Positions 1-64,000 of a stretch of 64,000 bases of DNA are shown here, in pieces (the stretch's first letter is position 1; the number at the start of each line of letters is the position of its first letter). Origin of the DNA: Panaeolus papilionaceus (Eukaryota; Basidiomycota; Agaricomycetes; Agaricales); NCBI GenBank assembly GCA_015501605.1, contig JADNRZ010000005.1, forward strand, positions 1,798,001-1,862,000, given 5' to 3'. The position numbers and the translations under genes are program-made. A model generated the notes under the pieces. It was not told the DNA's origin, searched no databases, and worked only from the letters and a program-made list of their open reading frames with translations.

Positions 1-945
1 TCGAGCTGGGAGAGTTGGTGAGACAGATGAAAAGTCGCAGTTTCTACAGAACGAAAGATGAAGATTGAGATGCGCCCGAACGTGATCTAAAATTTTGAAG
101 AGATGCCGCCGTCAGCGCTTGAACATCGGAGAGAAAAAGAGACTTACTAGCAAGGTTAAGTCTCGCCGTAATAGTATCCTTGCACCAGAGACAGAGGTGA
201 AGACCATTCTTCTCTACGTGCTTCCGCCTCGCGACTGCGTGTCTTTTAGCAGACGATACACCAACTCGTGGACGACGCTGGGTTGTGATCCAGGACGAAA
301 CGTCCTCAGATAAAGAGTAGATATAGGCATCCAATTGTTGTGTGGCTCTGTCAATCGCTGGATTTGTCTCCGTATTGCCTTGATTGGGGTAGAATCGTAC
401 CGAGGACATAATTTCGATGATTTGCCAGGATGCTTCGACGAAGCGAGCATCGGACGCTCGACGCTCAAGAACACTTCGAGGCTCCATTGCACTTCTTCGA
501 TCAGAAAACGGGTTCTTGTATGACACGGAGCTCAGGACCAAATTGCTAGATGCAGCTCTCTCGATTGCTCTTGATTCCGGAACGATACTGGGGACCTTGT
601 CCTGATCTGGGTGGCTAAATGTGGCTCCAATCAGTTGCTCCAAATTCTTATCTTCCTGACGAAGGGATTCGCACGATTCCGGGACGGGGCAAGGATATAA
701 GGGGGTGGTTGTGGGTATCCCTTCCCAGTAGGTGCTCTCCCAGCCATCGAGGTTGGAATTTAACATGTCCGTGTCAGAGTCGCTCCGATCTGAAAGCAGG
801 GTATCAGTCACTAAGAAAGGGGATGTCGTGTGCAGGAAGAAGCCTGCACCTTGTCAGTTATTGAAGCGATATGGTGATGAAGGACCAAAGACGCACCAGA
901 GAATTTATTGTCAAAATAGTAGGGTTGAGATTGATAGTCTGACAT
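1..945 (-). CDS. C2H2-type zinc-finger protein, family member 1 (3' end cut by window edge)
   Basis: Spliced model: exon 1 945-897, exon 2 789-148, exon 3 86 to the edge. All introns are GT-AG and the phases join. The middle conserved block contains IIEIMSSVRFYPNQ and a basic RRKHV stretch leading into the finger LCLWCKDTITARLNLAN-HVRAH, a C-x2-C-x12-H-x3-H zinc finger. A second finger begins FCRNCDFSSV. The last intron splits finger 1 just before the first zinc-binding His, exactly as in the members at 18.4, 23.2 and 30.9 kb. No named transcription factor is recognised; DNA or protein binding in the nucleus is inferred from the fingers only. The start was chosen because a 49-nt first exon splices in frame to exon 2, as in the paralogues; the alternative is an in-frame ATG inside exon 2. 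Confidence 0.7.
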
Positions 946-3900
946 TTTAGACACGTGCTAAGATGGTGTTGGTGTAGATACAATTTATGTTGGGGTGATA
1001 TCCTCGACTATAAGTCTGCCTTTAATACCTCTTGTATCCGGTTTCCGCTTGGTTCAGCTGTATATAATAACTCCATTCCACCATTAAACGCGAAGATTAC
1101 CTGAAGGTGGCAAGACATCTACTTGACATCCATCATGTGGATCTAAAAGGAATGGCTAGCATGTGCTAATAATGAGTCATCTCACGATTGAAGGCCGTTC
1201 CTAGATGCGACACAACCGAGTCCTACGGAGCAGGGATAGAACGAGTCAGCGCTAAATCAGTTAGGAATCAGTGACCGGTTCAAATACAGCCGAATTTCAA
1301 TTTCTGGGTCTCGCAGTCGTAGAAAAGCTGTTGAGCACCGACTATATTCCCTCCGTCTTGATCTTTGCGACAGAGAAAGTGGCTTACTTATATCCACGAC
1401 GATAAGTCCAAGCAAAAGTAAGGACTAACGAGATCAAAGAGGCTGAATATTGGATCCACAGATGAAATAGGAAAGGTTTTTCTTGATGCCAAGGCGTATT
1501 TAAGCTGAGGCGATGCTGACGGATCATGAGGCGGTGAAGTATGTGCAGTATGTTTTGGTTCGGAATTGAGCTTGACATCACGCAGCCTAGGTATAGAGCT
1601 TCTCAAAGGTGCACCGCTCACCTCTAATATCCGCCTGACCATCTTCAAGTCTTATTCCACAACAATTGCTGCGAAGCTTCGAAGCTTCTGCATCTTTTCT
1701 GTGGCCATCGAAGGGACAACCGCACGAGGTCCTAATTCTAAAAATAACACCTCCGAGATCATCGATCAGTGATCGTGATGTCGGCCGCCTAACTTATACG
1801 TCTGGGCCTCGGTACCCTGATGTCTGATATTCACAGCATACTTATTGGTACAGCCAAAGACACCTGATAATAGCGATAGCAATTTTCAGTGAATACTTGA
1901 CAAACCATTAGCATATCAATGTTTATAAGCCAAATGAGCACGAAGCCTGTACGTTACCGACGATACCGGCTGCTGTGATTTATGTGGAACCAACGGAGGC
2001 GAGGACACCATGACGGTATACCCAAATGCTGATCCGCAGTTCGAGACCTTGCATTCACCGCAATGACGTATTTATGCCCGACAGATATGAACGTTGTTTC
2101 CCTCCCGGAGACTCGAACATTGAAGGTATCCTGCGGATAGATTACTTTATGCACAGGAAATCGGACACGGCGTATACTTTCCTTCTATGTTCAATATAAA
2201 ATACTTGATGAGCCGATCCTCTGGAGAATCAGGAATACACAACAGATAAAGTGAGTTGGAACGCACAATGACAGCAAAGTAATGCAAGAGTGACACCTGG
2301 GTAATGACGACAATAGACGGTAATGAATAGCGAATACAGTGATGGTAGATTATCCTTGGATAATCACCCTCGCATTGTTTGAAATTGCTGAGATAGGGGT
2401 CAACACCAAAGCTCGAGTCCTTCGATGGCGCCTAAATTTAGGCGCCTAAGCCTCCAATGAAGCTGTGGTAAGCGTGCAGGATGAACATTGTAAACTACCA
2501 TTTATAGCTTCAGCATCCTTCGTCTCGGGGTCGGAACAACGGATATCCTATGATCGCGGAATGCCCTTCGGGTCCAAGGGGCACTATGCCAATCTTTCCT
2601 GTGCCATATCCAAGTCATATAAAGCATACTCCAAGTGAAAGTGAAACTCTGCCGGTCATCGCCTCCTCCGGTCCTCGAAAGACCAATGCCGATGCTCTGT
2701 AAGGTGCGACAAACCTAATCCTTGCTGCTCTAGGTTTTGAGATATTTTCGCTACTTTAGTGGTGGGCTGTGTAAGTCTGAAGGATATTGGTTAATCTGAA
2801 AAAACTTCCACTGTCTCGGTCCTAACCGTGCTACATATGCCGAGTGTCGGCTTCTCGGCCTATTTCGGCAAAAGCAGCTTAATAACCCCCCTTTTGCGTC
2901 ATGGCAGTTTTGCGACACATGTCGTACATTGGTTGCCCCGATGTTCTTTCTGTCATCCTCTCTCCCAACCTTGATTATTTCCGGTATGTGGCTATCTGGG
3001 TTCATTAACTTTTTGAATGGTTATTCCCAACGGAAGTGTCCTCTTTTTAGGTGATATTCCACGTCCTCCTCTAGTAATTCTAATTCTAATAAATGTTCAA
3101 TTTATCCTAATTTATCGTTACAACCATTGTGCCTCATGTATGGACGCCCTCGTTTATGGCAGTTACAGTGTGTAGATTCCGATTGCTCTCCAAATTTGGC
3201 AGGAGTTAGCCAAGCTCGTGCAAGGCGAATGCCGCGCAAACATTGGGTACTCTCGTTCAAGGGACATGACTCTGCGTGCTCATGCTATGATGGGTAAATG
3301 TGTCTCGGCACAGCTCAGTGATTATCGTTTGCTTTTCTACGCCTCTGCAATTTTTTTGCAGTTGGCAGAATCCTCTCTGTTCCGTAGATGTCCTCAACAT
3401 ATTTTCTTACGTAGGCAAGACAATATTTTGTATCGAGATTGTTCACTCCCCGTGTTTCATCACTGGCATGCAATCCCCCGTCCTCATGATATTCTCCGTG
3501 AGGAGTAGCCTTTGTTTCGAGTAATCAAAATACAATAGCAGGCTTGGCATGCATCACATGTCCTTGCTTAGTTCACACCTAGATAACAAGTTATAAATAT
3601 ACCTTCTGAGTAATCAAGGTTACAATTTAATAAGGTTATAAACTACGAATACCGGATTGACCGGCTCCATAACCCCAACACATCTTCCCCTTGGTAGTAT
3701 GTCCTGCATTGCGCAACGACTTGCACGCCTACAAGGAAACACCATACGGAGCTAGCCTTTACTATTCAAGTTTCGAACCAACGGCTGGCACCATCCACCC
3801 CCGTTCTCCAATCCTGTCTTTGATGATGAGGTCCGGCATGGAAGTGGCGTCGTCGTGGTGCTTCGATACATCGTGGCCATGGCATGTACATTGCACTAAG

Positions 3901-4787
3901 TAGCACGCTAACAAGTGCACTAACGAAGTTAGTGTTTATATTGTGCCGCGAATTCTACGATTGACAATGTCGAATGGACCACCCACCAGCACTCTAACCG
4001 TTTTCAATTATTCGTACAGCCTGGCTTTAGAAGATTCGACATTGCTTATGTCCCATTCAAGGACATCACGAAGGCTAACCACTACGACCAATAGTACTTT
4101 AGAGTTTGAATGCGGATTGATAACAATCGATGGCCACTCTTACGCCCGTCTTGCGAGCGGAAATTAAGATATGAATATGTCCATTACCACCATACCCCAC
4201 AATCAGTAACAATCCTTGAGCTTTCCAACCCGCTCCTCAGCCATTCGTATTATCAATCGACTCGGGCATAGGTATAGGGATTTGCGGCGCACAGGGAGCC
4301 CCCACTCCCAAAAAAGTTTGCTTTTTCACATCCATATGCGCCTTTGTGCAGTCAGATAAGTAAACTCGTGAATCAGTCCCTCGGTGGGAGCTCCCTTCCG
4401 TCCTCCTAAATTTATGGGATATAACTCCATGTGCGCTGTCCTCGGAAAAGTTCTCGTTATGTAAACGTCCACGTCAATAATACTCTGGAACTGAGTGAAG
4501 GGTCAAACTTACAATATTTATGATGTGGGGCGTGTATTTTACTGAGAGTATTTACATACGACAGCAGACCACAGCATACCAGGGGCTACACCCACCGCCA
4601 CGGTCGCATTGACAGACAAATGACAATCACGTGATCGCGTTTTCGTGGGTCATTCAATTTCAAACGAGCTCAGTTCTGAGTCCTGACCGGGGACCTTCTT
4701 CTCACTCTCGTCTCTAACACAGCTTTTGATTTCTTGCTCCCATCTCGTCTCTTATACCACTAATTTTATCTAAACAATATAGAGCAC
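946..4787. other. 3.8-kb gap without a recognisable gene
   Basis: Only short open frames with no recognisable domain occur here. The one clear structure is a perfect 20-bp palindrome at 2427-2446. The stretch just before 4788 is the separase 5' region: pyrimidine-rich CTTCTTCTCACTCTCGTCTC-type sequence followed by an A/T-rich leader, as is common upstream of fungal starts. Confidence 0.5.
2427..2446. repeat. Perfect 20-bp palindrome
   Basis: GGCGCCTAAATTTAGGCGCC reads identically on both strands and does not extend further. No inverted-repeat element was found around it. GGCGC-containing motifs recur in the tandem repeat at 30.5-30.8 kb. It may be a chance structure or a footprint of a lost element. 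Confidence 0.6.
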
Positions 4788-7700
4788 ATGGCCAGTACTT
4801 CAAAACGAAATACTACCTCACGCTCAACACGGATAACCAAACCAAAATCAACAGCGGCCACCACGGACCAATTAGCAGATCAGCTTGCCACGAGGCTCGT
4901 TCTTGATGGTGGAAAGGGAAAGCAGAAGGAGGAAGAGAATGATCAAGTCACGATGAAGTTGTCTGCTATGAAAGCGGTAAATGCATCTTCACAAACGCTA
5001 TCAGGCGTTGTGCAGGCAGGTTGGAAAAGATCAGCGAATCCGGCATCGAAGTCAACCATTTCAACTGTAAATACGGCTATAACGACATGCACAAAACATC
5101 TGGCTATACTGAGGAAATTATCTCCCGACGATCTGGATGTGGAACGGGCTGCTTTGAGCGTTTTGGGAAAGCTGGTGGCTTTAGAGATGGTGAGTAGTCA
5201 CGCTTTTCCGAAATTCGCTTTGTCGACTGACCTGCTACCCAGTCTGACGCAGCTCTGAGCGCTAGCTGCGACTTGCACCAACGACTCGTCTACAGGCTTA
5301 CTGGGAACGAGCCATCTCTCACGAAGCCAACATCACCATTCGAGTTCCTTTACATCCCTTTACCAAGCCCTCCACCCACAGACACCACTCTGCTCACTGT
5401 TGTCTCCAGCTACTTCTCCTATGCTTTAACAGCACTAGCACAGACGCAGCTCGCCCCTAAATCACTCGATGGCATCTCCAAGACGTTGGCGACACCGAGC
5501 AAACACTCTGTCCTAGAATGGATGCCAGCATTTTCACCACTGCCAACAAAGCACAACGATTCTGTGTTGACACGAACTTATAGCTCGCTAGTACGCATCT
5601 GTGCACCTCAACCATCCTCCAATCCACTATCTGGACCAAAGTCTGCCGAGACGTCGCCGTTAACCTCGTTCAATCTGAGGGCTTACGCCTTGAAGTGTTT
5701 AGCGTCAACATCTCCAGGTGTTATTGAATCCAACAACTTTTGGGACCAGGCTCTTAAATTCACCAAAGTTCTCGTGAAGTCCACACCTAGGAATGAAGAT
5801 GCGGAAAAAGCCGCATCAGAAGCGATTCTGAAGTTGAACAGCGAATTGCTTGAAATAACTCAGAAGCGAGCGGACAACGCCAGTTTTTTGGCTTGTGATG
5901 AGACCAACGTGTCGTTTGCAGCCTTTTGTGAATACTGGACTATTTTTGCCAGAAAGGCGAGTCCTATTTTTTTTCTCATCCTACCAGACCGCAGTGATGA
6001 CATTCTTTCAGGCAGGGGATGTCGCCACGCTTCAAATGATCGATTTTTTGATGAAGAAGACTGGAGGCCCTTCGTCTCTTTCAGCAAGTCCGGTCAAACC
6101 TTCAGCACAATTGACCCCTGGGATGCGAAGTCCTGTAAAGACGCAATCCATTCACGTGGAAGCTGCAAAGATCTTCAACACGTTATCCCAAGGAACCCTG
6201 GTGATGGAGACCTTGTCCAAGTTTGAGGAAGACGCTCCTGAGATCACAGCAGGTACAGATCGTTTCTTGTCTACCTTATGGCCCCAATCTCACTGGACAT
6301 TCTTAGGTAACTCCCAGCTTGCTGCGTGTATTGAGGTTTTGAATGCTGGCGAAATTCAACGTTATCTACGCTCCGTGGATCCACCAGCTGAGAGTCCGTC
6401 GAAGGAAGATGCCACCTTAGCTCGCCTGTCAGGGAAGATTGACAGAGTTTTTGAACGACTGCGCCGGTACGCTCTGAGATTATTGGAATCACCTTCTGTA
6501 CGGATAGAACCCTATGGCGAGTCCATCAGAACCTTGCTTGACGCCTGCGTGTCATGCATGCAGATCACTATTTCGGATGCCGTAAGTATCATTTATTTTT
6601 GCTAGATTAGAGTGGTATTCATCGACTTTCCTAGTCACCCTCCATCATCAAGGATAACGCCAATCGTGCCCTTGACACTCTTTTCTCACTTTCTCGCACA
6701 CGACTGAACGCCCAAGACCCCAATTCCTATCTCCCAGCTTATGATTATCTCAAGCTTGCGGAAACTATCGTGGAACAGCTGCCTTCAGAGGCGAGCTCAG
6801 CGAGCTCAGATGATGCGCTGGATGTTCCAAATTATCTTCGTTGCATATCAGGGGCGCACTATAACATTGCTGGAACCCTTTATCAAATAACCAGATACGG
6901 AAACGCGGTACCGTTCCTCATTGAATCATGTAATATTGGTGGCAAGGCCCTGAATCTCTCGCGAAAGTCGACAAGGACATACGATGAAGCGAGGGCTAAG
7001 GAATGGGCTCAACTAGAGGAACAGCTTTATCGGAGATGGGAGTTGTTAGCTATATGTTATAGCAAGAACGGCGACAAGAAGGTACCCCAAAAGATTATCC
7101 TGTCGTGTCTCATGTACCTAACCCTTTACCCATAGAATGCATACCACTCCTATACGAGAGCAATTCACACATTCCCATTTGACGTTTCCGGCCTCACATC
7201 TCAAGCTCGTCTTCTTCCCGCTTCAGCGCTGTTTGACCCGTCTACCAAGGATGCACTTGGTCAACTGACTTCACTCGTCGACCGCGTAACATTCATCGGG
7301 ACATGTGAACTTCTTCTCCCGCCCGTAGAAGTGTCACTGAGCTCAACACTCACCAAGTCTTCCTCCACCTCGTCCTCCCCCATTTTTTCTTCATTGGATG
7401 AAGTTGACCTCCCTCCTGCCATTATCGGAATACTCTTGGAGAGACAGTTGGACTACTTGGATAGTCAAGGAGGCAAATACGGCGTCAAGGAGCTCTATAT
7501 CCACGCACTCAAGGATGCGTTGGCCACTTATGATTTGTCTCAAGACGTGAAGATGCCGGTGAAGAGGAGCAGGATCCTAATTAGGTGCTTGGAATTTTTG
7601 TATCGGGAACCAGAGAGTGGTATCTGTGGCGCCCTGGGATATGACTCCGTAGATGCGATGGTGGATGAGGTCGAGGATTTACTCTCTTCAGAGGTAGGTC

Positions 7701-10700
7701 TACCAGATTTTCCATCGACATTTTTTTCTTGACGAGAATCGTTCAGGATTTGGGAGATGACACATCATTAAGCACCTACACCTACCAATACCGGGTCGCA
7801 GCACACCTTTGGGTAGCACTTCACACCCACAAGCGTGCTGACAGTGAGCAAAGCTCCATCATGAAGACACGATCAGAGCAGGCCTGCGTTCTCATGAAAG
7901 AGTGGGTCACGCATGCTGCCCATTATACCCCACGGGCCAGTAAACGGGTGTCTAGCCCTAAGTTTGGGAAGCGAGCCAAAGCTGTTTCACCGAGGTTGGC
8001 GAAAGTGTCGAAGGCTGCGTCGCCGAGACGGACAAGGGTGACCAGGTCAAGGGCTCCACCACCTGCACCTAAGAAGGCACCAGCAAGATCTCGCACTGGT
8101 GCCCATCCTGTTACGCCAAAGAATAAGGGAAGAACTGGTACGTGGTTGATCCTGGGTTTCTATGCCATCAGGCTATATGTTGACTTTGGCTGGACAGTAT
8201 CCCAAACAGTGATTGTTGATGCACCAAGAACACCACCTCGACCTTCTTTGGATGCTGGTGTTGCCACTGTGCTGAAATCTAGCCTCGTTTTCGACGAGTT
8301 TAATAAATTCCTATCGCTCTTGCGTATGTGACGTATTGCTTGCTACCGTTCTTAGAGCGTTAATAAGGCTTATTTTCAGAATTGACATCACGGATCCTTG
8401 GATTGTTGTCATTAATCCTTCAGAAAGCACACGTTCTAGACGCGGCAAGGACACTTTCACAACGCAGTGCTGGTGTCGCTAGTGATGGTATGGCTTACCC
8501 TTGTTCATCTAACAAATCATCGCTCATCATCCATCGCCTCCCCAGCCTTTGTCACAGTTTCTATCGATTTGGCTCAAGAATACGTCGCGCTCGGAAAACT
8601 TAAACGAGCTGCTACTGTGTTCAACCAGGCGTTAGACATCGTTCGTAGTGGTCAGATTTCACGAGACGTGTCTGTAAGGTTTATTTTGCGGTATGCAGAG
8701 GCACTGGCAGCATTTGAAGACATTCCAAGCGGGTATGTTTTCATCATTTACTCCCCATGCCATCTAATTACATCCCACTTCCAGCTCCACTGTCTATCTA
8801 GAAGCGTTTGAGCTTTCCAAAGATCTGGGATTGGAACAACATGGTCAATCAACGCTCAAGAAAATTTATGCACGATCCAAAGTCCTCGAAATTACAGCCA
8901 TGGCGGCGCACGCCTTTGCTTCCCTTCAGTACTGCAAAGGTGATGTCACTGCGGCCATGGACGCGCTCTTGCAATCCCTTCGCCTTTGGACACGTGCAGT
9001 CGACAATCTTGCTCGACTCAACCCAGCACCTTCGTCATCAAAGGAGTCTGATCCGTTTGATATGGGCAGCATGAAGAACGCATTGACAGGTTCTTCAGGC
9101 ACAGATAAAACTCTGCCTACTAACCCTTCATCACCACCTCCAAAGCATCCTTTATCAGATGGACTGGAATGGAGACTCTCAGAGGGGGTGCTCAGCACTC
9201 TCTTCTCCCTTACTGAACTCTACTTCCTGCGAGGCTCTGCAAGAGAAGCGGAATACTTTATCAAGCAAGCCACAGACCTTGCCAGGGAGCTGAACGCGCC
9301 CTCGATGCTTAGTAGGGCACTGGCAAAGAGGGCTGAAATCAACCTTTACATTGGGCAAACGGAAGACGCGCTTTCATACATTCTGCAAGCTTCAGAAATT
9401 ATCAAGGATATTCCCGGGTTGGACGCTGCTGTTGTGAAGCGTCTCCATTTGGAATACAACGAACGGTGTGCGGGGACGGAGGATGCGAGTGACGTGTTTG
9501 AGCAGACGGTTGCCATGTTGGAGGAGCTGAATACGGCGTTCCAGGGCTTTGATGTTACCTCCTCCCTTGGGTGGGTTATATCAGCTATCCAACGTATCTT
9601 TGCTGATCATCTCTTAGACCTCGTAGATCATCCAGTGTATCAAGATCTACTTCCTTGTTGGATACCCTTGCCCCAGATGTTTTGGCGGCTCTCTTCCGAA
9701 AGCAATGTCAGCATTTTCTATTGATTGTGTTCTATCTGTGATTAATTTGTGCCATTTTTTAGTATGGAAATTACGAGACGAAATGGGTGATGCATTCGAC
9801 TCGACACTGGAGAAACTCTTGACCTTATCCTCAACTTCCATGAACAAGGTACCTGTTTGTCCTATCTAGTCCTAGTGCATACTAACTCTCATGTCAGGCG
9901 GAAGAGGACTCCCTTATGGCTAGGCTGACCTTATACAGTGTCTACGGTCGCTTCCGCACAGACCTGTTTCTATCATCTCTCACTGAGTCGAGTATGCGTC
10001 ATTCTTATCCGTCAGTGTTACAACACTTATAGTATGCCTATAGCCATAGCAGTTCCTATGGGTATGCTCGCGCTCGGCAAGGACAGCAAAGACTCTGCTC
10101 AAGTCTCGACTGCTGATATCTTGGACGCATTGGGCAATGCCGAGAAGCTTCTGTGGTCCCATTTACATCTCACAGCAACGAAAGGCAACATCGTCAACGT
10201 TCGTCAAGCCGCATTGTCGTTGGCCTTGATCCATGGCTTCAGAACTTCTTTGGGTGACAAGAGGCCTGGTGCTCCTAATGTTATGGCTTCTCTCCTTGGT
10301 AAGCACCTGTACCTCATGATGTCCCAAAGCCGGCCATTGTGTTAAATTCATAAGACAGATAACTCCGTCGCTCTTGGACTGCGACGAGAAATGATAGAAG
10401 TTATTGATCGCAAATTCCCCGAAACACAGTGCCTTGACGATATGCAGTGGCCTCTTCTATCAGCCGATGGAAGTTCTATCACAAGGTCATCAGTCGTTCC
10501 GAACGCCGAACGCAGAATGCGCTCATTTTCTGACGAGGAAGTGGAAGACGATGAAGTAGATCAAGAGGGGGAGAACTCTATCAGAAGCTATTGGGACGCC
10601 GTTCGCAAGCGATATCAAGATCAGACCTTGGACTTGACCTCCCTGTCAGTCTCTGAAGCGGCAGGTCTCCCTTCAAACTGGATCGTCATAAGCGTCAACG

Positions 10701-12316
10701 TGACTGAGGACAAGAGCACCTTGTTTATCTCCCGCCAGGAAGGAGGTTCCGAGCAAAACCCCTTGATCTTCTGTGTTCCTCTCAACGGACGGCGCGACCA
10801 GGAAGACGAGGATCATTTGTCGTTCGACGCTGCCAAGGCAGAGATGCATGCCATCATCGAGGCCAGCGACGCGTGTATTAAAGATGCGGTCAATGTCAAG
10901 GATAATGAAGAAGCTGTTCGTGGATGGTGGAAGGAGCGTTGGGATCTCGACTCACGCATTCGTCAACTTTTGGAGAACATGGAGTACTGCTGGCTAGGTG
11001 CATTCAAGGTAAGTATCCTGGTGCCCTGACTTATTGTGACCCGATGTTGATCCTTTATTTTAGACCATTTTTAACCCTCGGGTTAATTGCTCTGATTCAG
11101 ACATTGCTAACTTGCGTTCCCAATTTGAGAAAGTGTTTCATCGTGCATTGTATATCAAGGAGAAAAAGACCAGAGGGCCTTCCACGCATAAAAAGAGCAT
11201 GTCGCAGCCAGTTTCCCAGTCCCCTGCTGACTTTGTTCTTGACGACTTCCTTGTGCGATGCTTCTCCACTCTTTCGCCCAAGTGCCGCGATGAAGAAATC
11301 GAAGACGTTATCTATTTCATCCTCGACCTTTACCAGTTCCACGGCGTTCCCATTGCGATCGCGGAAGTCGATGTCGACAGGCTAGTCGTAGACGTGCGTG
11401 CAGTGCTTGAGGAGCATTCGTCCAAAACGAGCAAGAATCGCTCGGCCTCTGATGAGCACCTCTTCTTGATCCTTGACAAGAACGTACAAGGATTCCCTTG
11501 GGAAAGTATGCCGGTCCTCCGTGGGCGTAGTGTCAGCCGGGTTCCGGGTATCCAGTTCCTACACGACAGACTAGCTTTTGCGAAATGGAAACGGGAATCG
11601 CAGGGCCAGCGTCATGAACCTTCTCAAGGCGCCGCTGTGGATCCCCGGAAAGGATATTACATCCTTAATCCAAGCGGCGATCTGGTTCGAACTGAAGAAC
11701 GTTTCCGCGACTGGACTGCGAACGTGGCTAAAATGGGCTGGGACGGCGTCACAGGAAAGCCTGTCAGCGAGCAGCAGTTTGTTAATACCCTCAAGACACA
11801 AGATCTTGTAGTGTGAGCTCGACTCCTTCACTTTTAACAAATATTTGGCTCCTAACGTGGGCGTCTATAGATACTTCGGTCATGGCGGAGGGGAGCAATA
11901 CATCCGCTCTTTTAAAATCCGCAGCCTTCCTACATGTGCGGCAACAATGCTTTGGGGATGTTCTTCCGGAGCCCTACGTGATATGGGCGACTTCGACCGA
12001 ACTGGAACCCCCCACAATTATATGCTGGCTGGCTGGTTAGTCTTCTCCTTCGTATTCTCGGCGCATAGTGCTCTAATAAGCCCATAGCCCCACACTCGTT
12101 GCCAATCTTTGGGATGTCACTGACAAAGACATTGACAAGTTCACCCTCGCCGTTTTTGATAAGCTATCTTTGAATGGCAAATTTGCTTCCACGCAGAAAA
12201 AGGCTGCGAGTTCTACTTCGCTCGTTACTGCAGTTGCGCAATCCCGCGACGCATGCAAACTCAAATATCTGACAGGTGCTGCGCCTATCGTCTACGGCAT
12301 CCCATTTTATCTATAG
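4788..12316 (+). CDS. ESP1: Separase (ESP1/Cut1 family cysteine protease), complete
   Basis: Separase cleaves the cohesin kleisin subunit at anaphase onset and is held inactive by securin. An 18-exon model joins in frame throughout: 4788-5189, 5243-5956, 6012-6581, 6635-7081, 7136-7693, 7747-8137, 8198-8323, 8380-8487, 8546-8732, 8785-9570, 9618-9706, 9763-9848, 9898-9991, 10044-10298, 10359-11008, 11064-11812, 11871-12035, 12088-12316, giving about 2201 residues, normal for the family. The N-terminal two thirds is a helical repeat superstructure. The C-terminal C50 peptidase domain includes FLILDKNVQGFPWESMPVLRG, then the catalytic His in YFGHGGGEQYIR (about H2075) and the catalytic Cys in LWGCSSGALRD (about C2101). 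The 26-residue spacing matches known separases. A basic Ser/Pro/Lys tract (exon 6) may be a regulatory linker. Intron 2 appears to be GC-AG. The donor of exon 11 (AAT|GTCAGC) is the weakest junction. Confidence 0.95.
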
Positions 12317-12496
12317 ATTTCATTTGCTGCATGGATAACCTAATTTATGGCATTAATATTGTATTAACCGTCTAAAGTGCATTCTAGCATTTTCCCTTGA
12401 TTTTACATAAGATGCTTTGATAATATTTTACCTTCTTTTACTCCTCTGGCAGGTGATCTAAGTGCCTTTCCTATAAAACGGGCTGGCGCTCACTTT

Positions 12497-13339
12497 ATGA
12501 CCATCACCATTTCGACTGATTCCTCGATGACAGGCCTTTACAACACTATTTTCGTCGATACCCTCGCCACTCTGGACGATTGTTTGCAGTCCCTTTCTCC
12601 TGTTGATGCATCGCACCTCCGCCAAGTCGCTGTCGACTTGGAGGGCATTAAACTCTCTCGAAATGGCCGCGTGGCCATGCTCCAGATCCTCGCCAAAGAC
12701 TCTACGACTGTTTGGATTTTAGACATTACAACCCTTGGAAGGCACACTTTCTACCATGTGGCCCCATGTGGCCAAAGCCTCAAGGGATTGCTGGAATGTG
12801 CTCATGTCATGAAAGTATGTCGCTTGCCAGTCAGAGAACGAGAATTCCTGTGACTTATCCCTTTGGTTGATCAGCTCTTCTATGACGTTCGAAACGACTC
12901 CGATGCGCTCTTCACTCATTATCAGGTCAAGCTCCAGAACGTGTTCGACGTACAGCTTCTCGACGTTGCCGCTAGGCGCTCAAATAACTTGCGCGTTCCC
13001 TGGCTTAACGGTCTCTCTCGATGTATCGAAAACAACCTAGGAAAACCAGCAGCTTGGCTCAAAACCAAAGAGCAGGGAACTCGCCTTTTTGCTCCTGAAA
13101 AAGGAGGCTCATACGAAGTCTTTGAGCACCGCCCCATCGACCCAATCATCCTTCAATACTGTGCCCAAGACGTTACTCTGCTTTTCCAACTCAAGGAGTC
13201 CCTGGAGTCAAAGTTGGGTGGATTTGGGTCAAACTGGAGGCAGAGAGTTATTTCAGCTTCGTCTAATCGGGTCATGGAAAGTATGCAACCTAACTATGTC
13301 CCAGATGGAAGTCACAAGGCTATTGCATACACATTTTGA
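12497..13339 (+). CDS. DEDDy 3'-5' exonuclease domain protein (EXD1/Egl-like)
   Basis: Two exons, 12497-12814 and 12875-13339 (phase 0, GT-AG), encode about 260 residues. ExoI motif VAVDLEGIKLSRNGRVAMLQ carries the D-x-E pair. ExoII is LFYDVRNDSDALF. ExoIII is YCAQDVTLLF, the Y-x3-D form that makes it DEDDy. The wording DLEG.KLSR.G and FYDVRNDSDAL is typical of the eukaryotic EXD1/Egalitarian subgroup, whose members bind or trim RNA; whether this one is catalytic is not shown, but all four acidic positions look present. It starts 180 bp after the separase stop on the same strand. A stretch rich in T precedes it and probably holds both the separase 3' end and this promoter. Confidence 0.85.
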
Positions 13340-13700
13340 GGTTCTTGCGATATAGGTACTGGTCTTTCCGACTCTTTTGCAGCCTGGTCATGTTCTATCT
13401 ACCCCTCTGCACTTCAAATGCACATCTTCTCAGTACTGAGTACAATATGAACGATTTGGCGTCATATCTATCAAGAGTGTACCTAACCTTTGGCGAATTA
13501 CAGAACTGTAACATCATTGTATTTGACTGCCCAATACCGAATACCGATGAATGTGACTGACTGATTACCCCACACTTCCTCGAAGTTCGGATCGATTGGC
13601 ACAGCCCCATAATAGATCAGAAGAGATTGTTACGAATTTGAGGACTCAAGGACTCACCCTTTTTATACCGTGAATTTGGTCTCTGTCTCAATATCTCTGT

Positions 13701-14324
13701 ATGCTTTCAGATTTTATTACAATCACCCCTGCTGTTCCTGCTCGGCCGGCAAAGACTCGCACAAATGTCAAGTCAGCTACCAAAAATGCGTCTCAAGGCC
13801 TTGCCTATCTTGGACACCTTTTAAATGACATCCATGAGCTAATGGCCCGTGTCCAGCAGCGAAAGCAGGAGTTTAAGGAACACCTGTGCTGGCTACATCA
13901 GTCCCAGGGTGGTGACCCTGTGGCCACAATCAACGATCTTCCAGTGGAACTTTTAACCGGTATCTTTAGGAGGGACTTGGAGGGACCGGATCCCCTCGCC
14001 AAATTCTGACCTAGGTTTCTAACTATTGACAGGCGGCCTTGGAATGTTTCTTGGGTTTGCAGATATTGGCGGGAAACTATTCTCAGCGATCCGCTAGCAT
14101 GGTCCCTTATTCCCCCAATAAACTTCGGCTACTCCAACTACTTCACAAAAACCAATCTCAGCATGCTGCGTCAACATGCATCTCGCTCTCATGAGCATAA
14201 GCTATCCATTCAGCTTCGCTCAAGTCATACAGATATCAAAGACCTTCCTCAAGCTGTGATTCCCTCCGGAACTACTGCACTGACAAACTATGTGAAAAGG
14301 TCAGGCGAGCAGGCGCGCCTTTAG
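13701..14324 (+). pseudogene. F-box protein fragment with premature stops
   Basis: A single reading frame starts at an ATG, includes a short coiled-coil-like stretch (HLLNDIHELMARVQQRKQEF), and reaches an F-box-like core INDLPVELLTGIF. After an in-frame TGA at 14007-14009 the same frame continues with RRPWNVSWVCRYWRETILSD, the usual second half of agaric F-box motifs, until a TAG at 14322-14324. Family members normally continue for several hundred residues of leucine-rich repeats; here nothing recognisable follows. F-box proteins bring substrates to SCF ubiquitin ligases, but this copy is broken. An intron could in principle remove the first stop, but frame continuity argues against it. Confidence 0.6.
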
Positions 14325-14611
14325 CGGGATGCGAGGCTCGAGCTGGTACGAGTAAGTGCATGATCAGTAGTACAAGTGACGACATGTTTAAACCAACATT
14401 TTTGATCGCATCAGGAAACTGCGCTAGCGCTTCAGAACGAGGGTGATAGAGAAGAAGAGCTGACTAGAAAGCCCAAAAACCTTTTAACGTGAGGCGAAAC
14501 GATATAGTTAAGAAACCACGAACATGAGCGCTCGGATATTTTCTGATAGTGTCTTGGAAGGAGCTGATATTAGGGTAGGGCTGGCAGCTCGGGTGAACCG
14601 TCTGAATGGAT

Positions 14612-15166
14612 TTAAGACTGGAAGATATGATGTGTAATATAAATAATGTAGGTAAGAACATTTAGGGCTATGCTCATCGCATTCGAAGATGAAGTACATA
14701 CCAAGCACGGTCTCAGATCGTTAGACTTGGCTGACACAATTAAAGCGCGCCGCTTCTTGCGGCTGGTGCATTGCTGTTTCCCAACCTCGAGGAAAACTTC
14801 AAAGATAAGAGGGACACAGAACTTTCCAAGAACGTCGGTAGTATTATTTGTGCATTCAAAAGCGGAGATTGAAGGTGGCGTTGATTGAGCATCTCGGAGC
14901 CGTTCAGTCGGTAGCCGCCGGTTCATTGGATATAGCCTCTTTCCTTTTTTGATTATGTACGGAGTGTCAGTGACCACCATCGTCAGTATGTGAGACGCCT
15001 CACTTGTATAATATGCATGGATCAGACACCGCTGTCCTCGAGACCTAAACTCACTGAACATATTTTGAAGATAATGGACGAAACAAATAATTATTTCGAT
15101 CTGTTCAACGAATTTAGGATTTAATGACCGCAGTGAGCGGGTACTGGCAGTCACTATAGAAACCAT
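14612..15166 (-). CDS. Uncharacterised open frame, doubtful
   Basis: An uninterrupted 184-codon frame with no domain I recognise. It lacks obvious low-complexity bias and could be an exon or relic of a gene. Nothing nearby supports a function. The flanking sequence is repeat-rich, so a chance open frame is a real alternative. Confidence 0.2.
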   Translation of the reverse strand: MVSIVTASTRSLRSLNPKFVEQIEIIICFVHYLQNMFSEFRSRGQRCLIHAYYTSEASHILTMVVTDTPYIIKKGKRLYPMNRRLPTERLRDAQSTPPSISAFECTNNTTDVLGKFCVPLIFEVFLEVGKQQCTSRKKRRALIVSAKSNDLRPCLVCTSSSNAMSIALNVLTYIIYITHHIFQS

Positions 15167-15298
15167 TCACAGAGTCTTTATATCACGTCAAGATAACCCG
15201 TGCAGGAGTGTAAGGCCATTGGCCTGCGGGGAAATCACCGAATTATGTCCATATTTGTGGGACGATCCTAATGGGGAACCCCCCTTTCGGGCATAGGT

Positions 15299-16995
15299 AA
15301 AACGCCGTGCAAAGCCGTGCATAACCGTGCGTGTACCGTGCAGCGTACCGTGAGTGTGCCGTGCAACGCCCCACGCATGGCCGTTGTGGAAGAGGAATGT
15401 GCCCTCTGGTGAGGAATGTAATAGACAGAAGATGTTGCGAGCGTAGTACAAAATAACAAGGGGATTCCCAAGCGAGGGAATGAAATGTGTGAAGTAGTGA
15501 GGGAAGGTGCAGGCTCGGGAGTGCTCAGCTCGGCTCGTGATGCTCAAAGTTGTCGTGCGTTCAGACAGAGATAAAGTAGGCAAAAGCGAGAGATGTCTTT
15601 TTAGATTGAGAGGGGGTGGTGTTATATGAGAGAAAGTGAGAAGTAACTAATACTGGGCACGCGCGTGCTCTCGAGGCTCGCTAAACATGCAGACTAGAAT
15701 TGTATCTAGGCTATGTAATTGTCCGTGTTGTGGTAATAAAAATAAAATGAGTCTCCTAGCGTTTGCCGCCGCCAGTCGCTCCTCTTGACATCGCCGGCTC
15801 AACGCGTCACTGAGCTGAGTTGTCCAGGCTCAAGTGGGTCGTCAATCCACTGCTGCAGGAGCGGAGCGCGATGAGAGGGGAGGGAGTTGGGGTTTTGAAG
15901 GATAGGAGATTGAGAACGTAAAATGGAGGGGAGTGATGGGAAGTTACAAGGAAAGCGGGTGTTTCGAAGGTGAAGGGTATCTACGAAATAGGAGGCTCCC
16001 AAGCGCAGTGGTGGAGGGAGAAGTGGAAGTGAAAAATTAAAATAGAAATAAGTACTAACCCTACGCCCTTATACCCGTCTCAAGTCCGTTCTTGAGGTCT
16101 CGTTTGTATTGGTGGAGTTGTTGAGGTGTAACGAGTGGTGGAGGTGGTGAGGAGTAGAAGTGATCGTGTTCCTGTTTGGGATGTGAAAGGTCGCGCGTGC
16201 GTGATGCGCTGATGCGCGGTTGAGCGCGCTGCGTGATTAGTGGTACGAGCGTTGGGCCCGTTTGATGATGAGGCGAACATTTAAGATAAAATAAAGGAAG
16301 TAAAAGAATGCCAAAATAAATGTATTAAATGAGTGGCCTACACGAGCGACTCAAGTATCTATTCCACACCGTTGATGTGTTCGTGGGGTCATCTGAGTGA
16401 AAAGGTGAAGGTGTGACTGAGGGATAAGCTGGTGGAATGGAAAGGCAAAGGAGTGACGCACAGTACGAGTTAGTGGGGTCGATATGTGAGAGAGATGTGA
16501 GGAGGTGGAAAGGACAGACCAGTGTAATGTGAGCTGAGGGCAAATACAACACTGAATACGACAAAAATGACCAATATATGTGCTGACGAAGGTGTGCACG
16601 GGCACCGGGCGCGACGACGACGAAATACGAAGATGAAACACGAAATATGGGGGTGGAAAGAGGCTTTTATTCTTTGTAAAATAGGTACATAAAATATATG
16701 AAAACTATGTAAAATCATGGAAATAGAAAGAAAATACTCGAAACTACGAAAACCAAGAACGCGCAACACGTGAACGAAGCGCTGATGCGAATAGAAATGC
16801 ATGGGAAAATATCGAAAAATCGAAAAATAGGGGGATATCGATGCAGCGCTCATCAGCGTGTGTGGAATTGAAGAAGTACTCGGGAATTGGTGACTCTTTG
16901 ATGAAATAAATATGATTTGATTGTCTGATAGCCGGGCAAGGCCATGAAATTCGCTGAGTGAGTTCACGGCTTTGCACGGCTTTGCACGGCGTTTT
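15299..16995. mobile_element. Candidate 1.7-kb inverted-repeat element with phased CCGTGC arrays
   Basis: The ends carry the same 22-bp sequence in inverted orientation, beginning AAAACGCCGTGCAAAGCCG. Just inside each end the motif CCGTGC (or GCACGG) recurs about every 10 bp: at least five copies on the left (15305-15364) and three on the right (16964-16990). The interior has no credible coding frame and contains one copy of the dispersed repeat described at 16360-16865. No clear target-site duplication was found, so the exact termini are uncertain. Confidence 0.45.
16360..16865 (+). repeat. Dispersed repeat family, copy A
   Basis: About 500 bp aligns by eye with 50795-51290 in the same orientation. 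Shared landmarks in order: TGTTCGTGGGG.. ATCTGAGTGAAAAGG, ACGAGTT.GTGGGGTCGATATG, GCTGACGAAGGTGT.CACGG, GAAATAGAAAGAAAATACTCG and GGAAAAATCGAAAAATAG. No protein is encoded. It could be an LTR or a non-autonomous element; the ends are not resolved. Confidence 0.55.
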
Positions 16996-18394
16996 CTAGT
17001 TGCCCCTTTCTAAGGGTTTCTCCGAGAAATCCTCCTGATTCCATGTTCGGAGCCGCTCACTGGTGATGGGAACACAAAATTTCGAAAACTGATTGTTTGT
17101 TGCCGGTTTCGAAGCAGATCCTGTGTCTGCTTTGAAGCTGCAAAGTTTCGCGAGTATTCAACCAATTTCGATTATATTTTGGACGTAAAATAAGTCAATA
17201 ATCCCTCTGGCATGTGTAAGCAGCTTTCTAGAGGTTGCTTGAAAGGAATTGGAGGAAAGTGAGCTTTGCATCGAGCTCTTCCTACTATCCGCCGAATTGA
17301 AGCTCGTGATACCCTTTTAAGTGGTTATAATTTCTGGTACGTCGAGATCCACCAGCGCCTTATGCCAATCGAGAGTTTCTTTTGCAATGTCCGTCAAACC
17401 TCCCAGCGAAAAGCTCCAAAATGACGATTCAAGGAGGGGGTTAGCCTGTGAGATTTCACCAAGCATCCCGGGCACTGCGGCATGATGATGCCAACATTGA
17501 TGAGATAAAGGGTTTCTCAAAAAGACGGAGAAACCCCAGAAAGAGGCATTAGAATCGTCCAAAATCTCTCACCAAGGTCTCATCATCGTTGACCCTCTCC
17601 CGTGTGTTGCTCATGGGACTCGGGTGACGTTGGCCATACTGCATCGGTAGCACTGAAAGCTGCCGCGAAGCAGCTCAGCGGATTTTAGAGCGAAAAATTT
17701 CCGCACCATGCTAAATAGATATGTCATATTACGAATGACGAGACGATAGCAAGTAGATGAATACACGCAATGACAAGCAAACCTGTGTAACAAAAAGGGA
17801 ACACAGGATTGTGCGACTACGTAATCCTTTCTGCATTCTGACCAGGAAGTTCCGGTTAGACCCAATCCGGTCAAAGCTACATCTCCAAATGTGGGCTTTG
17901 AACCGTATTTTGGGGAGCTGAGGAAACGATGTTTTGACCTCATTTCTAACTGACCTGAACTAACCCGGTAAAAATCGAGTGGCACTTGTTGTCTATCCTC
18001 GTCACCTCGGCTCGCTCGTCATGGCATAGACATTCTGATGTTATTTTTGAACTGATCTGAACATACCTGGTAAGAAGAGACCACCCAGCGTGAAATTCTC
18101 TCATGCATATTCGAGTGTGAGACTCAGGAATTTAAGTTGACCCTGCTGTACACCATCAAAAACCTTTATGTGCAATTATCGTATGATTCGCTGAAAATGT
18201 CACTTCAGCTGTGCGTATCCGTGCGGACCGCGAAACATCATCTCGATGGTGATTTCTTTATTGCGATGTCTCCTTCGGTGTGTCACTTTCCCAGACCCAG
18301 AGCCGCTTAAGTACGAGGTGCGGAGGTGCTGTCAGTCTCTCCCTAACACCCTCCACCATTTTTTTCAATAACAACTGAGGACATCTTGTTTAAA
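16996..18394. other. Intergenic, possible decayed gene on the minus strand
   Basis: Two short minus-strand frames at 17317-17562 and 17611-17985 lie end to end and may be exons of a decayed gene, but neither contains a recognisable domain. The last 150 bp before 18395 are the 5' region of the next zinc-finger gene. Confidence 0.3.
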
Positions 18395-19436
18395 ATGCCG
18401 CATAGGTGGAACGTCTTTCACAGCGAGGAAGGCAGCTCCGAGTTTACCATGGAGCGCCCTTATCTAGGATATGACAACGCGCCTGTTCAAAACCCCGAAC
18501 GTACGTCCCGCTTCATCTGTGCCTGAGTTTTGCTCATGGAATTTAAGATTCCAACACTATGACAAATAACTTGCCTTGGGGTAGATTTTCACCCTTGCCC
18601 AGCACGAATACTCCCTTGCTCGATTGGAATGCCCCAATGGATGCTAATGGCCCCAACACATTTGCCTACGATACTATGCTTTGGGCCGGCACCAATTTGC
18701 TCCATCCTCCGGTTGGTGCAGAACGAGCCCTCGTTCCTCCCCAATTTAGCTTCCCAACTCCAAAATTCCCAGTATTTCAACCATCTCCGAGCCAAGCGCT
18801 AGCGGTGACAATGGGCGCTCCATTTTCCCCAACCCCAATAAACTGTTACATGGTTAGCGAACCTCATTTTGATCCGGGTCGGAGATATGACTTAAGGTAT
18901 CAGGGAGCCCAAACACAGCCATCACGGGGTCTTCAGGTACCCAACGATGAACAGATCGAAGCATCAAGGAAGATTGTCGAAATTATGACGTCCTTCAAGA
19001 TCATGCCAAACCAAGATGAGGCAACGTTGCATGCTGAAACCGCGCGCGCCAGGGAAACGTTGACTAACTATATATCTTCTCTCCCGCAGTACGATTACTG
19101 CTGGATTGAAAATCAGCGCAGGAAAAGTATTGGCGCGCCATCTTCGAAGACCCATTCTGCTACGAGAAGGAAGCACGTTGATGAGAGGGGCCTTTATTTG
19201 TGCTTGTGGTGTAAGGAAACCCTCACGACTAAACTCAATTTTTCGAGTGAGTTCCAGTCCTACTTGTTGCAGCCTATGGTTTGGAATTTTTGATAAGTAA
19301 GCTTCCCAATCTTGCAGACCACATTCGTGCACATCTCAAACTTCATCTCTCCTTTTGTGACCGTTGTGGGTTCTCGTCCGTTACGCCCAGACTACCCATC
19401 CGTCACAAGTGCCGCAAATCGAACGGAAACAGTTAA
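18395..19436 (+). CDS. C2H2-type zinc-finger protein, family member 2
   Basis: Exons 18395-18500, 18548-19246 and 19318-19436 join to 307 residues. The N-terminal half is Pro/Asn-rich and poorly conserved. From about residue 155 a conserved block follows (IVEIMTSFKIMPNQ, then a basic SSKTHSATRRKHV). The C terminus has two fingers: LCLWCKETLTTKLNFSN-HIRAH (C-x2-C-x12-H-x3-H, split by the last intron) and FCDRCGFSSV ... IRHKCRK (C-x2-C-x12-H-x-C). Exon 1 is 106 nt, the same length as in member 3. Role unknown; a nuclear regulator or nucleic-acid binder is a reasonable inference. Confidence 0.75.
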
Positions 19437-20989
19437 TCGGTGGAATTACCCTTCTTTGAAAGGCAACTCGGACGATGTATACCCCACTTTCTAAACTATT
19501 TACGTCCCATGGCCAAAAAATTCCATATTAACTTTCAATAACTTACGTTTTCTATCTGCCTAGTCTGTTGTTATAAAAACTGCTTGCGGACTATCCGCTT
19601 TGACTCACCTTCCCTCCCTGCGAATTCTACTTAAAAATTTGAATATCACTTGAAATAATGATATCATCCCATCAGGACTTGGGGCTCAAGCCACGGTAAT
19701 GAGCCCATCACCCTTATCCCCCTGTGTTTTGGCTTCTCCTTCAGATCAGCGCTTTGTTCACGCGTCGCGCATTCGCTTAATTTCCTTATTTGTACTAGTG
19801 TCGCTGGTCATCTTACATCAATCTCCGAGACGACAGACTGATTTTCTCAACGCCACGAGGATTGATGTTGGACACTTTGGAGTGATACAAACAAAAAGGG
19901 TCGCCTCGGCTCCAATAATTACAATGTTTAATTTGGAGAGTCGCTTTGGCTCCCAAGCTTCCTCGGCTCCCTGTCGGCTCCCAGTTTCCTCTCACATCTA
20001 CCTCTCGCACCCCTATTCCTTCTTATACGCTGGATCCGTGCATTGTGATCTCGTAGATTAGATAACGATAGCGCCGACCAGCGGCATAGCCCGCTACCAA
20101 AGAACATGCTTTTTATAGAATGTTGATTCAGAAAGTTTAAACAAGTCAACACTGGGTACAATTGCGTCTGCATATTACTATATATGCACACAAAGTCAAG
20201 GAGTTTGAGGAGTCGGATTGCGAACTGTTTAAGATGTAATATTCAGCACCTCAATATTATAATTCATGCAATCAAACTTAATTCATCCAAAGACCAAGAT
20301 ATATTGAATCAACAATGTCTTCCTTTACCAGAGGGGGTGCCTGGGGGAGACCAACGACTCGCAAACAATGCCAAGAAAACCCTGGGATGTGATTACTGCT
20401 TCAGTTTGGTATCTCCATGAACTTGTTCAGTGATTATATACCTGTCTATTGATATAATTTGAGTAACCGATGATTATTACGCTGGGTGGTGCTTGACTAC
20501 AGATCGTACTTACCACCTTAACATCGTTGAACATGGAATTTGGGCTTTGAAAAATACAGGAAATACGACTGCCACTCGTCGTCCACCTTCGGTTGACTCC
20601 TCCTGGCACTCGCGTGTAAATCGAAGCCTTTTTTATGCAACCTTGTTTCATGTTAGCTTTGAAGAGCTTTGGCTTTGCTTCGCCTCTGCGGGCTTGAGCG
20701 TAAGCACAGCCACTAATCACCGAATGGTGGGATTCAATTTCTAAATGGGCTTGCTAGCATAGCCACATTCAAATCCTCTGCCAAAATTTCTCCGAACATT
20801 TCACTAAAACCCACTACCTAAAGGTAGCGGGGATTAGATATGCTCATGTGACCGCGTCGGTGGCTGGGACTACTGTATAGTGGCATCGCGCACCCCAATC
20901 ATCATCCCATCTTGTCCTCAACCATTGCGACATTTTCCCTCAATTCTCTGTTATCCTATGATATTACATAGCTCTACATACGTAGTGTA
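19437..20989. other. Intergenic, nothing recognised
   Basis: Short open frames on both strands, none with domain-like sequence or matching splice structure. Confidence 0.4.
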
Positions 20990-21290
20990 CGTAGTTTACA
21001 TGCAATGAAAGAGGAAGCCTCTTTATATTCCGCTCCTTGTGTTCGTATTTTGTCTCTCGTTGTTGTCAGTGCCTGTGTCTGGGCGCCTTCGTTTGAATTT
21101 AAATTCGTTTATGTGGTCTTCGTCACTGTCTCCGTTCCACTTCCTACCCACCCATGCACTCCTTTTCACTTCTTTCACACGTCGACGCAACGAAATTGTA
21201 ACGCGCATCACTACCTTCCCTTCCCATGCCACAATCTGCGCCACCACCACCACTTATCTTTCACCAAGATCTCCCCACGCGGCCTTGATT
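20990..21290 (-). repeat. Dispersed repeat family, copy C (inverted, diverged)
   Basis: The reverse complement of this stretch resembles the 50.8-51.3 kb copy. It retains the sequences read here as CCGCTCC..GTGTTCGTATTT, CTTTTCACTTC, and TCACCAAGATCTCCCCACGCG near its end. Similarity is patchy, so this is the oldest or most altered of the three copies. Confidence 0.4.
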
Positions 21291-23205
21291 ATACTATCAC
21301 TTCGCTATTTTGCGATAGAGTATAGGTTACAAGCAGATAGATTAGACTTTTGTATAAAACAATCGACCAAAACTGTTGTACATGGTCGAATCGAAGACAA
21401 CAAGACGTTGTCACGTCGAAGGACAAAACTGATCATCGTACTATAGCACCATCCCAATGAAAATAAAATGAAAATAACAAAATAGCAAGGCCAGGAGCGC
21501 CGGGGGACGGACTCTCGAAATTGCGAACTTTTTGCATTTGTCGACTGTCTAGTGTGGGTGGGGAGTCGCCGAGGGAGAGACGCTGGTAGTCGGGGTCGTC
21601 ATCTCAGAGCGTCGAGTTGCCTAAGAGGACTTGGGGGTCAATAAATGTGGAAGTACAACACCAAACCCATCTGAGAGAGACTCGCGATCGGAAAGTCGGG
21701 ATGGTGTACTTTCCAGAAGTACTGCAACGACTCGGGTACCAATGAGCAGGAAACAGCCTCGTGGGTGATATCAGTTAATAGAGTTTTATACAACATGCAC
21801 TGTGCAGTAGTGAACATGACATATGTGGGGTATGTATATTTGTGGAGCTCGAGGCAAGCGCATATTCATTTCGGCGATCACAGATAATCGGCATTGGGCT
21901 ATCCGAACCTTGAGCAGATTACGCAGGGGATATGTGATCAATGTAACAGTCCATACAGACATCATTGTAACTCGTCATCCTATACTTTACAAGGATTGCA
22001 TCCTTTTTTTTTATGGGAATTCTATGCCTTCGGATTGGCGGACCAGGCTAACTTCAAACCCGATACTCATCTGTTCGTAGCCGCCACACTGCACGAACAG
22101 AGGAAGCAGGGTTTGACATCGCAGCATGGCGTCCCTAATCATGAGTCACTGTGATAGGTTGTATCGGACGTCTATTGCCATTGAATGATGACCACTACCT
22201 CGTGGGGCTGTATGTTATACGCTCTATTTATTGTTTACTCCCTAAGGAAACAACCCTGCTCTGTATATTAATGAAGAGGGGGCATTGAATTGCCTTTAGA
22301 CAGGCACGTTTTGAATCCATAGACAGATAAACTCCCTTTGTATTCAAAGTTATTTTTAGTTCATTAACACTCGTTCACACGTTCATCGATACGTCCCTCA
22401 ATCAGCGCGTGTCATGACTTCTAAGAACGTAGGACAATGTGTATCGACTGTTTGTTGGTTCGCTATCAGCTAATACTTAAGGGTATCTGCATTAGTATTG
22501 ATAAGTGCCCAGCAGCACCTAAGGCGACGAATTAACTGTTCACGTTCGACTATAGAAAATGAATTTTTCGCAGTGAAAATTATGCATGCTGTGTCGGCGC
22601 TACATTGCAGACTTTTGGTGCGGACCACGGGAAAGGGTATGATCGAAATAAACCGGGGCATGTGCTACAAAGACCGTGCTTCACTGCAGTCCAGATTTGG
22701 ATTATATTACTGAACAAGAACCGTCATCACCTGTCAGGTTGAACCACTCTTGTTATACTGACATCGTGCAGATCCTGCCAGATAGCTGAAATAGTCTTTG
22801 CGGTAATTTCAATGATGGACTCCACCGACGGTTCCTTGGCATGTCCTTTAACTCGATCAATTCAATATACATTATTTCACGCACCGTGAAATTGGCGGAA
22901 CCTTAGCTCGCCCAATACAATTTAAGTTATGTATTGACCACGTTCAATACAGCTTGTATTGTTTTTGTGCTAAAGTAGGAATCACTACGAACAGAACTAG
23001 GGTTGTTATATATTCTGCTGTGCCTGTCCGTGTCCGCACCGAGGTGGTACCTCCCGACACTGCAAGTAATAATTTCTTCGATACAGATCTTCCCCGGAGC
23101 TATTTTAATCTGTCTAAGTTCGATCACAGCTATATAAGTTAGTGAAAAACAGGGGTTATTGACGCGTCGTATCATCTTCTACCTCAACGAAGGACATCAC
23201 TTGCA
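21291..23205. other. Intergenic, nothing recognised
   Basis: No convincing gene. Short frames lack domains. The last 100 bp is the 5' region of zinc-finger member 3. Confidence 0.4.
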
Positions 23206-24271
23206 ATGTCTAACAGTTGGGACGCATCTCACACCGACCACCACAAGGACATTACCATCATAGAACGATTTTATCGAGGACATTCCGATGAGCTTGTGCA
23301 ACTCCCTAGAGGTAAGTTTGCCTCTCGTGCTTCAACGTTTCCATTATGCTCAGAGGCTCGAAGATGGTAGCATAAACGCAAACAACTCTTGGGGTACATT
23401 CTTACCTGTGCCAAGCGTCGACCCCCTCATGGCAATCGACGTAAACGCACCAATAGTCCCTCATGAATTCAGCACACTCACTCAGAATACTCTATTCTGG
23501 GACTTTCCTACATTCATATCTCCCGACATTACGAAAGATCCGCAGCCAACCGTGGTCCTCCCTCATGGAAGCTTTGACTGGGCGGTGGAAGACACACAAA
23601 CTCGAGAACGCCAACAAATACTCAATCTCGTTGCAACATCTGACCCAGCGCCTCCTTCAGCCAAGCTACACAGCAGGGTAGCCAATGTGGACTATCGAGG
23701 GAGCCAATCCCGGGAATATCGTAGCCCTGTGGCGCACGACGATCCATACCTCAAGGCGTCGCAAAAGATCGTCGAAATCATGACTTCCTTCAAGGTCATG
23801 TCAGAAGGAGACACAGCAAGAATGGGCGCCGAAATCGCACATGCCAGTAACACCCTGAACACGTACCTCCTTTCTCTCTCACAGGATGTTTACCGGTGGA
23901 TCGAAAATAAGCGCTGGAGTCGTGTTGGTGTGCCATCAGCAAGGAGTCACTCGGCTGCGAGAAGAAGACACGTCAACTTGAAGGGCCTTTATTTGTGCTT
24001 ATGGTGCGACGAGACACTCACCACTAAGAACAACTTTGCAAGTAAGTGGCAGTTTCATCATGTCACGGTCCATACTTTGATCACTGAGCTGCCGCCACAC
24101 AACGTGTCAGACCATATCCGTGCGCATCTCAATCTTCACATGTCGTTTTGCAACTATTGCGAATTCTCGTCTGTCGCTACAAAGTTACCTATTCGTCACA
24201 AGTGCCGCAGGCTCAATGGAGATGGTCAGTCGGCTGAGGACATTGAAACCGGAATAGGGCTGAGGGTCTAG
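23206..24271 (+). CDS. C2H2-type zinc-finger protein, family member 3
   Basis: Exons 23206-23311, 23364-24041 and 24111-24271 give 314 residues. The first intron was placed by matching member 2: both have a 106-nt exon 1 and resume in phase before a conserved N-N-x-x-W-G stretch. The conserved block KIVEIMTSFKVM... leads to RRRHVNLKGLYLCLWCDET. Finger 1 is C-x2-C-x12-H-x3-H with the shared intron at its first His. Finger 2 is FCNYCEFSSV ... IRHKCRR. The last intron is 69 bp, a multiple of three without a stop, so an unspliced form would insert 23 residues and destroy finger 1. The tail after finger 2 is longer and more acidic than in member 2. Confidence 0.75.
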
Positions 24272-24934
24272 GTGTGTACTATTCTGGCGGACCAGCGTAT
24301 CGAGGCTTTCTCAAACTATAAACGCCTACCTCGCCCTAGTGTCGCACTGCTGTGCAGCTTTTTTTTACATTTTTTTTTGTTACTATGTCTGTGTCATTCG
24401 CCAATGTTCAGTATCACTTGTTTTTGTTTTTTTTTTCTCTCTCTTCCATCAAATTTCTGTTTGCGATGGTCACTTCGTCAAGCTCACTTTTTTTTTGACG
24501 TAACAACTTGACATACACCGCGTACGCAGTGACGAGCGCTGCAGCAGTAAATGATCAACCTATTAACTGGATTTAAGGTCGAAGACGAAGAGTAAATATT
24601 TAATATAAAAAAGCAGACCTTCGTATTATAGCATGCTTTCATCTCTCTTAAATCACTGCTGTCAAAAATGTAGTCAACAGCCATAACGAAGTACACAACA
24701 AGACTAGACATCCTGGGACTTGACGACAGAAAAATGTTGAGAATGGGACCAACATCGATTACCAAATGGAGATGACGTAGGACCCAACACGGAACCGAAC
24801 ATGGTCACTTGAGCTGTCTTTCCTTTCATCGTTGTCAACCACCACCACACCTCACCACCGCTTCCCTACACGTCCTCCCCCCTCGCTCTCCCTCCTTCAC
24901 CTCCACCTTCAGCTTCCTTAGCTTCCTCCCCATC

Positions 24935-26871
24935 ATGCTCATATCTCACAAAGAATCCCCACAACGCACAGTATTGGGCAACCCGTACCTCCTCACCGAA
25001 ATATTCGAGGTCCTCCAAGACACGCCTCCTGCCCTCTGCGCTGCCGCCCTCACGTGTCGCGCCTTCCGCAAGCCTGCGCAAGATGTGGTGTGGAGATGGA
25101 TGGATTTTGATTTGTTGCCTGTTATAAGGCTTATTGGGAATGTGGTGTTTGTACCGAGTGGGTTGGATGTAGGTGTGGGGTGTTGGGTGAGTGGGGTTTG
25201 GTTTTGACGCGTCTTTATATCTGTATCTCATTTCGATCCCTTTCATGTTTGCCGTGTAATGCATAGTGCCTCAACGGCCCCATCACCCCCAGCGACATCT
25301 CCAAAATCACCCACCTCGGCACTCGCGTTCGCCACATCACGAATTTCCACTCCCACCCGCTTGGAACCATCACCCTCTCCACCTACGTTGCTCTCGCCGC
25401 TGCGCTCCCCTCGCCCTTGCTCTTCCCTAACCTCCGCACACTGCACCTCGAACTCCGCCCCCCATTCTTCACCATCATCATGCACCTCCTCCAATCCTCC
25501 AGGTTGGTATCGGTGGAAATCCCAGGCCCGTGTGCGTTGATTGATGGCCTTGTGCCATTGATCTGTGACATCTCGACCTTCGTACAGAACATCGCACCTT
25601 CGGATACGCTGAAACGGCTTAACCTCGCTACGTCTCCGAATCCTGAAACGCTCGCTACAATCCCTAAGTTCAGGAATCTCCGGAGTCTGCAGTTGAACAT
25701 GTCTATGGGAAGTACGGTGCCCCATGCGTTCCTCCATGAGATATCGCAACTCGAGTCCCTCGAAGAACTTAATTTCGATGGGGCTTCGTTTGGGTTTACG
25801 TTGCAACAGAGGAATGCAGGGCTTGAGTTTCCGGTGTTGACCAAGTTTTTGGTGTCGTCGTCCTTGGAGGACCTGACGCATTTGTTTTCGTTTGCCAAGT
25901 TTCCTGTTTTATACGACCTCACTTTCGAGTTTCTTCTACCGCAAGAGTTTCCGCAGTCCCATAACTATGACTGGGCGCAGTTCCTCGATGCGCTGTACAG
26001 TGCTACGTCTACCGACCACTTCAAGGAACTCTACGTCCTTCCCTGCCCTGATATTCCGTACAACGCCCGCCGCCTTGTAGAAGCGTTCACGAATTCGTAC
26101 GCCGGTGTATTATTCGATGCCATCGCTTCTTCACTGTTACAGTTCAAACTGACCTATTTATCCCTCAACTTCCCATTTTTCGACACGTACTCGAAAGACG
26201 ACCTCAAAAGACTCATGCAGGCTTTCCCAGGCCTAACCACACTCGATCTGCGCTGTGCATCAAAAAGCTCTGTTGACACGTCCATATTCGAATTCATCTC
26301 TACGTTACTCCCCGCTCTCAAACATCTCACACTCGATATATGCTCCTACGACACCATCGCCCCGCCACCCGATAAAATCTCGAGTCATAAATTGGAGACG
26401 TTGGGTGTGAGGTTTTTCGGGTTGGATAAAAGCGATGTGAGGAAGGTGATGGAGATGGGGATTGTGGTGGATGCGGTGTTTCCGTATTTGAGAGAGTTGA
26501 GGGATGTGGATAGGGAGGGGGCGGGGTTGTGGGATGATGAGGATGAGGGGGACGATGGAGCAGGAGCGGGCGCGGTAGGGGTAGGAGCGGGAGCGGGGGC
26601 AGGTGGGCTAGGAGCAGGAGCAGGAGTAGCGGCGGGTGCGGGACAAGGAACAGGAGTAGGAAGAGGAGGCGCGGGCGAGGCGGTGTGGAATGCGATCAAG
26701 GGGTTGCAGTATTCGAGGTTGGTGGAGCGGAAGAGACAGGGACTGGTGGAAGATCAGAAAGATAAGGGCAAAGATAAGGAAGGGGGGGGATGGGTGATTG
26801 ATATGCGAGCGCTAGACAGTGCAAGTGAAGAGGAGGGGGGAGATGAAGCAGAGGGGAAGGAGGGGGAGTGA
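24935..26871 (+). CDS. F-box/leucine-rich-repeat-like protein with Gly/Ala-rich insert
   Basis: Two exons, 24935-25168 and 25267-26871, give about 612 residues. The N terminus reads LGNPYLLTEIFEVLQD..PALCAAALTCRAF..., an F-box-like motif of the type common in agarics. Leucine-rich segments follow: LFPNLRTLHLEL, FRNLRSLQLNM, LESLEELNFDG, LTTLDLRC, ALKHLTLDI. Residues of roughly 480-570 are almost wholly Gly/Ala/acidic (GAGAGAVGVGAGAGAGG type), then a Lys-rich end. Such proteins usually act as SCF substrate adaptors. The low-complexity insert is encoded by a G-rich minisatellite-like run at about 26515-26690 and is likely unstable. The intron donor could instead be the GT at 25151; both are in phase. 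Confidence 0.7.
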
Positions 26872-28120
26872 AGATGAGAGGGGATGGAGGGGAGGGGTGA
26901 GGCGCATATACTCACGCGGTCTTGAAAGTATGGGTGACTGACCTGGGGTCGGTTTTTCGGTGACGGAGCGCGTGTAAGCGCTGCGCCAGATTTATGGATG
27001 GCCGGACGGATAGATGCGTTGGGGTCAATGGAATGTATTTTGGATTATACCAGACAGGCTAGGACTATGGCTATGTATGTATACTTATCGTGCTGATACT
27101 AATACTATCTCTACATCTAAGTCGGAGCAGAGCAGGCTGTGGTCGTGGCATCGTCTTTGTGAGTCTGGGCGGGCCAGTGTAACGAGGGGGTCGGTTGTTC
27201 TGTTCGACGCTCGACGGGCAGGAAGAGGACAGGATGGTGGATAGGCAGTGGTCTGCGGAATGGATGGAACGACGAAGCCTGGGTGGGGTACGTCGTAGGA
27301 TGCAGGTAGAAAGGGATTGAATAGAGTGGTGATGACCCTAGAGTCGGCGTGGTTGACATGGATGGATATAATCCAGGGTGCAGAGGAATGGGCCATGGCA
27401 CTGGAATGGGAAATCCGACCACGAAACGTAGTGCGATTAGAGCCCGTAACAAGGTACGGCTAACTGTGTTGCGGGAGAGGCAGGGACTCGTGAAAGATGA
27501 CAAGGAGAAGGAAACGGGCAAGGCAAAGAGAAGGAAGGAGAGGACGGGTAGGTAATAGATATGCAGGCTATGGAGACTGGTAGCGAAAAGGAGGGGGGGG
27601 AAGAGGGGAGAAAAGAGGAGGGGAAGGAGGATGGAATTGAGGCTCATATAGTGAGCGATCTGGTTCCGCTCACGAACTTTGGTATCGGCATTGGCCGATA
27701 TGGTATGGAGTCAGTCATTCATCGCCGGCAAAATTAAACGGTGATGTTATGGATTCGATAGGCTGTGTGTATGAGCAATCAACTATTAATCACACGTTGG
27801 ATACTGCGCTAGATCTATGGGTGGATGGACGGAGACAGACCGAGACTTGTTATCGAGCAGACTGTATTTTTTATTGTTCTTCAGATAAAATACATGTACA
27901 GATCAGTGGATTGTCCCGAAGAATGTTGTTGGCGTTGTTACTATCATCGACCAGTACATCGTGCCAAACAGAACTTCGTGCGGTCACAAAATTTAGCGGG
28001 GAAAAGTGACAGCTCGTTCCCGAGAGTGACAAATTCCCCACCAAAACGTAACGCGGCACGAAGTCCTGGTTAACACGAAGTACTGGTCGGTGATAGTAGT
28101 CTCAGCGAGCGAAGGGATTG
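26872..28120. other. Decayed partial duplication of the preceding gene's 3' end
   Basis: Sequence near 27465-27650 (GAGAGGCAGGGACT..., AGGAGAAGG, GATATGCAGGCTATGGA, GGAGGGGAAGGAGG) repeats in order the 3' coding end at 26730-26870, with frame lost. The trailing segment at about 27790-27885 (GTTGGATACTGCGCTAGATC, then GAGCAGACTGTATTTT) recurs diverged at about 30080-30165. These look like remains of duplicated family members. Confidence 0.4.
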
Positions 28121-28731
28121 TGAACTGCGGTGGAGTCGATGTCAGAAGCCGAGGAGACTGCACTCATTTGCACCAGGTCGCCTCATATTGTGTATAGTAG
28201 ATATCCACTTCTAACATTGTAATATTAAATTCGTCGGTAAATGTCACAGCAAAGTATGTACATATGATTTGAACCTTATCGATGCAGTTAGTACAATAGT
28301 TCCATTCGCTATTGTGTTTTCATTTGCCTCGAATGAACAGGTCCAAAACTCCGACGATGCAGTAGCACAGTGGACTCTTCTGTTCATACTCTCTCACCCT
28401 ATCAAACCAAGTCCGAAACAGTCCAAAGAAGGCTAAACCTTGTTCTCTACTTATCTTATTGAGTGATCAGTGGACGAGTCCCGGTGCGATGCTGGCAGGG
28501 CATTGTGGAGTGTTCATTCGAGGCAAATGAAAACTCAGTAGCGAATAGAACACCTAAAAGTATTGTACTCGACAAGGTTGGTCGTTATCATCCATACTGT
28601 GCTGTAAAACATCATACCGACGACTGTAATATTACAATGTCAGAAGCGGATATCTACTGTTACAATATGTGGCGACCTGGCGCAAATGAGTGCAGTCTCC
28701 TCGCTTCTGACATCGACTCCACTGCAGTTCA
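28121..28731. mobile_element. 611-bp foldback (long inverted-repeat) element
   Basis: Left arm from 28121 (TGAACTGCGGTGGAGTCGAT) and right arm ending 28731 are inverted copies of about 225 bp with scattered differences, leaving a loop of about 150 bp. Shared landmarks include GAGACTGCACTCATTTGC, CATTGTAATATTA and TTTTCATTTGCCTCGAATGA. No coding sequence is credible. No unambiguous target duplication was seen. Long TIRs suggest a Mutator-type non-autonomous element, but this is inference. Confidence 0.6.
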
Positions 28732-29118
28732 AGCGACTGAACAAGTTATTGCACAAGGGTTTCCGCAATACAATTCCAAGTATATTAAAATATATATTTG
28801 AGGTACCAATATGAAAACAACAATAAGAAATGTCTTCGATACGAACGAATACTGCAAGGTTGCTTCTTTACGCGGTGACATGAAAAATTTCAGTCATAAT
28901 TAGGAGTATTCCTTGTCATTCGGAGTTCGTTCACCGGATTTGAATAGCTTTTTGGCAGTATCGTTACCCACGATGTCAACCAGGACAACCTCTTGTACTC
29001 GCCCTCTGTCTCATTCACCGTTTCCACCCTCTCCCTCTCCCCTCCTGCCCAAAATCCAAAACCCCCATCTCGTCCCCGTCCGCATCATCCACTATACCCG
29101 CCACCACGATATCGTCAT
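28732..29118. other. Intergenic
   Basis: A short Ser/Pro-rich frame at 28974-29122 is present but too small and biased to call. Nothing else was seen. Confidence 0.3.
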
Positions 29119-29820
29119 CTAGTTAGGTAAGTACAGTCCCTCGTGACAAATCACCCAAGGAGTGTTGAGCAAACCTTCCCCCAGGACCCTCTCATTGAAT
29201 GCCTGGGCACGGTCCAGCATTTTTGAATTACCCATCCTGACTCTGCCGCGCCATGTAGGCTGACCGAAACTCGGCCTGGTTCGGACATATCTCCAATGAG
29301 CGGTATGGGTGGATGTGGACGGAGTGTTGATGACGAGCCTCAGAAGGAGCTCGTTGAGAGAGAAACCAAGGAGTGGCACGAGGCGCTGGTTTAGGTGCCT
29401 TATTGTGTCTTCGAGGTGAGTCTGCCAGCTTTCGGAGACGTCTGCGTCGTTAATGCCATCTTTTCCTGGGTCGGGCTCACACAGACGGTTCAAGCGACCT
29501 AGTAGGATCTTGCTTGTATCCTCCACCAGTCTTGACCCATGCTAAGTATGCTGGGGTAATATGCAGCTTGATGCACGAGCCACGCAACAATAGTCCACCT
29601 TGCTGTTGCCGAATTCGGTACCGCCATCGGAAAAGGAAGATATCGGGCGAGGTAACCTTATCACAGATCCTCGTTGGGAGTATACAAGTTGCCTTCCCTG
29701 TTGCAGTCTTCTACGACGGAACACCGAATACCCTCTGGGAGTATGTGTCGATCAGATGGCTGACCTCTATGTAACGGCGCTTCCAGTTCAAAGGCTGTTG
29801 ACGACCCATTAAACTCGGAA
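29119..29820 (-). pseudogene. LTR-retrotransposon integrase relic
   Basis: On the minus strand a frame reads DGGTEFGNSKV, the integrase-core segment containing the second catalytic Asp. The adjacent frame then reads IKLHITPAY, the next conserved segment. A third stretch reads ESWQTHLEDTIRHLNQRLVP and LGFSLNELLLRLVINT, the usual region downstream of the core in fungal Ty3-type elements. The pieces are in different frames with stops between them, and no LTRs, protease or reverse transcriptase remain nearby. Confidence 0.6.
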
Positions 29821-30535
29821 ACTCATTATCTGATGGGTAGTGTAAAGTCAGAAACACTCGGAATGGCTTTCAAGGCGCTGGATGTGCCTCGATTCGGGGT
29901 GTCTTTCGAGAACTGCAGGTCGTACTTTTACAGGGGTTTTTTCTACTACTTCTCCACTTTTCACGTCGAGCAGGGGTTATTAATACATTCGGGCAGATCG
30001 GGGACGAAGGTTTGATTTCAATATTTAGCGATTTTACTTCTCACAGACTTGGGGTTGTGTGGGTCCGAACAATCACAGGTTGGATACTGCTCTAAATATT
30101 GATCTATCGACGGATCTATCAATGGATGAGTGGAGTTGTTACCGAACAGATTGTGTTTTGGATTGCCATTCGGACTCATTACAGTGGAAAGCCTACAACT
30201 ACGTCCATGTCTGTATACTAATGTAGGGTTAATAATATTATGCTAGCGTTTTGTATCTTGAAAAAGGTTTTGGGTCCGATGCTTCATAAGGGAACATGCA
30301 CATCATTTTGTTCCCTTTACCTCAACGTTCAAGCAGGCTATCAAACATGGGGGAAAGAAATTACAACACAGTTCAGGGTCTCGAGAATTGCACAGTTCGA
30401 CCCAATCTCCAAACCCACTCTTGTTCACTGTAACCTTATGTTTTTCTTGACATTCCACCCTTCCTCCGTCCCGACACTATTTATAGCAAAGCACGCCAGT
30501 TTTTTTGTTCCTAAGACAATGACGGCTTCTGTGAA
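29821..30535. other. Intergenic, nothing recognised apart from a diverged repeat
   Basis: Holds the partner (about 30080-30165) of the segment at 27790-27885. No gene is supported. Confidence 0.3.
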
Positions 30536-30810
30536 GCGAGGTGTCACGACATAAGTAGGCGCTCCCTCACAGAGTAGGCGCTTATAATTAGTTAGGAACC
30601 ACCGTTGGGTCGAAGGCAGTGCTGTATACCTGCGGGATTAAGCGAGGTGTCACTGCATAATCTTAACCTCGTGGGCGCTCCTTAGGCGCTTATATGTAAT
30701 TAGTTAGGAACCACCGTTGGGTCGAAGGCAGTGCTGAATACCTGCGGGATTAAGCGAGGTGTCACTACATAATCTTAACCTCGTGGGCGCTCCTTAGGCG
30801 CTTAGTTAGG
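30536..30810 (+). repeat. Tandem repeat of about 106-112 bp, 2.5 copies
   Basis: Units start at 30536, 30642 and 30754 with GCGAGGTGTCAC and share AATTAGTTAGGAACCACCG, GTCGAAGGCAGTGCTG and TACCTGCGGGATTAA. The third copy is cut after CGCTCCTTAGGCGCTTAG. Unit 1 is shorter and more diverged. The array ends about 125 bp before the start codon of zinc-finger member 4, so it may lie within its promoter. Confidence 0.8.
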
Positions 30811-30936
30811 GTAAGTACTGCAATCTTCGTTAGGAATCCCATTAGGAAATAGGATATCTTGATACACCTATATATAAGCTTGAGGATATCTCGGTGTCAT
30901 CAAAATATCTACAATCCTCTACAGTGGCTGTCCACA

Positions 30937-31991
30937 ATGGCTTCAAACTTCTGGAACACTTCTCACAACGAGCACAATGAATCTGCTGGCATGGACACCG
31001 TGTACCCATTCGCAGAGTATATTAGCACCGTTGCGCAGATTGATTGGGATATGGAATTATTCGGCCTCTTTCCATCCGTACTTCCCTCACAAAATCTTCA
31101 AGATGATATGGTCGGCATAAACAACTTAGACCAACCTTTTCCCGTCCCACCCTATGATATATTTCCAACCATCGATGGGACTGCGCAAACAACCCCTCAT
31201 GGTTTCGATAGTCTCGCAAATGGTGATAATATCTGGGGGTTTTCCAGTCTCATGAACCGTCCGCCTGGTCACGGTGGGCAGCCGCTGGTACTCCCCTCCC
31301 ATTCAAGCTACAGCGTTGGCGTCCCACAATTTCAACAAGTGTTGGATCAAGTTTCGTCGGCTCAAGGTGACATTGTCTTTCCCTCTGCCCAGCCATACGG
31401 ACGTTCGCTCGGAGAACCGGACTTCAATCAGGGGCTTGTCGCAGAGCCGCCGGAGCGTCAAGGCACCCAAAATCCGGCAAACCAAATTTTTTCCCCACCC
31501 AGGCACCAACGCATCAAAGTGTCAGAGCAGATTATTCATATGATGAGCGTTGCCAGAGTCCACCCAAACCATGATATGGGAAAGGATGCCCGAGTTTCGC
31601 AGGCCGAGGACACGTTGGCTAAACACATTGCTCGTCTCCCGCCGGATGATCGCTCATGGATAGAGAGTAAGCGCGAGTCAGTGGGGACGAGTTTAGTAGA
31701 CAAAAACTCAATTAGTCGACGGGGGGAAGGGGCTCGTAGAAAGGGCCTATACTTGTGTTTGTGGTGTAAGAAAACCTTCACGACTAAACACAATCTCGCA
31801 AGTGAGTCGTATTTACGTCGTGGCATCCTGCTGCTTCTATAGCTGACCTGGCGTCCCACTTTATAGACCATATTCGTGCACATCTCAACATCCATCTCTC
31901 ATTCTGTGACCATTGCCATTTCTCGTCTGTGACCCCCAATTTACCAGTCCGCCACAACTGCCGCAAGGCTACTAGAATACCTCAACTGTAG
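30937..31991 (+). CDS. C2H2-type zinc-finger protein, family member 4
   Basis: Exons 30937-31801 and 31867-31991 give 329 residues. Its N terminus (MASNFWNTSHNEHNE) aligns with MSNSWDASHTDHH of member 3, but the first intron of members 2 and 3 is absent here. The conserved block reads QIIHMMSVARVHPNHD and then a longer basic linker. Finger 1 is LCLWCKKTFTTKHNLAN-HIRAH with the intron at the shared site; finger 2 is FCDHCHFSSV ... VRHNCRK. No disabling change was seen. No named function. Confidence 0.75.
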
Positions 31992-32687
31992 GATTGTTGA
32001 GTGGATCATCCTCGAAAGGTGCATTGAAAAGTTCTGGATACCTGTTTAGCACATTACTCGATATATGGTACCGCACATAGACCGTTGTATGGCGTATATA
32101 TTGCGAGAATGTTCAACTGGTTTGTTACTGTTGGAGCTTGATGAGGCGTGAGGAGCTGAGTAGGGGTATCATGGGCTAGTATTGGGAACACACATGTTGG
32201 TGAAGGGCGAGAATGTTTGGGACAGTGGTTGGATTGCGGAGCATTGACAGCACCAACAGTTACATCAGCGAATCAGGGAAGATCTGGTATTCGCTTGCAA
32301 GACTCACGACTTGACGGAGGATTGTGACCTGATTGCATTCGCTCACAGCCCCTTGCGACATCATTCCGAGCTTCATCTTTCCCTCACGCTCTCAATACAA
32401 TAATTCTTTTCAGCTGGGAATGTTCTCGCAATAATTAGATGAACTTTGTAACTGAGTCTCAGGCTGATATGAGAATTACTCTCATATTATGATGGCCATA
32501 ACAGCATCACAGCGGTCTTGTATCTGCATTATGATGTACAGTGATGTTCATGCCATCTCAAAATTTAATGAATACATTATCTATGTATTGTGACTCTTCC
32601 TCAAGCTTGCTGCAATTCATATAGATTATTCCCCAGCTAGGAATATACATTGACTAGGGTATTTACAACTGCAACCTCTAAAAGTGC
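31992..32687. other. Intergenic flank of the large insertion
   Basis: No gene seen. The final bases, 32688-32694, are the left copy of the 7-bp target duplication GAACTCG. Confidence 0.5.
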
Positions 32688-32694
32688 GAACTCG

Positions 32695-33461
32695 TATGGC
32701 ACGCCATCTGCACATTTATTATTTTGCAGTTGCACATCTGTAAGTCTCAATTTTGGTGTGAGTGACACACAGATTTCGAAATTTTGAGTGTGCGACACAC
32801 AGATTTGTACATTTATCTGTGTGTGGCACACAGATTCACGCATTCGAGCTCAAAATCTTGACGCACATCCGGGCGTATTGCCTAATAAGGTAATTCGTCC
32901 AGATGTGTGTCACAAAATGAGCTCGTTGAACCTCAGTTGCACACACAGAGCGCGTTTCAACCTGCATGTGCACACAGATATATTCGTCTCAAATTTCAGT
33001 TGTGCACATATTTAGAGCCCTGCCGTCGGACTTTAAATAGGGCCGAGCTTGCTTTCGGCCTCGGACGGCAAGGGTTATTTAACATAAGGGGCCGGGCTTA
33101 CACAATAATGGTAAAGTCAGGACCGTCAGGGGGGCTTGAGCCTCGAGCTTAGAACCGAACAAGACGCTCCCGAGGCTCGAAGGGCTCAGGATCTCACTCG
33201 GGACCACTCGTAACACGTATACCAACATACACACGACAAGCTATCTCTCATGAATGTCATCACTGAATGTTTCGAAAACAAGTAGATTCAGTAAAAACAG
33301 CATTAAAATGAAATATATGAGATGCGTTTCGGTCTTAAGTTATGGCTGAGCGGGATAATTCCCACGCAATACATCGAGTTTTGATCTCGAAACGAACCAA
33401 GCATGCTTAAGTTGAGGTAGAGGTGGACGCGCGCAGCTTAACGAACATTCAAACGAATATT
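32695..33461 (+). repeat. Left terminal inverted repeat of the composite
   Basis: Pairs with 41237-42006 and 49566-50335 as an inverted, imperfect repeat of about 0.75 kb. The outer 40 bp are near perfect. Inside are repeated CACACAGAT/ATCTGTGTG motifs, plausible subterminal transposase sites. At 33013-33085 lies a hairpin-forming stretch (GCCGTCGGAC ... CTCGGACGGC) whose centre holds TTTAAATAGGGCC, a possible core promoter. Confidence 0.85.
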
Positions 33462-33699
33462 AGAATAGTATAATACAGACACTCGAGGCATTTTTTATCC
33501 CTCCGAAAATTTACTCAAAATCGGTTGCGCCCCCTTCGAAAAAACCATGATTTACAACGGAAACGGCAGTATATTAATTGCACTATAGCCTCTAACTAAA
33601 GCCAAAGTTAACTAATGCAGACTCGACACTACGCTTCTATTAATGAGTTGAGTAAGAATATGTGGGATAAGCGGAGGTATGGGCAGGGGCGATCGTGCA

Positions 33700-34080
33700 G
33701 GTGGCTAGTAGGGATGAAATAGAAAGCACGAGAGCGATAGGAAGAGGAAAGAAGAAGGAGAGGATAAGCGACAGGGAGAGGGAGGAAGACTATGCGATAG
33801 AACGGCAAGGGAGGTTAATGGATATTAATAGAATGGAGTATAGGATAGAGAGGATAGGAGAAGAGTGGAGAGAGAGTGGAGAGCGGACAGGAGATGATAA
33901 GGGAGTGGAGTATCGGACAGGGAGGACAGGAAAGCAAGAGAGATCTAGAGTAGAGAGCGGACAGGAGAGGATAAAGGAGCGGAGTATAGGACAGGGAGGA
34001 CAGGAGAGGGAGTGGAGAGAGAATGCAAAGGATAAAGGAGTGCGGTAGTGAGCATAAGAGGAGGGTACGAAACGTGAGAG
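33700..34080 (+). repeat. Polypurine tract with 74-bp imperfect repeats, unit 1
   Basis: Nearly 380 bp are almost all A/G on the plus strand. Two copies of GAGAGCGGACAGGAGA.GATAA..GAG start 74 bp apart (33879 and 33953). The same tract occurs at about 42030-42410 in unit 2. It lies downstream of the acidic protein gene; open frames across it are compositional artefacts. Confidence 0.75.
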
Positions 34081-34277
34081 GATGGGATAGGAAAACGAGT
34101 GTAGATGGGTGTCAGGACTAGCAAGGGACTCGGAGAAGGCTGAATATAGGAATGATGGAGGGCACACACGACTGGTATGCACGGAGGAGTCGGCGGATGT
34201 CGGACCACATACTGTTAACTTGTGGCGAACGCAACTGAATTGAAGTGTAAGGGCGAAGTAGAGGGCACAGAAATAAT

Positions 34278-36017
34278 CTACGGTCGATAAACCGCGTGGT
34301 CAGGAACTTCAGGGTCACAGGTATTCTCGTCATAGAAATCGGCAAGATTGATAGATGACATTGATCTGTCGAGTTGCTGGAAAGAAGGGCCAGGGGAATC
34401 CTCTCCCGACCCTTCATTATCCGTGGCATTGTGGTCAGACGAGTCTAGAAGAATATAAGCGAAAGAAGATCGTTAATATGCAACGCAAGGTCACTTACAA
34501 ATTGTAATGATCTCAGGCTTGGTTGTACGAGCGGTGAACTTCCCAGATGAGCGGAGTGTACGACGAGTAGGAGCAGAATGTGAGGACGACGATGAATTAC
34601 GAGTTGGCTTAGAGGACGGTTTAGAGGAAGATGAGGAGGAAGCATGTGGCGCTGCGAAGGAGATTTGAGAGCCAGATGTTTTCGACGATGATGAAGTAGT
34701 TCGAGAACCGGAGCCGGAGGCTGAGCGAGTGCCGCTAGTCCGCCACTGGTGGAACTCCTTCAAAGGAATGCGCTTAGTCGATACTGTGGGTTAATGTTCA
34801 GTTATGCTAATAATACAATTAAATGCAGAATGTACTACTCACCAATGCACAATGTACTCTTGGGCTTGGTCCGGCGACCAACCATACCGCTGATCAGGCG
34901 CACCATCTTGCCATTACATGTAGGCTTCTCTTTTCCATCGGATGAGTTGAACTGTCTACCTTTACCCTTGCCAACGCTGGCCTGTCTCTCGACCATGTCC
35001 ATTCGTACCACACTACCTCCCTCAATGGTTCCGTCCTCCATCAACCTGTCCCTTTCGCTATCCTCATCTATACCCTTGCCAACCTCCAAATCATCAACAA
35101 CTCGGCACCCGCCATCCTCAGCATCAACCTCATCGCCGCCGCCACCAACCGCCTCCATGCTACTGTGATCAAGGTTAACGAGCTCATACCTCCCACATGA
35201 TCCCTTGATCTGGACACAAGGAAGCCAAAGCGGAGTGTCATCGCCTTCACCGTGTTCGATCATCCACGTTGTGGCATCAGGAAGTATGGTACAGATGTGA
35301 TCCCAAACCTGATCTTGAGTCCAAGACTCATCAAACTCGTACCCATTGCTCGGCCACGTGCATAGCGCACGGTTCATTGCACGGACCTCCTCGCGCCCAA
35401 AGTTGTATTCCTCCATCCAGTAGGTGCCATCGTGAACTTGACCAATATCTGAGTCTTCCCCATCAACATCACTATCGGGCGCTGTACTCTATGGAGTGTG
35501 AAATAAGAACATGAGAATGACATGAGTAAGAAAATATAAAGTGTAAGATGCGAACCAGTTTAACCCCACACGGTAGAATTGCGACCGTGCTGACCATGAA
35601 CTTGGTATTGGTTTGCTTAGCCGCTGGCGCTAGGGCATTCGAAGGTGGTACTTCTGAGTGTTGCTTTGCAGCCTTCTTCTTTAACCCTTTGTTGGTCTCG
35701 AGCCTAGCTTGCTTCACCTTGGCATCCTTTGATTCTGAGGTCGGGTTGTCGCCATTGTCGCCTCCTTCATCAGAATCATCAGCAATCAAACTGGTAAGAT
35801 TGCGTCGGAATGAGGTGAGAGGGAGCCTGGATGATTTCGATTTCGATTTCGAGGATGAAGATGAGGTTGAGCGAGTAGAGCGAAGGTCGGTACGGGCCTT
35901 TTTCTGAGGACGGTTAGACTGGTGAGATGGGACGGAGGTTGAGTCGGAGTCGGAGTCTAAGGTTTCGGGACTAGATGCAGAACCAGAGGCCTTGCGCTTA
36001 CGATGGGTTCTTGCCAT
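34278..36017 (-). CDS. Transposon accessory protein, 519 residues, acidic and Ser-rich (unit 1)
   Basis: Exons 36017-35556, 35488-34843, 34783-34499 and 34444-34278 join in phase. The N terminus is basic (MARTHRKRKASGS) with Ser/Asp-rich runs, suggestive of a nuclear protein. The middle has a non-repetitive segment EYNFGREEVRAMNRALCTWP and TPLWLPCVQIKGSCG that could be a small folded domain. The C-terminal third is Ser-rich then acidic. I do not recognise the family. It lies 187 bp downstream of the transposase stop on the same strand and belongs to the element. It might bind the repeated subterminal motifs, as second proteins of other DNA transposons do, but that is a guess. Confidence 0.7.
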
Positions 36018-36203
36018 AGTCAAGATAAAAGCGTTTCGAAGGGTCAATTAAAAACAAGAGAGCAAGTATGTAAGAAAGTAGGGGGAGTATCGGAGGATTA
36101 AATCGATAAAATAGAGATGAGTACCGGGGGAAGGGGTGTAGGCACTACAGAAATACGAAATACACCAGCTGTATTTATACTACTGCCCAGCGTCCATACA
36201 TGT

Positions 36204-38274
36204 TCAGTGTTTACGACGATGTTCCAACCCAACAAGATAGCACGCTTGCGCCCATCGAACTGCTCGTGGAAACCAGATGCTGTGCGTAAGATGAATGGGT
36301 TGGTTGGTCCGCGCTCTCCCCACAGGAAGAAACTCAACTTCAGGGTAATTTCCTTCAAACCATTCCTCTGGCCGAACGCCATACCCACGAGGAATAACAT
36401 CTCCAGCTTCCAACATGCATCTTTCCAGATCTGCAAGATCGTTCTGGTTGAAGGGACAATTACCCTCTGGTACGTCAACAGAATCGTGCTTGATGTTGAT
36501 ATCCACATCGTGTTCCATGACCTCCTGCACACTGCCCTGATTAAACGGTACCGCCCTATCCATATTGCCTGCTAAATCCAGGAACTCTTCAATACCGTTG
36601 AGATCATCTTCATCATCCTGACCTTCTGCATCGTCATCATACTCTTCGTCGGACTGAAATCCATTGCTAGAGTTACCTCTGTCTTCGTCCTCGTCCCCAC
36701 TCAGGCCGGTGTTGTTATTCGGTTCCTCATCTTTGGTGCTGGATGGATAACCATAATACTCCTCAATTTCGGATAGACTAAAACCCTCGCATTCATCGAA
36801 GAATTCGAACCTGTGGGTATTTAACGTGTAGACGCCATGTTTGACCATTCCTTCGATCTCAAGGTCCTAATCAGATGATCAATTGTTAGATACCGCTGAT
36901 CTGGATAATTGACCACTTACGTTTGGTGATTTGTTGCCTCGTGTGCGGATCGGGTGTGAGTTCCATACGTCAACGAATGTGTCACAGTCCTGCTGAATTT
37001 GATCAAGGAATAGCCAATGAAGTAGCCAGCGGTGTGTTTCATTCTGTGCATCAAGGTGATGCAGCCTCCCGAGCCGACCAAAGAATGCTCTCCACGCTCT
37101 GACCACCTGTTCGCCTAGGTCGACCCAGGTTCGCTCAATAGGGGTGTTGTGAACACTGGGACCCCATAAGAAGCTACCCCGATTTCTGCCTCGGACGAGT
37201 ATCATGAGCACAGAGACGTCCCGGTTCTCCCCTCCTCTATCACCCCGAACTCGAGAAGGCACACCGTGTTCATTAATTGAATCAACAAACATGTTGAGCA
37301 CAGTCCGTGCGGTGTTTCGGGTGTTGACCCTGAGTCCCGTAATCTAAATATGGAATCATTATAAATTGGTTACGTTGAATCAAAACAGCGCCGGCACACC
37401 TTTCTAGAATATCCGTCAATGATACCGTGTATCACAATACCCCAAAGAATGAGTTTGTGGTGCCCGTCGATGTGCCAAAGAGCATGAGGCCTTGAAACAT
37501 GGTAGCTTCTCCGTGGCTTCTTCGCCTGTGCCTGCTTCCGGATATTGAGTCCAACTTGATCGACATTATGGATTGCCAACCGTAATCGTTTACGCTGAAC
37601 CCGAAGTTTGTACCGTGCACGGAGATGACCAGTGACATATGCCTCTCCACTTGTGGGTTTTTCCTGAAGTGTAGTGCGAACCATGTCCTCCAGCTGATCA
37701 TCAGTAATATCTGAATAGGATGTGATACTAAGACCTGCTTCCTTCAACTGCTTCGCCAGAGTATTCCGATGAACCTGAAATAGTTGAGCAAGAGCCGTCA
37801 TCGTGAGATTACAATCAGGGCTTGATGCCCATTCCAAAGCTGCTCGGCTGATTTCCTTCGCAGGCCGCCCCGGTTGTCCTGTGTAAATTACCCTATACAT
37901 AGGTGTTGTTCTCGAAGGTGTGGATTTTCTGTAATGAGGCGTCAGCCCAAGCATGACGAAGCATAGGGGTCTATTCAAATGTACTTGTCAACATCTTTCA
38001 TTATTTTTGTTAGCTCATCGAAGAGTTCCAGAGTGACCCTGGCAGTTTCTTTGACCCAAAATCGAAGAGAAGGCTCTTGAGCCTTGATTGATTCTAATAG
38101 AGGATAGACCTGACTCTGCAACATATTGATGTGGGAGATGACCCGATGTTTGTTGTATATTCCAGTATTGATTAATTGGCTAGTAGTGTAATAGGCATTG
38201 TATATGATATCTGAAGCAACGAGAATGGAAGATGGCCACGATGGTTGCTTTGCAGGAAGACTGGGAAGTGGCAT
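36204..38274 (-). CDS. Integrase-core (rve/DDE) transposase, unit 1
   Basis: Exons 38274-37985, 37928-37400, 37343-36921 and 36866-36204 give 634 residues. An N-terminal helical segment is followed by a helix-turn-helix-like LTMTALAQLFQVHRNTLAKQL. The catalytic core has LWHIDGHHKL (D about 251), VRGDRGGENRDV (D about 308) and VHNTPIERTWVDL (E about 343), a DDE triad with 34 residues between the second Asp and Glu. The acidic tail (EDEDRGNSSNG, DDDAEGQDDEDD) follows. It should cut and join the TATGG termini. The GHHKL.W.IVIHG.IDGYSRK wording is that of eukaryotic integrase-type DNA transposons, possibly IS3EU-like; 7-bp duplications leave the name uncertain. All splice sites recur in the diverged copy at 62.4 kb. 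Confidence 0.85.
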
Positions 38275-38666
38275 TCTGACAAGAAAATCCGAGGAGATTC
38301 CAGAGGGAAAGAGTTGACAACGAAGCTTCACTTCACTAACCACATATAAATAGTGTGTCATCTGGGTCATCTGATGGTTCTATTTTTCTCAAATGCTAGT
38401 ATGGTTGGTCTATTATTGTTATCAGTCGTGCATGGTACAGGTTAGCGGAGATATTCTTTATTTGTCATCGCAGCAATGTCGGTGAACTGTGATCACAGAA
38501 ATGTCCGAGTCAATATATTCTCGTCGCAGACAATCCTATTGCTTATGGTACAAGCTAGGGGAGAGTTCGGTAGAATTTCACCACATACAAAACAACTTAA
38601 AAGATGGTGGTTCTTGTTGTCCTTGGACTCATCTCCACGGTATTCCTGAATCTGGCCTGAATTCCG
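38275..38666. promoter_or_regulatory. Divergent promoter region between transposase and BTB1, unit 1
   Basis: The 392 bp separates the transposase start (minus strand) from the BTB1 start (plus strand). The same divergent layout is kept in unit 2 (46605-46996) and in the older element (62204-62461), which implies shared control. No specific operator is recognised. Confidence 0.5.
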
Positions 38667-39713
38667 ATGAACGATAACCCTGCTGAACCAACGACTTCGA
38701 ATGATGTTGTGACTCTGTCTTGGCATGAGCGGTTCAAAGACCCACCAATGACAGTCAGATTCCGGGTGAGTAATATTATTTCACTATTTATTATCACAAT
38801 AGACTGATTCTCCGTGATCTTGTACACAGGCTGGTGCTACCATTTTTTGCTGTGGAAATTGCGCAGTTCATCAGAGAGTCTCCCAAGATTGCCAAACTTT
38901 ATGAACTTATCAAAGAGAGAGGCTACAACGCTGCTGGGGAGTATCCGATTCCTCTACCTGGCCTATCCGCAAGGTCACTGGAGACGTTTTTAACCTTTGT
39001 ACAATCCGACAAGTAAGATTTTTCATTCATTTTATTTAATTACTAAATTAACCATAATTTATCACAGAGAAAGCGCAGGGACTCAGACCTCCAATTCCTC
39101 GGTTAAGTTCTCGAGAGAGGACATTATCGATGTCATTGCTGTGGCCCAGTGCTGGCAGCTCAGAAATCTTGCCACCCGGTGTACCAACCGATTGGACCTC
39201 AAGAACCAGTCACCCACGTTTCAACTACACGTAGCTTCTAACTTCCATCTAAGTTCAGTTGTTTCTGGCGCTGTTACAGAACTGATTCTCACCGATCTCA
39301 ATGACTGGATTGAACCGGAGTTATTACCGATTGGCATTTACCACACAATGAGCCGGGCGCGCGAAGCAATCCAATGCCAAAGACTCAATATCGCCACTCT
39401 CTTTCCCACCATTGCATCGTTTCCAGCCATCTGTAAACAACATGATATATGTCAGGACGAATGGCGTTTATTGTGGGCTACACACGTCGCAAAACAATTA
39501 TCCAAGTCGAAGCCGAGAGTGTCCGTATTGGCATGCCGTGATGCACTCATTGATGTAATGGACAAAAATAGTGTTATCGCCAAGGGATGCCTTCATCATA
39601 TGAAGGACGATCTCACCCTTCACCCAAACTGGAAACCATGCTGGGAGGCAGAATCAGTAATTATTGATCAGGTTATCAAGCGCGTGACAGAGATGGTGAT
39701 GGAAGGAGAATAA
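38667..39713 (+). pseudogene. BTB-domain protein 1 (BTB1), unit 1, frameshifted
   Basis: Exons 38667-38765, 38830-39012 and 39068-39713. In exon 2 the T run at about 38842-38847 has six T instead of the five in unit 2, shifting the frame shortly after GATIF and destroying the BTB core. Otherwise identical in coding content to unit 2. A true 1-bp insertion or a homopolymer sequencing error are both possible. Confidence 0.75.
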
Positions 39714-39858
39714 ATAGCTGCTTGGAGTGAACGCACATGCAGTAATTTAGAGAATAAATACCATGTACCGTGATGGTATATATAGTGTTTTAAATTTCAG
39801 TTCAAGTCATTGCTTTCGACCTCTACCGTCAACCCTCTCAACCCTTATTCTGGTAGTT

Positions 39859-40836
39859 ATGTCTACTATGAATGCCGATTCTTTCATTCCCACCGAAGAG
39901 ACTCCCACCGAACATCCTATGTACAATGAGGATGCGGTTGGTGTTGTAATCCAGGTATCCATCTTCCATTTTCATACAAGTCAAGCGAGTGCTAACGATC
40001 CAAAGATTGATAGAACTTTGTACTGGGCTAACAAAGCAGACCTAATCCGTTATTGTGCCTTCTTTGAGGGTGCATTTGGAATGACTGAATATGTATCAAC
40101 CGAAGGGACGGTCGAAAAGCCCTTACAGTTCAATGATCGTATTACATCAGAGATGTTTGAGCCGTTCTTGACGTGGTTGTGGGAAGGGTAAGCCAGCAAA
40201 ATATTTCTAATAGGGAATATAATCTGATGGTTATTTAGTTCCCGTGGAGATTATACCGCCAGCGATTTGGAGAACATGCTTCTGCTCACCAATGCATGGA
40301 ATGCACCAGTAGCTCAGGAATTCTGTTTGGAGCGGCTTATCTCCATGAATACTTGCCCATTCTATCGAATTCGAGTTGTTATGCCGTATAAAGATCCTGA
40401 AGATCTTCGACGGACAATCATCACTGCCATTGGAACTCCACAAAGCTCTTGGCCAATGAACAACCGACCAGTCGATACTGTCTTGATGCAGCTAAAAATA
40501 CGCCTTCAGGAAGTTCGGCGAGATCTCGTTGCTCAGCCTCCAGCTATCACACGGAACCCAAATTGTTCTACCGATGATCATGTGGTTTGTCATGGCTGGT
40601 GGCAGGATGACTGGAGAAGGTATGTTTCGGAGCCGGTATTCCGCACCATCAATCCGATGCCTATCTCTCGGGCGTATGAGGCTATGAAGGCGATTACCTT
40701 TCATACGTCGGTGTGTAGGAAGGATGCTATGGAAGCACTGATGGCTAATGAATTGCTCCTGACAAGCGAAGACAGGTTGATCGACGAGGCAGTCAGGGCA
40801 GTGTCGGAACATTTGAGTCGCCAGATGTTGATTTAG
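39859..40836 (+). CDS. BTB-domain protein 2 (BTB2), unit 1
   Basis: Exons 39859-39954, 40006-40187 and 40239-40836 give 291 residues. The BTB-like fold region covers IDRTLYWANKADLIRYCAFF through FEPFLTWLWEG, then a BACK-like stretch DLENMLLLTNAWNAPVAQEF. Near the C terminus CSTDDHVVCHGWW resembles the C..H..C plus Trp pattern of fungal BTB proteins. Its counterpart at 59.4-60.3 kb reads much closer to textbook fungal BTB (SGVFRGMF, NPLCLHGIEVKEFEPLVQWL), which supports the assignment. BTB proteins often bridge Cullin-3 ubiquitin ligases to substrates; target unknown. It lies 145 bp after BTB1 on the same strand, between BTB1 and the right TIR. Confidence 0.75.
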
Positions 40837-41236
40837 ATAATGTAAATAGTACACATTGCTTTTCGAATCTTAATAGTCCTGTTTTCAAGGTATTCAGTAA
40901 ATCCTTGGTTTTTATCTTGCCTGTGATTAAAAGGATTATCAATGCACCTGAAGCGCGCTGTCTGAACGTCCGTGGGAGCGATTTTATGGCTGTGAACTGC
41001 CTGACTGAGATTAAGTACATCAGGCATAATGATAATTGTTTCGATTTCAGGTGAGATTCGGACTCCATTCTGATTGTCGAACTAATACTAAATGGCCGTT
41101 TCTCGACAAAGCTATAAACGATAACGGAAGCGTTGTTGAGTCCAGTCAAAGCACAAAACGGGCGTAGCAAACAAATTTTTAAGTATTTTTTTGGAACATT
41201 AAAAATGATAGGAGTGCAAACCTTATACCATTGGAG

Positions 41237-42006
41237 TGCCCGTTTGATCGTTCGTTAAGGCACCCGTGTCCATCTCAACCTAATTCGACAAGCTTGGATC
41301 AGCGTTGAGACCAAAATTAGAGGTATAGCGTGGGAATTGTTCCCCTCAGACACAACTTAAGCCCCGTACGCATTTAATATATTTCATTATAATTGTGATT
41401 TATACTAAATATTTGATTTTGCATATTCCATCGACGCCGTTCACAAAAGTGTTAATTCATTTATGCATGCATGTGGGCATTCTCCCAAGCCAGGGTGAGC
41501 GGCCTCGAGCCCTTCGAGGCGTTCGAGCCTCGGAGCATCTTCTTCGGTTCAACGCTCGATTACCCTGACTATGATTGTGTAAGGCCGGCCCTTCGGTCAT
41601 ATGGCCTATGCTATGAAGACTAATAACCCCTGCCGTCCGAGGCCGAAAGCAAGCTCGGCCCTATTTAAAGTCCGACGGCAGGGCTCTAAATATGGGCACA
41701 ACTGAAATTTGAGACGAATATATCTGTGTGCACATGCAGGTTGAAACGCGCTCTGTGTGTGCAACTGAGGTTCAACGAGCTCATTTTGTGACACACATCT
41801 GGACGAATTACCTTATTAGGCAATACGCCCGGATGTGCGTCAAGATTTTGAGCTCGAACGCCTGAATCTGTGTGCCACACACAGAAAAATGTAGAAATCT
41901 GTGTGTCGCACACTCAAAATATCGAAATGTGTGTGCCACTTACGCCAAAATTGAAATTTACAGATGTGCAACTGCAAAATAATAAATGTGCAGATGGCGT
42001 GCCATA
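41237..42006 (-). repeat. Right terminal inverted repeat, unit 1 (internal)
   Basis: Ends GGCGTGCCATA at 42006 and is followed by G then TATGGGCAGG, the start of unit 2, instead of host DNA. It has about 36 bp extra relative to the left TIR after the GCCGAAAGCAAGCTCGG block. Confidence 0.85.
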
Positions 42007-42607
42007 GTATGGGCAGGGGCGATCGTGCAGGTGGCTAGTAGGGATGAAATAGAAAGCACGAGAGCGATAGGAAGAGGAAAGAAGAAGGAGAGGATAAGCG
42101 ACAGGGAGAGGGAGGAAGACTATGCGATAGAACGGCAAGGGAGGTTAATGGATATTAATAGAATGGAGTATAGGATAGAGAGGATAGGAGAAGAGTGGAG
42201 AGAGAGTGGAGAGCGGACAGGAGATGATAAGGGAGTGGAGTATCGGACAGGGAGGACAGGAAAGCAAGAGAGATCTAGAGTAGAGAGCGGACAGGAGAGG
42301 ATAAAGGAGCGGAGTATAGGACAGGGAGGACAGGAGAGGGAGTGGAGAGAGAATGCAAAGGATAAAGGAGTGCGGTAGTGAGCATAAGAGGAGGGTACGA
42401 AACGTGAGAGGATGGGATAGGAAAACGAGTGTAGATGGGTGTCAGGACTAGCAAGGGACTCGGAGAAGGCTGAATATAGGAATGATGGAGGGCACACACG
42501 ACTGGTATGCACGGAGGAGTCGGCGGATGTCGGACCACATACTGTTAACTTGTGGCGAACGCAACTGAATTGAAGTGTAAGGGCGAAGTAGAGGGCACAG
42601 AAATAAT

Positions 42608-44347
42608 CTACGGTCGATAAACCGCGTGGTCAGGAACTTCAGGGTCACAGGTATTCTCGTCATAGAAATCGGCAAGATTGATAGATGACATTGATCTGTC
42701 GAGTTGCTGGAAAGAAGGGCCAGGGGAATCCTCTCCCGACCCTTCATTATCCGTGGCATTGTGGTCAGACGAGTCTAGAAGAATATAAGCGAAAGAAGAT
42801 CGTTAATATGCAACGCAAGGTCACTTACAAATTGTAATGATCTCAGGCTTGGTTGTACGAGCGGTGAACTTCCCAGATGAGCGGAGTGTACGACGAGTAG
42901 GAGCAGAATGTGAGGACGACGATGAATTACGAGTTGGCTTAGAGGACGGTTTAGAGGAAGATGAGGAGGAAGCATGTGGCGCTGCGAAGGAGATTTGAGA
43001 GCCAGATGTTTTCGACGATGATGAAGTAGTTCGAGAACCGGAGCCGGAGGCTGAGCGAGTGCCGCTAGTCCGCCACTGGTGGAACTCCTTCAAAGGAATG
43101 CGCTTAGTCGATACTGTGGGTTAATGTTCAGTTATGCTAATAATACAATTAAATGCAGAATGTACTACTCACCAATGCACAATGTACTCTTGGGCTTGGT
43201 CCGGCGACCAACCATACCGCTGATCAGGCGCACCATCTTGCCATTACATGTAGGCTTCTCTTTTCCATCGGATGAGTTGAACTGTCTACCTTTACCCTTG
43301 CCAACGCTGGCCTGTCTCTCGACCATGTCCATTCGTACCACACTACCTCCCTCAATGGTTCCGTCCTCCATCAACCTGTCCCTTTCGCTATCCTCATCTA
43401 TACCCTTGCCAACCTCCAAATCATCAACAACTCGGCACCCGCCATCCTCAGCATCAACCTCATCGCCGCCGCCACCAACCGCCTCCATGCTACTGTGATC
43501 AAGGTTAACGAGCTCATACCTCCCACATGATCCCTTGATCTGGACACAAGGAAGCCAAAGCGGAGTGTCATCGCCTTCACCGTGTTCGATCATCCACGTT
43601 GTGGCATCAGGAAGTATGGTACAGATGTGATCCCAAACCTGATCTTGAGTCCAAGACTCATCAAACTCGTACCCATTGCTCGGCCACGTGCATAGCGCAC
43701 GGTTCATTGCACGGACCTCCTCGCGCCCAAAGTTGTATTCCTCCATCCAGTAGGTGCCATCGTGAACTTGACCAATATCTGAGTCTTCCCCATCAACATC
43801 ACTATCGGGCGCTGTACTCTATGGAGTGTGAAATAAGAACATGAGAATGACATGAGTAAGAAAATATAAAGTGTAAGATGCGAACCAGTTTAACCCCACA
43901 CGGTAGAATTGCGACCGTGCTGACCATGAACTTGGTATTGGTTTGCTTAGCCGCTGGCGCTAGGGCATTCGAAGGTGGTACTTCTGAGTGTTGCTTTGCA
44001 GCCTTCTTCTTTAACCCTTTGTTGGTCTCGAGCCTAGCTTGCTTCACCTTGGCATCCTTTGATTCTGAGGTCGGGTTGTCGCCATTGTCGCCTCCTTCAT
44101 CAGAATCATCAGCAATCAAACTGGTAAGATTGCGTCGGAATGAGGTGAGAGGGAGCCTGGATGATTTCGATTTCGATTTCGAGGATGAAGATGAGGTTGA
44201 GCGAGTAGAGCGAAGGTCGGTACGGGCCTTTTTCTGAGGACGGTTAGACTGGTGAGATGGGACGGAGGTTGAGTCGGAGTCGGAGTCTAAGGTTTCGGGA
44301 CTAGATGCAGAACCAGAGGCCTTGCGCTTACGATGGGTTCTTGCCAT
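42608..44347 (-). CDS. Transposon accessory protein, 519 residues (unit 2)
   Basis: Same as the copy at 34278-36017, with exons 44347-43886, 43818-43173, 43113-42829 and 42774-42608. No coding difference was seen between the two. Confidence 0.7.
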
Positions 44348-44533
44348 AGTCAAGATAAAAGCGTTTCGAAGGGTCAATTAAAAACAAGAGAGCAAGTATG
44401 TAAGAAAGTAGGGGGAGTATCGGAGGATTAAATCGATAAAATAGAGATGAGTACCGGGGGAAGGGGTGTAGGCACTACAGAAATACGAAATACACCAGCT
44501 GTATTTATACTACTGCCCAGCGTCCATACATGT

Positions 44534-46604
44534 TCAGTGTTTACGACGATGTTCCAACCCAACAAGATAGCACGCTTGCGCCCATCGAACTGCTCGTGGA
44601 AACCAGATGCTGTGCGTAAGATGAATGGGTTGGTTGGTCCGCGCTCTCCCCACAGGAAGAAACTCAACTTCAGGGTAATTTCCTTCAAACCATTCCTCTG
44701 GCCGAACGCCATACCCACGAGGAATAACATCTCCAGCTTCCAACATGCATCTTTCCAGATCTGCAAGATCGTTCTGGTTGAAGGGACAATTACCCTCTGG
44801 TACGTCAACAGAATCGTGCTTGATGTTGATATCCACATCGTGTTCCATGACCTCCTGCACACTGCCCTGATTAAACGGTACCGCCCTATCCATATTGCCT
44901 GCTAAATCCAGGAACTCTTCAATACCGTTGAGATCATCTTCATCATCCTGACCTTCTGCATCGTCATCATACTCTTCGTCGGACTGAAATCCATTGCTAG
45001 AGTTACCTCTGTCTTCGTCCTCGTCCCCACTCAGGCCGGTGTTGTTATTCGGTTCCTCATCTTTGGTGCTGGATGGATAACCATAATACTCCTCAATTTC
45101 GGATAGACTAAAACCCTCGCATTCATCGAAGAATTCGAACCTGTGGGTATTTAACGTGTAGACGCCATGTTTGACCATTCCTTCGATCTCAAGGTCCTAA
45201 TCAGATGATCAATTGTTAGATACCGCTGATCTGGATAATTGACCACTTACGTTTGGTGATTTGTTGCCTCGTGTGCGGATCGGGTGTGAGTTCCATACGT
45301 CAACGAATGTGTCACAGTCCTGCTGAATTTGATCAAGGAATAGCCAATGAAGTAGCCAGCGGTGTGTTTCATTCTGTGCATCAAGGTGATGCAGCCTCCC
45401 GAGCCGACCAAAGAATGCTCTCCACGCTCTGACCACCTGTTCGCCTAGGTCGACCCAGGTTCGCTCAATAGGGGTGTTGTGAACACTGGGACCCCATAAG
45501 AAGCTACCCCGATTTCTGCCTCGGACGAGTATCATGAGCACAGAGACGTCCCGGTTCTCCCCTCCTCTATCACCCCGAACTCGAGAAGGCACACCGTGTT
45601 CATTAATTGAATCAACAAACATGTTGAGCACAGTCCGTGCGGTGTTTCGGGTGTTGACCCTGAGTCCCGTAATCTAAATATGGAATCATTATAAATTGGT
45701 TACGTTGAATCAAAACAGCGCCGGCACACCTTTCTAGAATATCCGTCAATGATACCGTGTATCACAATACCCCAAAGAATGAGTTTGTGGTGCCCGTCGA
45801 TGTGCCAAAGAGCATGAGGCCTTGAAACATGGTAGCTTCTCCGTGGCTTCTTCGCCTGTGCCTGCTTCCGGATATTGAGTCCAACTTGATCGACATTATG
45901 GATTGCCAACCGTAATCGTTTACGCTGAACCCGAAGTTTGTACCGTGCACGGAGATGACCAGTGACATATGCCTCTCCACTTGTGGGTTTTTCCTGAAGT
46001 GTAGTGCGAACCATGTCCTCCAGCTGATCATCAGTAATATCTGAATAGGATGTGATACTAAGACCTGCTTCCTTCAACTGCTTCGCCAGAGTATTCCGAT
46101 GAACCTGAAATAGTTGAGCAAGAGCCGTCATCGTGAGATTACAATCAGGGCTTGATGCCCATTCCAAAGCTGCTCGGCTGATTTCCTTCGCAGGCCGCCC
46201 CGGTTGTCCTGTGTAAATTACCCTATACATAGGTGTTGTTCTCGAAGGTGTGGATTTTCTGTAATGAGGCGTCAGCCCAAGCATGACGAAGCATAGGGGT
46301 CTATTCAAATGTACTTGTCAACATCTTTCATTATTTTTGTTAGCTCATCGAAGAGTTCCAGAGTGACCCTGGCAGTTTCTTTGACCCAAAATCGAAGAGA
46401 AGGCTCTTGAGCCTTGATTGATTCTAATAGAGGATAGACCTGACTCTGCAACATATTGATGTGGGAGATGACCCGATGTTTGTTGTATATTCCAGTATTG
46501 ATTAATTGGCTAGTAGTGTAATAGGCATTGTATATGATATCTGAAGCAACGAGAATGGAAGATGGCCACGATGGTTGCTTTGCAGGAAGACTGGGAAGTG
46601 GCAT
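44534..46604 (-). CDS. Integrase-core (rve/DDE) transposase, unit 2
   Basis: Same 634-residue protein as at 36204-38274, with exons 46604-46315, 46258-45730, 45673-45251 and 45196-44534. DDE residues and splice sites are intact. With two intact copies, the composite has an uninterrupted transposase source. Confidence 0.85.
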
Positions 46605-46996
46605 TCTGACAAGAAAATCCGAGGAGATTCCAGAGGGAAAGAGTTGACAACGAAGCTTCACTTCACTAACCACATATAAATAGTGTGTCATCTGGGTCAT
46701 CTGATGGTTCTATTTTTCTCAAATGCTAGTATGGTTGGTCTATTATTGTTATCAGTCGTGCATGGTACAGGTTAGCGGAGATATTCTTTATTTGTCATCG
46801 CAGCAATGTCGGTGAACTGTGATCACAGAAATGTCCGAGTCAATATATTCTCGTCGCAGACAATCCTATTGCTTATGGTACAAGCTAGGGGAGAGTTCGG
46901 TAGAATTTCACCACATACAAAACAACTTAAAAGATGGTGGTTCTTGTTGTCCTTGGACTCATCTCCACGGTATTCCTGAATCTGGCCTGAATTCCG

Positions 46997-48042
46997 ATGA
47001 ACGATAACCCTGCTGAACCAACGACTTCGAATGATGTTGTGACTCTGTCTTGGCATGAGCGGTTCAAAGACCCACCAATGACAGTCAGATTCCGGGTGAG
47101 TAATATTATTTCACTATTTATTATCACAATAGACTGATTCTCCGTGATCTTGTACACAGGCTGGTGCTACCATTTTTGCTGTGGAAATTGCGCAGTTCAT
47201 CAGAGAGTCTCCCAAGATTGCCAAACTTTATGAACTTATCAAAGAGAGAGGCTACAACGCTGCTGGGGAGTATCCGATTCCTCTACCTGGCCTATCCGCA
47301 AGGTCACTGGAGACGTTTTTAACCTTTGTACAATCCGACAAGTAAGATTTTTCATTCATTTTATTTAATTACTAAATTAACCATAATTTATCACAGAGAA
47401 AGCGCAGGGACTCAGACCTCCAATTCCTCGGTTAAGTTCTCGAGAGAGGACATTATCGATGTCATTGCTGTGGCCCAGTGCTGGCAGCTCAGAAATCTTG
47501 CCACCCGGTGTACCAACCGATTGGACCTCAAGAACCAGTCACCCACGTTTCAACTACACGTAGCTTCTAACTTCCATCTAAGTTCAGTTGTTTCTGGCGC
47601 TGTTACAGAACTGATTCTCACCGATCTCAATGACTGGATTGAACCGGAGTTATTACCGATTGGCATTTACCACACAATGAGCCGGGCGCGCGAAGCAATC
47701 CAATGCCAAAGACTCAATATCGCCACTCTCTTTCCCACCATTGCATCGTTTCCAGCCATCTGTAAACAACATGATATATGTCAGGACGAATGGCGTTTAT
47801 TGTGGGCTACACACGTCGCAAAACAATTATCCAAGTCGAAGCCGAGAGTGTCCGTATTGGCATGCCGTGATGCACTCATTGATGTAATGGACAAAAATAG
47901 TGTTATCGCCAAGGGATGCCTTCATCATATGAAGGACGATCTCACCCTTCACCCAAACTGGAAACCATGCTGGGAGGCAGAATCAGTAATTATTGATCAG
48001 GTTATCAAGCGCGTGACAGAGATGGTGATGGAAGGAGAATAA
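46997..48042 (+). CDS. BTB-domain protein 1 (BTB1), unit 2, intact
   Basis: Exons 46997-47095, 47160-47341 and 47397-48042 give 308 residues. BTB core: RFRAGATIFAVEIAQFIRES, then AKLYELIKERGYNAAGEYP and IPLPGLSARSLETFLTFVQS. After it, DIIDVIAVAQCWQLRNLATR and SPTFQLHVASNFHLS correspond to the BACK-like helical part. CKQHDIC is a C-x2-H-x2-C motif also present in the diverged copy (CRSHEQC). No signal peptide or membrane segment. It shares a divergent promoter region with the transposase. The cellular role is unknown; acting as a ubiquitin-ligase adaptor or as a dimerising DNA-complex partner are both possible. Confidence 0.8.
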
Positions 48043-48187
48043 ATAGCTGCTTGGAGTGAACGCACATGCAGTAATTTAGAGAATAAATACCATGTACCGT
48101 GATGGTATATATAGTGTTTTAAATTTCAGTTCAAGTCATTGCTTTCGACCTCTACCGTCAACCCTCTCAACCCTTATTCTGGTAGTT

Positions 48188-49165
48188 ATGTCTACTATGA
48201 ATGCCGATTCTTTCATTCCCACCGAAGAGACTCCCACCGAACATCCTATGTACAATGAGGATGCGGTTGGTGTTGTAATCCAGGTATCCATCTTCCATTT
48301 TCATACAAGTCAAGCGAGTGCTAACGATCCAAAGATTGATAGAACTTTGTACTGGGCTAACAAAGCAGACCTAATCCGTTATTGTGCCTTCTTTGAGGGT
48401 GCATTTGGAATGACTGAATATGTATCAACCGAAGGGACGGTCGAAAAGCCCTTACAGTTCAATGATCGTATTACATCAGAGATGTTTGAGCCGTTCTTGA
48501 CGTGGTTGTGGGAAGGGTAAGCCAGCAAAATATTTCTAATAGGGAATATAATCTGATGGTTATTTAGTTCCCGTGGAGATTATACCGCCAGCGATTTGGA
48601 GAACATGCTTCTGCTCACCAATGCATGGAATGCACCAGTAGCTCAGGAATTCTGTTTGGAGCGGCTTATCTCCATGAATACTTGCCCATTCTATCGAATT
48701 CGAGTTGTTATGCCGTATAAAGATCCTGAAGATCTTCGACGGACAATCATCACTGCCATTGGAACTCCACAAAGCTCTTGGCCAATGAACAACCGACCAG
48801 TCGATACTGTCTTGATGCAGCTAAAAATACGCCTTCAGGAAGTTCGGCGAGATCTCGTTGCTCAGCCTCCAGCTATCACACGGAACCCAAATTGTTCTAC
48901 CGATGATCATGTGGTTTGTCATGGCTGGTGGCAGGATGACTGGAGAAGGTATGTTTCGGAGCCGGTATTCCGCACCATCAATCCGATGCCTATCTCTCGG
49001 GCGTATGAGGCTATGAAGGCGATTACCTTTCATACGTCGGTGTGTAGGAAGGATGCTATGGAAGCACTGATGGCTAATGAATTGCTCCTGACAAGCGAAG
49101 ACAGGTTGATCGACGAGGCAGTCAGGGCAGTGTCGGAACATTTGAGTCGCCAGATGTTGATTTAG
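48188..49165 (+). CDS. BTB-domain protein 2 (BTB2), unit 2
   Basis: Same 291-residue protein as at 39859-40836, with exons 48188-48283, 48335-48516 and 48568-49165. No coding difference between units was noticed. Confidence 0.75.
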
Positions 49166-49565
49166 ATAATGTAAATAGTACACATTGCTTTTCGAATCTT
49201 AATAGTCCTGTTTTCAAGGTATTCAGTAAATCCTTGGTTTTTATCTTGCCTGTGATTAAAAGGATTATCAATGCACCTGAAGCGCGCTGTCTGAACGTCC
49301 GTGGGAGCGATTTTATGGCTGTGAACTGCCTGACTGAGATTAAGTACATCAGGCATAATGATAATTGTTTCGATTTCAGGTGAGATTCGGACTCCATTCT
49401 GATTGTCGAACTAATACTAAATGGCCGTTTCTCGACAAAGCTATAAACGATAACGGAAGCGTTGTTGAGTCCAGTCAAAGCACAAAACGGGCGTAGCAAA
49501 CAAATTTTTAAGTATTTTTTTGGAACATTAAAAATGATAGGAGTGCAAACCTTATACCATTGGAG

Positions 49566-50335
49566 TGCCCGTTTGATCGTTCGTTAAGGCACCCGTGTCC
49601 ATCTCAACCTAATTCGACAAGCTTGGATCAGCGTTGAGACCAAAATTAGAGGTATAGCGTGGGAATTGTTCCCCTCAGACACAACTTAAGCCCCGTACGC
49701 ATTTAATATATTTCATTATAATTGTGATTTATACTAAATATTTGATTTTGCATATTCCATCGACGCCGTTCACAAAAGTGTTAATTCATTTATGCATGCA
49801 TGTGGGCATTCTCCCAAGCCAGGGTGAGCGGCCTCGAGCCCTTCGAGGCGTTCGAGCCTCGGAGCATCTTCTTCGGTTCAACGCTCGATTACCCTGACTA
49901 TGATTGTGTAAGGCCGGCCCTTCGGTCATATGGCCTATGCTATGAAGACTAATAACCCCTGCCGTCCGAGGCCGAAAGCAAGCTCGGCCCTATTTAAAGT
50001 CCGACGGCAGGGCTCTAAATATGGGCACAACTGAAATTTGAGACGAATATATCTGTGTGCACATGCAGGTTGAAACGCGCTCTGTGTGTGCAACTGAGGT
50101 TCAACGAGCTCATTTTGTGACACACATCTGGACGAATTACCTTATTAGGCAATACGCCCGGATGTGCGTCAAGATTTTGAGCTCGAACGCCTGAATCTGT
50201 GTGCCACACACAGAAAAATGTAGAAATCTGTGTGTCGCACACTCAAAATATCGAAATGTGTGTGCCACTTACGCCAAAATTGAAATTTACAGATGTGCAA
50301 CTGCAAAATAATAAATGTGCAGATGGCGTGCCATA
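49566..50335 (-). repeat. Right terminal inverted repeat, unit 2 (outer)
   Basis: Matches 41237-42006 and abuts the right host flank, which begins with the target duplication GAACTCG. Confidence 0.88.
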
Positions 50336-50794
50336 GAACTCGGACATCCAACTAAGTGAGCTTGAAGTAGACGGGAACCTGTCTCATTCATAGATTTTTG
50401 TGTATGTGTATGCGTATGTAGACAGAACGTTCAAGAAATCCCTCGGCAGGTTAATTGGTGATGAGCTCACGCCTATCCGAACGTGTGAAAGTTGTAAAAA
50501 TTAGGCATGAGAACGTTGTACTACTTTCTAAGAGATGAACAAGTTGAAGTCAAGTCAATGGACCTACGAGCATGTGATACGGTCGGTAGGATTTTTATTT
50601 GGTGCGAGCCTGAAATAATGTACCCCTCTGTACCAGTGCGCGTTGGGGACATAGAGTACATAATACACAAGTATTCTCTCAAGGTCAACCAGACACTCAG
50701 AACAAGACGACAAGGCATGCTATGACAAGAAAATGACACAAGCAAGAATTACAACAAGAACAAGGACCCAAAATAAACCGAACCGAAATACCGC

Positions 50795-51290
50795 TGATGT
50801 GCGCGTGGGGAGATCTGAGTGAAAAGGTGAGTGGTGGTAAAGGTGTGACTGGGGGATGAGATAGATGGATGGAAAAGGAAGGTGAGACGCGCGGTACGAG
50901 TTCGTGGGGTCGATATGTAAGAGAAATGAGAAGATGGGAAGGTGAGATGAGTGTGAGATGAAAGGAGACAACGACGGAGGACGAAGACGACGAAAACAAC
51001 GAAAATAAGCGCTGACGAAGGTGTACACGGACACCGGACGAAGACGAAGACGAAATACGAAGACGAAACACGAAATACGAGGGCGGAAAAGGAGTTGTAT
51101 TCGTTGTAAACTAAGTACATGATATATGTATATGATAGAAGATGATGGAAATAGAAAGAAAATACTCGAATATCGGGAAACCAAAAGTGCTCGGCGCGTG
51201 AACGATGCGCTGATGCGAACGGAAATACACGGAAAAACATGGAAAAATCGAAAAATAGAGAGATAAAGGTGCGGTGCTCATCACCGCGAT
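50795..51290 (+). repeat. Dispersed repeat family, copy B
   Basis: Aligns with 16360-16865 over its whole length and, inverted, with 20990-21290. Contains runs of GACGAAGACGAAGACGAAATACGAAGACGAAAC-type simple sequence in its centre. Non-coding; open frames on the minus strand across it are low-complexity. Confidence 0.55.
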
Positions 51291-51473
51291 ATCCCCTCTT
51301 GTAAGGGTCTACTTTTTTTTCCCTTTCAAATTTCACAATTTCACAATATCACAATATCACACCCTACGTCACCCATCCCTGATTGATAATCATCGTGAAA
51401 CACTTCAAGGCCGTTGGACACCACCTTTCACGTTGATGGTAAGTACCATTTTGCCACCGTTGTCCTATGACAG

Positions 51474-51892
51474 ACTCCTAACCACTCACCACTGTGCTGA
51501 CAAAAATCCTTATGTAACAACTTAAGAGTTTTTGACCGCGCAGCGGCAACTGGCACCACTTGCGCAGTGGTTGTCTTTGGCAACGCAAGGGGTAACGCAA
51601 AATTTGAGTAATGACTGTGCGGTTATCTCCTCTCGCTAGGGAAGCTTGTAAGTTAAGTTTGAGACACTCATATTATGGTGCTGGTGAGACCTGCAACTAG
51701 CCAAACAACAGGCGTGGGCTGCACTGCAAGTTAACAAACAATCGGTCTTGACCTCTTGGCTGTGATGGCTAGAGCCCAAGCCGCGTCGGAAAACGTCGGG
51801 GGGCGTTGCCAAACACAACCACTGCGCAGTCAAAAACTCTTAAGTTGTTACATAAGGATTTTTGTCAGCACAGTGGTGAGTGGTTAGGAGTC
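51474..51892. mobile_element. 419-bp foldback element flanked by a 13-bp direct repeat
   Basis: The ends are inverted copies of about 70 bp starting ACTCCTAACCACTCACCACT and including CCTTATGTAACAACTTAAGA. A second inverted block (CGCAGTGGTTGT.TTTGGCAACGC) lies further in. Immediately outside both ends stands TGTCCTATGACAG (51461-51473 and 51893-51905). A 13-bp duplication is longer than usual for DNA transposons, so part of it may be chance or terminal sequence. No coding content. Confidence 0.75.
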
Positions 51893-52299
51893 TGTCCTAT
51901 GACAGCTTGTCTTTGATGCGCTCTCTTAAATCGGACTGTCAGCTTAGGCCTCTGTTTAGTTTTTGCCTATTTAGTGTCGCTCATAGTCGCCCTTATCCCT
52001 TGCCCTCTTTTTCACATATTTGCTACACCCGTTCACTGTCGCAGGGAAAACTCGTAGACAGTGAGATACAAATCATAAAGATGTGGGAGCGAAGAGAGAG
52101 GGTTCCATTTTGCGGACATGGTCTATAAATTACCTACTATTCAAATCAATCTGCTACCACTAGATCTGCACGCAAAAATTAAAGATTTCCAAACAGCAAC
52201 TATGTACTATACTGTCTTCATGTATGCTGTAGCCCTCTCCCACGGTGTGCCTGAAGGGGCTAGGGCGGGGAAACCAAATTGGGTCGACTTTGTTGAGTT

Positions 52300-53720
52300 C
52301 ATGGACTGAGGTTTGCAATAGTCGATTATACAGGTTCCCCAAGGTATTGGTACCCATGTCGAAGGTACTGAGTTCCTGGAAGTACTTCAGCAATTGTCTG
52401 AAAGACATCCATAGTAACCTCAGTGTCAAACCATCGACTTGGAGTGTTACATCAATGCTTCAAGATGTCTTAGATCTTGCCAAGCATTGATCATCGTTTG
52501 GATTGTTTATTTGGTAAATAGGAGGGTCTGTTGAGAACGATGAGAACCTGAATCGGAAGAGGGTGTAACTTGTGATAGAGAGTGGACAGGGCTGCAATAC
52601 AACTGATTCGAGCTTAGAAAAGGCGAAACGATTTATGGATTCAAATAGATTCGCCCTGTCAAAGATTTGAAGTGGATGTCTGGTAAAATCAGAGCCATGG
52701 ACAATGTCACTTATTATCAGGAACTGTGTGTGAGACAGAAAATCAATCATTCTTTCCAATGGAGAGACAATTGGTAGGTGTTTTAGGGGAGTACAGGTGA
52801 TGATTGCTCATAGTGCCCCAGTTAAAAGAGTAAGCTGTAAGATGAAGGTCATAGATTTTCGGGAACTGCAAAAGGACAAGCTGCACAGAATGGTATCTCT
52901 CCTGCCTTTAAGGTGCAAAACCTTGAGATTGGACAACAAGGAGATGGCGGTGAGGTCATCTGCTTTACTAGAAGCTCGATATGGAGAAAACAAAGGGAGG
53001 GATTGCTCAGTACACAATGTATTTTAGACATTCTTCTACAAGGCTATTGTTCAGGATGTTGTGGTTTGAATGGGACGAGCGTTGTGTGGGGAGTGTGCAA
53101 GAAACGAGGACAGTCACCACTTTAAACAAGTTAATTCGTGACTCATTTGTGGTGTGCAGCAAGTATACTGTAATGCGATGGTGTCAGATAAGAACATAGA
53201 GGCAGTTGGTTGGGTAGCCTATTACATTGAACCATGTGAGCATATTATACACTTGAACGTACACTTAATGACCCAGTCGTATATACGCTGTAATCTTGCT
53301 GTTGTCCACATCATTTTCTCAGGAAATAAGATGAGGGAACTGGGCATCCACCAACATAGCAAAACGAGGCGCATCTTGCACCATTGTTGGCTGACAGTCA
53401 ATCCTGGTAGGCATCCAAGGCGAGCTCTTGGGTCAAAAGTTTGGGAAAGCCCTCTGCAATAATTTAGAATGCATCTGTGGTAAGCTCTGACAATGTGTAC
53501 ACTATTTGGACCCAAAGAAACTTCCATGAATTCAGATGGTGATCTAGGAGAAACTGACCTGGCACAGAGGTGGAACGGTGTAGGGAGACAAGGAACAGGG
53601 TCAGGATGTTGAGTGTGTTCCTTCTGGCATCGGACTCTGAAATTGACACCCTGAAGCTGAGTGACAAATGTCCCTCCACACATGTGGGTCAAAACGTTGA
53701 TTGAAATGGCTTGTGTTCCT
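52300..53720 (-). pseudogene. Possible F-box/LRR-type gene remains
   Basis: Minus-strand pieces in changing frames resemble agaric F-box/LRR proteins: DPHVWRDICHSAS near 53690 (compare the TP.LW..I segment of such proteins), NTLNILTLFLVSLHRS near 53600, LTAISLLSNLKVLHLKGRRD near 52940 and LESVVLQPCPLSITSYTLF near 52600. No continuous model could be built, so this is a weak call; the pieces might belong to unrelated sequence. Confidence 0.3.
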
Positions 53721-54087
53721 TGATATTTTATTGTTGCGTTCTATGTATGGAAAGTGCACGAAAGCAAAACGAGTAGTTGAAACCAAAAGAATGAGATACA
53801 TATGTAGGTCCATGAATAATGTATAATATAATTATAGGTGGGTAATGTAGCAGATGAGCCGAAGGTGGCGATATAAAAATATGACTGTGTAGCAATGCAC
53901 AACGTCATTGTGTTGGTCTGTTCCTGTGTGGCAGAGCACATTGTTGTGATGCTGTTGAAGTGGTAGTTGGGGTAGACTCTGCAACCACTTCCTCCTCCCC
54001 ATGTGGGTCGAGTTGATCAAGGTGTGGCAATGATGTGCAGAGGTGTGGGTTGAGGGCGATATACTGTAGGCTCTTCCTCATATGTCA

Positions 54088-54330
54088 GTTCATGACAATT
54101 TCAGGGCAAATATCACGCATCCTCTGCTTCATGCCTTCATCAGCCACAGGAAGGAGTGTGAGCAAAGCATCAAGAGAGTTTCTGTATTGATCAATGTAAG
54201 TAATCGTGGCCTGTCAAGTAGTTGAAGGGTATGGTGTACCTGAAGTAACAGGAGAAGATGGTCTTGAAGAAGATGTGACCGAAGAGCGGTCACTTCCAGG
54301 GAAGATGTGCAAGAAGAAACACTATTTGAG
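54088..54330 (-). pseudogene. C-terminal gene fragment of unknown type
   Basis: The minus strand reads ITYIDQYRNSLDALLTLLPV followed by ADEGMKQRMRDICPEIVMN and a stop, preceded by a Ser/Pro-rich stretch (SSVTSSSRPSSPVTSG). It looks like a final exon, but no upstream exons were found and the family is not recognised. Confidence 0.3.
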
Positions 54331-55539
54331 CATGATGAGCGAGAAGCCCTGAAGGCTCATCGATGGATTTCAAGCATTGCACAGGCGGGAGACGAGAGAG
54401 CATGAGATGGCATAGCTGATGAAAGATATCTTGCGCTGACACATGAGGGTGAGACTGGGTCAGTCAAGACTATAAAAAAAAGATGGAGACGAGCTACTAA
54501 CTGAATATGTACTCTGTGGCCACTTGAATATGGCCAATTGATTCTCCAATCGCACATATACTCTTGACTTTTCTGAATTGACAGGACCTTGCAACATGTG
54601 TCAGGTTCAAGTGGGTGCCCGACAACCTATCATCACCTCTAGCAGTTAGCATATTGTTTTTTTTTGTCAATATATTGAGGCATACGGACCAGGCTCCCTG
54701 GGATGTATACTATCTGGTGTTGTGAAAAGCCACATAAACTATTGAAAATGTATTCGGGATCTTAATCGTTGAAAACGAAGAGTTGCCTGGACGAGCATAA
54801 TTAGCAACTTGAGCTCAATGCTATGTGCCTTGTGAAAGGACCCACCACACACAAGGACAAAAAGTCAAGAACTCGAACAAGGGGGAATCAGGATCATGCT
54901 GTCTGTATATATGTGGAGGAGGATGTGTAGAAAGAGTTGAGTTGGTGGAAACTTGAAGGCTTTGTTGCTATTAGTTCAGGGTCGACTTTGGCCATTGACA
55001 TCGGTGTTGGTGTGAAGATGTTGAGGGTGGTGAGATGAGGAGGGCAGAGTGGGAGGTGAAAACCATGACTTTATCATTGGGATATGAAGATGACCAGGAC
55101 GAAGTCAAGAACTTGACAAGGCTATTGGAGACTGTAGTAGAATTCCTTTGGGACAACACTCCTGAGAGAGCAGATATGGGTGGATTGAAGGAGATGTGGC
55201 GAATTTTGTAGGCACAACCACATACCAATACAAGCTAGGAATTGTAGCAAACCATGCAAGGGAGTGAGCATAATAGGCTCTCCAACGACAGGAATACACC
55301 AGATGGGATGAATGAGTAACATGGCAGGGAGATCCAGGTGGGTATGTTGATCGATATCAAAGGGATTCTGGAGAGAATGTCAGGTCATCGTATTGGGGGA
55401 AAGGTGCATTGATTTCGACGCTCAGTGTCAGACACAACAGGCATACATGGGGCGTGCAAGAGAGAGAGAATAGGTTTGGCAGGCACGTGCATCTGTGGAG
55501 GATACAATGGAGATGCTGCCTGATGGGATTCAGGTAGAC

Positions 55540-56737
55540 TATGGTGTACCATGTGCACTTTTATTATTTCTCATGTATATCTACTGAAGATTATGTCAAT
55601 GTCTATGTGTTCATTTTCTGTGAGGGCTGATATTTGAATAGATGTGTATCTGTTGAGACAAGTCAGATATAGATGCGAAAATTCACCAATGTATATCTCT
55701 CAACTCAATATATCTGTGGGTTTGTCACATTTGACCCAGTTATATCTCACAAAATTGAGATACATACAACACAGTTCTGGTGTGTATATTTTCACAAATG
55801 CTGATATATATACAACACCAATAGGCCTTGTCTCTCAATATACAGTGCCTTCACATGGGGTTCAGGTTAACCTTCAGCAGCTCTTCGGCTCAGCCCTGAG
55901 ATTGATGGGACCTCGGCACTATCTTGGCAGTCATGCAACCACTTGAAAACACACTCACAGGTCAAGTTGTGCTTGCTTCCAAGCTCTGCAGCATTTACCT
56001 CAAAATTTTAAAATGTGAGATATTTATATGAGTACATTAACATACAACCTTCAATGTTTTACACTTAATTAGGCTTGAATACAAAGCAAATAGAAATGGA
56101 GCTTCAAGGAGTGCAGAGAAGGTGAACTGCTGACTCTTCATCCAGGTATTTGGAGGAGTTGCATCTATTATTTGGGTTACAAAATTGAATCCTTCAATTG
56201 ACTCTGATGTCACCTCCACAATCTTGAGTTGATTTTGGACACACCCCAGTAATAATTCCCTTTGGTACCAATTCATAGTAACACGACACTCAAACACATG
56301 AACTCAGTCTGCCATCACGACTCACGAGTGCTGGAATATTTGATGCCAAATTGATGGCCATGATGCTGCCAAAATTGCTGAAACCCTGCGTCAACCAGTC
56401 CATTTGTTGTGCATATCTACAAGCCCACAGATAAATCAGCAAATTATTTGTACTTGTGCAAATGTTAACATTATTGGATACATACCATGATTAATTTCAT
56501 ATCTATCTGATGTGTCGAACCTGGGGTGGGATATATGTGCAGAAATTTTCATCAACTGGCTGATGTATACAGAAAGTGAATATATACCAGCACATTTTCT
56601 GCATCTATATCCCACACTTGTGAATAGACACACGCATGTGTACATATTAGCTTTGTTTAAAGTGGAGCCTTTATACACGCTACTAAAAGAGAGTAGATAG
56701 ACAACAAAATTAATAAAAGTGCACATGGTACACCATA
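55540..56737. mobile_element. 1198-bp non-autonomous relative of the BTB transposon
   Basis: Both ends carry TATGGTGTACCATGTGCAC continuing to TTTTATTA, inverted, 27 bp perfect. This corresponds to the terminus of the big composite (TATGG...CC AT.TGCAC.TTTATTATTT). Perfect 7-bp duplications GGTAGAC flank it at 55533-55539 and 56738-56744. Subterminal sequence repeats ATATATCTG/CAACTC-type motifs. No transposase remains; a minus-strand frame at 56037-56297 has no recognisable domain. Confidence 0.85.
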
Positions 56738-56744
56738 GGTAGAC

Positions 56745-58144
56745 ATGTACAAAATTAGCCATGTGAAACAAAGGAAGAAAAAATAGGGGTTGACAGAGGA
56801 GATAAACCTTAAAATATTAGAAGTTAAGGTTGAACTATTGGCCTGAAGATGTGAAAGAGCACATGGATGCCCTTGCCTCCCTACTCGTCCCTGGGGATTT
56901 TCTGGTGGTTTTGAAAGGATTGTGTCAAGGTTTTCCATTAGCTTGGGGGCAGTCGACTTTAATAGACCCCTTCAGATCTCCCTTCAAGTAGGCCATCAAA
57001 TTTCACTCAAGCTCTACATGCTTAATAGTCTTTATCTTTAACTCTGAGATTCAGAGATCGCTGCTCTGCTAAATCAGATCCTCATCTAGCAATTGTAAGG
57101 GCACCTCAGACACACACAAGTCCTGGGGGAGATCCAAAGATATATATCAGCTCTACATAAATACAGGAAGTAGGCTCACCTGGGGGAGATCCAAAGAGAA
57201 AGAGGTAAAGGATCAAACCCAGGTGAAACAGCTATTTAAGTGATGAGCTGGCATTGGTATCAGCCTTGATGCCAAACAATGCCTTTGGAAACAAACAAAG
57301 GGAAACACAAAGGAATGACTATGTAACAGTGGCAACAACTAAATAATGAATGAATGGCAACTAAAGGAGAGTGTAATATAATATCTATGAGTCCATGATA
57401 TGTCCAGATAATGAAATAGAGCAAAGGAAATGGAGAAAGGAGAGACAGAGAGATGATAATAAGGAAAGGAATAGGGGGTAGCAGGAGATCCCCTGACAGC
57501 AATCCATTGTGTTTATCTAAATATACATGTAAACTAGCAAATAATGGGGTGGCACACAGTACAAACACATATCTCCTTCTTTGGAATGTTTCAGTTTCAA
57601 TGATCTTGCATCTTAATTCGCTTGTCACTTGAGAAGGTAGGGCAGTCCATAGGCTACATTTTTCCATTGACTCTCTGACCCTGGACTACTGTGTCTCCCT
57701 GGTGACAGTGGAACCACATGTAGCATGTAGAGCTATGAATAGGGTAATATGTTTTGATCAACTGTCCAATACAAAATTGCACTCTGGTTCCAAGAAACTA
57801 TCTAATGGAGCAGATCAGTCCAATGAGATGAAGGATTTTTCTGATATTGTAGTGATAGAGGGGCTAATCTGTGTGGTGCTCCAGAGACTGGTGCTCAGGA
57901 GACTGGTGACTGGTGTCTTTGGTTTGGAAGTAAGAGTGTTGAAAACTTGAGAGCACTGGGAGGGGGTGGGAGGGAAAGAAAAAGAGAATACAAGGATATG
58001 GAGCCAAGCGACATGTCGTTGCGTTGACTAGAGAGCGAGGTGGAGTTGAATGAGATTTATGAGGACAAGTGGACAAGTCACCAAGGGTTGACTTGTTCAT
58101 GTAACCAAGATGTTCAATCCTTATGCAGACAAACTACATATTTC
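56745..58144. other. Intergenic, nothing recognised
   Basis: Contains a short direct repeat CCTGGGGGAGATCCAAAGA at about 57123 and 57180. No gene is supported; short frames on both strands lack domains. Confidence 0.35.
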
Positions 58145-58700
58145 CATTCAACTTGCAGCATTGGTGGCAGCTTGGTAACTTGGAAGTTACAGACGAGAAG
58201 TTGCAATGGTTACAAAATGAGAGACGAATGTGAACAAATATGGTCTGCGAAGTGGTGTGTCAGCTATTGAAAGAATGCAAGAAGAAGATGCAATTAGATG
58301 CGACTCACTTGCAACATTGTTCTTGGTGGTGATAGTTTCACCATACCAGAGACACAAGAAAAGGCCCTTTTCATCCGTGTTCTTCCTTCGAGTAGTTGAG
58401 TGGCTTCTCCCAGATGGAGCACCAATGCATGTGTATGACTGGCACCGATTCTCGATACTTGAGTAAACCTCCTGTGGGAGAGAAGATAGGTACTTGTTCA
58501 ACGCCTTCTCGGTGCCCAAAATTTTGATGTTCTGGTTTGTCATATCTTGGTTAGGGAGTACCTTGAAGGATGTCATAATCTTGGTAATCCTCTTTGATGG
58601 CTCGATAAGTTGGTCATTGGGCACAACAACACTTGGATTTAATGCCACCACTTGGGTCCCTTGTGATTGGGGGCCATGTTCTGTTGGATGGTACTGTGTG
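58145..58700 (-). pseudogene. C2H2-type zinc-finger protein, family member 5, disrupted
   Basis: The minus strand retains the family block (RITKIMTSFKVLPNQD, RSHSTTRRKNTDEKGLFLCLW) and the shared intron (58308-58245). The second zinc-binding Cys of finger 1 is Tyr (LCLWYGET). The RAH of finger 1 has become CSH, and about 8 nt are missing after it, shifting the frame before finger 2, whose remains (FCNHCNFSSV) are still legible. Upstream coding sequence stops at the terminus of the element at 58701, which is inserted in the gene. Confidence 0.75.
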
Positions 58701-58809
58701 TATGGTGTGCTGTTTGCACAAATATTAAATATGCTCCTAACCTCTACGAAAATATAGTAGCTACCTGAACCTTCATAATAAATATACAATGTGTGCCCAA
58801 AGTCTAAAG

Positions 58810-59055
58810 TGTATGTGCACGCCAACTCTCGGAGCATGCATGCCAACTCTCAGAGTGTGCACGCTAACTCTTGATGCATGCACACCAACTCTCAGAGTAT
58901 CCACGTATACTCATGGAGGGTAGACCCCAACTCCAAGTCTTGAAACATGTACCCCAACTCTCGGTGAACACCAACTCCCAGAGTGACACGGATACTCTTG
59001 GGCATGGACTCCCAACTCCCAAGGTGTACACCACAGCTCTCAGTGCGTGCACACA
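58810..59055 (+). repeat. Degenerate short tandem motif array
   Basis: About eight to ten copies of (C)CAACTCTC(A/G)GAG or CCAACTCCCA-type units, separated by TGCACGC/CATGCA-type spacers. Located just inside the left terminus of the older element, in the place where the composite has its repeated ATCTGTGTG motifs. Probably a subterminal repeat array. Confidence 0.6.
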
Positions 59056-59369
59056 GCAAGCAGAATAGCACTTTGACTATTTAGCTGGAGAAAACGATCT
59101 AGATATTGATATAAGGTGACCTGAGATCATTCAGCGATCCACGGATTGTCGCATCAAGATCATTGTCAGTCTGTCAATGACAATGACAGGAGAGGGAGGA
59201 GTGATTGACTATGCTCGATTGTTGTTCATAATTGAGTGTATGGTCAAGGTTTAACAATAATCGCCAAGGTTGATACCAAAACAAGCCAAGTATGACTCTA
59301 AGCTTTGACAATGACTACAAATCGACCAGTAGGTAATACTCTAAGTTCTAGGAATGTCACAAGCTAGTT

Positions 59370-60349
59370 CTACTCCTCCATACGCTCATCCTGTAGAATA
59401 TTGGCTTCAATACAACTTTTTGCATTGTCATAGAGATCATCCTCAATCCCGAAATCCTCACCATGTTCCAGCTCTGATAAAGCAAAAGGGTGACATGGTG
59501 TAGGATTTGGTGAGGACCTGACCATCACTTGATGGATTGTCCTCAAAGCAAGCGGTGTAGTTGGATGAAAAGTGGGTGCCACAATGTGGGTACGCCAATC
59601 ACTGACCCATTGCACATAATATTTGTGATGGTCAAGGCACATGTCAACCTGTGGCATAGAGGACGGAATGGCTACTAACAACTGATGCACTTCATCAAGC
59701 CGAACCCTAAGCTTCAGAAGCGGAACATAGACAGCACAGTTATCAAAAGACCATTAACTTAACAGTTGTTTAATAGCAGATCGAATGAGATCAGCCAATC
59801 TGTCCCATCTCTTATAACCAACAGCCAGATTCAGGTGGAAAAAAGGATCCTGCTCTACTTCCCACAAACCCTCCCAACAGAAATCATCCACAGCAGGCAT
59901 GTCAAACTGATCAGCAAGGCGCATCAACCTCACAAGGTTGTCCTTCTGGAAGGGGTGGTTTGCATATTCAGGTGGCCTGGAGATTGTCAGTCTCTATAAT
60001 TAATAGGCCCACAGATGTGTAATTGACTCACTTGCCACCAAATGTTAGCCATTGGACCAAGGGTTCAAACTCCTTGACCTCAATACCATGTAAGCACAGT
60101 GGATTTCTCTCTGTTCCTTCACCTGTGGTTCCAAGTGCTGGTGATTCATCAAACATCCCCCTAAACACACCAGAGTACTTGACAAGGTCACTTCATTCAA
60201 GCCAATAGAGGGTACCATGAACCTAATAAAATGGTAAATGTCAACACAGATATCAATATAAGAATTTCACTAACAGCGATGACCAACCCAGATGCTTCAT
60301 GGGTGACTTTTGAGATGGAAGAATCAATAGTGGGTGCTGATAGGGACAT
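59370..60349 (-). pseudogene. BTB2 of the older element, with in-frame stops
   Basis: Model exons 60349-60275, 60222-60032 and 59976-59370 total 291 codons, against 291 residues plus a stop in the composite's BTB2. The BTB core is very clear: DLVKYSGVFRGMFDES, NPLCLHGIEVKEFEPLVQWL, then LVRLMRLADQFDMPAVDDF. A TGA at 60193-60195 interrupts GTLYWLE-SDLVKYS and a TAA at 59754-59756 interrupts AIKQLLS-WSFDN. In both places the frame continues in register with the intact homologue. Confidence 0.75.
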
Positions 60350-60484
60350 GAACAGGACGTTTGGAGGCAGAATACTGACTTGTAGGTGTTGTACTTTGAA
60401 AAGTATTTGGATTTTGTTTGCTTTTTTATAGCTGGAGACATCAATTTCTGTTTAATTTGTACTTAATTTTACATTGCATATTTA

Positions 60485-62203
60485 CTATTGTGTAGTACCA
60501 ATTTGAATATGATGCTTGATCCTTGCCTCCACCTCATCCAGTATGCTTTCTTCCTTATTCCATACTCTAACCCAGCTGTCATTTGTGGTCAGGTCTCTCT
60601 TCATATGATGTGTGCAACCCTTACTGATTCCTGAATTGGCCTGCATTATGGTGCTAATAAAAGAATCCCGAAGACTGATTGCTGATTCTCGGGTGATGTG
60701 ATAGAATCTTGCCAGATCTGGTCACATGCCCCCTTACATTGTTCATGAGACCTGCACTGAATCTCCAAACCAGAATCTCGGGGAATTGTTGGGAAGAGCG
60801 CAGCAATATTCCCACATTGTACTGAGATTACATCCTGAGCAAAGGTAAGTTCTTTGAAGATGGTCAGAGATAGATGTTTGACATCCTCCCACTCATTTAC
60901 AGGTGTATATGCGAGAGAATTGATAGCACTCCTGATATCTTTATCATCTTTGAAGGAATGTGCGAAGGATAGGCAAAATGCGGGGGACTGCTGGGACAAA
61001 TCTAACCTGTTTGCCAACTCAGCTTCGAGTGTCTGGAGTTGCCATTTCCGGGCAACTGCCAAGCACCAGAGGATATCATCTTTACTCCTACTCTGGTCAG
61101 CAACAGGCTGATGGTCTTTCCATGAGCTGTTACGTATAGTGTTAGCTATATTTCGTTCTTGGTATGGAAAACGTAAAACTACTAACCGATTGATAGCAAG
61201 ATACTCCATGAGGGTATCCACCTGTATCTTGGTAATACCATCGAGGTGAGTACTTGTCAGTCCCCCCTGAGTACTGTACGGACTCCCTAGGGACTCTCTG
61301 CCAAAAAACACAGAATTGCCACCTAACACAACTGTGGACACCCTCAACTACAACACCAGCATACAAGGACAGTGCAAACAAACAAAAAAACAAGGCAAAA
61401 TTACCTTGTATTATGAGAAATTTGTAATATATGTGCTGGAGTCACTTGAGTCCCAAGGGACTCCCTACGGACTTTTTACATATATTACCTAAATTTGATG
61501 TTTTGATAGGTTTCAGACAAATCCATATACAGAGTCCCTAGGGACTCCCTGGGACTCCAGCAGTAATACAAGGCAATTATGGGAAATACTGTGAGTACAA
61601 TTGTCCATATATTGTAATGACTAATTATTATCTACATCAGAGTCATCTGCATTTGCATTATCCAATTTTCCTGGAGTCCCTGTGGAGTCCCAATGGAGTC
61701 CATCAGAGTCCGTAGGGACTTCCTAGGGACTCTGTATATGGATTTGTCTGAAACCTATCAAAACATCAAATTTAGGTAATATATGTAAAAAGTCCGTAGG
61801 GAGTCCAGAGAGTCCGTAGGGAGTCCCTATGGTACTCCAGGGGGACTGAGAAGTTCAGATTGAGGTGGATTGGATCCTACTCAGACCCCTTGGCAATGCT
61901 GTTTGGTGCAGTTTTCAATCCCTCATAGAGATTAGCCATGCATGGTGATTGGTCAGTATAGCAACTGAGTTCAATTGAAAAAACACTGGACCCTGACTAA
62001 TACATTGTCAATGCCAAAATGTGTCTTGAAATTTAAAATGTACTCACCGCTGTAAACCATGCTTTTAATGGGTGGCGAGAATACAATGAATCCCAAACCA
62101 TTGAGGGCCCTTGTGATGCTGTACTATTGCCAGTGCACTCATCCTGAGGGCGAAGCAGCCCTTCAATGCAAGCAGGAGATGAAGGAGAAGGCTTGTTGTC
62201 CAT
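60485..62203 (-). pseudogene. BTB1 of the older element, interrupted by a 610-bp insertion
   Basis: Exons 62203-62048, 61996-61187 (containing the insertion) and 61126-60485. Removing the insertion plus one 9-bp duplication leaves 191 nt of exon 2, exactly in phase. Readable homology: SVFSIELSCYTDQSPCMANL, ILWCLAVARKWQLQTLEAEL, CRSHEQC, and KGCTHHMKRDL. Lesions: an in-frame TAG at 61877-61879, the inserted element, and a 1-bp deletion near 60712 after CDQIW. Repeated introns and phases confirm the gene model of the intact copy. Confidence 0.8.
61249..61858. mobile_element. 610-bp inverted-repeat element inserted in BTB1
   Basis: Ends AGTACTTGTCAGTCCCCC and, inverted, TGAACTTCTCAGTCCCCC. Flanks are ATCGAGGTG (61240-61248) and ATTGAGGTG (61859-61867), a 9-bp duplication with one change. 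The interior is a nested palindrome: about 80 bp at 61470-61550 recur inverted at 61716-61800, with many GTCC.TAGGGACTC units. A 9-bp duplication suggests a Mutator-type non-autonomous element. No coding capacity. Confidence 0.75.
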
Positions 62204-62461
62204 AATGTCAAATTTGTTAGGGATGATGCATCTTCGAAATTGTGTAAATGTTATAGTGTAGCATATCCGGGGTACTACCGAGCATCAGTCATTCAAACAA
62301 TCAGGTGAACAAGTACATGTGGTGACTGTTTATTTTTATAATTTGCATCAGTCAGCACAAGCAGTGTGGGTCGCACATAGTGTTCTGATTTTTTTTAAAA
62401 TAGCTACTCAAGTCACCAACATGCATATTTTAACCAAAGAACCCAGTTAGATATCCCTTGT

Positions 62462-64000
62462 ATGGCTTTCCCATCTCTCCCTACTTGTGACCCACCATGG
62501 CCCTCTGCTGTAATCATTGCAGCTGGTCAAATCTATGATGTGTTTAGTGCGACTACTCGTATGATCAAGTCAGGGAACTACAATACCCATTGTGTTTCAT
62601 CTCATAAGAATATCCTTTACAACCAAGTCCAGCCCTTGATAGAATCAGTCTCGTCTCAAGAGCCAGGGTTGGAAAGATGGATTTCTGATGTATGCAGCAT
62701 CATGCTCAACTTGCATGATGAATTGGAACAAATATCTCAAAGTGAATTGTGTGTACATCTCAACACTTTTCTTTATCGCACCCTGTTCACAGTGAACAAC
62801 AGAAAACCAGGACCAGCAGCATCGTTTACCCCATATGAGCTTGTGCAGACAGGCCGTCAAAGACAGCCCTCTAAGAAGATCAGTTGTGAGGCACTTGAGT
62901 GGGCTGTAAATAGCAATCTCTCATTTACCAACCTCGCCCGATTATTCAATGTTCATTGCAATCACCTCCAAAATCAATTCAAAGATGCAAATATATCCAC
63001 CACTTGATTTAGTGATATCAACAATGAGGAGCTTCGGATGGTTGTCCAAGAAGCAATGTCGGCTAAACTGGATACAGGCATTGCATATCTAACTGGTCAT
63101 CTGCATGTGCGATACTGACTCTTTGTCTAGCGGAACAGGCTTCGACAAGCTGTGCATGATGTGGATCAAGTTGGTGCAACCCTTCGACAACAAGCCACAA
63201 CCAAGAAGCCCAGGGGCAGGTATCATGTTTCATGACCACATGCTCTCTGGCACATTGACAGGCATCATAAGCTCATCAAGTGGGGGATTGTTATTCATGG
63301 GATCATCAATGGCTACTTGAGGAAGGTATGTATCAATTCATAAGCGATAATTGTGGTCCATTAAACATTCCCTTACATAATACAGATTGTTGGCCTTAGA
63401 GTGAACTTCTCTAACACAGCCCCTACTGTTGCCAACATGTTTATTGACACTATAATTAAACATGGGGTCCCTTCTCAGGTTAGAGGTGACCGGGGTGGGG
63501 AGAACCGAGATGTGTCCATTGGGATGATCCTGCTTCGAGGTCATCATCATGGTAGCTTTCTGTGGGGTCCAAGTGTCCACAACACACCAATTGAGAGGCT
63601 GTGGGTAGAGCTGGGCAGACAGTTTTGTTGTGCTTGGAGGGCCTTTTTCCAGCGCTTGGCCTGTCTTCATGGACTGGCCCAGCATAACCCTGTACACCTT
63701 TGGCTGCTTCATTATCTTTTCCTTGATGAGATCAGTGCTGATTGCAACACTTTTGTTGAAGAATAGAACACTCACCCAATGTGTATGTGCAGTAACAAAA
63801 GTCCCAATGTATGCTCCAAGATTATCTATACACGTAATAACACTAATGATCAACACATGTGCTGCAGGATCTAGAGATAGAAGGGATGATTAAATATGGT
63901 GTGTATGATGATGTAAAGCACAAGTTCGTGTACGGAGATGAGTGTGAAGGTATGGATGAAGAGGCGATTGATCAGTATTATAGATATCCAAAAGAAGGTG
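62462..64000 (+). pseudogene. Transposase of the older element, with stops (runs off window)
   Basis: Exon 1 starts MAFPSLPTCDPPWPS, matching MPLPSLPAKQPSWPS of the composite's transposase. Exon 2 runs to GYLRK before a GT donor at 63327. Exon 3 holds VRGDRGGENRDV and VHNTPIERLWVELG (second Asp and Glu). Exon 4 starts DLEIEGMIKYGVY with an acidic continuation. The first Asp is kept in LWHIDRHHKL. In-frame stops lie at 63005-63007, 63116-63118, 63128-63130, 63233-63235 and 63764-63766; most are explained by single C-to-T or G-to-A changes from the homologous codon. Confidence 0.85.

Follow-up and report, generated by a model that had tools for sequence, protein, structure and literature searches.

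A DNA transposon of Panaeolus papilionaceus, likely from the IS3EU superfamily, with two BTB-like genes and a gene for an acidic protein

The accessory proteins that a transposon encodes tell which host barriers it has to overcome; TET/JBP cargo, for example, pointed to DNA methylation. The locus described here raises the question of what a DNA transposon might gain from a pair of BTB-like genes and an acidic protein gene of its own. It lies in a stretch of 64,000 nucleotides (the window) from Panaeolus papilionaceus (assembly GCA_015501605.1, contig JADNRZ010000005.1, positions 1,798,001 to 1,862,000 of the forward strand). Positions 32695-50335 of the window are a DNA transposon, here called E1, with TIRs, a TSD, a DDE transposase, an acidic protein and two BTB-like genes. 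Its ends and repeat boundaries are as follows:

32688..32694, no strand: left TSD GAACTCG; the same 7 bp recur at 50336-50342
32695..33520, plus strand: left TIR with tip TATGGCACGCCATCTGCACA (gapped alignment; tip pattern paired genome-wide)
41177..42006, minus strand: right TIR of unit 1, interior to the whole insertion (gapped alignment)
42006..42008, no strand: duplication junction, joining the exact right TIR end (CCATA), a G and an internal TATGGGC (as at 33678)
49506..50335, minus strand: outer right TIR; its inner limit is the unit 1 limit shifted by the repeat offset
50336..50342, no strand: right TSD GAACTCG, a perfect 7-bp match to the left TSD

The perfect 7-bp duplication that a preliminary description had read from the sequence is thus present on both sides, and so are the TIRs, but these are slightly longer than the ~0.75 kb given there: gapped alignment of the left arm against the right arm of the first copy (41177-42006), of which the outer right arm is an identical repeat, yields ~0.83 kb, with arms of 826 and 830 bp, the outer 385 bp being 97% complementary and the inner part diverged. 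Genome-wide, the tip pattern TATGGNNNGCCATCTGCACA is found at 36 places and a reversed control at none, which is more than chance would give; 29 of the 36 make up 14 inverted pairs, with E1 contributing an additional inner end, and the other 7 stand alone. E1 terminates in TATGGCAC..GTGCCATA, and its relatives E7-E9 terminate in TATGGTGC..GCACCATA. Among paired copies examined with E1-type ends, 9/11 have a perfect 7-bp TSD (E1, the deleted C70 copy and 7 of the 8 MITE-like copies); the TSD of C64 matches at 6/7 bases, and C26 has none. Ends of the TATGGTGC type are flanked by a 6-bp TSD in two of three cases (E7 and E8), the flanks of E9 being inverted, with no TSD. Two cases speak for mobility. 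E7 and E9 are near-identical at two genomic places and, on the single side for which both flanks were aligned, their identity breaks off right where the TIR ends. A deleted relative of E1 (98.3-99.6%) was also found elsewhere in the genome, with a 7-bp TSD of its own.

The insertion holds a tandem repeat of 8.33 kb, with units at 33677-42006 and 42007-50335, so that each element gene occurs twice. There are 0 mismatches between the units, and their sole difference is a 1-bp length change in a T run, which is what a misassembled repeat would give; that the locus is in truth a single 9.3-kb element is a possibility to which we give some weight, with more doubt than belief. Against such an artefact, what is joined at the junction is the precise end of the TIR and an internal TATGG. 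The 7.65-kb interior has nine such pentamers, so that a randomly placed breakpoint would hit one in about 1 of 850 cases, as judged after the fact. The genes of the two units are:

34278..36017, minus strand: acidic/Ser-rich protein gene, unit 1, 519 aa (exons 35556-36017, 34843-35488, 34499-34783, 34278-34444)
36204..38274, minus strand: rva_4 DDE transposase, unit 1, 634 aa (exons 38274-37985, 37928-37400, 37343-36921, 36866-36204)
38667..39713, plus strand: BTB1, unit 1, frame broken by the 1-bp difference from unit 2
39859..40836, plus strand: BTB2, unit 1, 308 aa (exons 39859-40187, 40239-40836)
42608..44347, minus strand: acidic protein gene, unit 2, same sequence as in unit 1, offset 8330
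44534..46604, minus strand: transposase, unit 2, identical to unit 1 here, offset 8330
46997..48042, plus strand: BTB1, unit 2, open frame, 308 aa (exons 46997-47095, 47160-47341, 47397-48042)
48188..49165, plus strand: BTB2, unit 2, repeat of unit 1, offset 8329

These gene models agree with the preliminary description in giving 519 residues for the acidic/Ser-rich protein, the core of which is conserved beside sibling transposases, and 634 residues for the transposase, with D251/D308/E343 and 34 residues between the last two in that numbering. The transposase start was placed at the Met in the region where siblings have M[VA]FPxLP; an upstream Met at 38370 would make the protein 666 aa. Against Pfam, the transposase matches rva_4 at 3.9e-64 and rve at 5.5e-7 (30.2 bits, below the cut-off of 32.6), and a PDB search with it returned nothing at E<=0.1. 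The start of BTB1 is 0.3-0.4 kb away from the transposase gene, and the two are transcribed divergently.

Because its termini and transposase fit, the element is likely from the IS3EU superfamily: E1 has both the rve-type DDE transposase and the TA..TA termini of that group, a core and tips that it shares with IS3EU/GingerRoot in general, for which the TSD is usually given as 6 bp (PMC10045372). Fungal IS3EU elements are reported with termini TAYGG..CCRTA and a 6-bp TSD, and those described from rusts and Tuber indicum carry TET/JBP and alpha-kinase genes, TET/JBP being proposed there as anti-silencing (PMC12730594). Accessory cargo as such is therefore not new in fungal IS3EU, and the earlier view of these transposons as elements with, in most cases, just a transposase is not supported. 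The family tips TATGG..CCATA fit the published pattern, the TIRs exceed 30 bp, siblings E7 and E8 have the 6-bp TSD, and both groups have accessory genes, of which one runs in the direction opposite to the transposase gene. The differences are that E1-type elements have 7-bp TSDs, and that our family carries as cargo two BTB-like genes, the gene for the acidic protein and, in most siblings, an Spt5-like gene; BTB, KOW and Spt5 do not occur as words in the main text of PMC12730594. No TET/JBP match was found in the window, and among the 6 genome-wide only C24:387378 falls in a stretch bounded by family genes, within the 21 kb separating the Spt5-like gene and BTB2 of E3, where it is probably a nested insertion. 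None of the window's four proteins has an alpha-kinase Pfam match. The same source describes Kyakuja, Zisupton and Plavaka elements with TET/JBP, which are likewise fungal DNA transposons and have an accessory gene of chromatin type, believed to act against silencing, but have other transposase families and other cargo. Dada elements share the 6-7 bp TSD; however, they have DxxH after the second D as well as zinc fingers, and the Dada families described target small RNA genes and have no TIRs (PMC3706591). The 0.83-kb TIRs and the rva_4 match rule out membership in Dada, and no tRNA genes were found in the window. We found no report of BTB or Spt5 genes in a transposon among the titles and abstract openings listed by our searches of open-licence PMC papers.

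Are BTB1 and BTB2 BTB proteins? Two genes transcribed away from the transposase are there, as first described, but neither of the window copies matches Pfam BTB at E<=10, and the BTB label rests on the siblings. Of nine BTB2 family members, five reach E<=1 against PF00651 (best 2e-4; the window's own BTB2 not among them), E11 scoring 0.0012 and 19.4 bits, under the cut-off of 20.5, and hhalign against a host BTB pair gives 83% and E 8.6e-6 over 61 columns. For BTB1, 0/7 members match PF00651 at E<=1 and the same host comparison gives 0.2%; the two proteins are homologous to each other (hhalign probability 97.6, E 3e-12, 229 columns). BTB2 is thus a predicted, diverged BTB protein by sequence, and BTB1 counts as one solely via its homology to BTB2. 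PDB searches with the BTB2 and BTB1 profiles reached best E values of 0.63 and 0.48, a single-sequence AlphaFold2 model of BTB2 was unusable (mean pLDDT 33), and none of 50 pattern matches to BTB2 in viral contigs was confirmed as a relative.

To what extent the pair belongs to the element can be read from its siblings, all compared within one genome. Counting the tandem as one, there are 17 rva_4 loci, and at 15 of them the transposase is accompanied by both BTB1 and BTB2, with the divergent arrangement unchanged and BTB1 no more than about 1.4 kb away. One further member lies partly in the window:

59409..64000: second, decayed family member E5, with BTB2 and BTB1 on the minus strand and the transposase on the plus strand, running past the window end

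In the stretches read at the other two loci, E15 (C43) and E17 (C20), there were no BTB genes; E15 is a truncated copy that has also lost the N-terminal part of the transposase, and E17, a relic of another lineage, is an rva_4 gene that appears degraded. Among the BTB1/BTB2 matches listed at E<=1e-3, all but C67 are at transposase loci or on element fragments with a TIR tip (C64, C70). At C67 (2280990-2282279), BTB1 and BTB2 lie together but lack a transposase match; this pair may be either a relic or host genes, and weaker free-standing relatives may exist outside the best-scored candidates. The preliminary description had taken the BTB genes to be the element's cargo, and the pair's constancy and fixed order support this; in this genome we found neither a transposase mostly without BTB genes nor a capture limited to one locus. 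The host does have typical BTB genes (21 matches to PF00651) that could have been captured once at the window locus, but this is extremely improbable given the survey and the deep divergence of E1 from its siblings (27-36% identity in the aligned last exon), which together refute it within this genome.

The genes have also diverged together. Across 11 elements, Mantel correlations of protein distances were 0.961 for transposase-BTB1, 0.959 for transposase-BTB2 and 0.931 for BTB1-BTB2, with 0/5000 permutations as high for each pair. Leaving out two near-identical copies gave 0.940, 0.953 and 0.899 in the same order, and leaving out E1 as well gave 0.930, 0.857 and 0.814, again with 0/5000 each. 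In trees of 9 elements (E9 and E12 omitted as near-duplicates of E7 and E10), 5/6 splits are common to transposase and BTB1, 5/6 to transposase and BTB2, and 4/6 to BTB1 and BTB2; the two BTB splits that conflict with the transposase tree have support of 0.50 and 0.03. Computed for every pair whose dS lay from 0.1 to 1, dN/dS was 0.06-0.11 for the transposase (14/66 pairs), 0.13-0.38 for BTB1 (11/78) and 0.13-0.33 for BTB2 (12/78), so both BTB1 and BTB2 are under purifying selection. The closest pairs show little or no measurable constraint: 6 nonsynonymous and 2 synonymous changes for BTB1 of E11 and E16, and 2 and 1 for the transposases of E10 and E12. Omitted from dN/dS and distances were E5 (decayed), E15, E17 and E16 BTB2 (broken model) and, for want of a complete locus, E13 BTB1 and the E14 and E16 transposases. 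We are highly confident that the element has a co-inherited gene set.

Most siblings have one gene more, which the preliminary description had missed, along with the tandem repeat, the IS3EU affinity and E5. An Spt5-like gene, with an NGN domain followed by KOW domains as in Spt5, is found at or near 13/17 rva_4 loci (two of them at 11-21 kb), and inside the TIRs in all three siblings with located ends. The E8 protein matches Spt5-NGN at 4.5e-5 (23.7 bits, over the Pfam cut-off of 22.4), and KOW2_Spt5 at 0.0035, under cut-off; its KOW part also matches solved SPT5 chains, with E values from 1.4e-6. Between E8 and E9 the dN/dS of this gene is about 0.17. There is no such match at E1, E5 or E16, the last only about 6 kb from a contig start, and tblastn of the window gave nothing better than E 1.4. 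At four places a Plavaka transposase also has an Spt5-like gene 2.6-2.9 kb away, which suggests that these genes can pass from one type of element to another. Such movement, together with the pair at C67, would fit accessory genes that are passengers, kept for the host's or their own benefit while the element gains little; we think this quite improbable, in view of the fixed gene order and orientation, the purifying selection, and the placing of the listed BTB matches.

The BTB pair likely serves the element itself, because nearly all genomic relatives have the pair and keep it under selection. BTB1 and BTB2, as adjacent paralogues that diverge in step, would be obligate partners. The preliminary description had offered countering of silencing, turnover of host factors or building of the transposition complex as candidate roles. 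On balance we favour the overall reading that this is an IS3EU-like lineage whose own BTB pair and acidic gene would aid expression and movement of the element and not the host. A different role, as parts or regulators of the transposition complex, with a BTB heterodimer bridging transposases or the long TIRs in a way unrelated to silencing, strikes us as rather unlikely. It would explain why BTB-like genes are constant companions even where the Spt5-like gene is absent, why their divergence is in step with that of the transposase, and why BTB1 lies so close to the transposase gene, an arrangement that suggests common control. However, nothing links the BTB proteins to binding of DNA or transposase, and the outer TIR ends alone seem sufficient in cis, since MITE-like copies have only the outer ~250 bp of the TIRs in common with E1.

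As to how the BTB pair and acidic gene might aid the element's expression, we tentatively propose a module that supports transcription or counters silencing. In copies that encode it, the Spt5-like protein would travel with Pol II along the element or shield it there, and the target of the BTB pair at the same place would be the host's Cullin-3 or chromatin machinery, with the outcome that element genes stay on. In the window copy, which does without an Spt5-like gene as judged by the lack of a match at E1, the BTB pair and the acidic protein would do the job alone. Spt5 is reported to restrict heterochromatin in fission yeast (PMC10659198), and human Pol II without SPT5 to be removed by CUL3 with the BTB adaptor ARMC5 (PMC11758996). 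A bolder version, which we regard as a long shot, is a Pol II protection kit, in which an Spt5 paralogue and the BTB pair would block or hijack Cullin-3 removal of Spt5-less polymerase, the element would transcribe through silent chromatin, and the Spt5 module would be traded between IS3EU and Plavaka as TET/JBP is. The BTB pair could be part of how such elements escape silencing. Together with the acidic and Spt5-like proteins it would direct attention to Pol II elongation and the control exerted by Cullin-3, an aspect of silencing for which our searches of open-licence papers showed no treatment from the transposon's viewpoint. The idea is directly testable, since a single genome contains many siblings, MITE-like derivatives and copies that either have or lack the Spt5-like gene.

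E1, the insertion in the window, carries four genes, two of which, BTB1 and BTB2, are related BTB-like genes transcribed away from the transposase:

32695-50335: E1 insertion, with GAACTCG at both flanks
within E1: transposase, spliced model of 634 residues (666 from an upstream Met)
within E1: acidic protein, spliced model of 519 residues
within E1: BTB1 and BTB2, spliced models of 308 residues each
59409-64000: E5, a decayed family member lying partly in the window, about 9 kb from E1

The TIRs of E1 align over arms of 826 and 830 bp in length, the outer 385 bp being 97% identical, and its transposase matches Pfam rva_4 (3.9e-64). Sibling transposases, from other loci of the same genome, share the motif M[VA]FPxLP at the Met with which the 634-residue model starts, and the numbering D251/D308/E343 of the preliminary description therefore stands. 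Elsewhere in the window lies a host separase (11064-11813; Peptidase_C50, 2.7e-57), with weak TPR matches upstream of it at 8768-9721.

We surveyed one genome (50.85 Mb, 71 contigs), in which locus counts are lower bounds, and found at least 17 rva_4 loci (E1 to E17), counting the tandem as one. Its short introns and the presence of Plavaka elements suggest that the genome is fungal. BTB1 and BTB2 relatives are present at 15 of these 17, adjoining the transposase on the opposite strand; none were found at E15, whose transposase is without its N-terminal part, or at E17, which belongs to a different rva_4 lineage and appears degraded. Acidic-protein relatives adjoin E2, E3, E4, E5, E7, E9, E11, E13 and E14, and that of E8 was detected via spliced alignment; one more lies on contig C17, where no transposase was found. 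Outside the rva_4 loci, BTB1/BTB2 matches occur on C70, C64 and C67, those on C70 and C64 carrying TIR tips. The BTB1 and BTB2 relatives at C67:2280990-2282279 are next to each other, and neither a transposase nor an Spt5-like match was found there; they may be a relic or a host pair. A TET/JBP match below the cut-off (C24:387378), between the Spt5-like gene and BTB2 of E3, is probably a nested element.

The transposase and the BTB pair appear to have been inherited together, as judged from two transposase exons and the last exon of each BTB gene, on which both distances and dN/dS are based. Across 11 elements, protein distances of the three genes correlate at 0.93-0.96, and the correlation persists when two near-duplicates are left out (r 0.90-0.95) and when E1 is left out as well (r 0.81-0.93); in none of these cases did any of 5000 permutations reach the observed value. 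In trees of nine elements, the transposase shares 5 of 6 internal splits with BTB1 and 5 of 6 with BTB2, while BTB1 and BTB2 share 4 of 6. Reading dN/dS only where dS lies in the range 0.1-1, pairs outside it being saturated or nearly identical, we obtained 0.06-0.11 for the transposase (14 of 66 pairs), 0.13-0.38 for BTB1 (11 of 78) and 0.13-0.33 for BTB2 (12 of 78). Among near-identical pairs, BTB1 of E11 and E16 differs by 6 nonsynonymous and 2 synonymous changes; for E7-E9 and E10-E12 the count is 0 to 3 changes per gene.

The BTB assignment comes from BTB2: of its 9 members, 5 have a Pfam BTB hit at E<=1, the lowest E being 2e-4 (the window's own BTB2 has no such match), and the BTB2 profile matches a host BTB gene pair (83%, E 8.6e-6). 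BTB1 matches neither Pfam BTB (0 of 7 members) nor the host pair, and is clearly homologous to BTB2 (229 columns, 97.6%, 3e-12). Both families have, in the C-terminal part, an invariant HxxC followed eight positions on by an invariant W, possibly a metal site. Single-sequence structure prediction gave no usable model.

In E7, E8 and E9, the siblings with both ends located, an Spt5-like gene lies beyond BTB2, inside the TIRs. The E8 copy has an Spt5-NGN match over the cut-off and matches SPT5 chains from 1.4e-6, and comparison of E8 with E9 gives a dN/dS of about 0.17. Spt5-like relatives are found at or near 13 of the 17 loci, those of E3 and E15, 21 kb and 11 kb away, having probably been parted from their loci by insertions; the same search found none at E1, E5 or E16. 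The E17 relic (C20:474576-475220) has only a distant Spt5-like relative about 6 kb off (481900), an arrangement that may point to an older link. A long retroelement-like ORF lies between the two. In four places an Spt5-like NGN/KOW gene is also found on the strand of a Plavaka transposase, at a distance of 2.6-2.9 kb:

C45:1903179: Spt5-like gene near Plavaka
C14:536749: Spt5-like gene near Plavaka
C14:68233: Spt5-like gene near Plavaka, about 99% identical to the C4 copy
C4:1646330: Spt5-like gene near Plavaka, the transposase confirmed by reading the locus (1.4e-83)

Given these placements and the near-identity of the C4 and C14:68233 copies, transposons of two or more superfamilies seem to carry Spt5-like genes along. 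NGN matches at C10:995774, C45:2418736, C26:431099, C17:284453 and C33:74823 have no Plavaka match within 40 kb.

In fission yeast, Spt5 keeps heterochromatin in check (PMC10659198), and in human cells Pol II without SPT5 is removed via CUL3 and the BTB adaptor ARMC5 (PMC11758996). Elements encoding both an Spt5-like protein and a BTB pair might intervene at this node of a pathway that is described in human cells. E1 is without an Spt5-like gene, which counts against this reading; the main rival explanation is that the BTB pair and the acidic protein would serve the transposition complex.

Several copies show signs of movement. E7 and E9 are near-identical on different contigs, are both bounded by paired tips, and on the side for which the two flanks were compared their identity ends exactly at ..GCGCACCATA. 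E9 (C45:2383606-2394425) has no TSD, and the flank on one side repeats that on the other in inverted orientation (gtggaagggtag/ctacccttccac), with a 94-aa ORF recurring inverted farther out. A deleted relative of E1 (C70:2154332-2157876), 98.3-99.6% identical and missing E1 positions 1310-7569, has its own 7-bp TSD. Eight MITE-like copies (1085-1120 bp) have only the outer ~250 bp in common with E1; they form at least two subfamilies with 95-99% identity within, and 7 of the 8 have perfect 7-bp TSDs. Elements of the E1 type have TSDs of 7 bp, E7 and E8 of 6 bp. In tips, TIRs and transposase the family fits fungal IS3EU as characterized in PMC12730594 and PMC10045372, and it is likely IS3EU. 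TET/JBP and alpha-kinase accessory genes have already been published for fungal IS3EU (PMC12730594), so the novelty here lies in the new cargo and in a set kept together.

Part of E1 is tandemly repeated, unit 1 (33677-42006) and unit 2 (42007-50335) differing solely by a single base of a T run; this difference disrupts the reading frame of BTB1 in unit 1 but not in unit 2. This repeat could be an assembly error, or its junction could be the trace of a transposition intermediate that was circular or one-ended. IS3 elements of bacteria circularize with their ends abutted, and on one reading of an intermediate here the transposase would have acted at a false left end, and the circle formed from that unit would then have recombined back. 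At the junction (window 42006-42008), the exact right TIR end is followed by one G and an internal TATGG, a pentamer identical to the E1 tip; the 7.65-kb E1 interior contains 9 TATGG pentamers.
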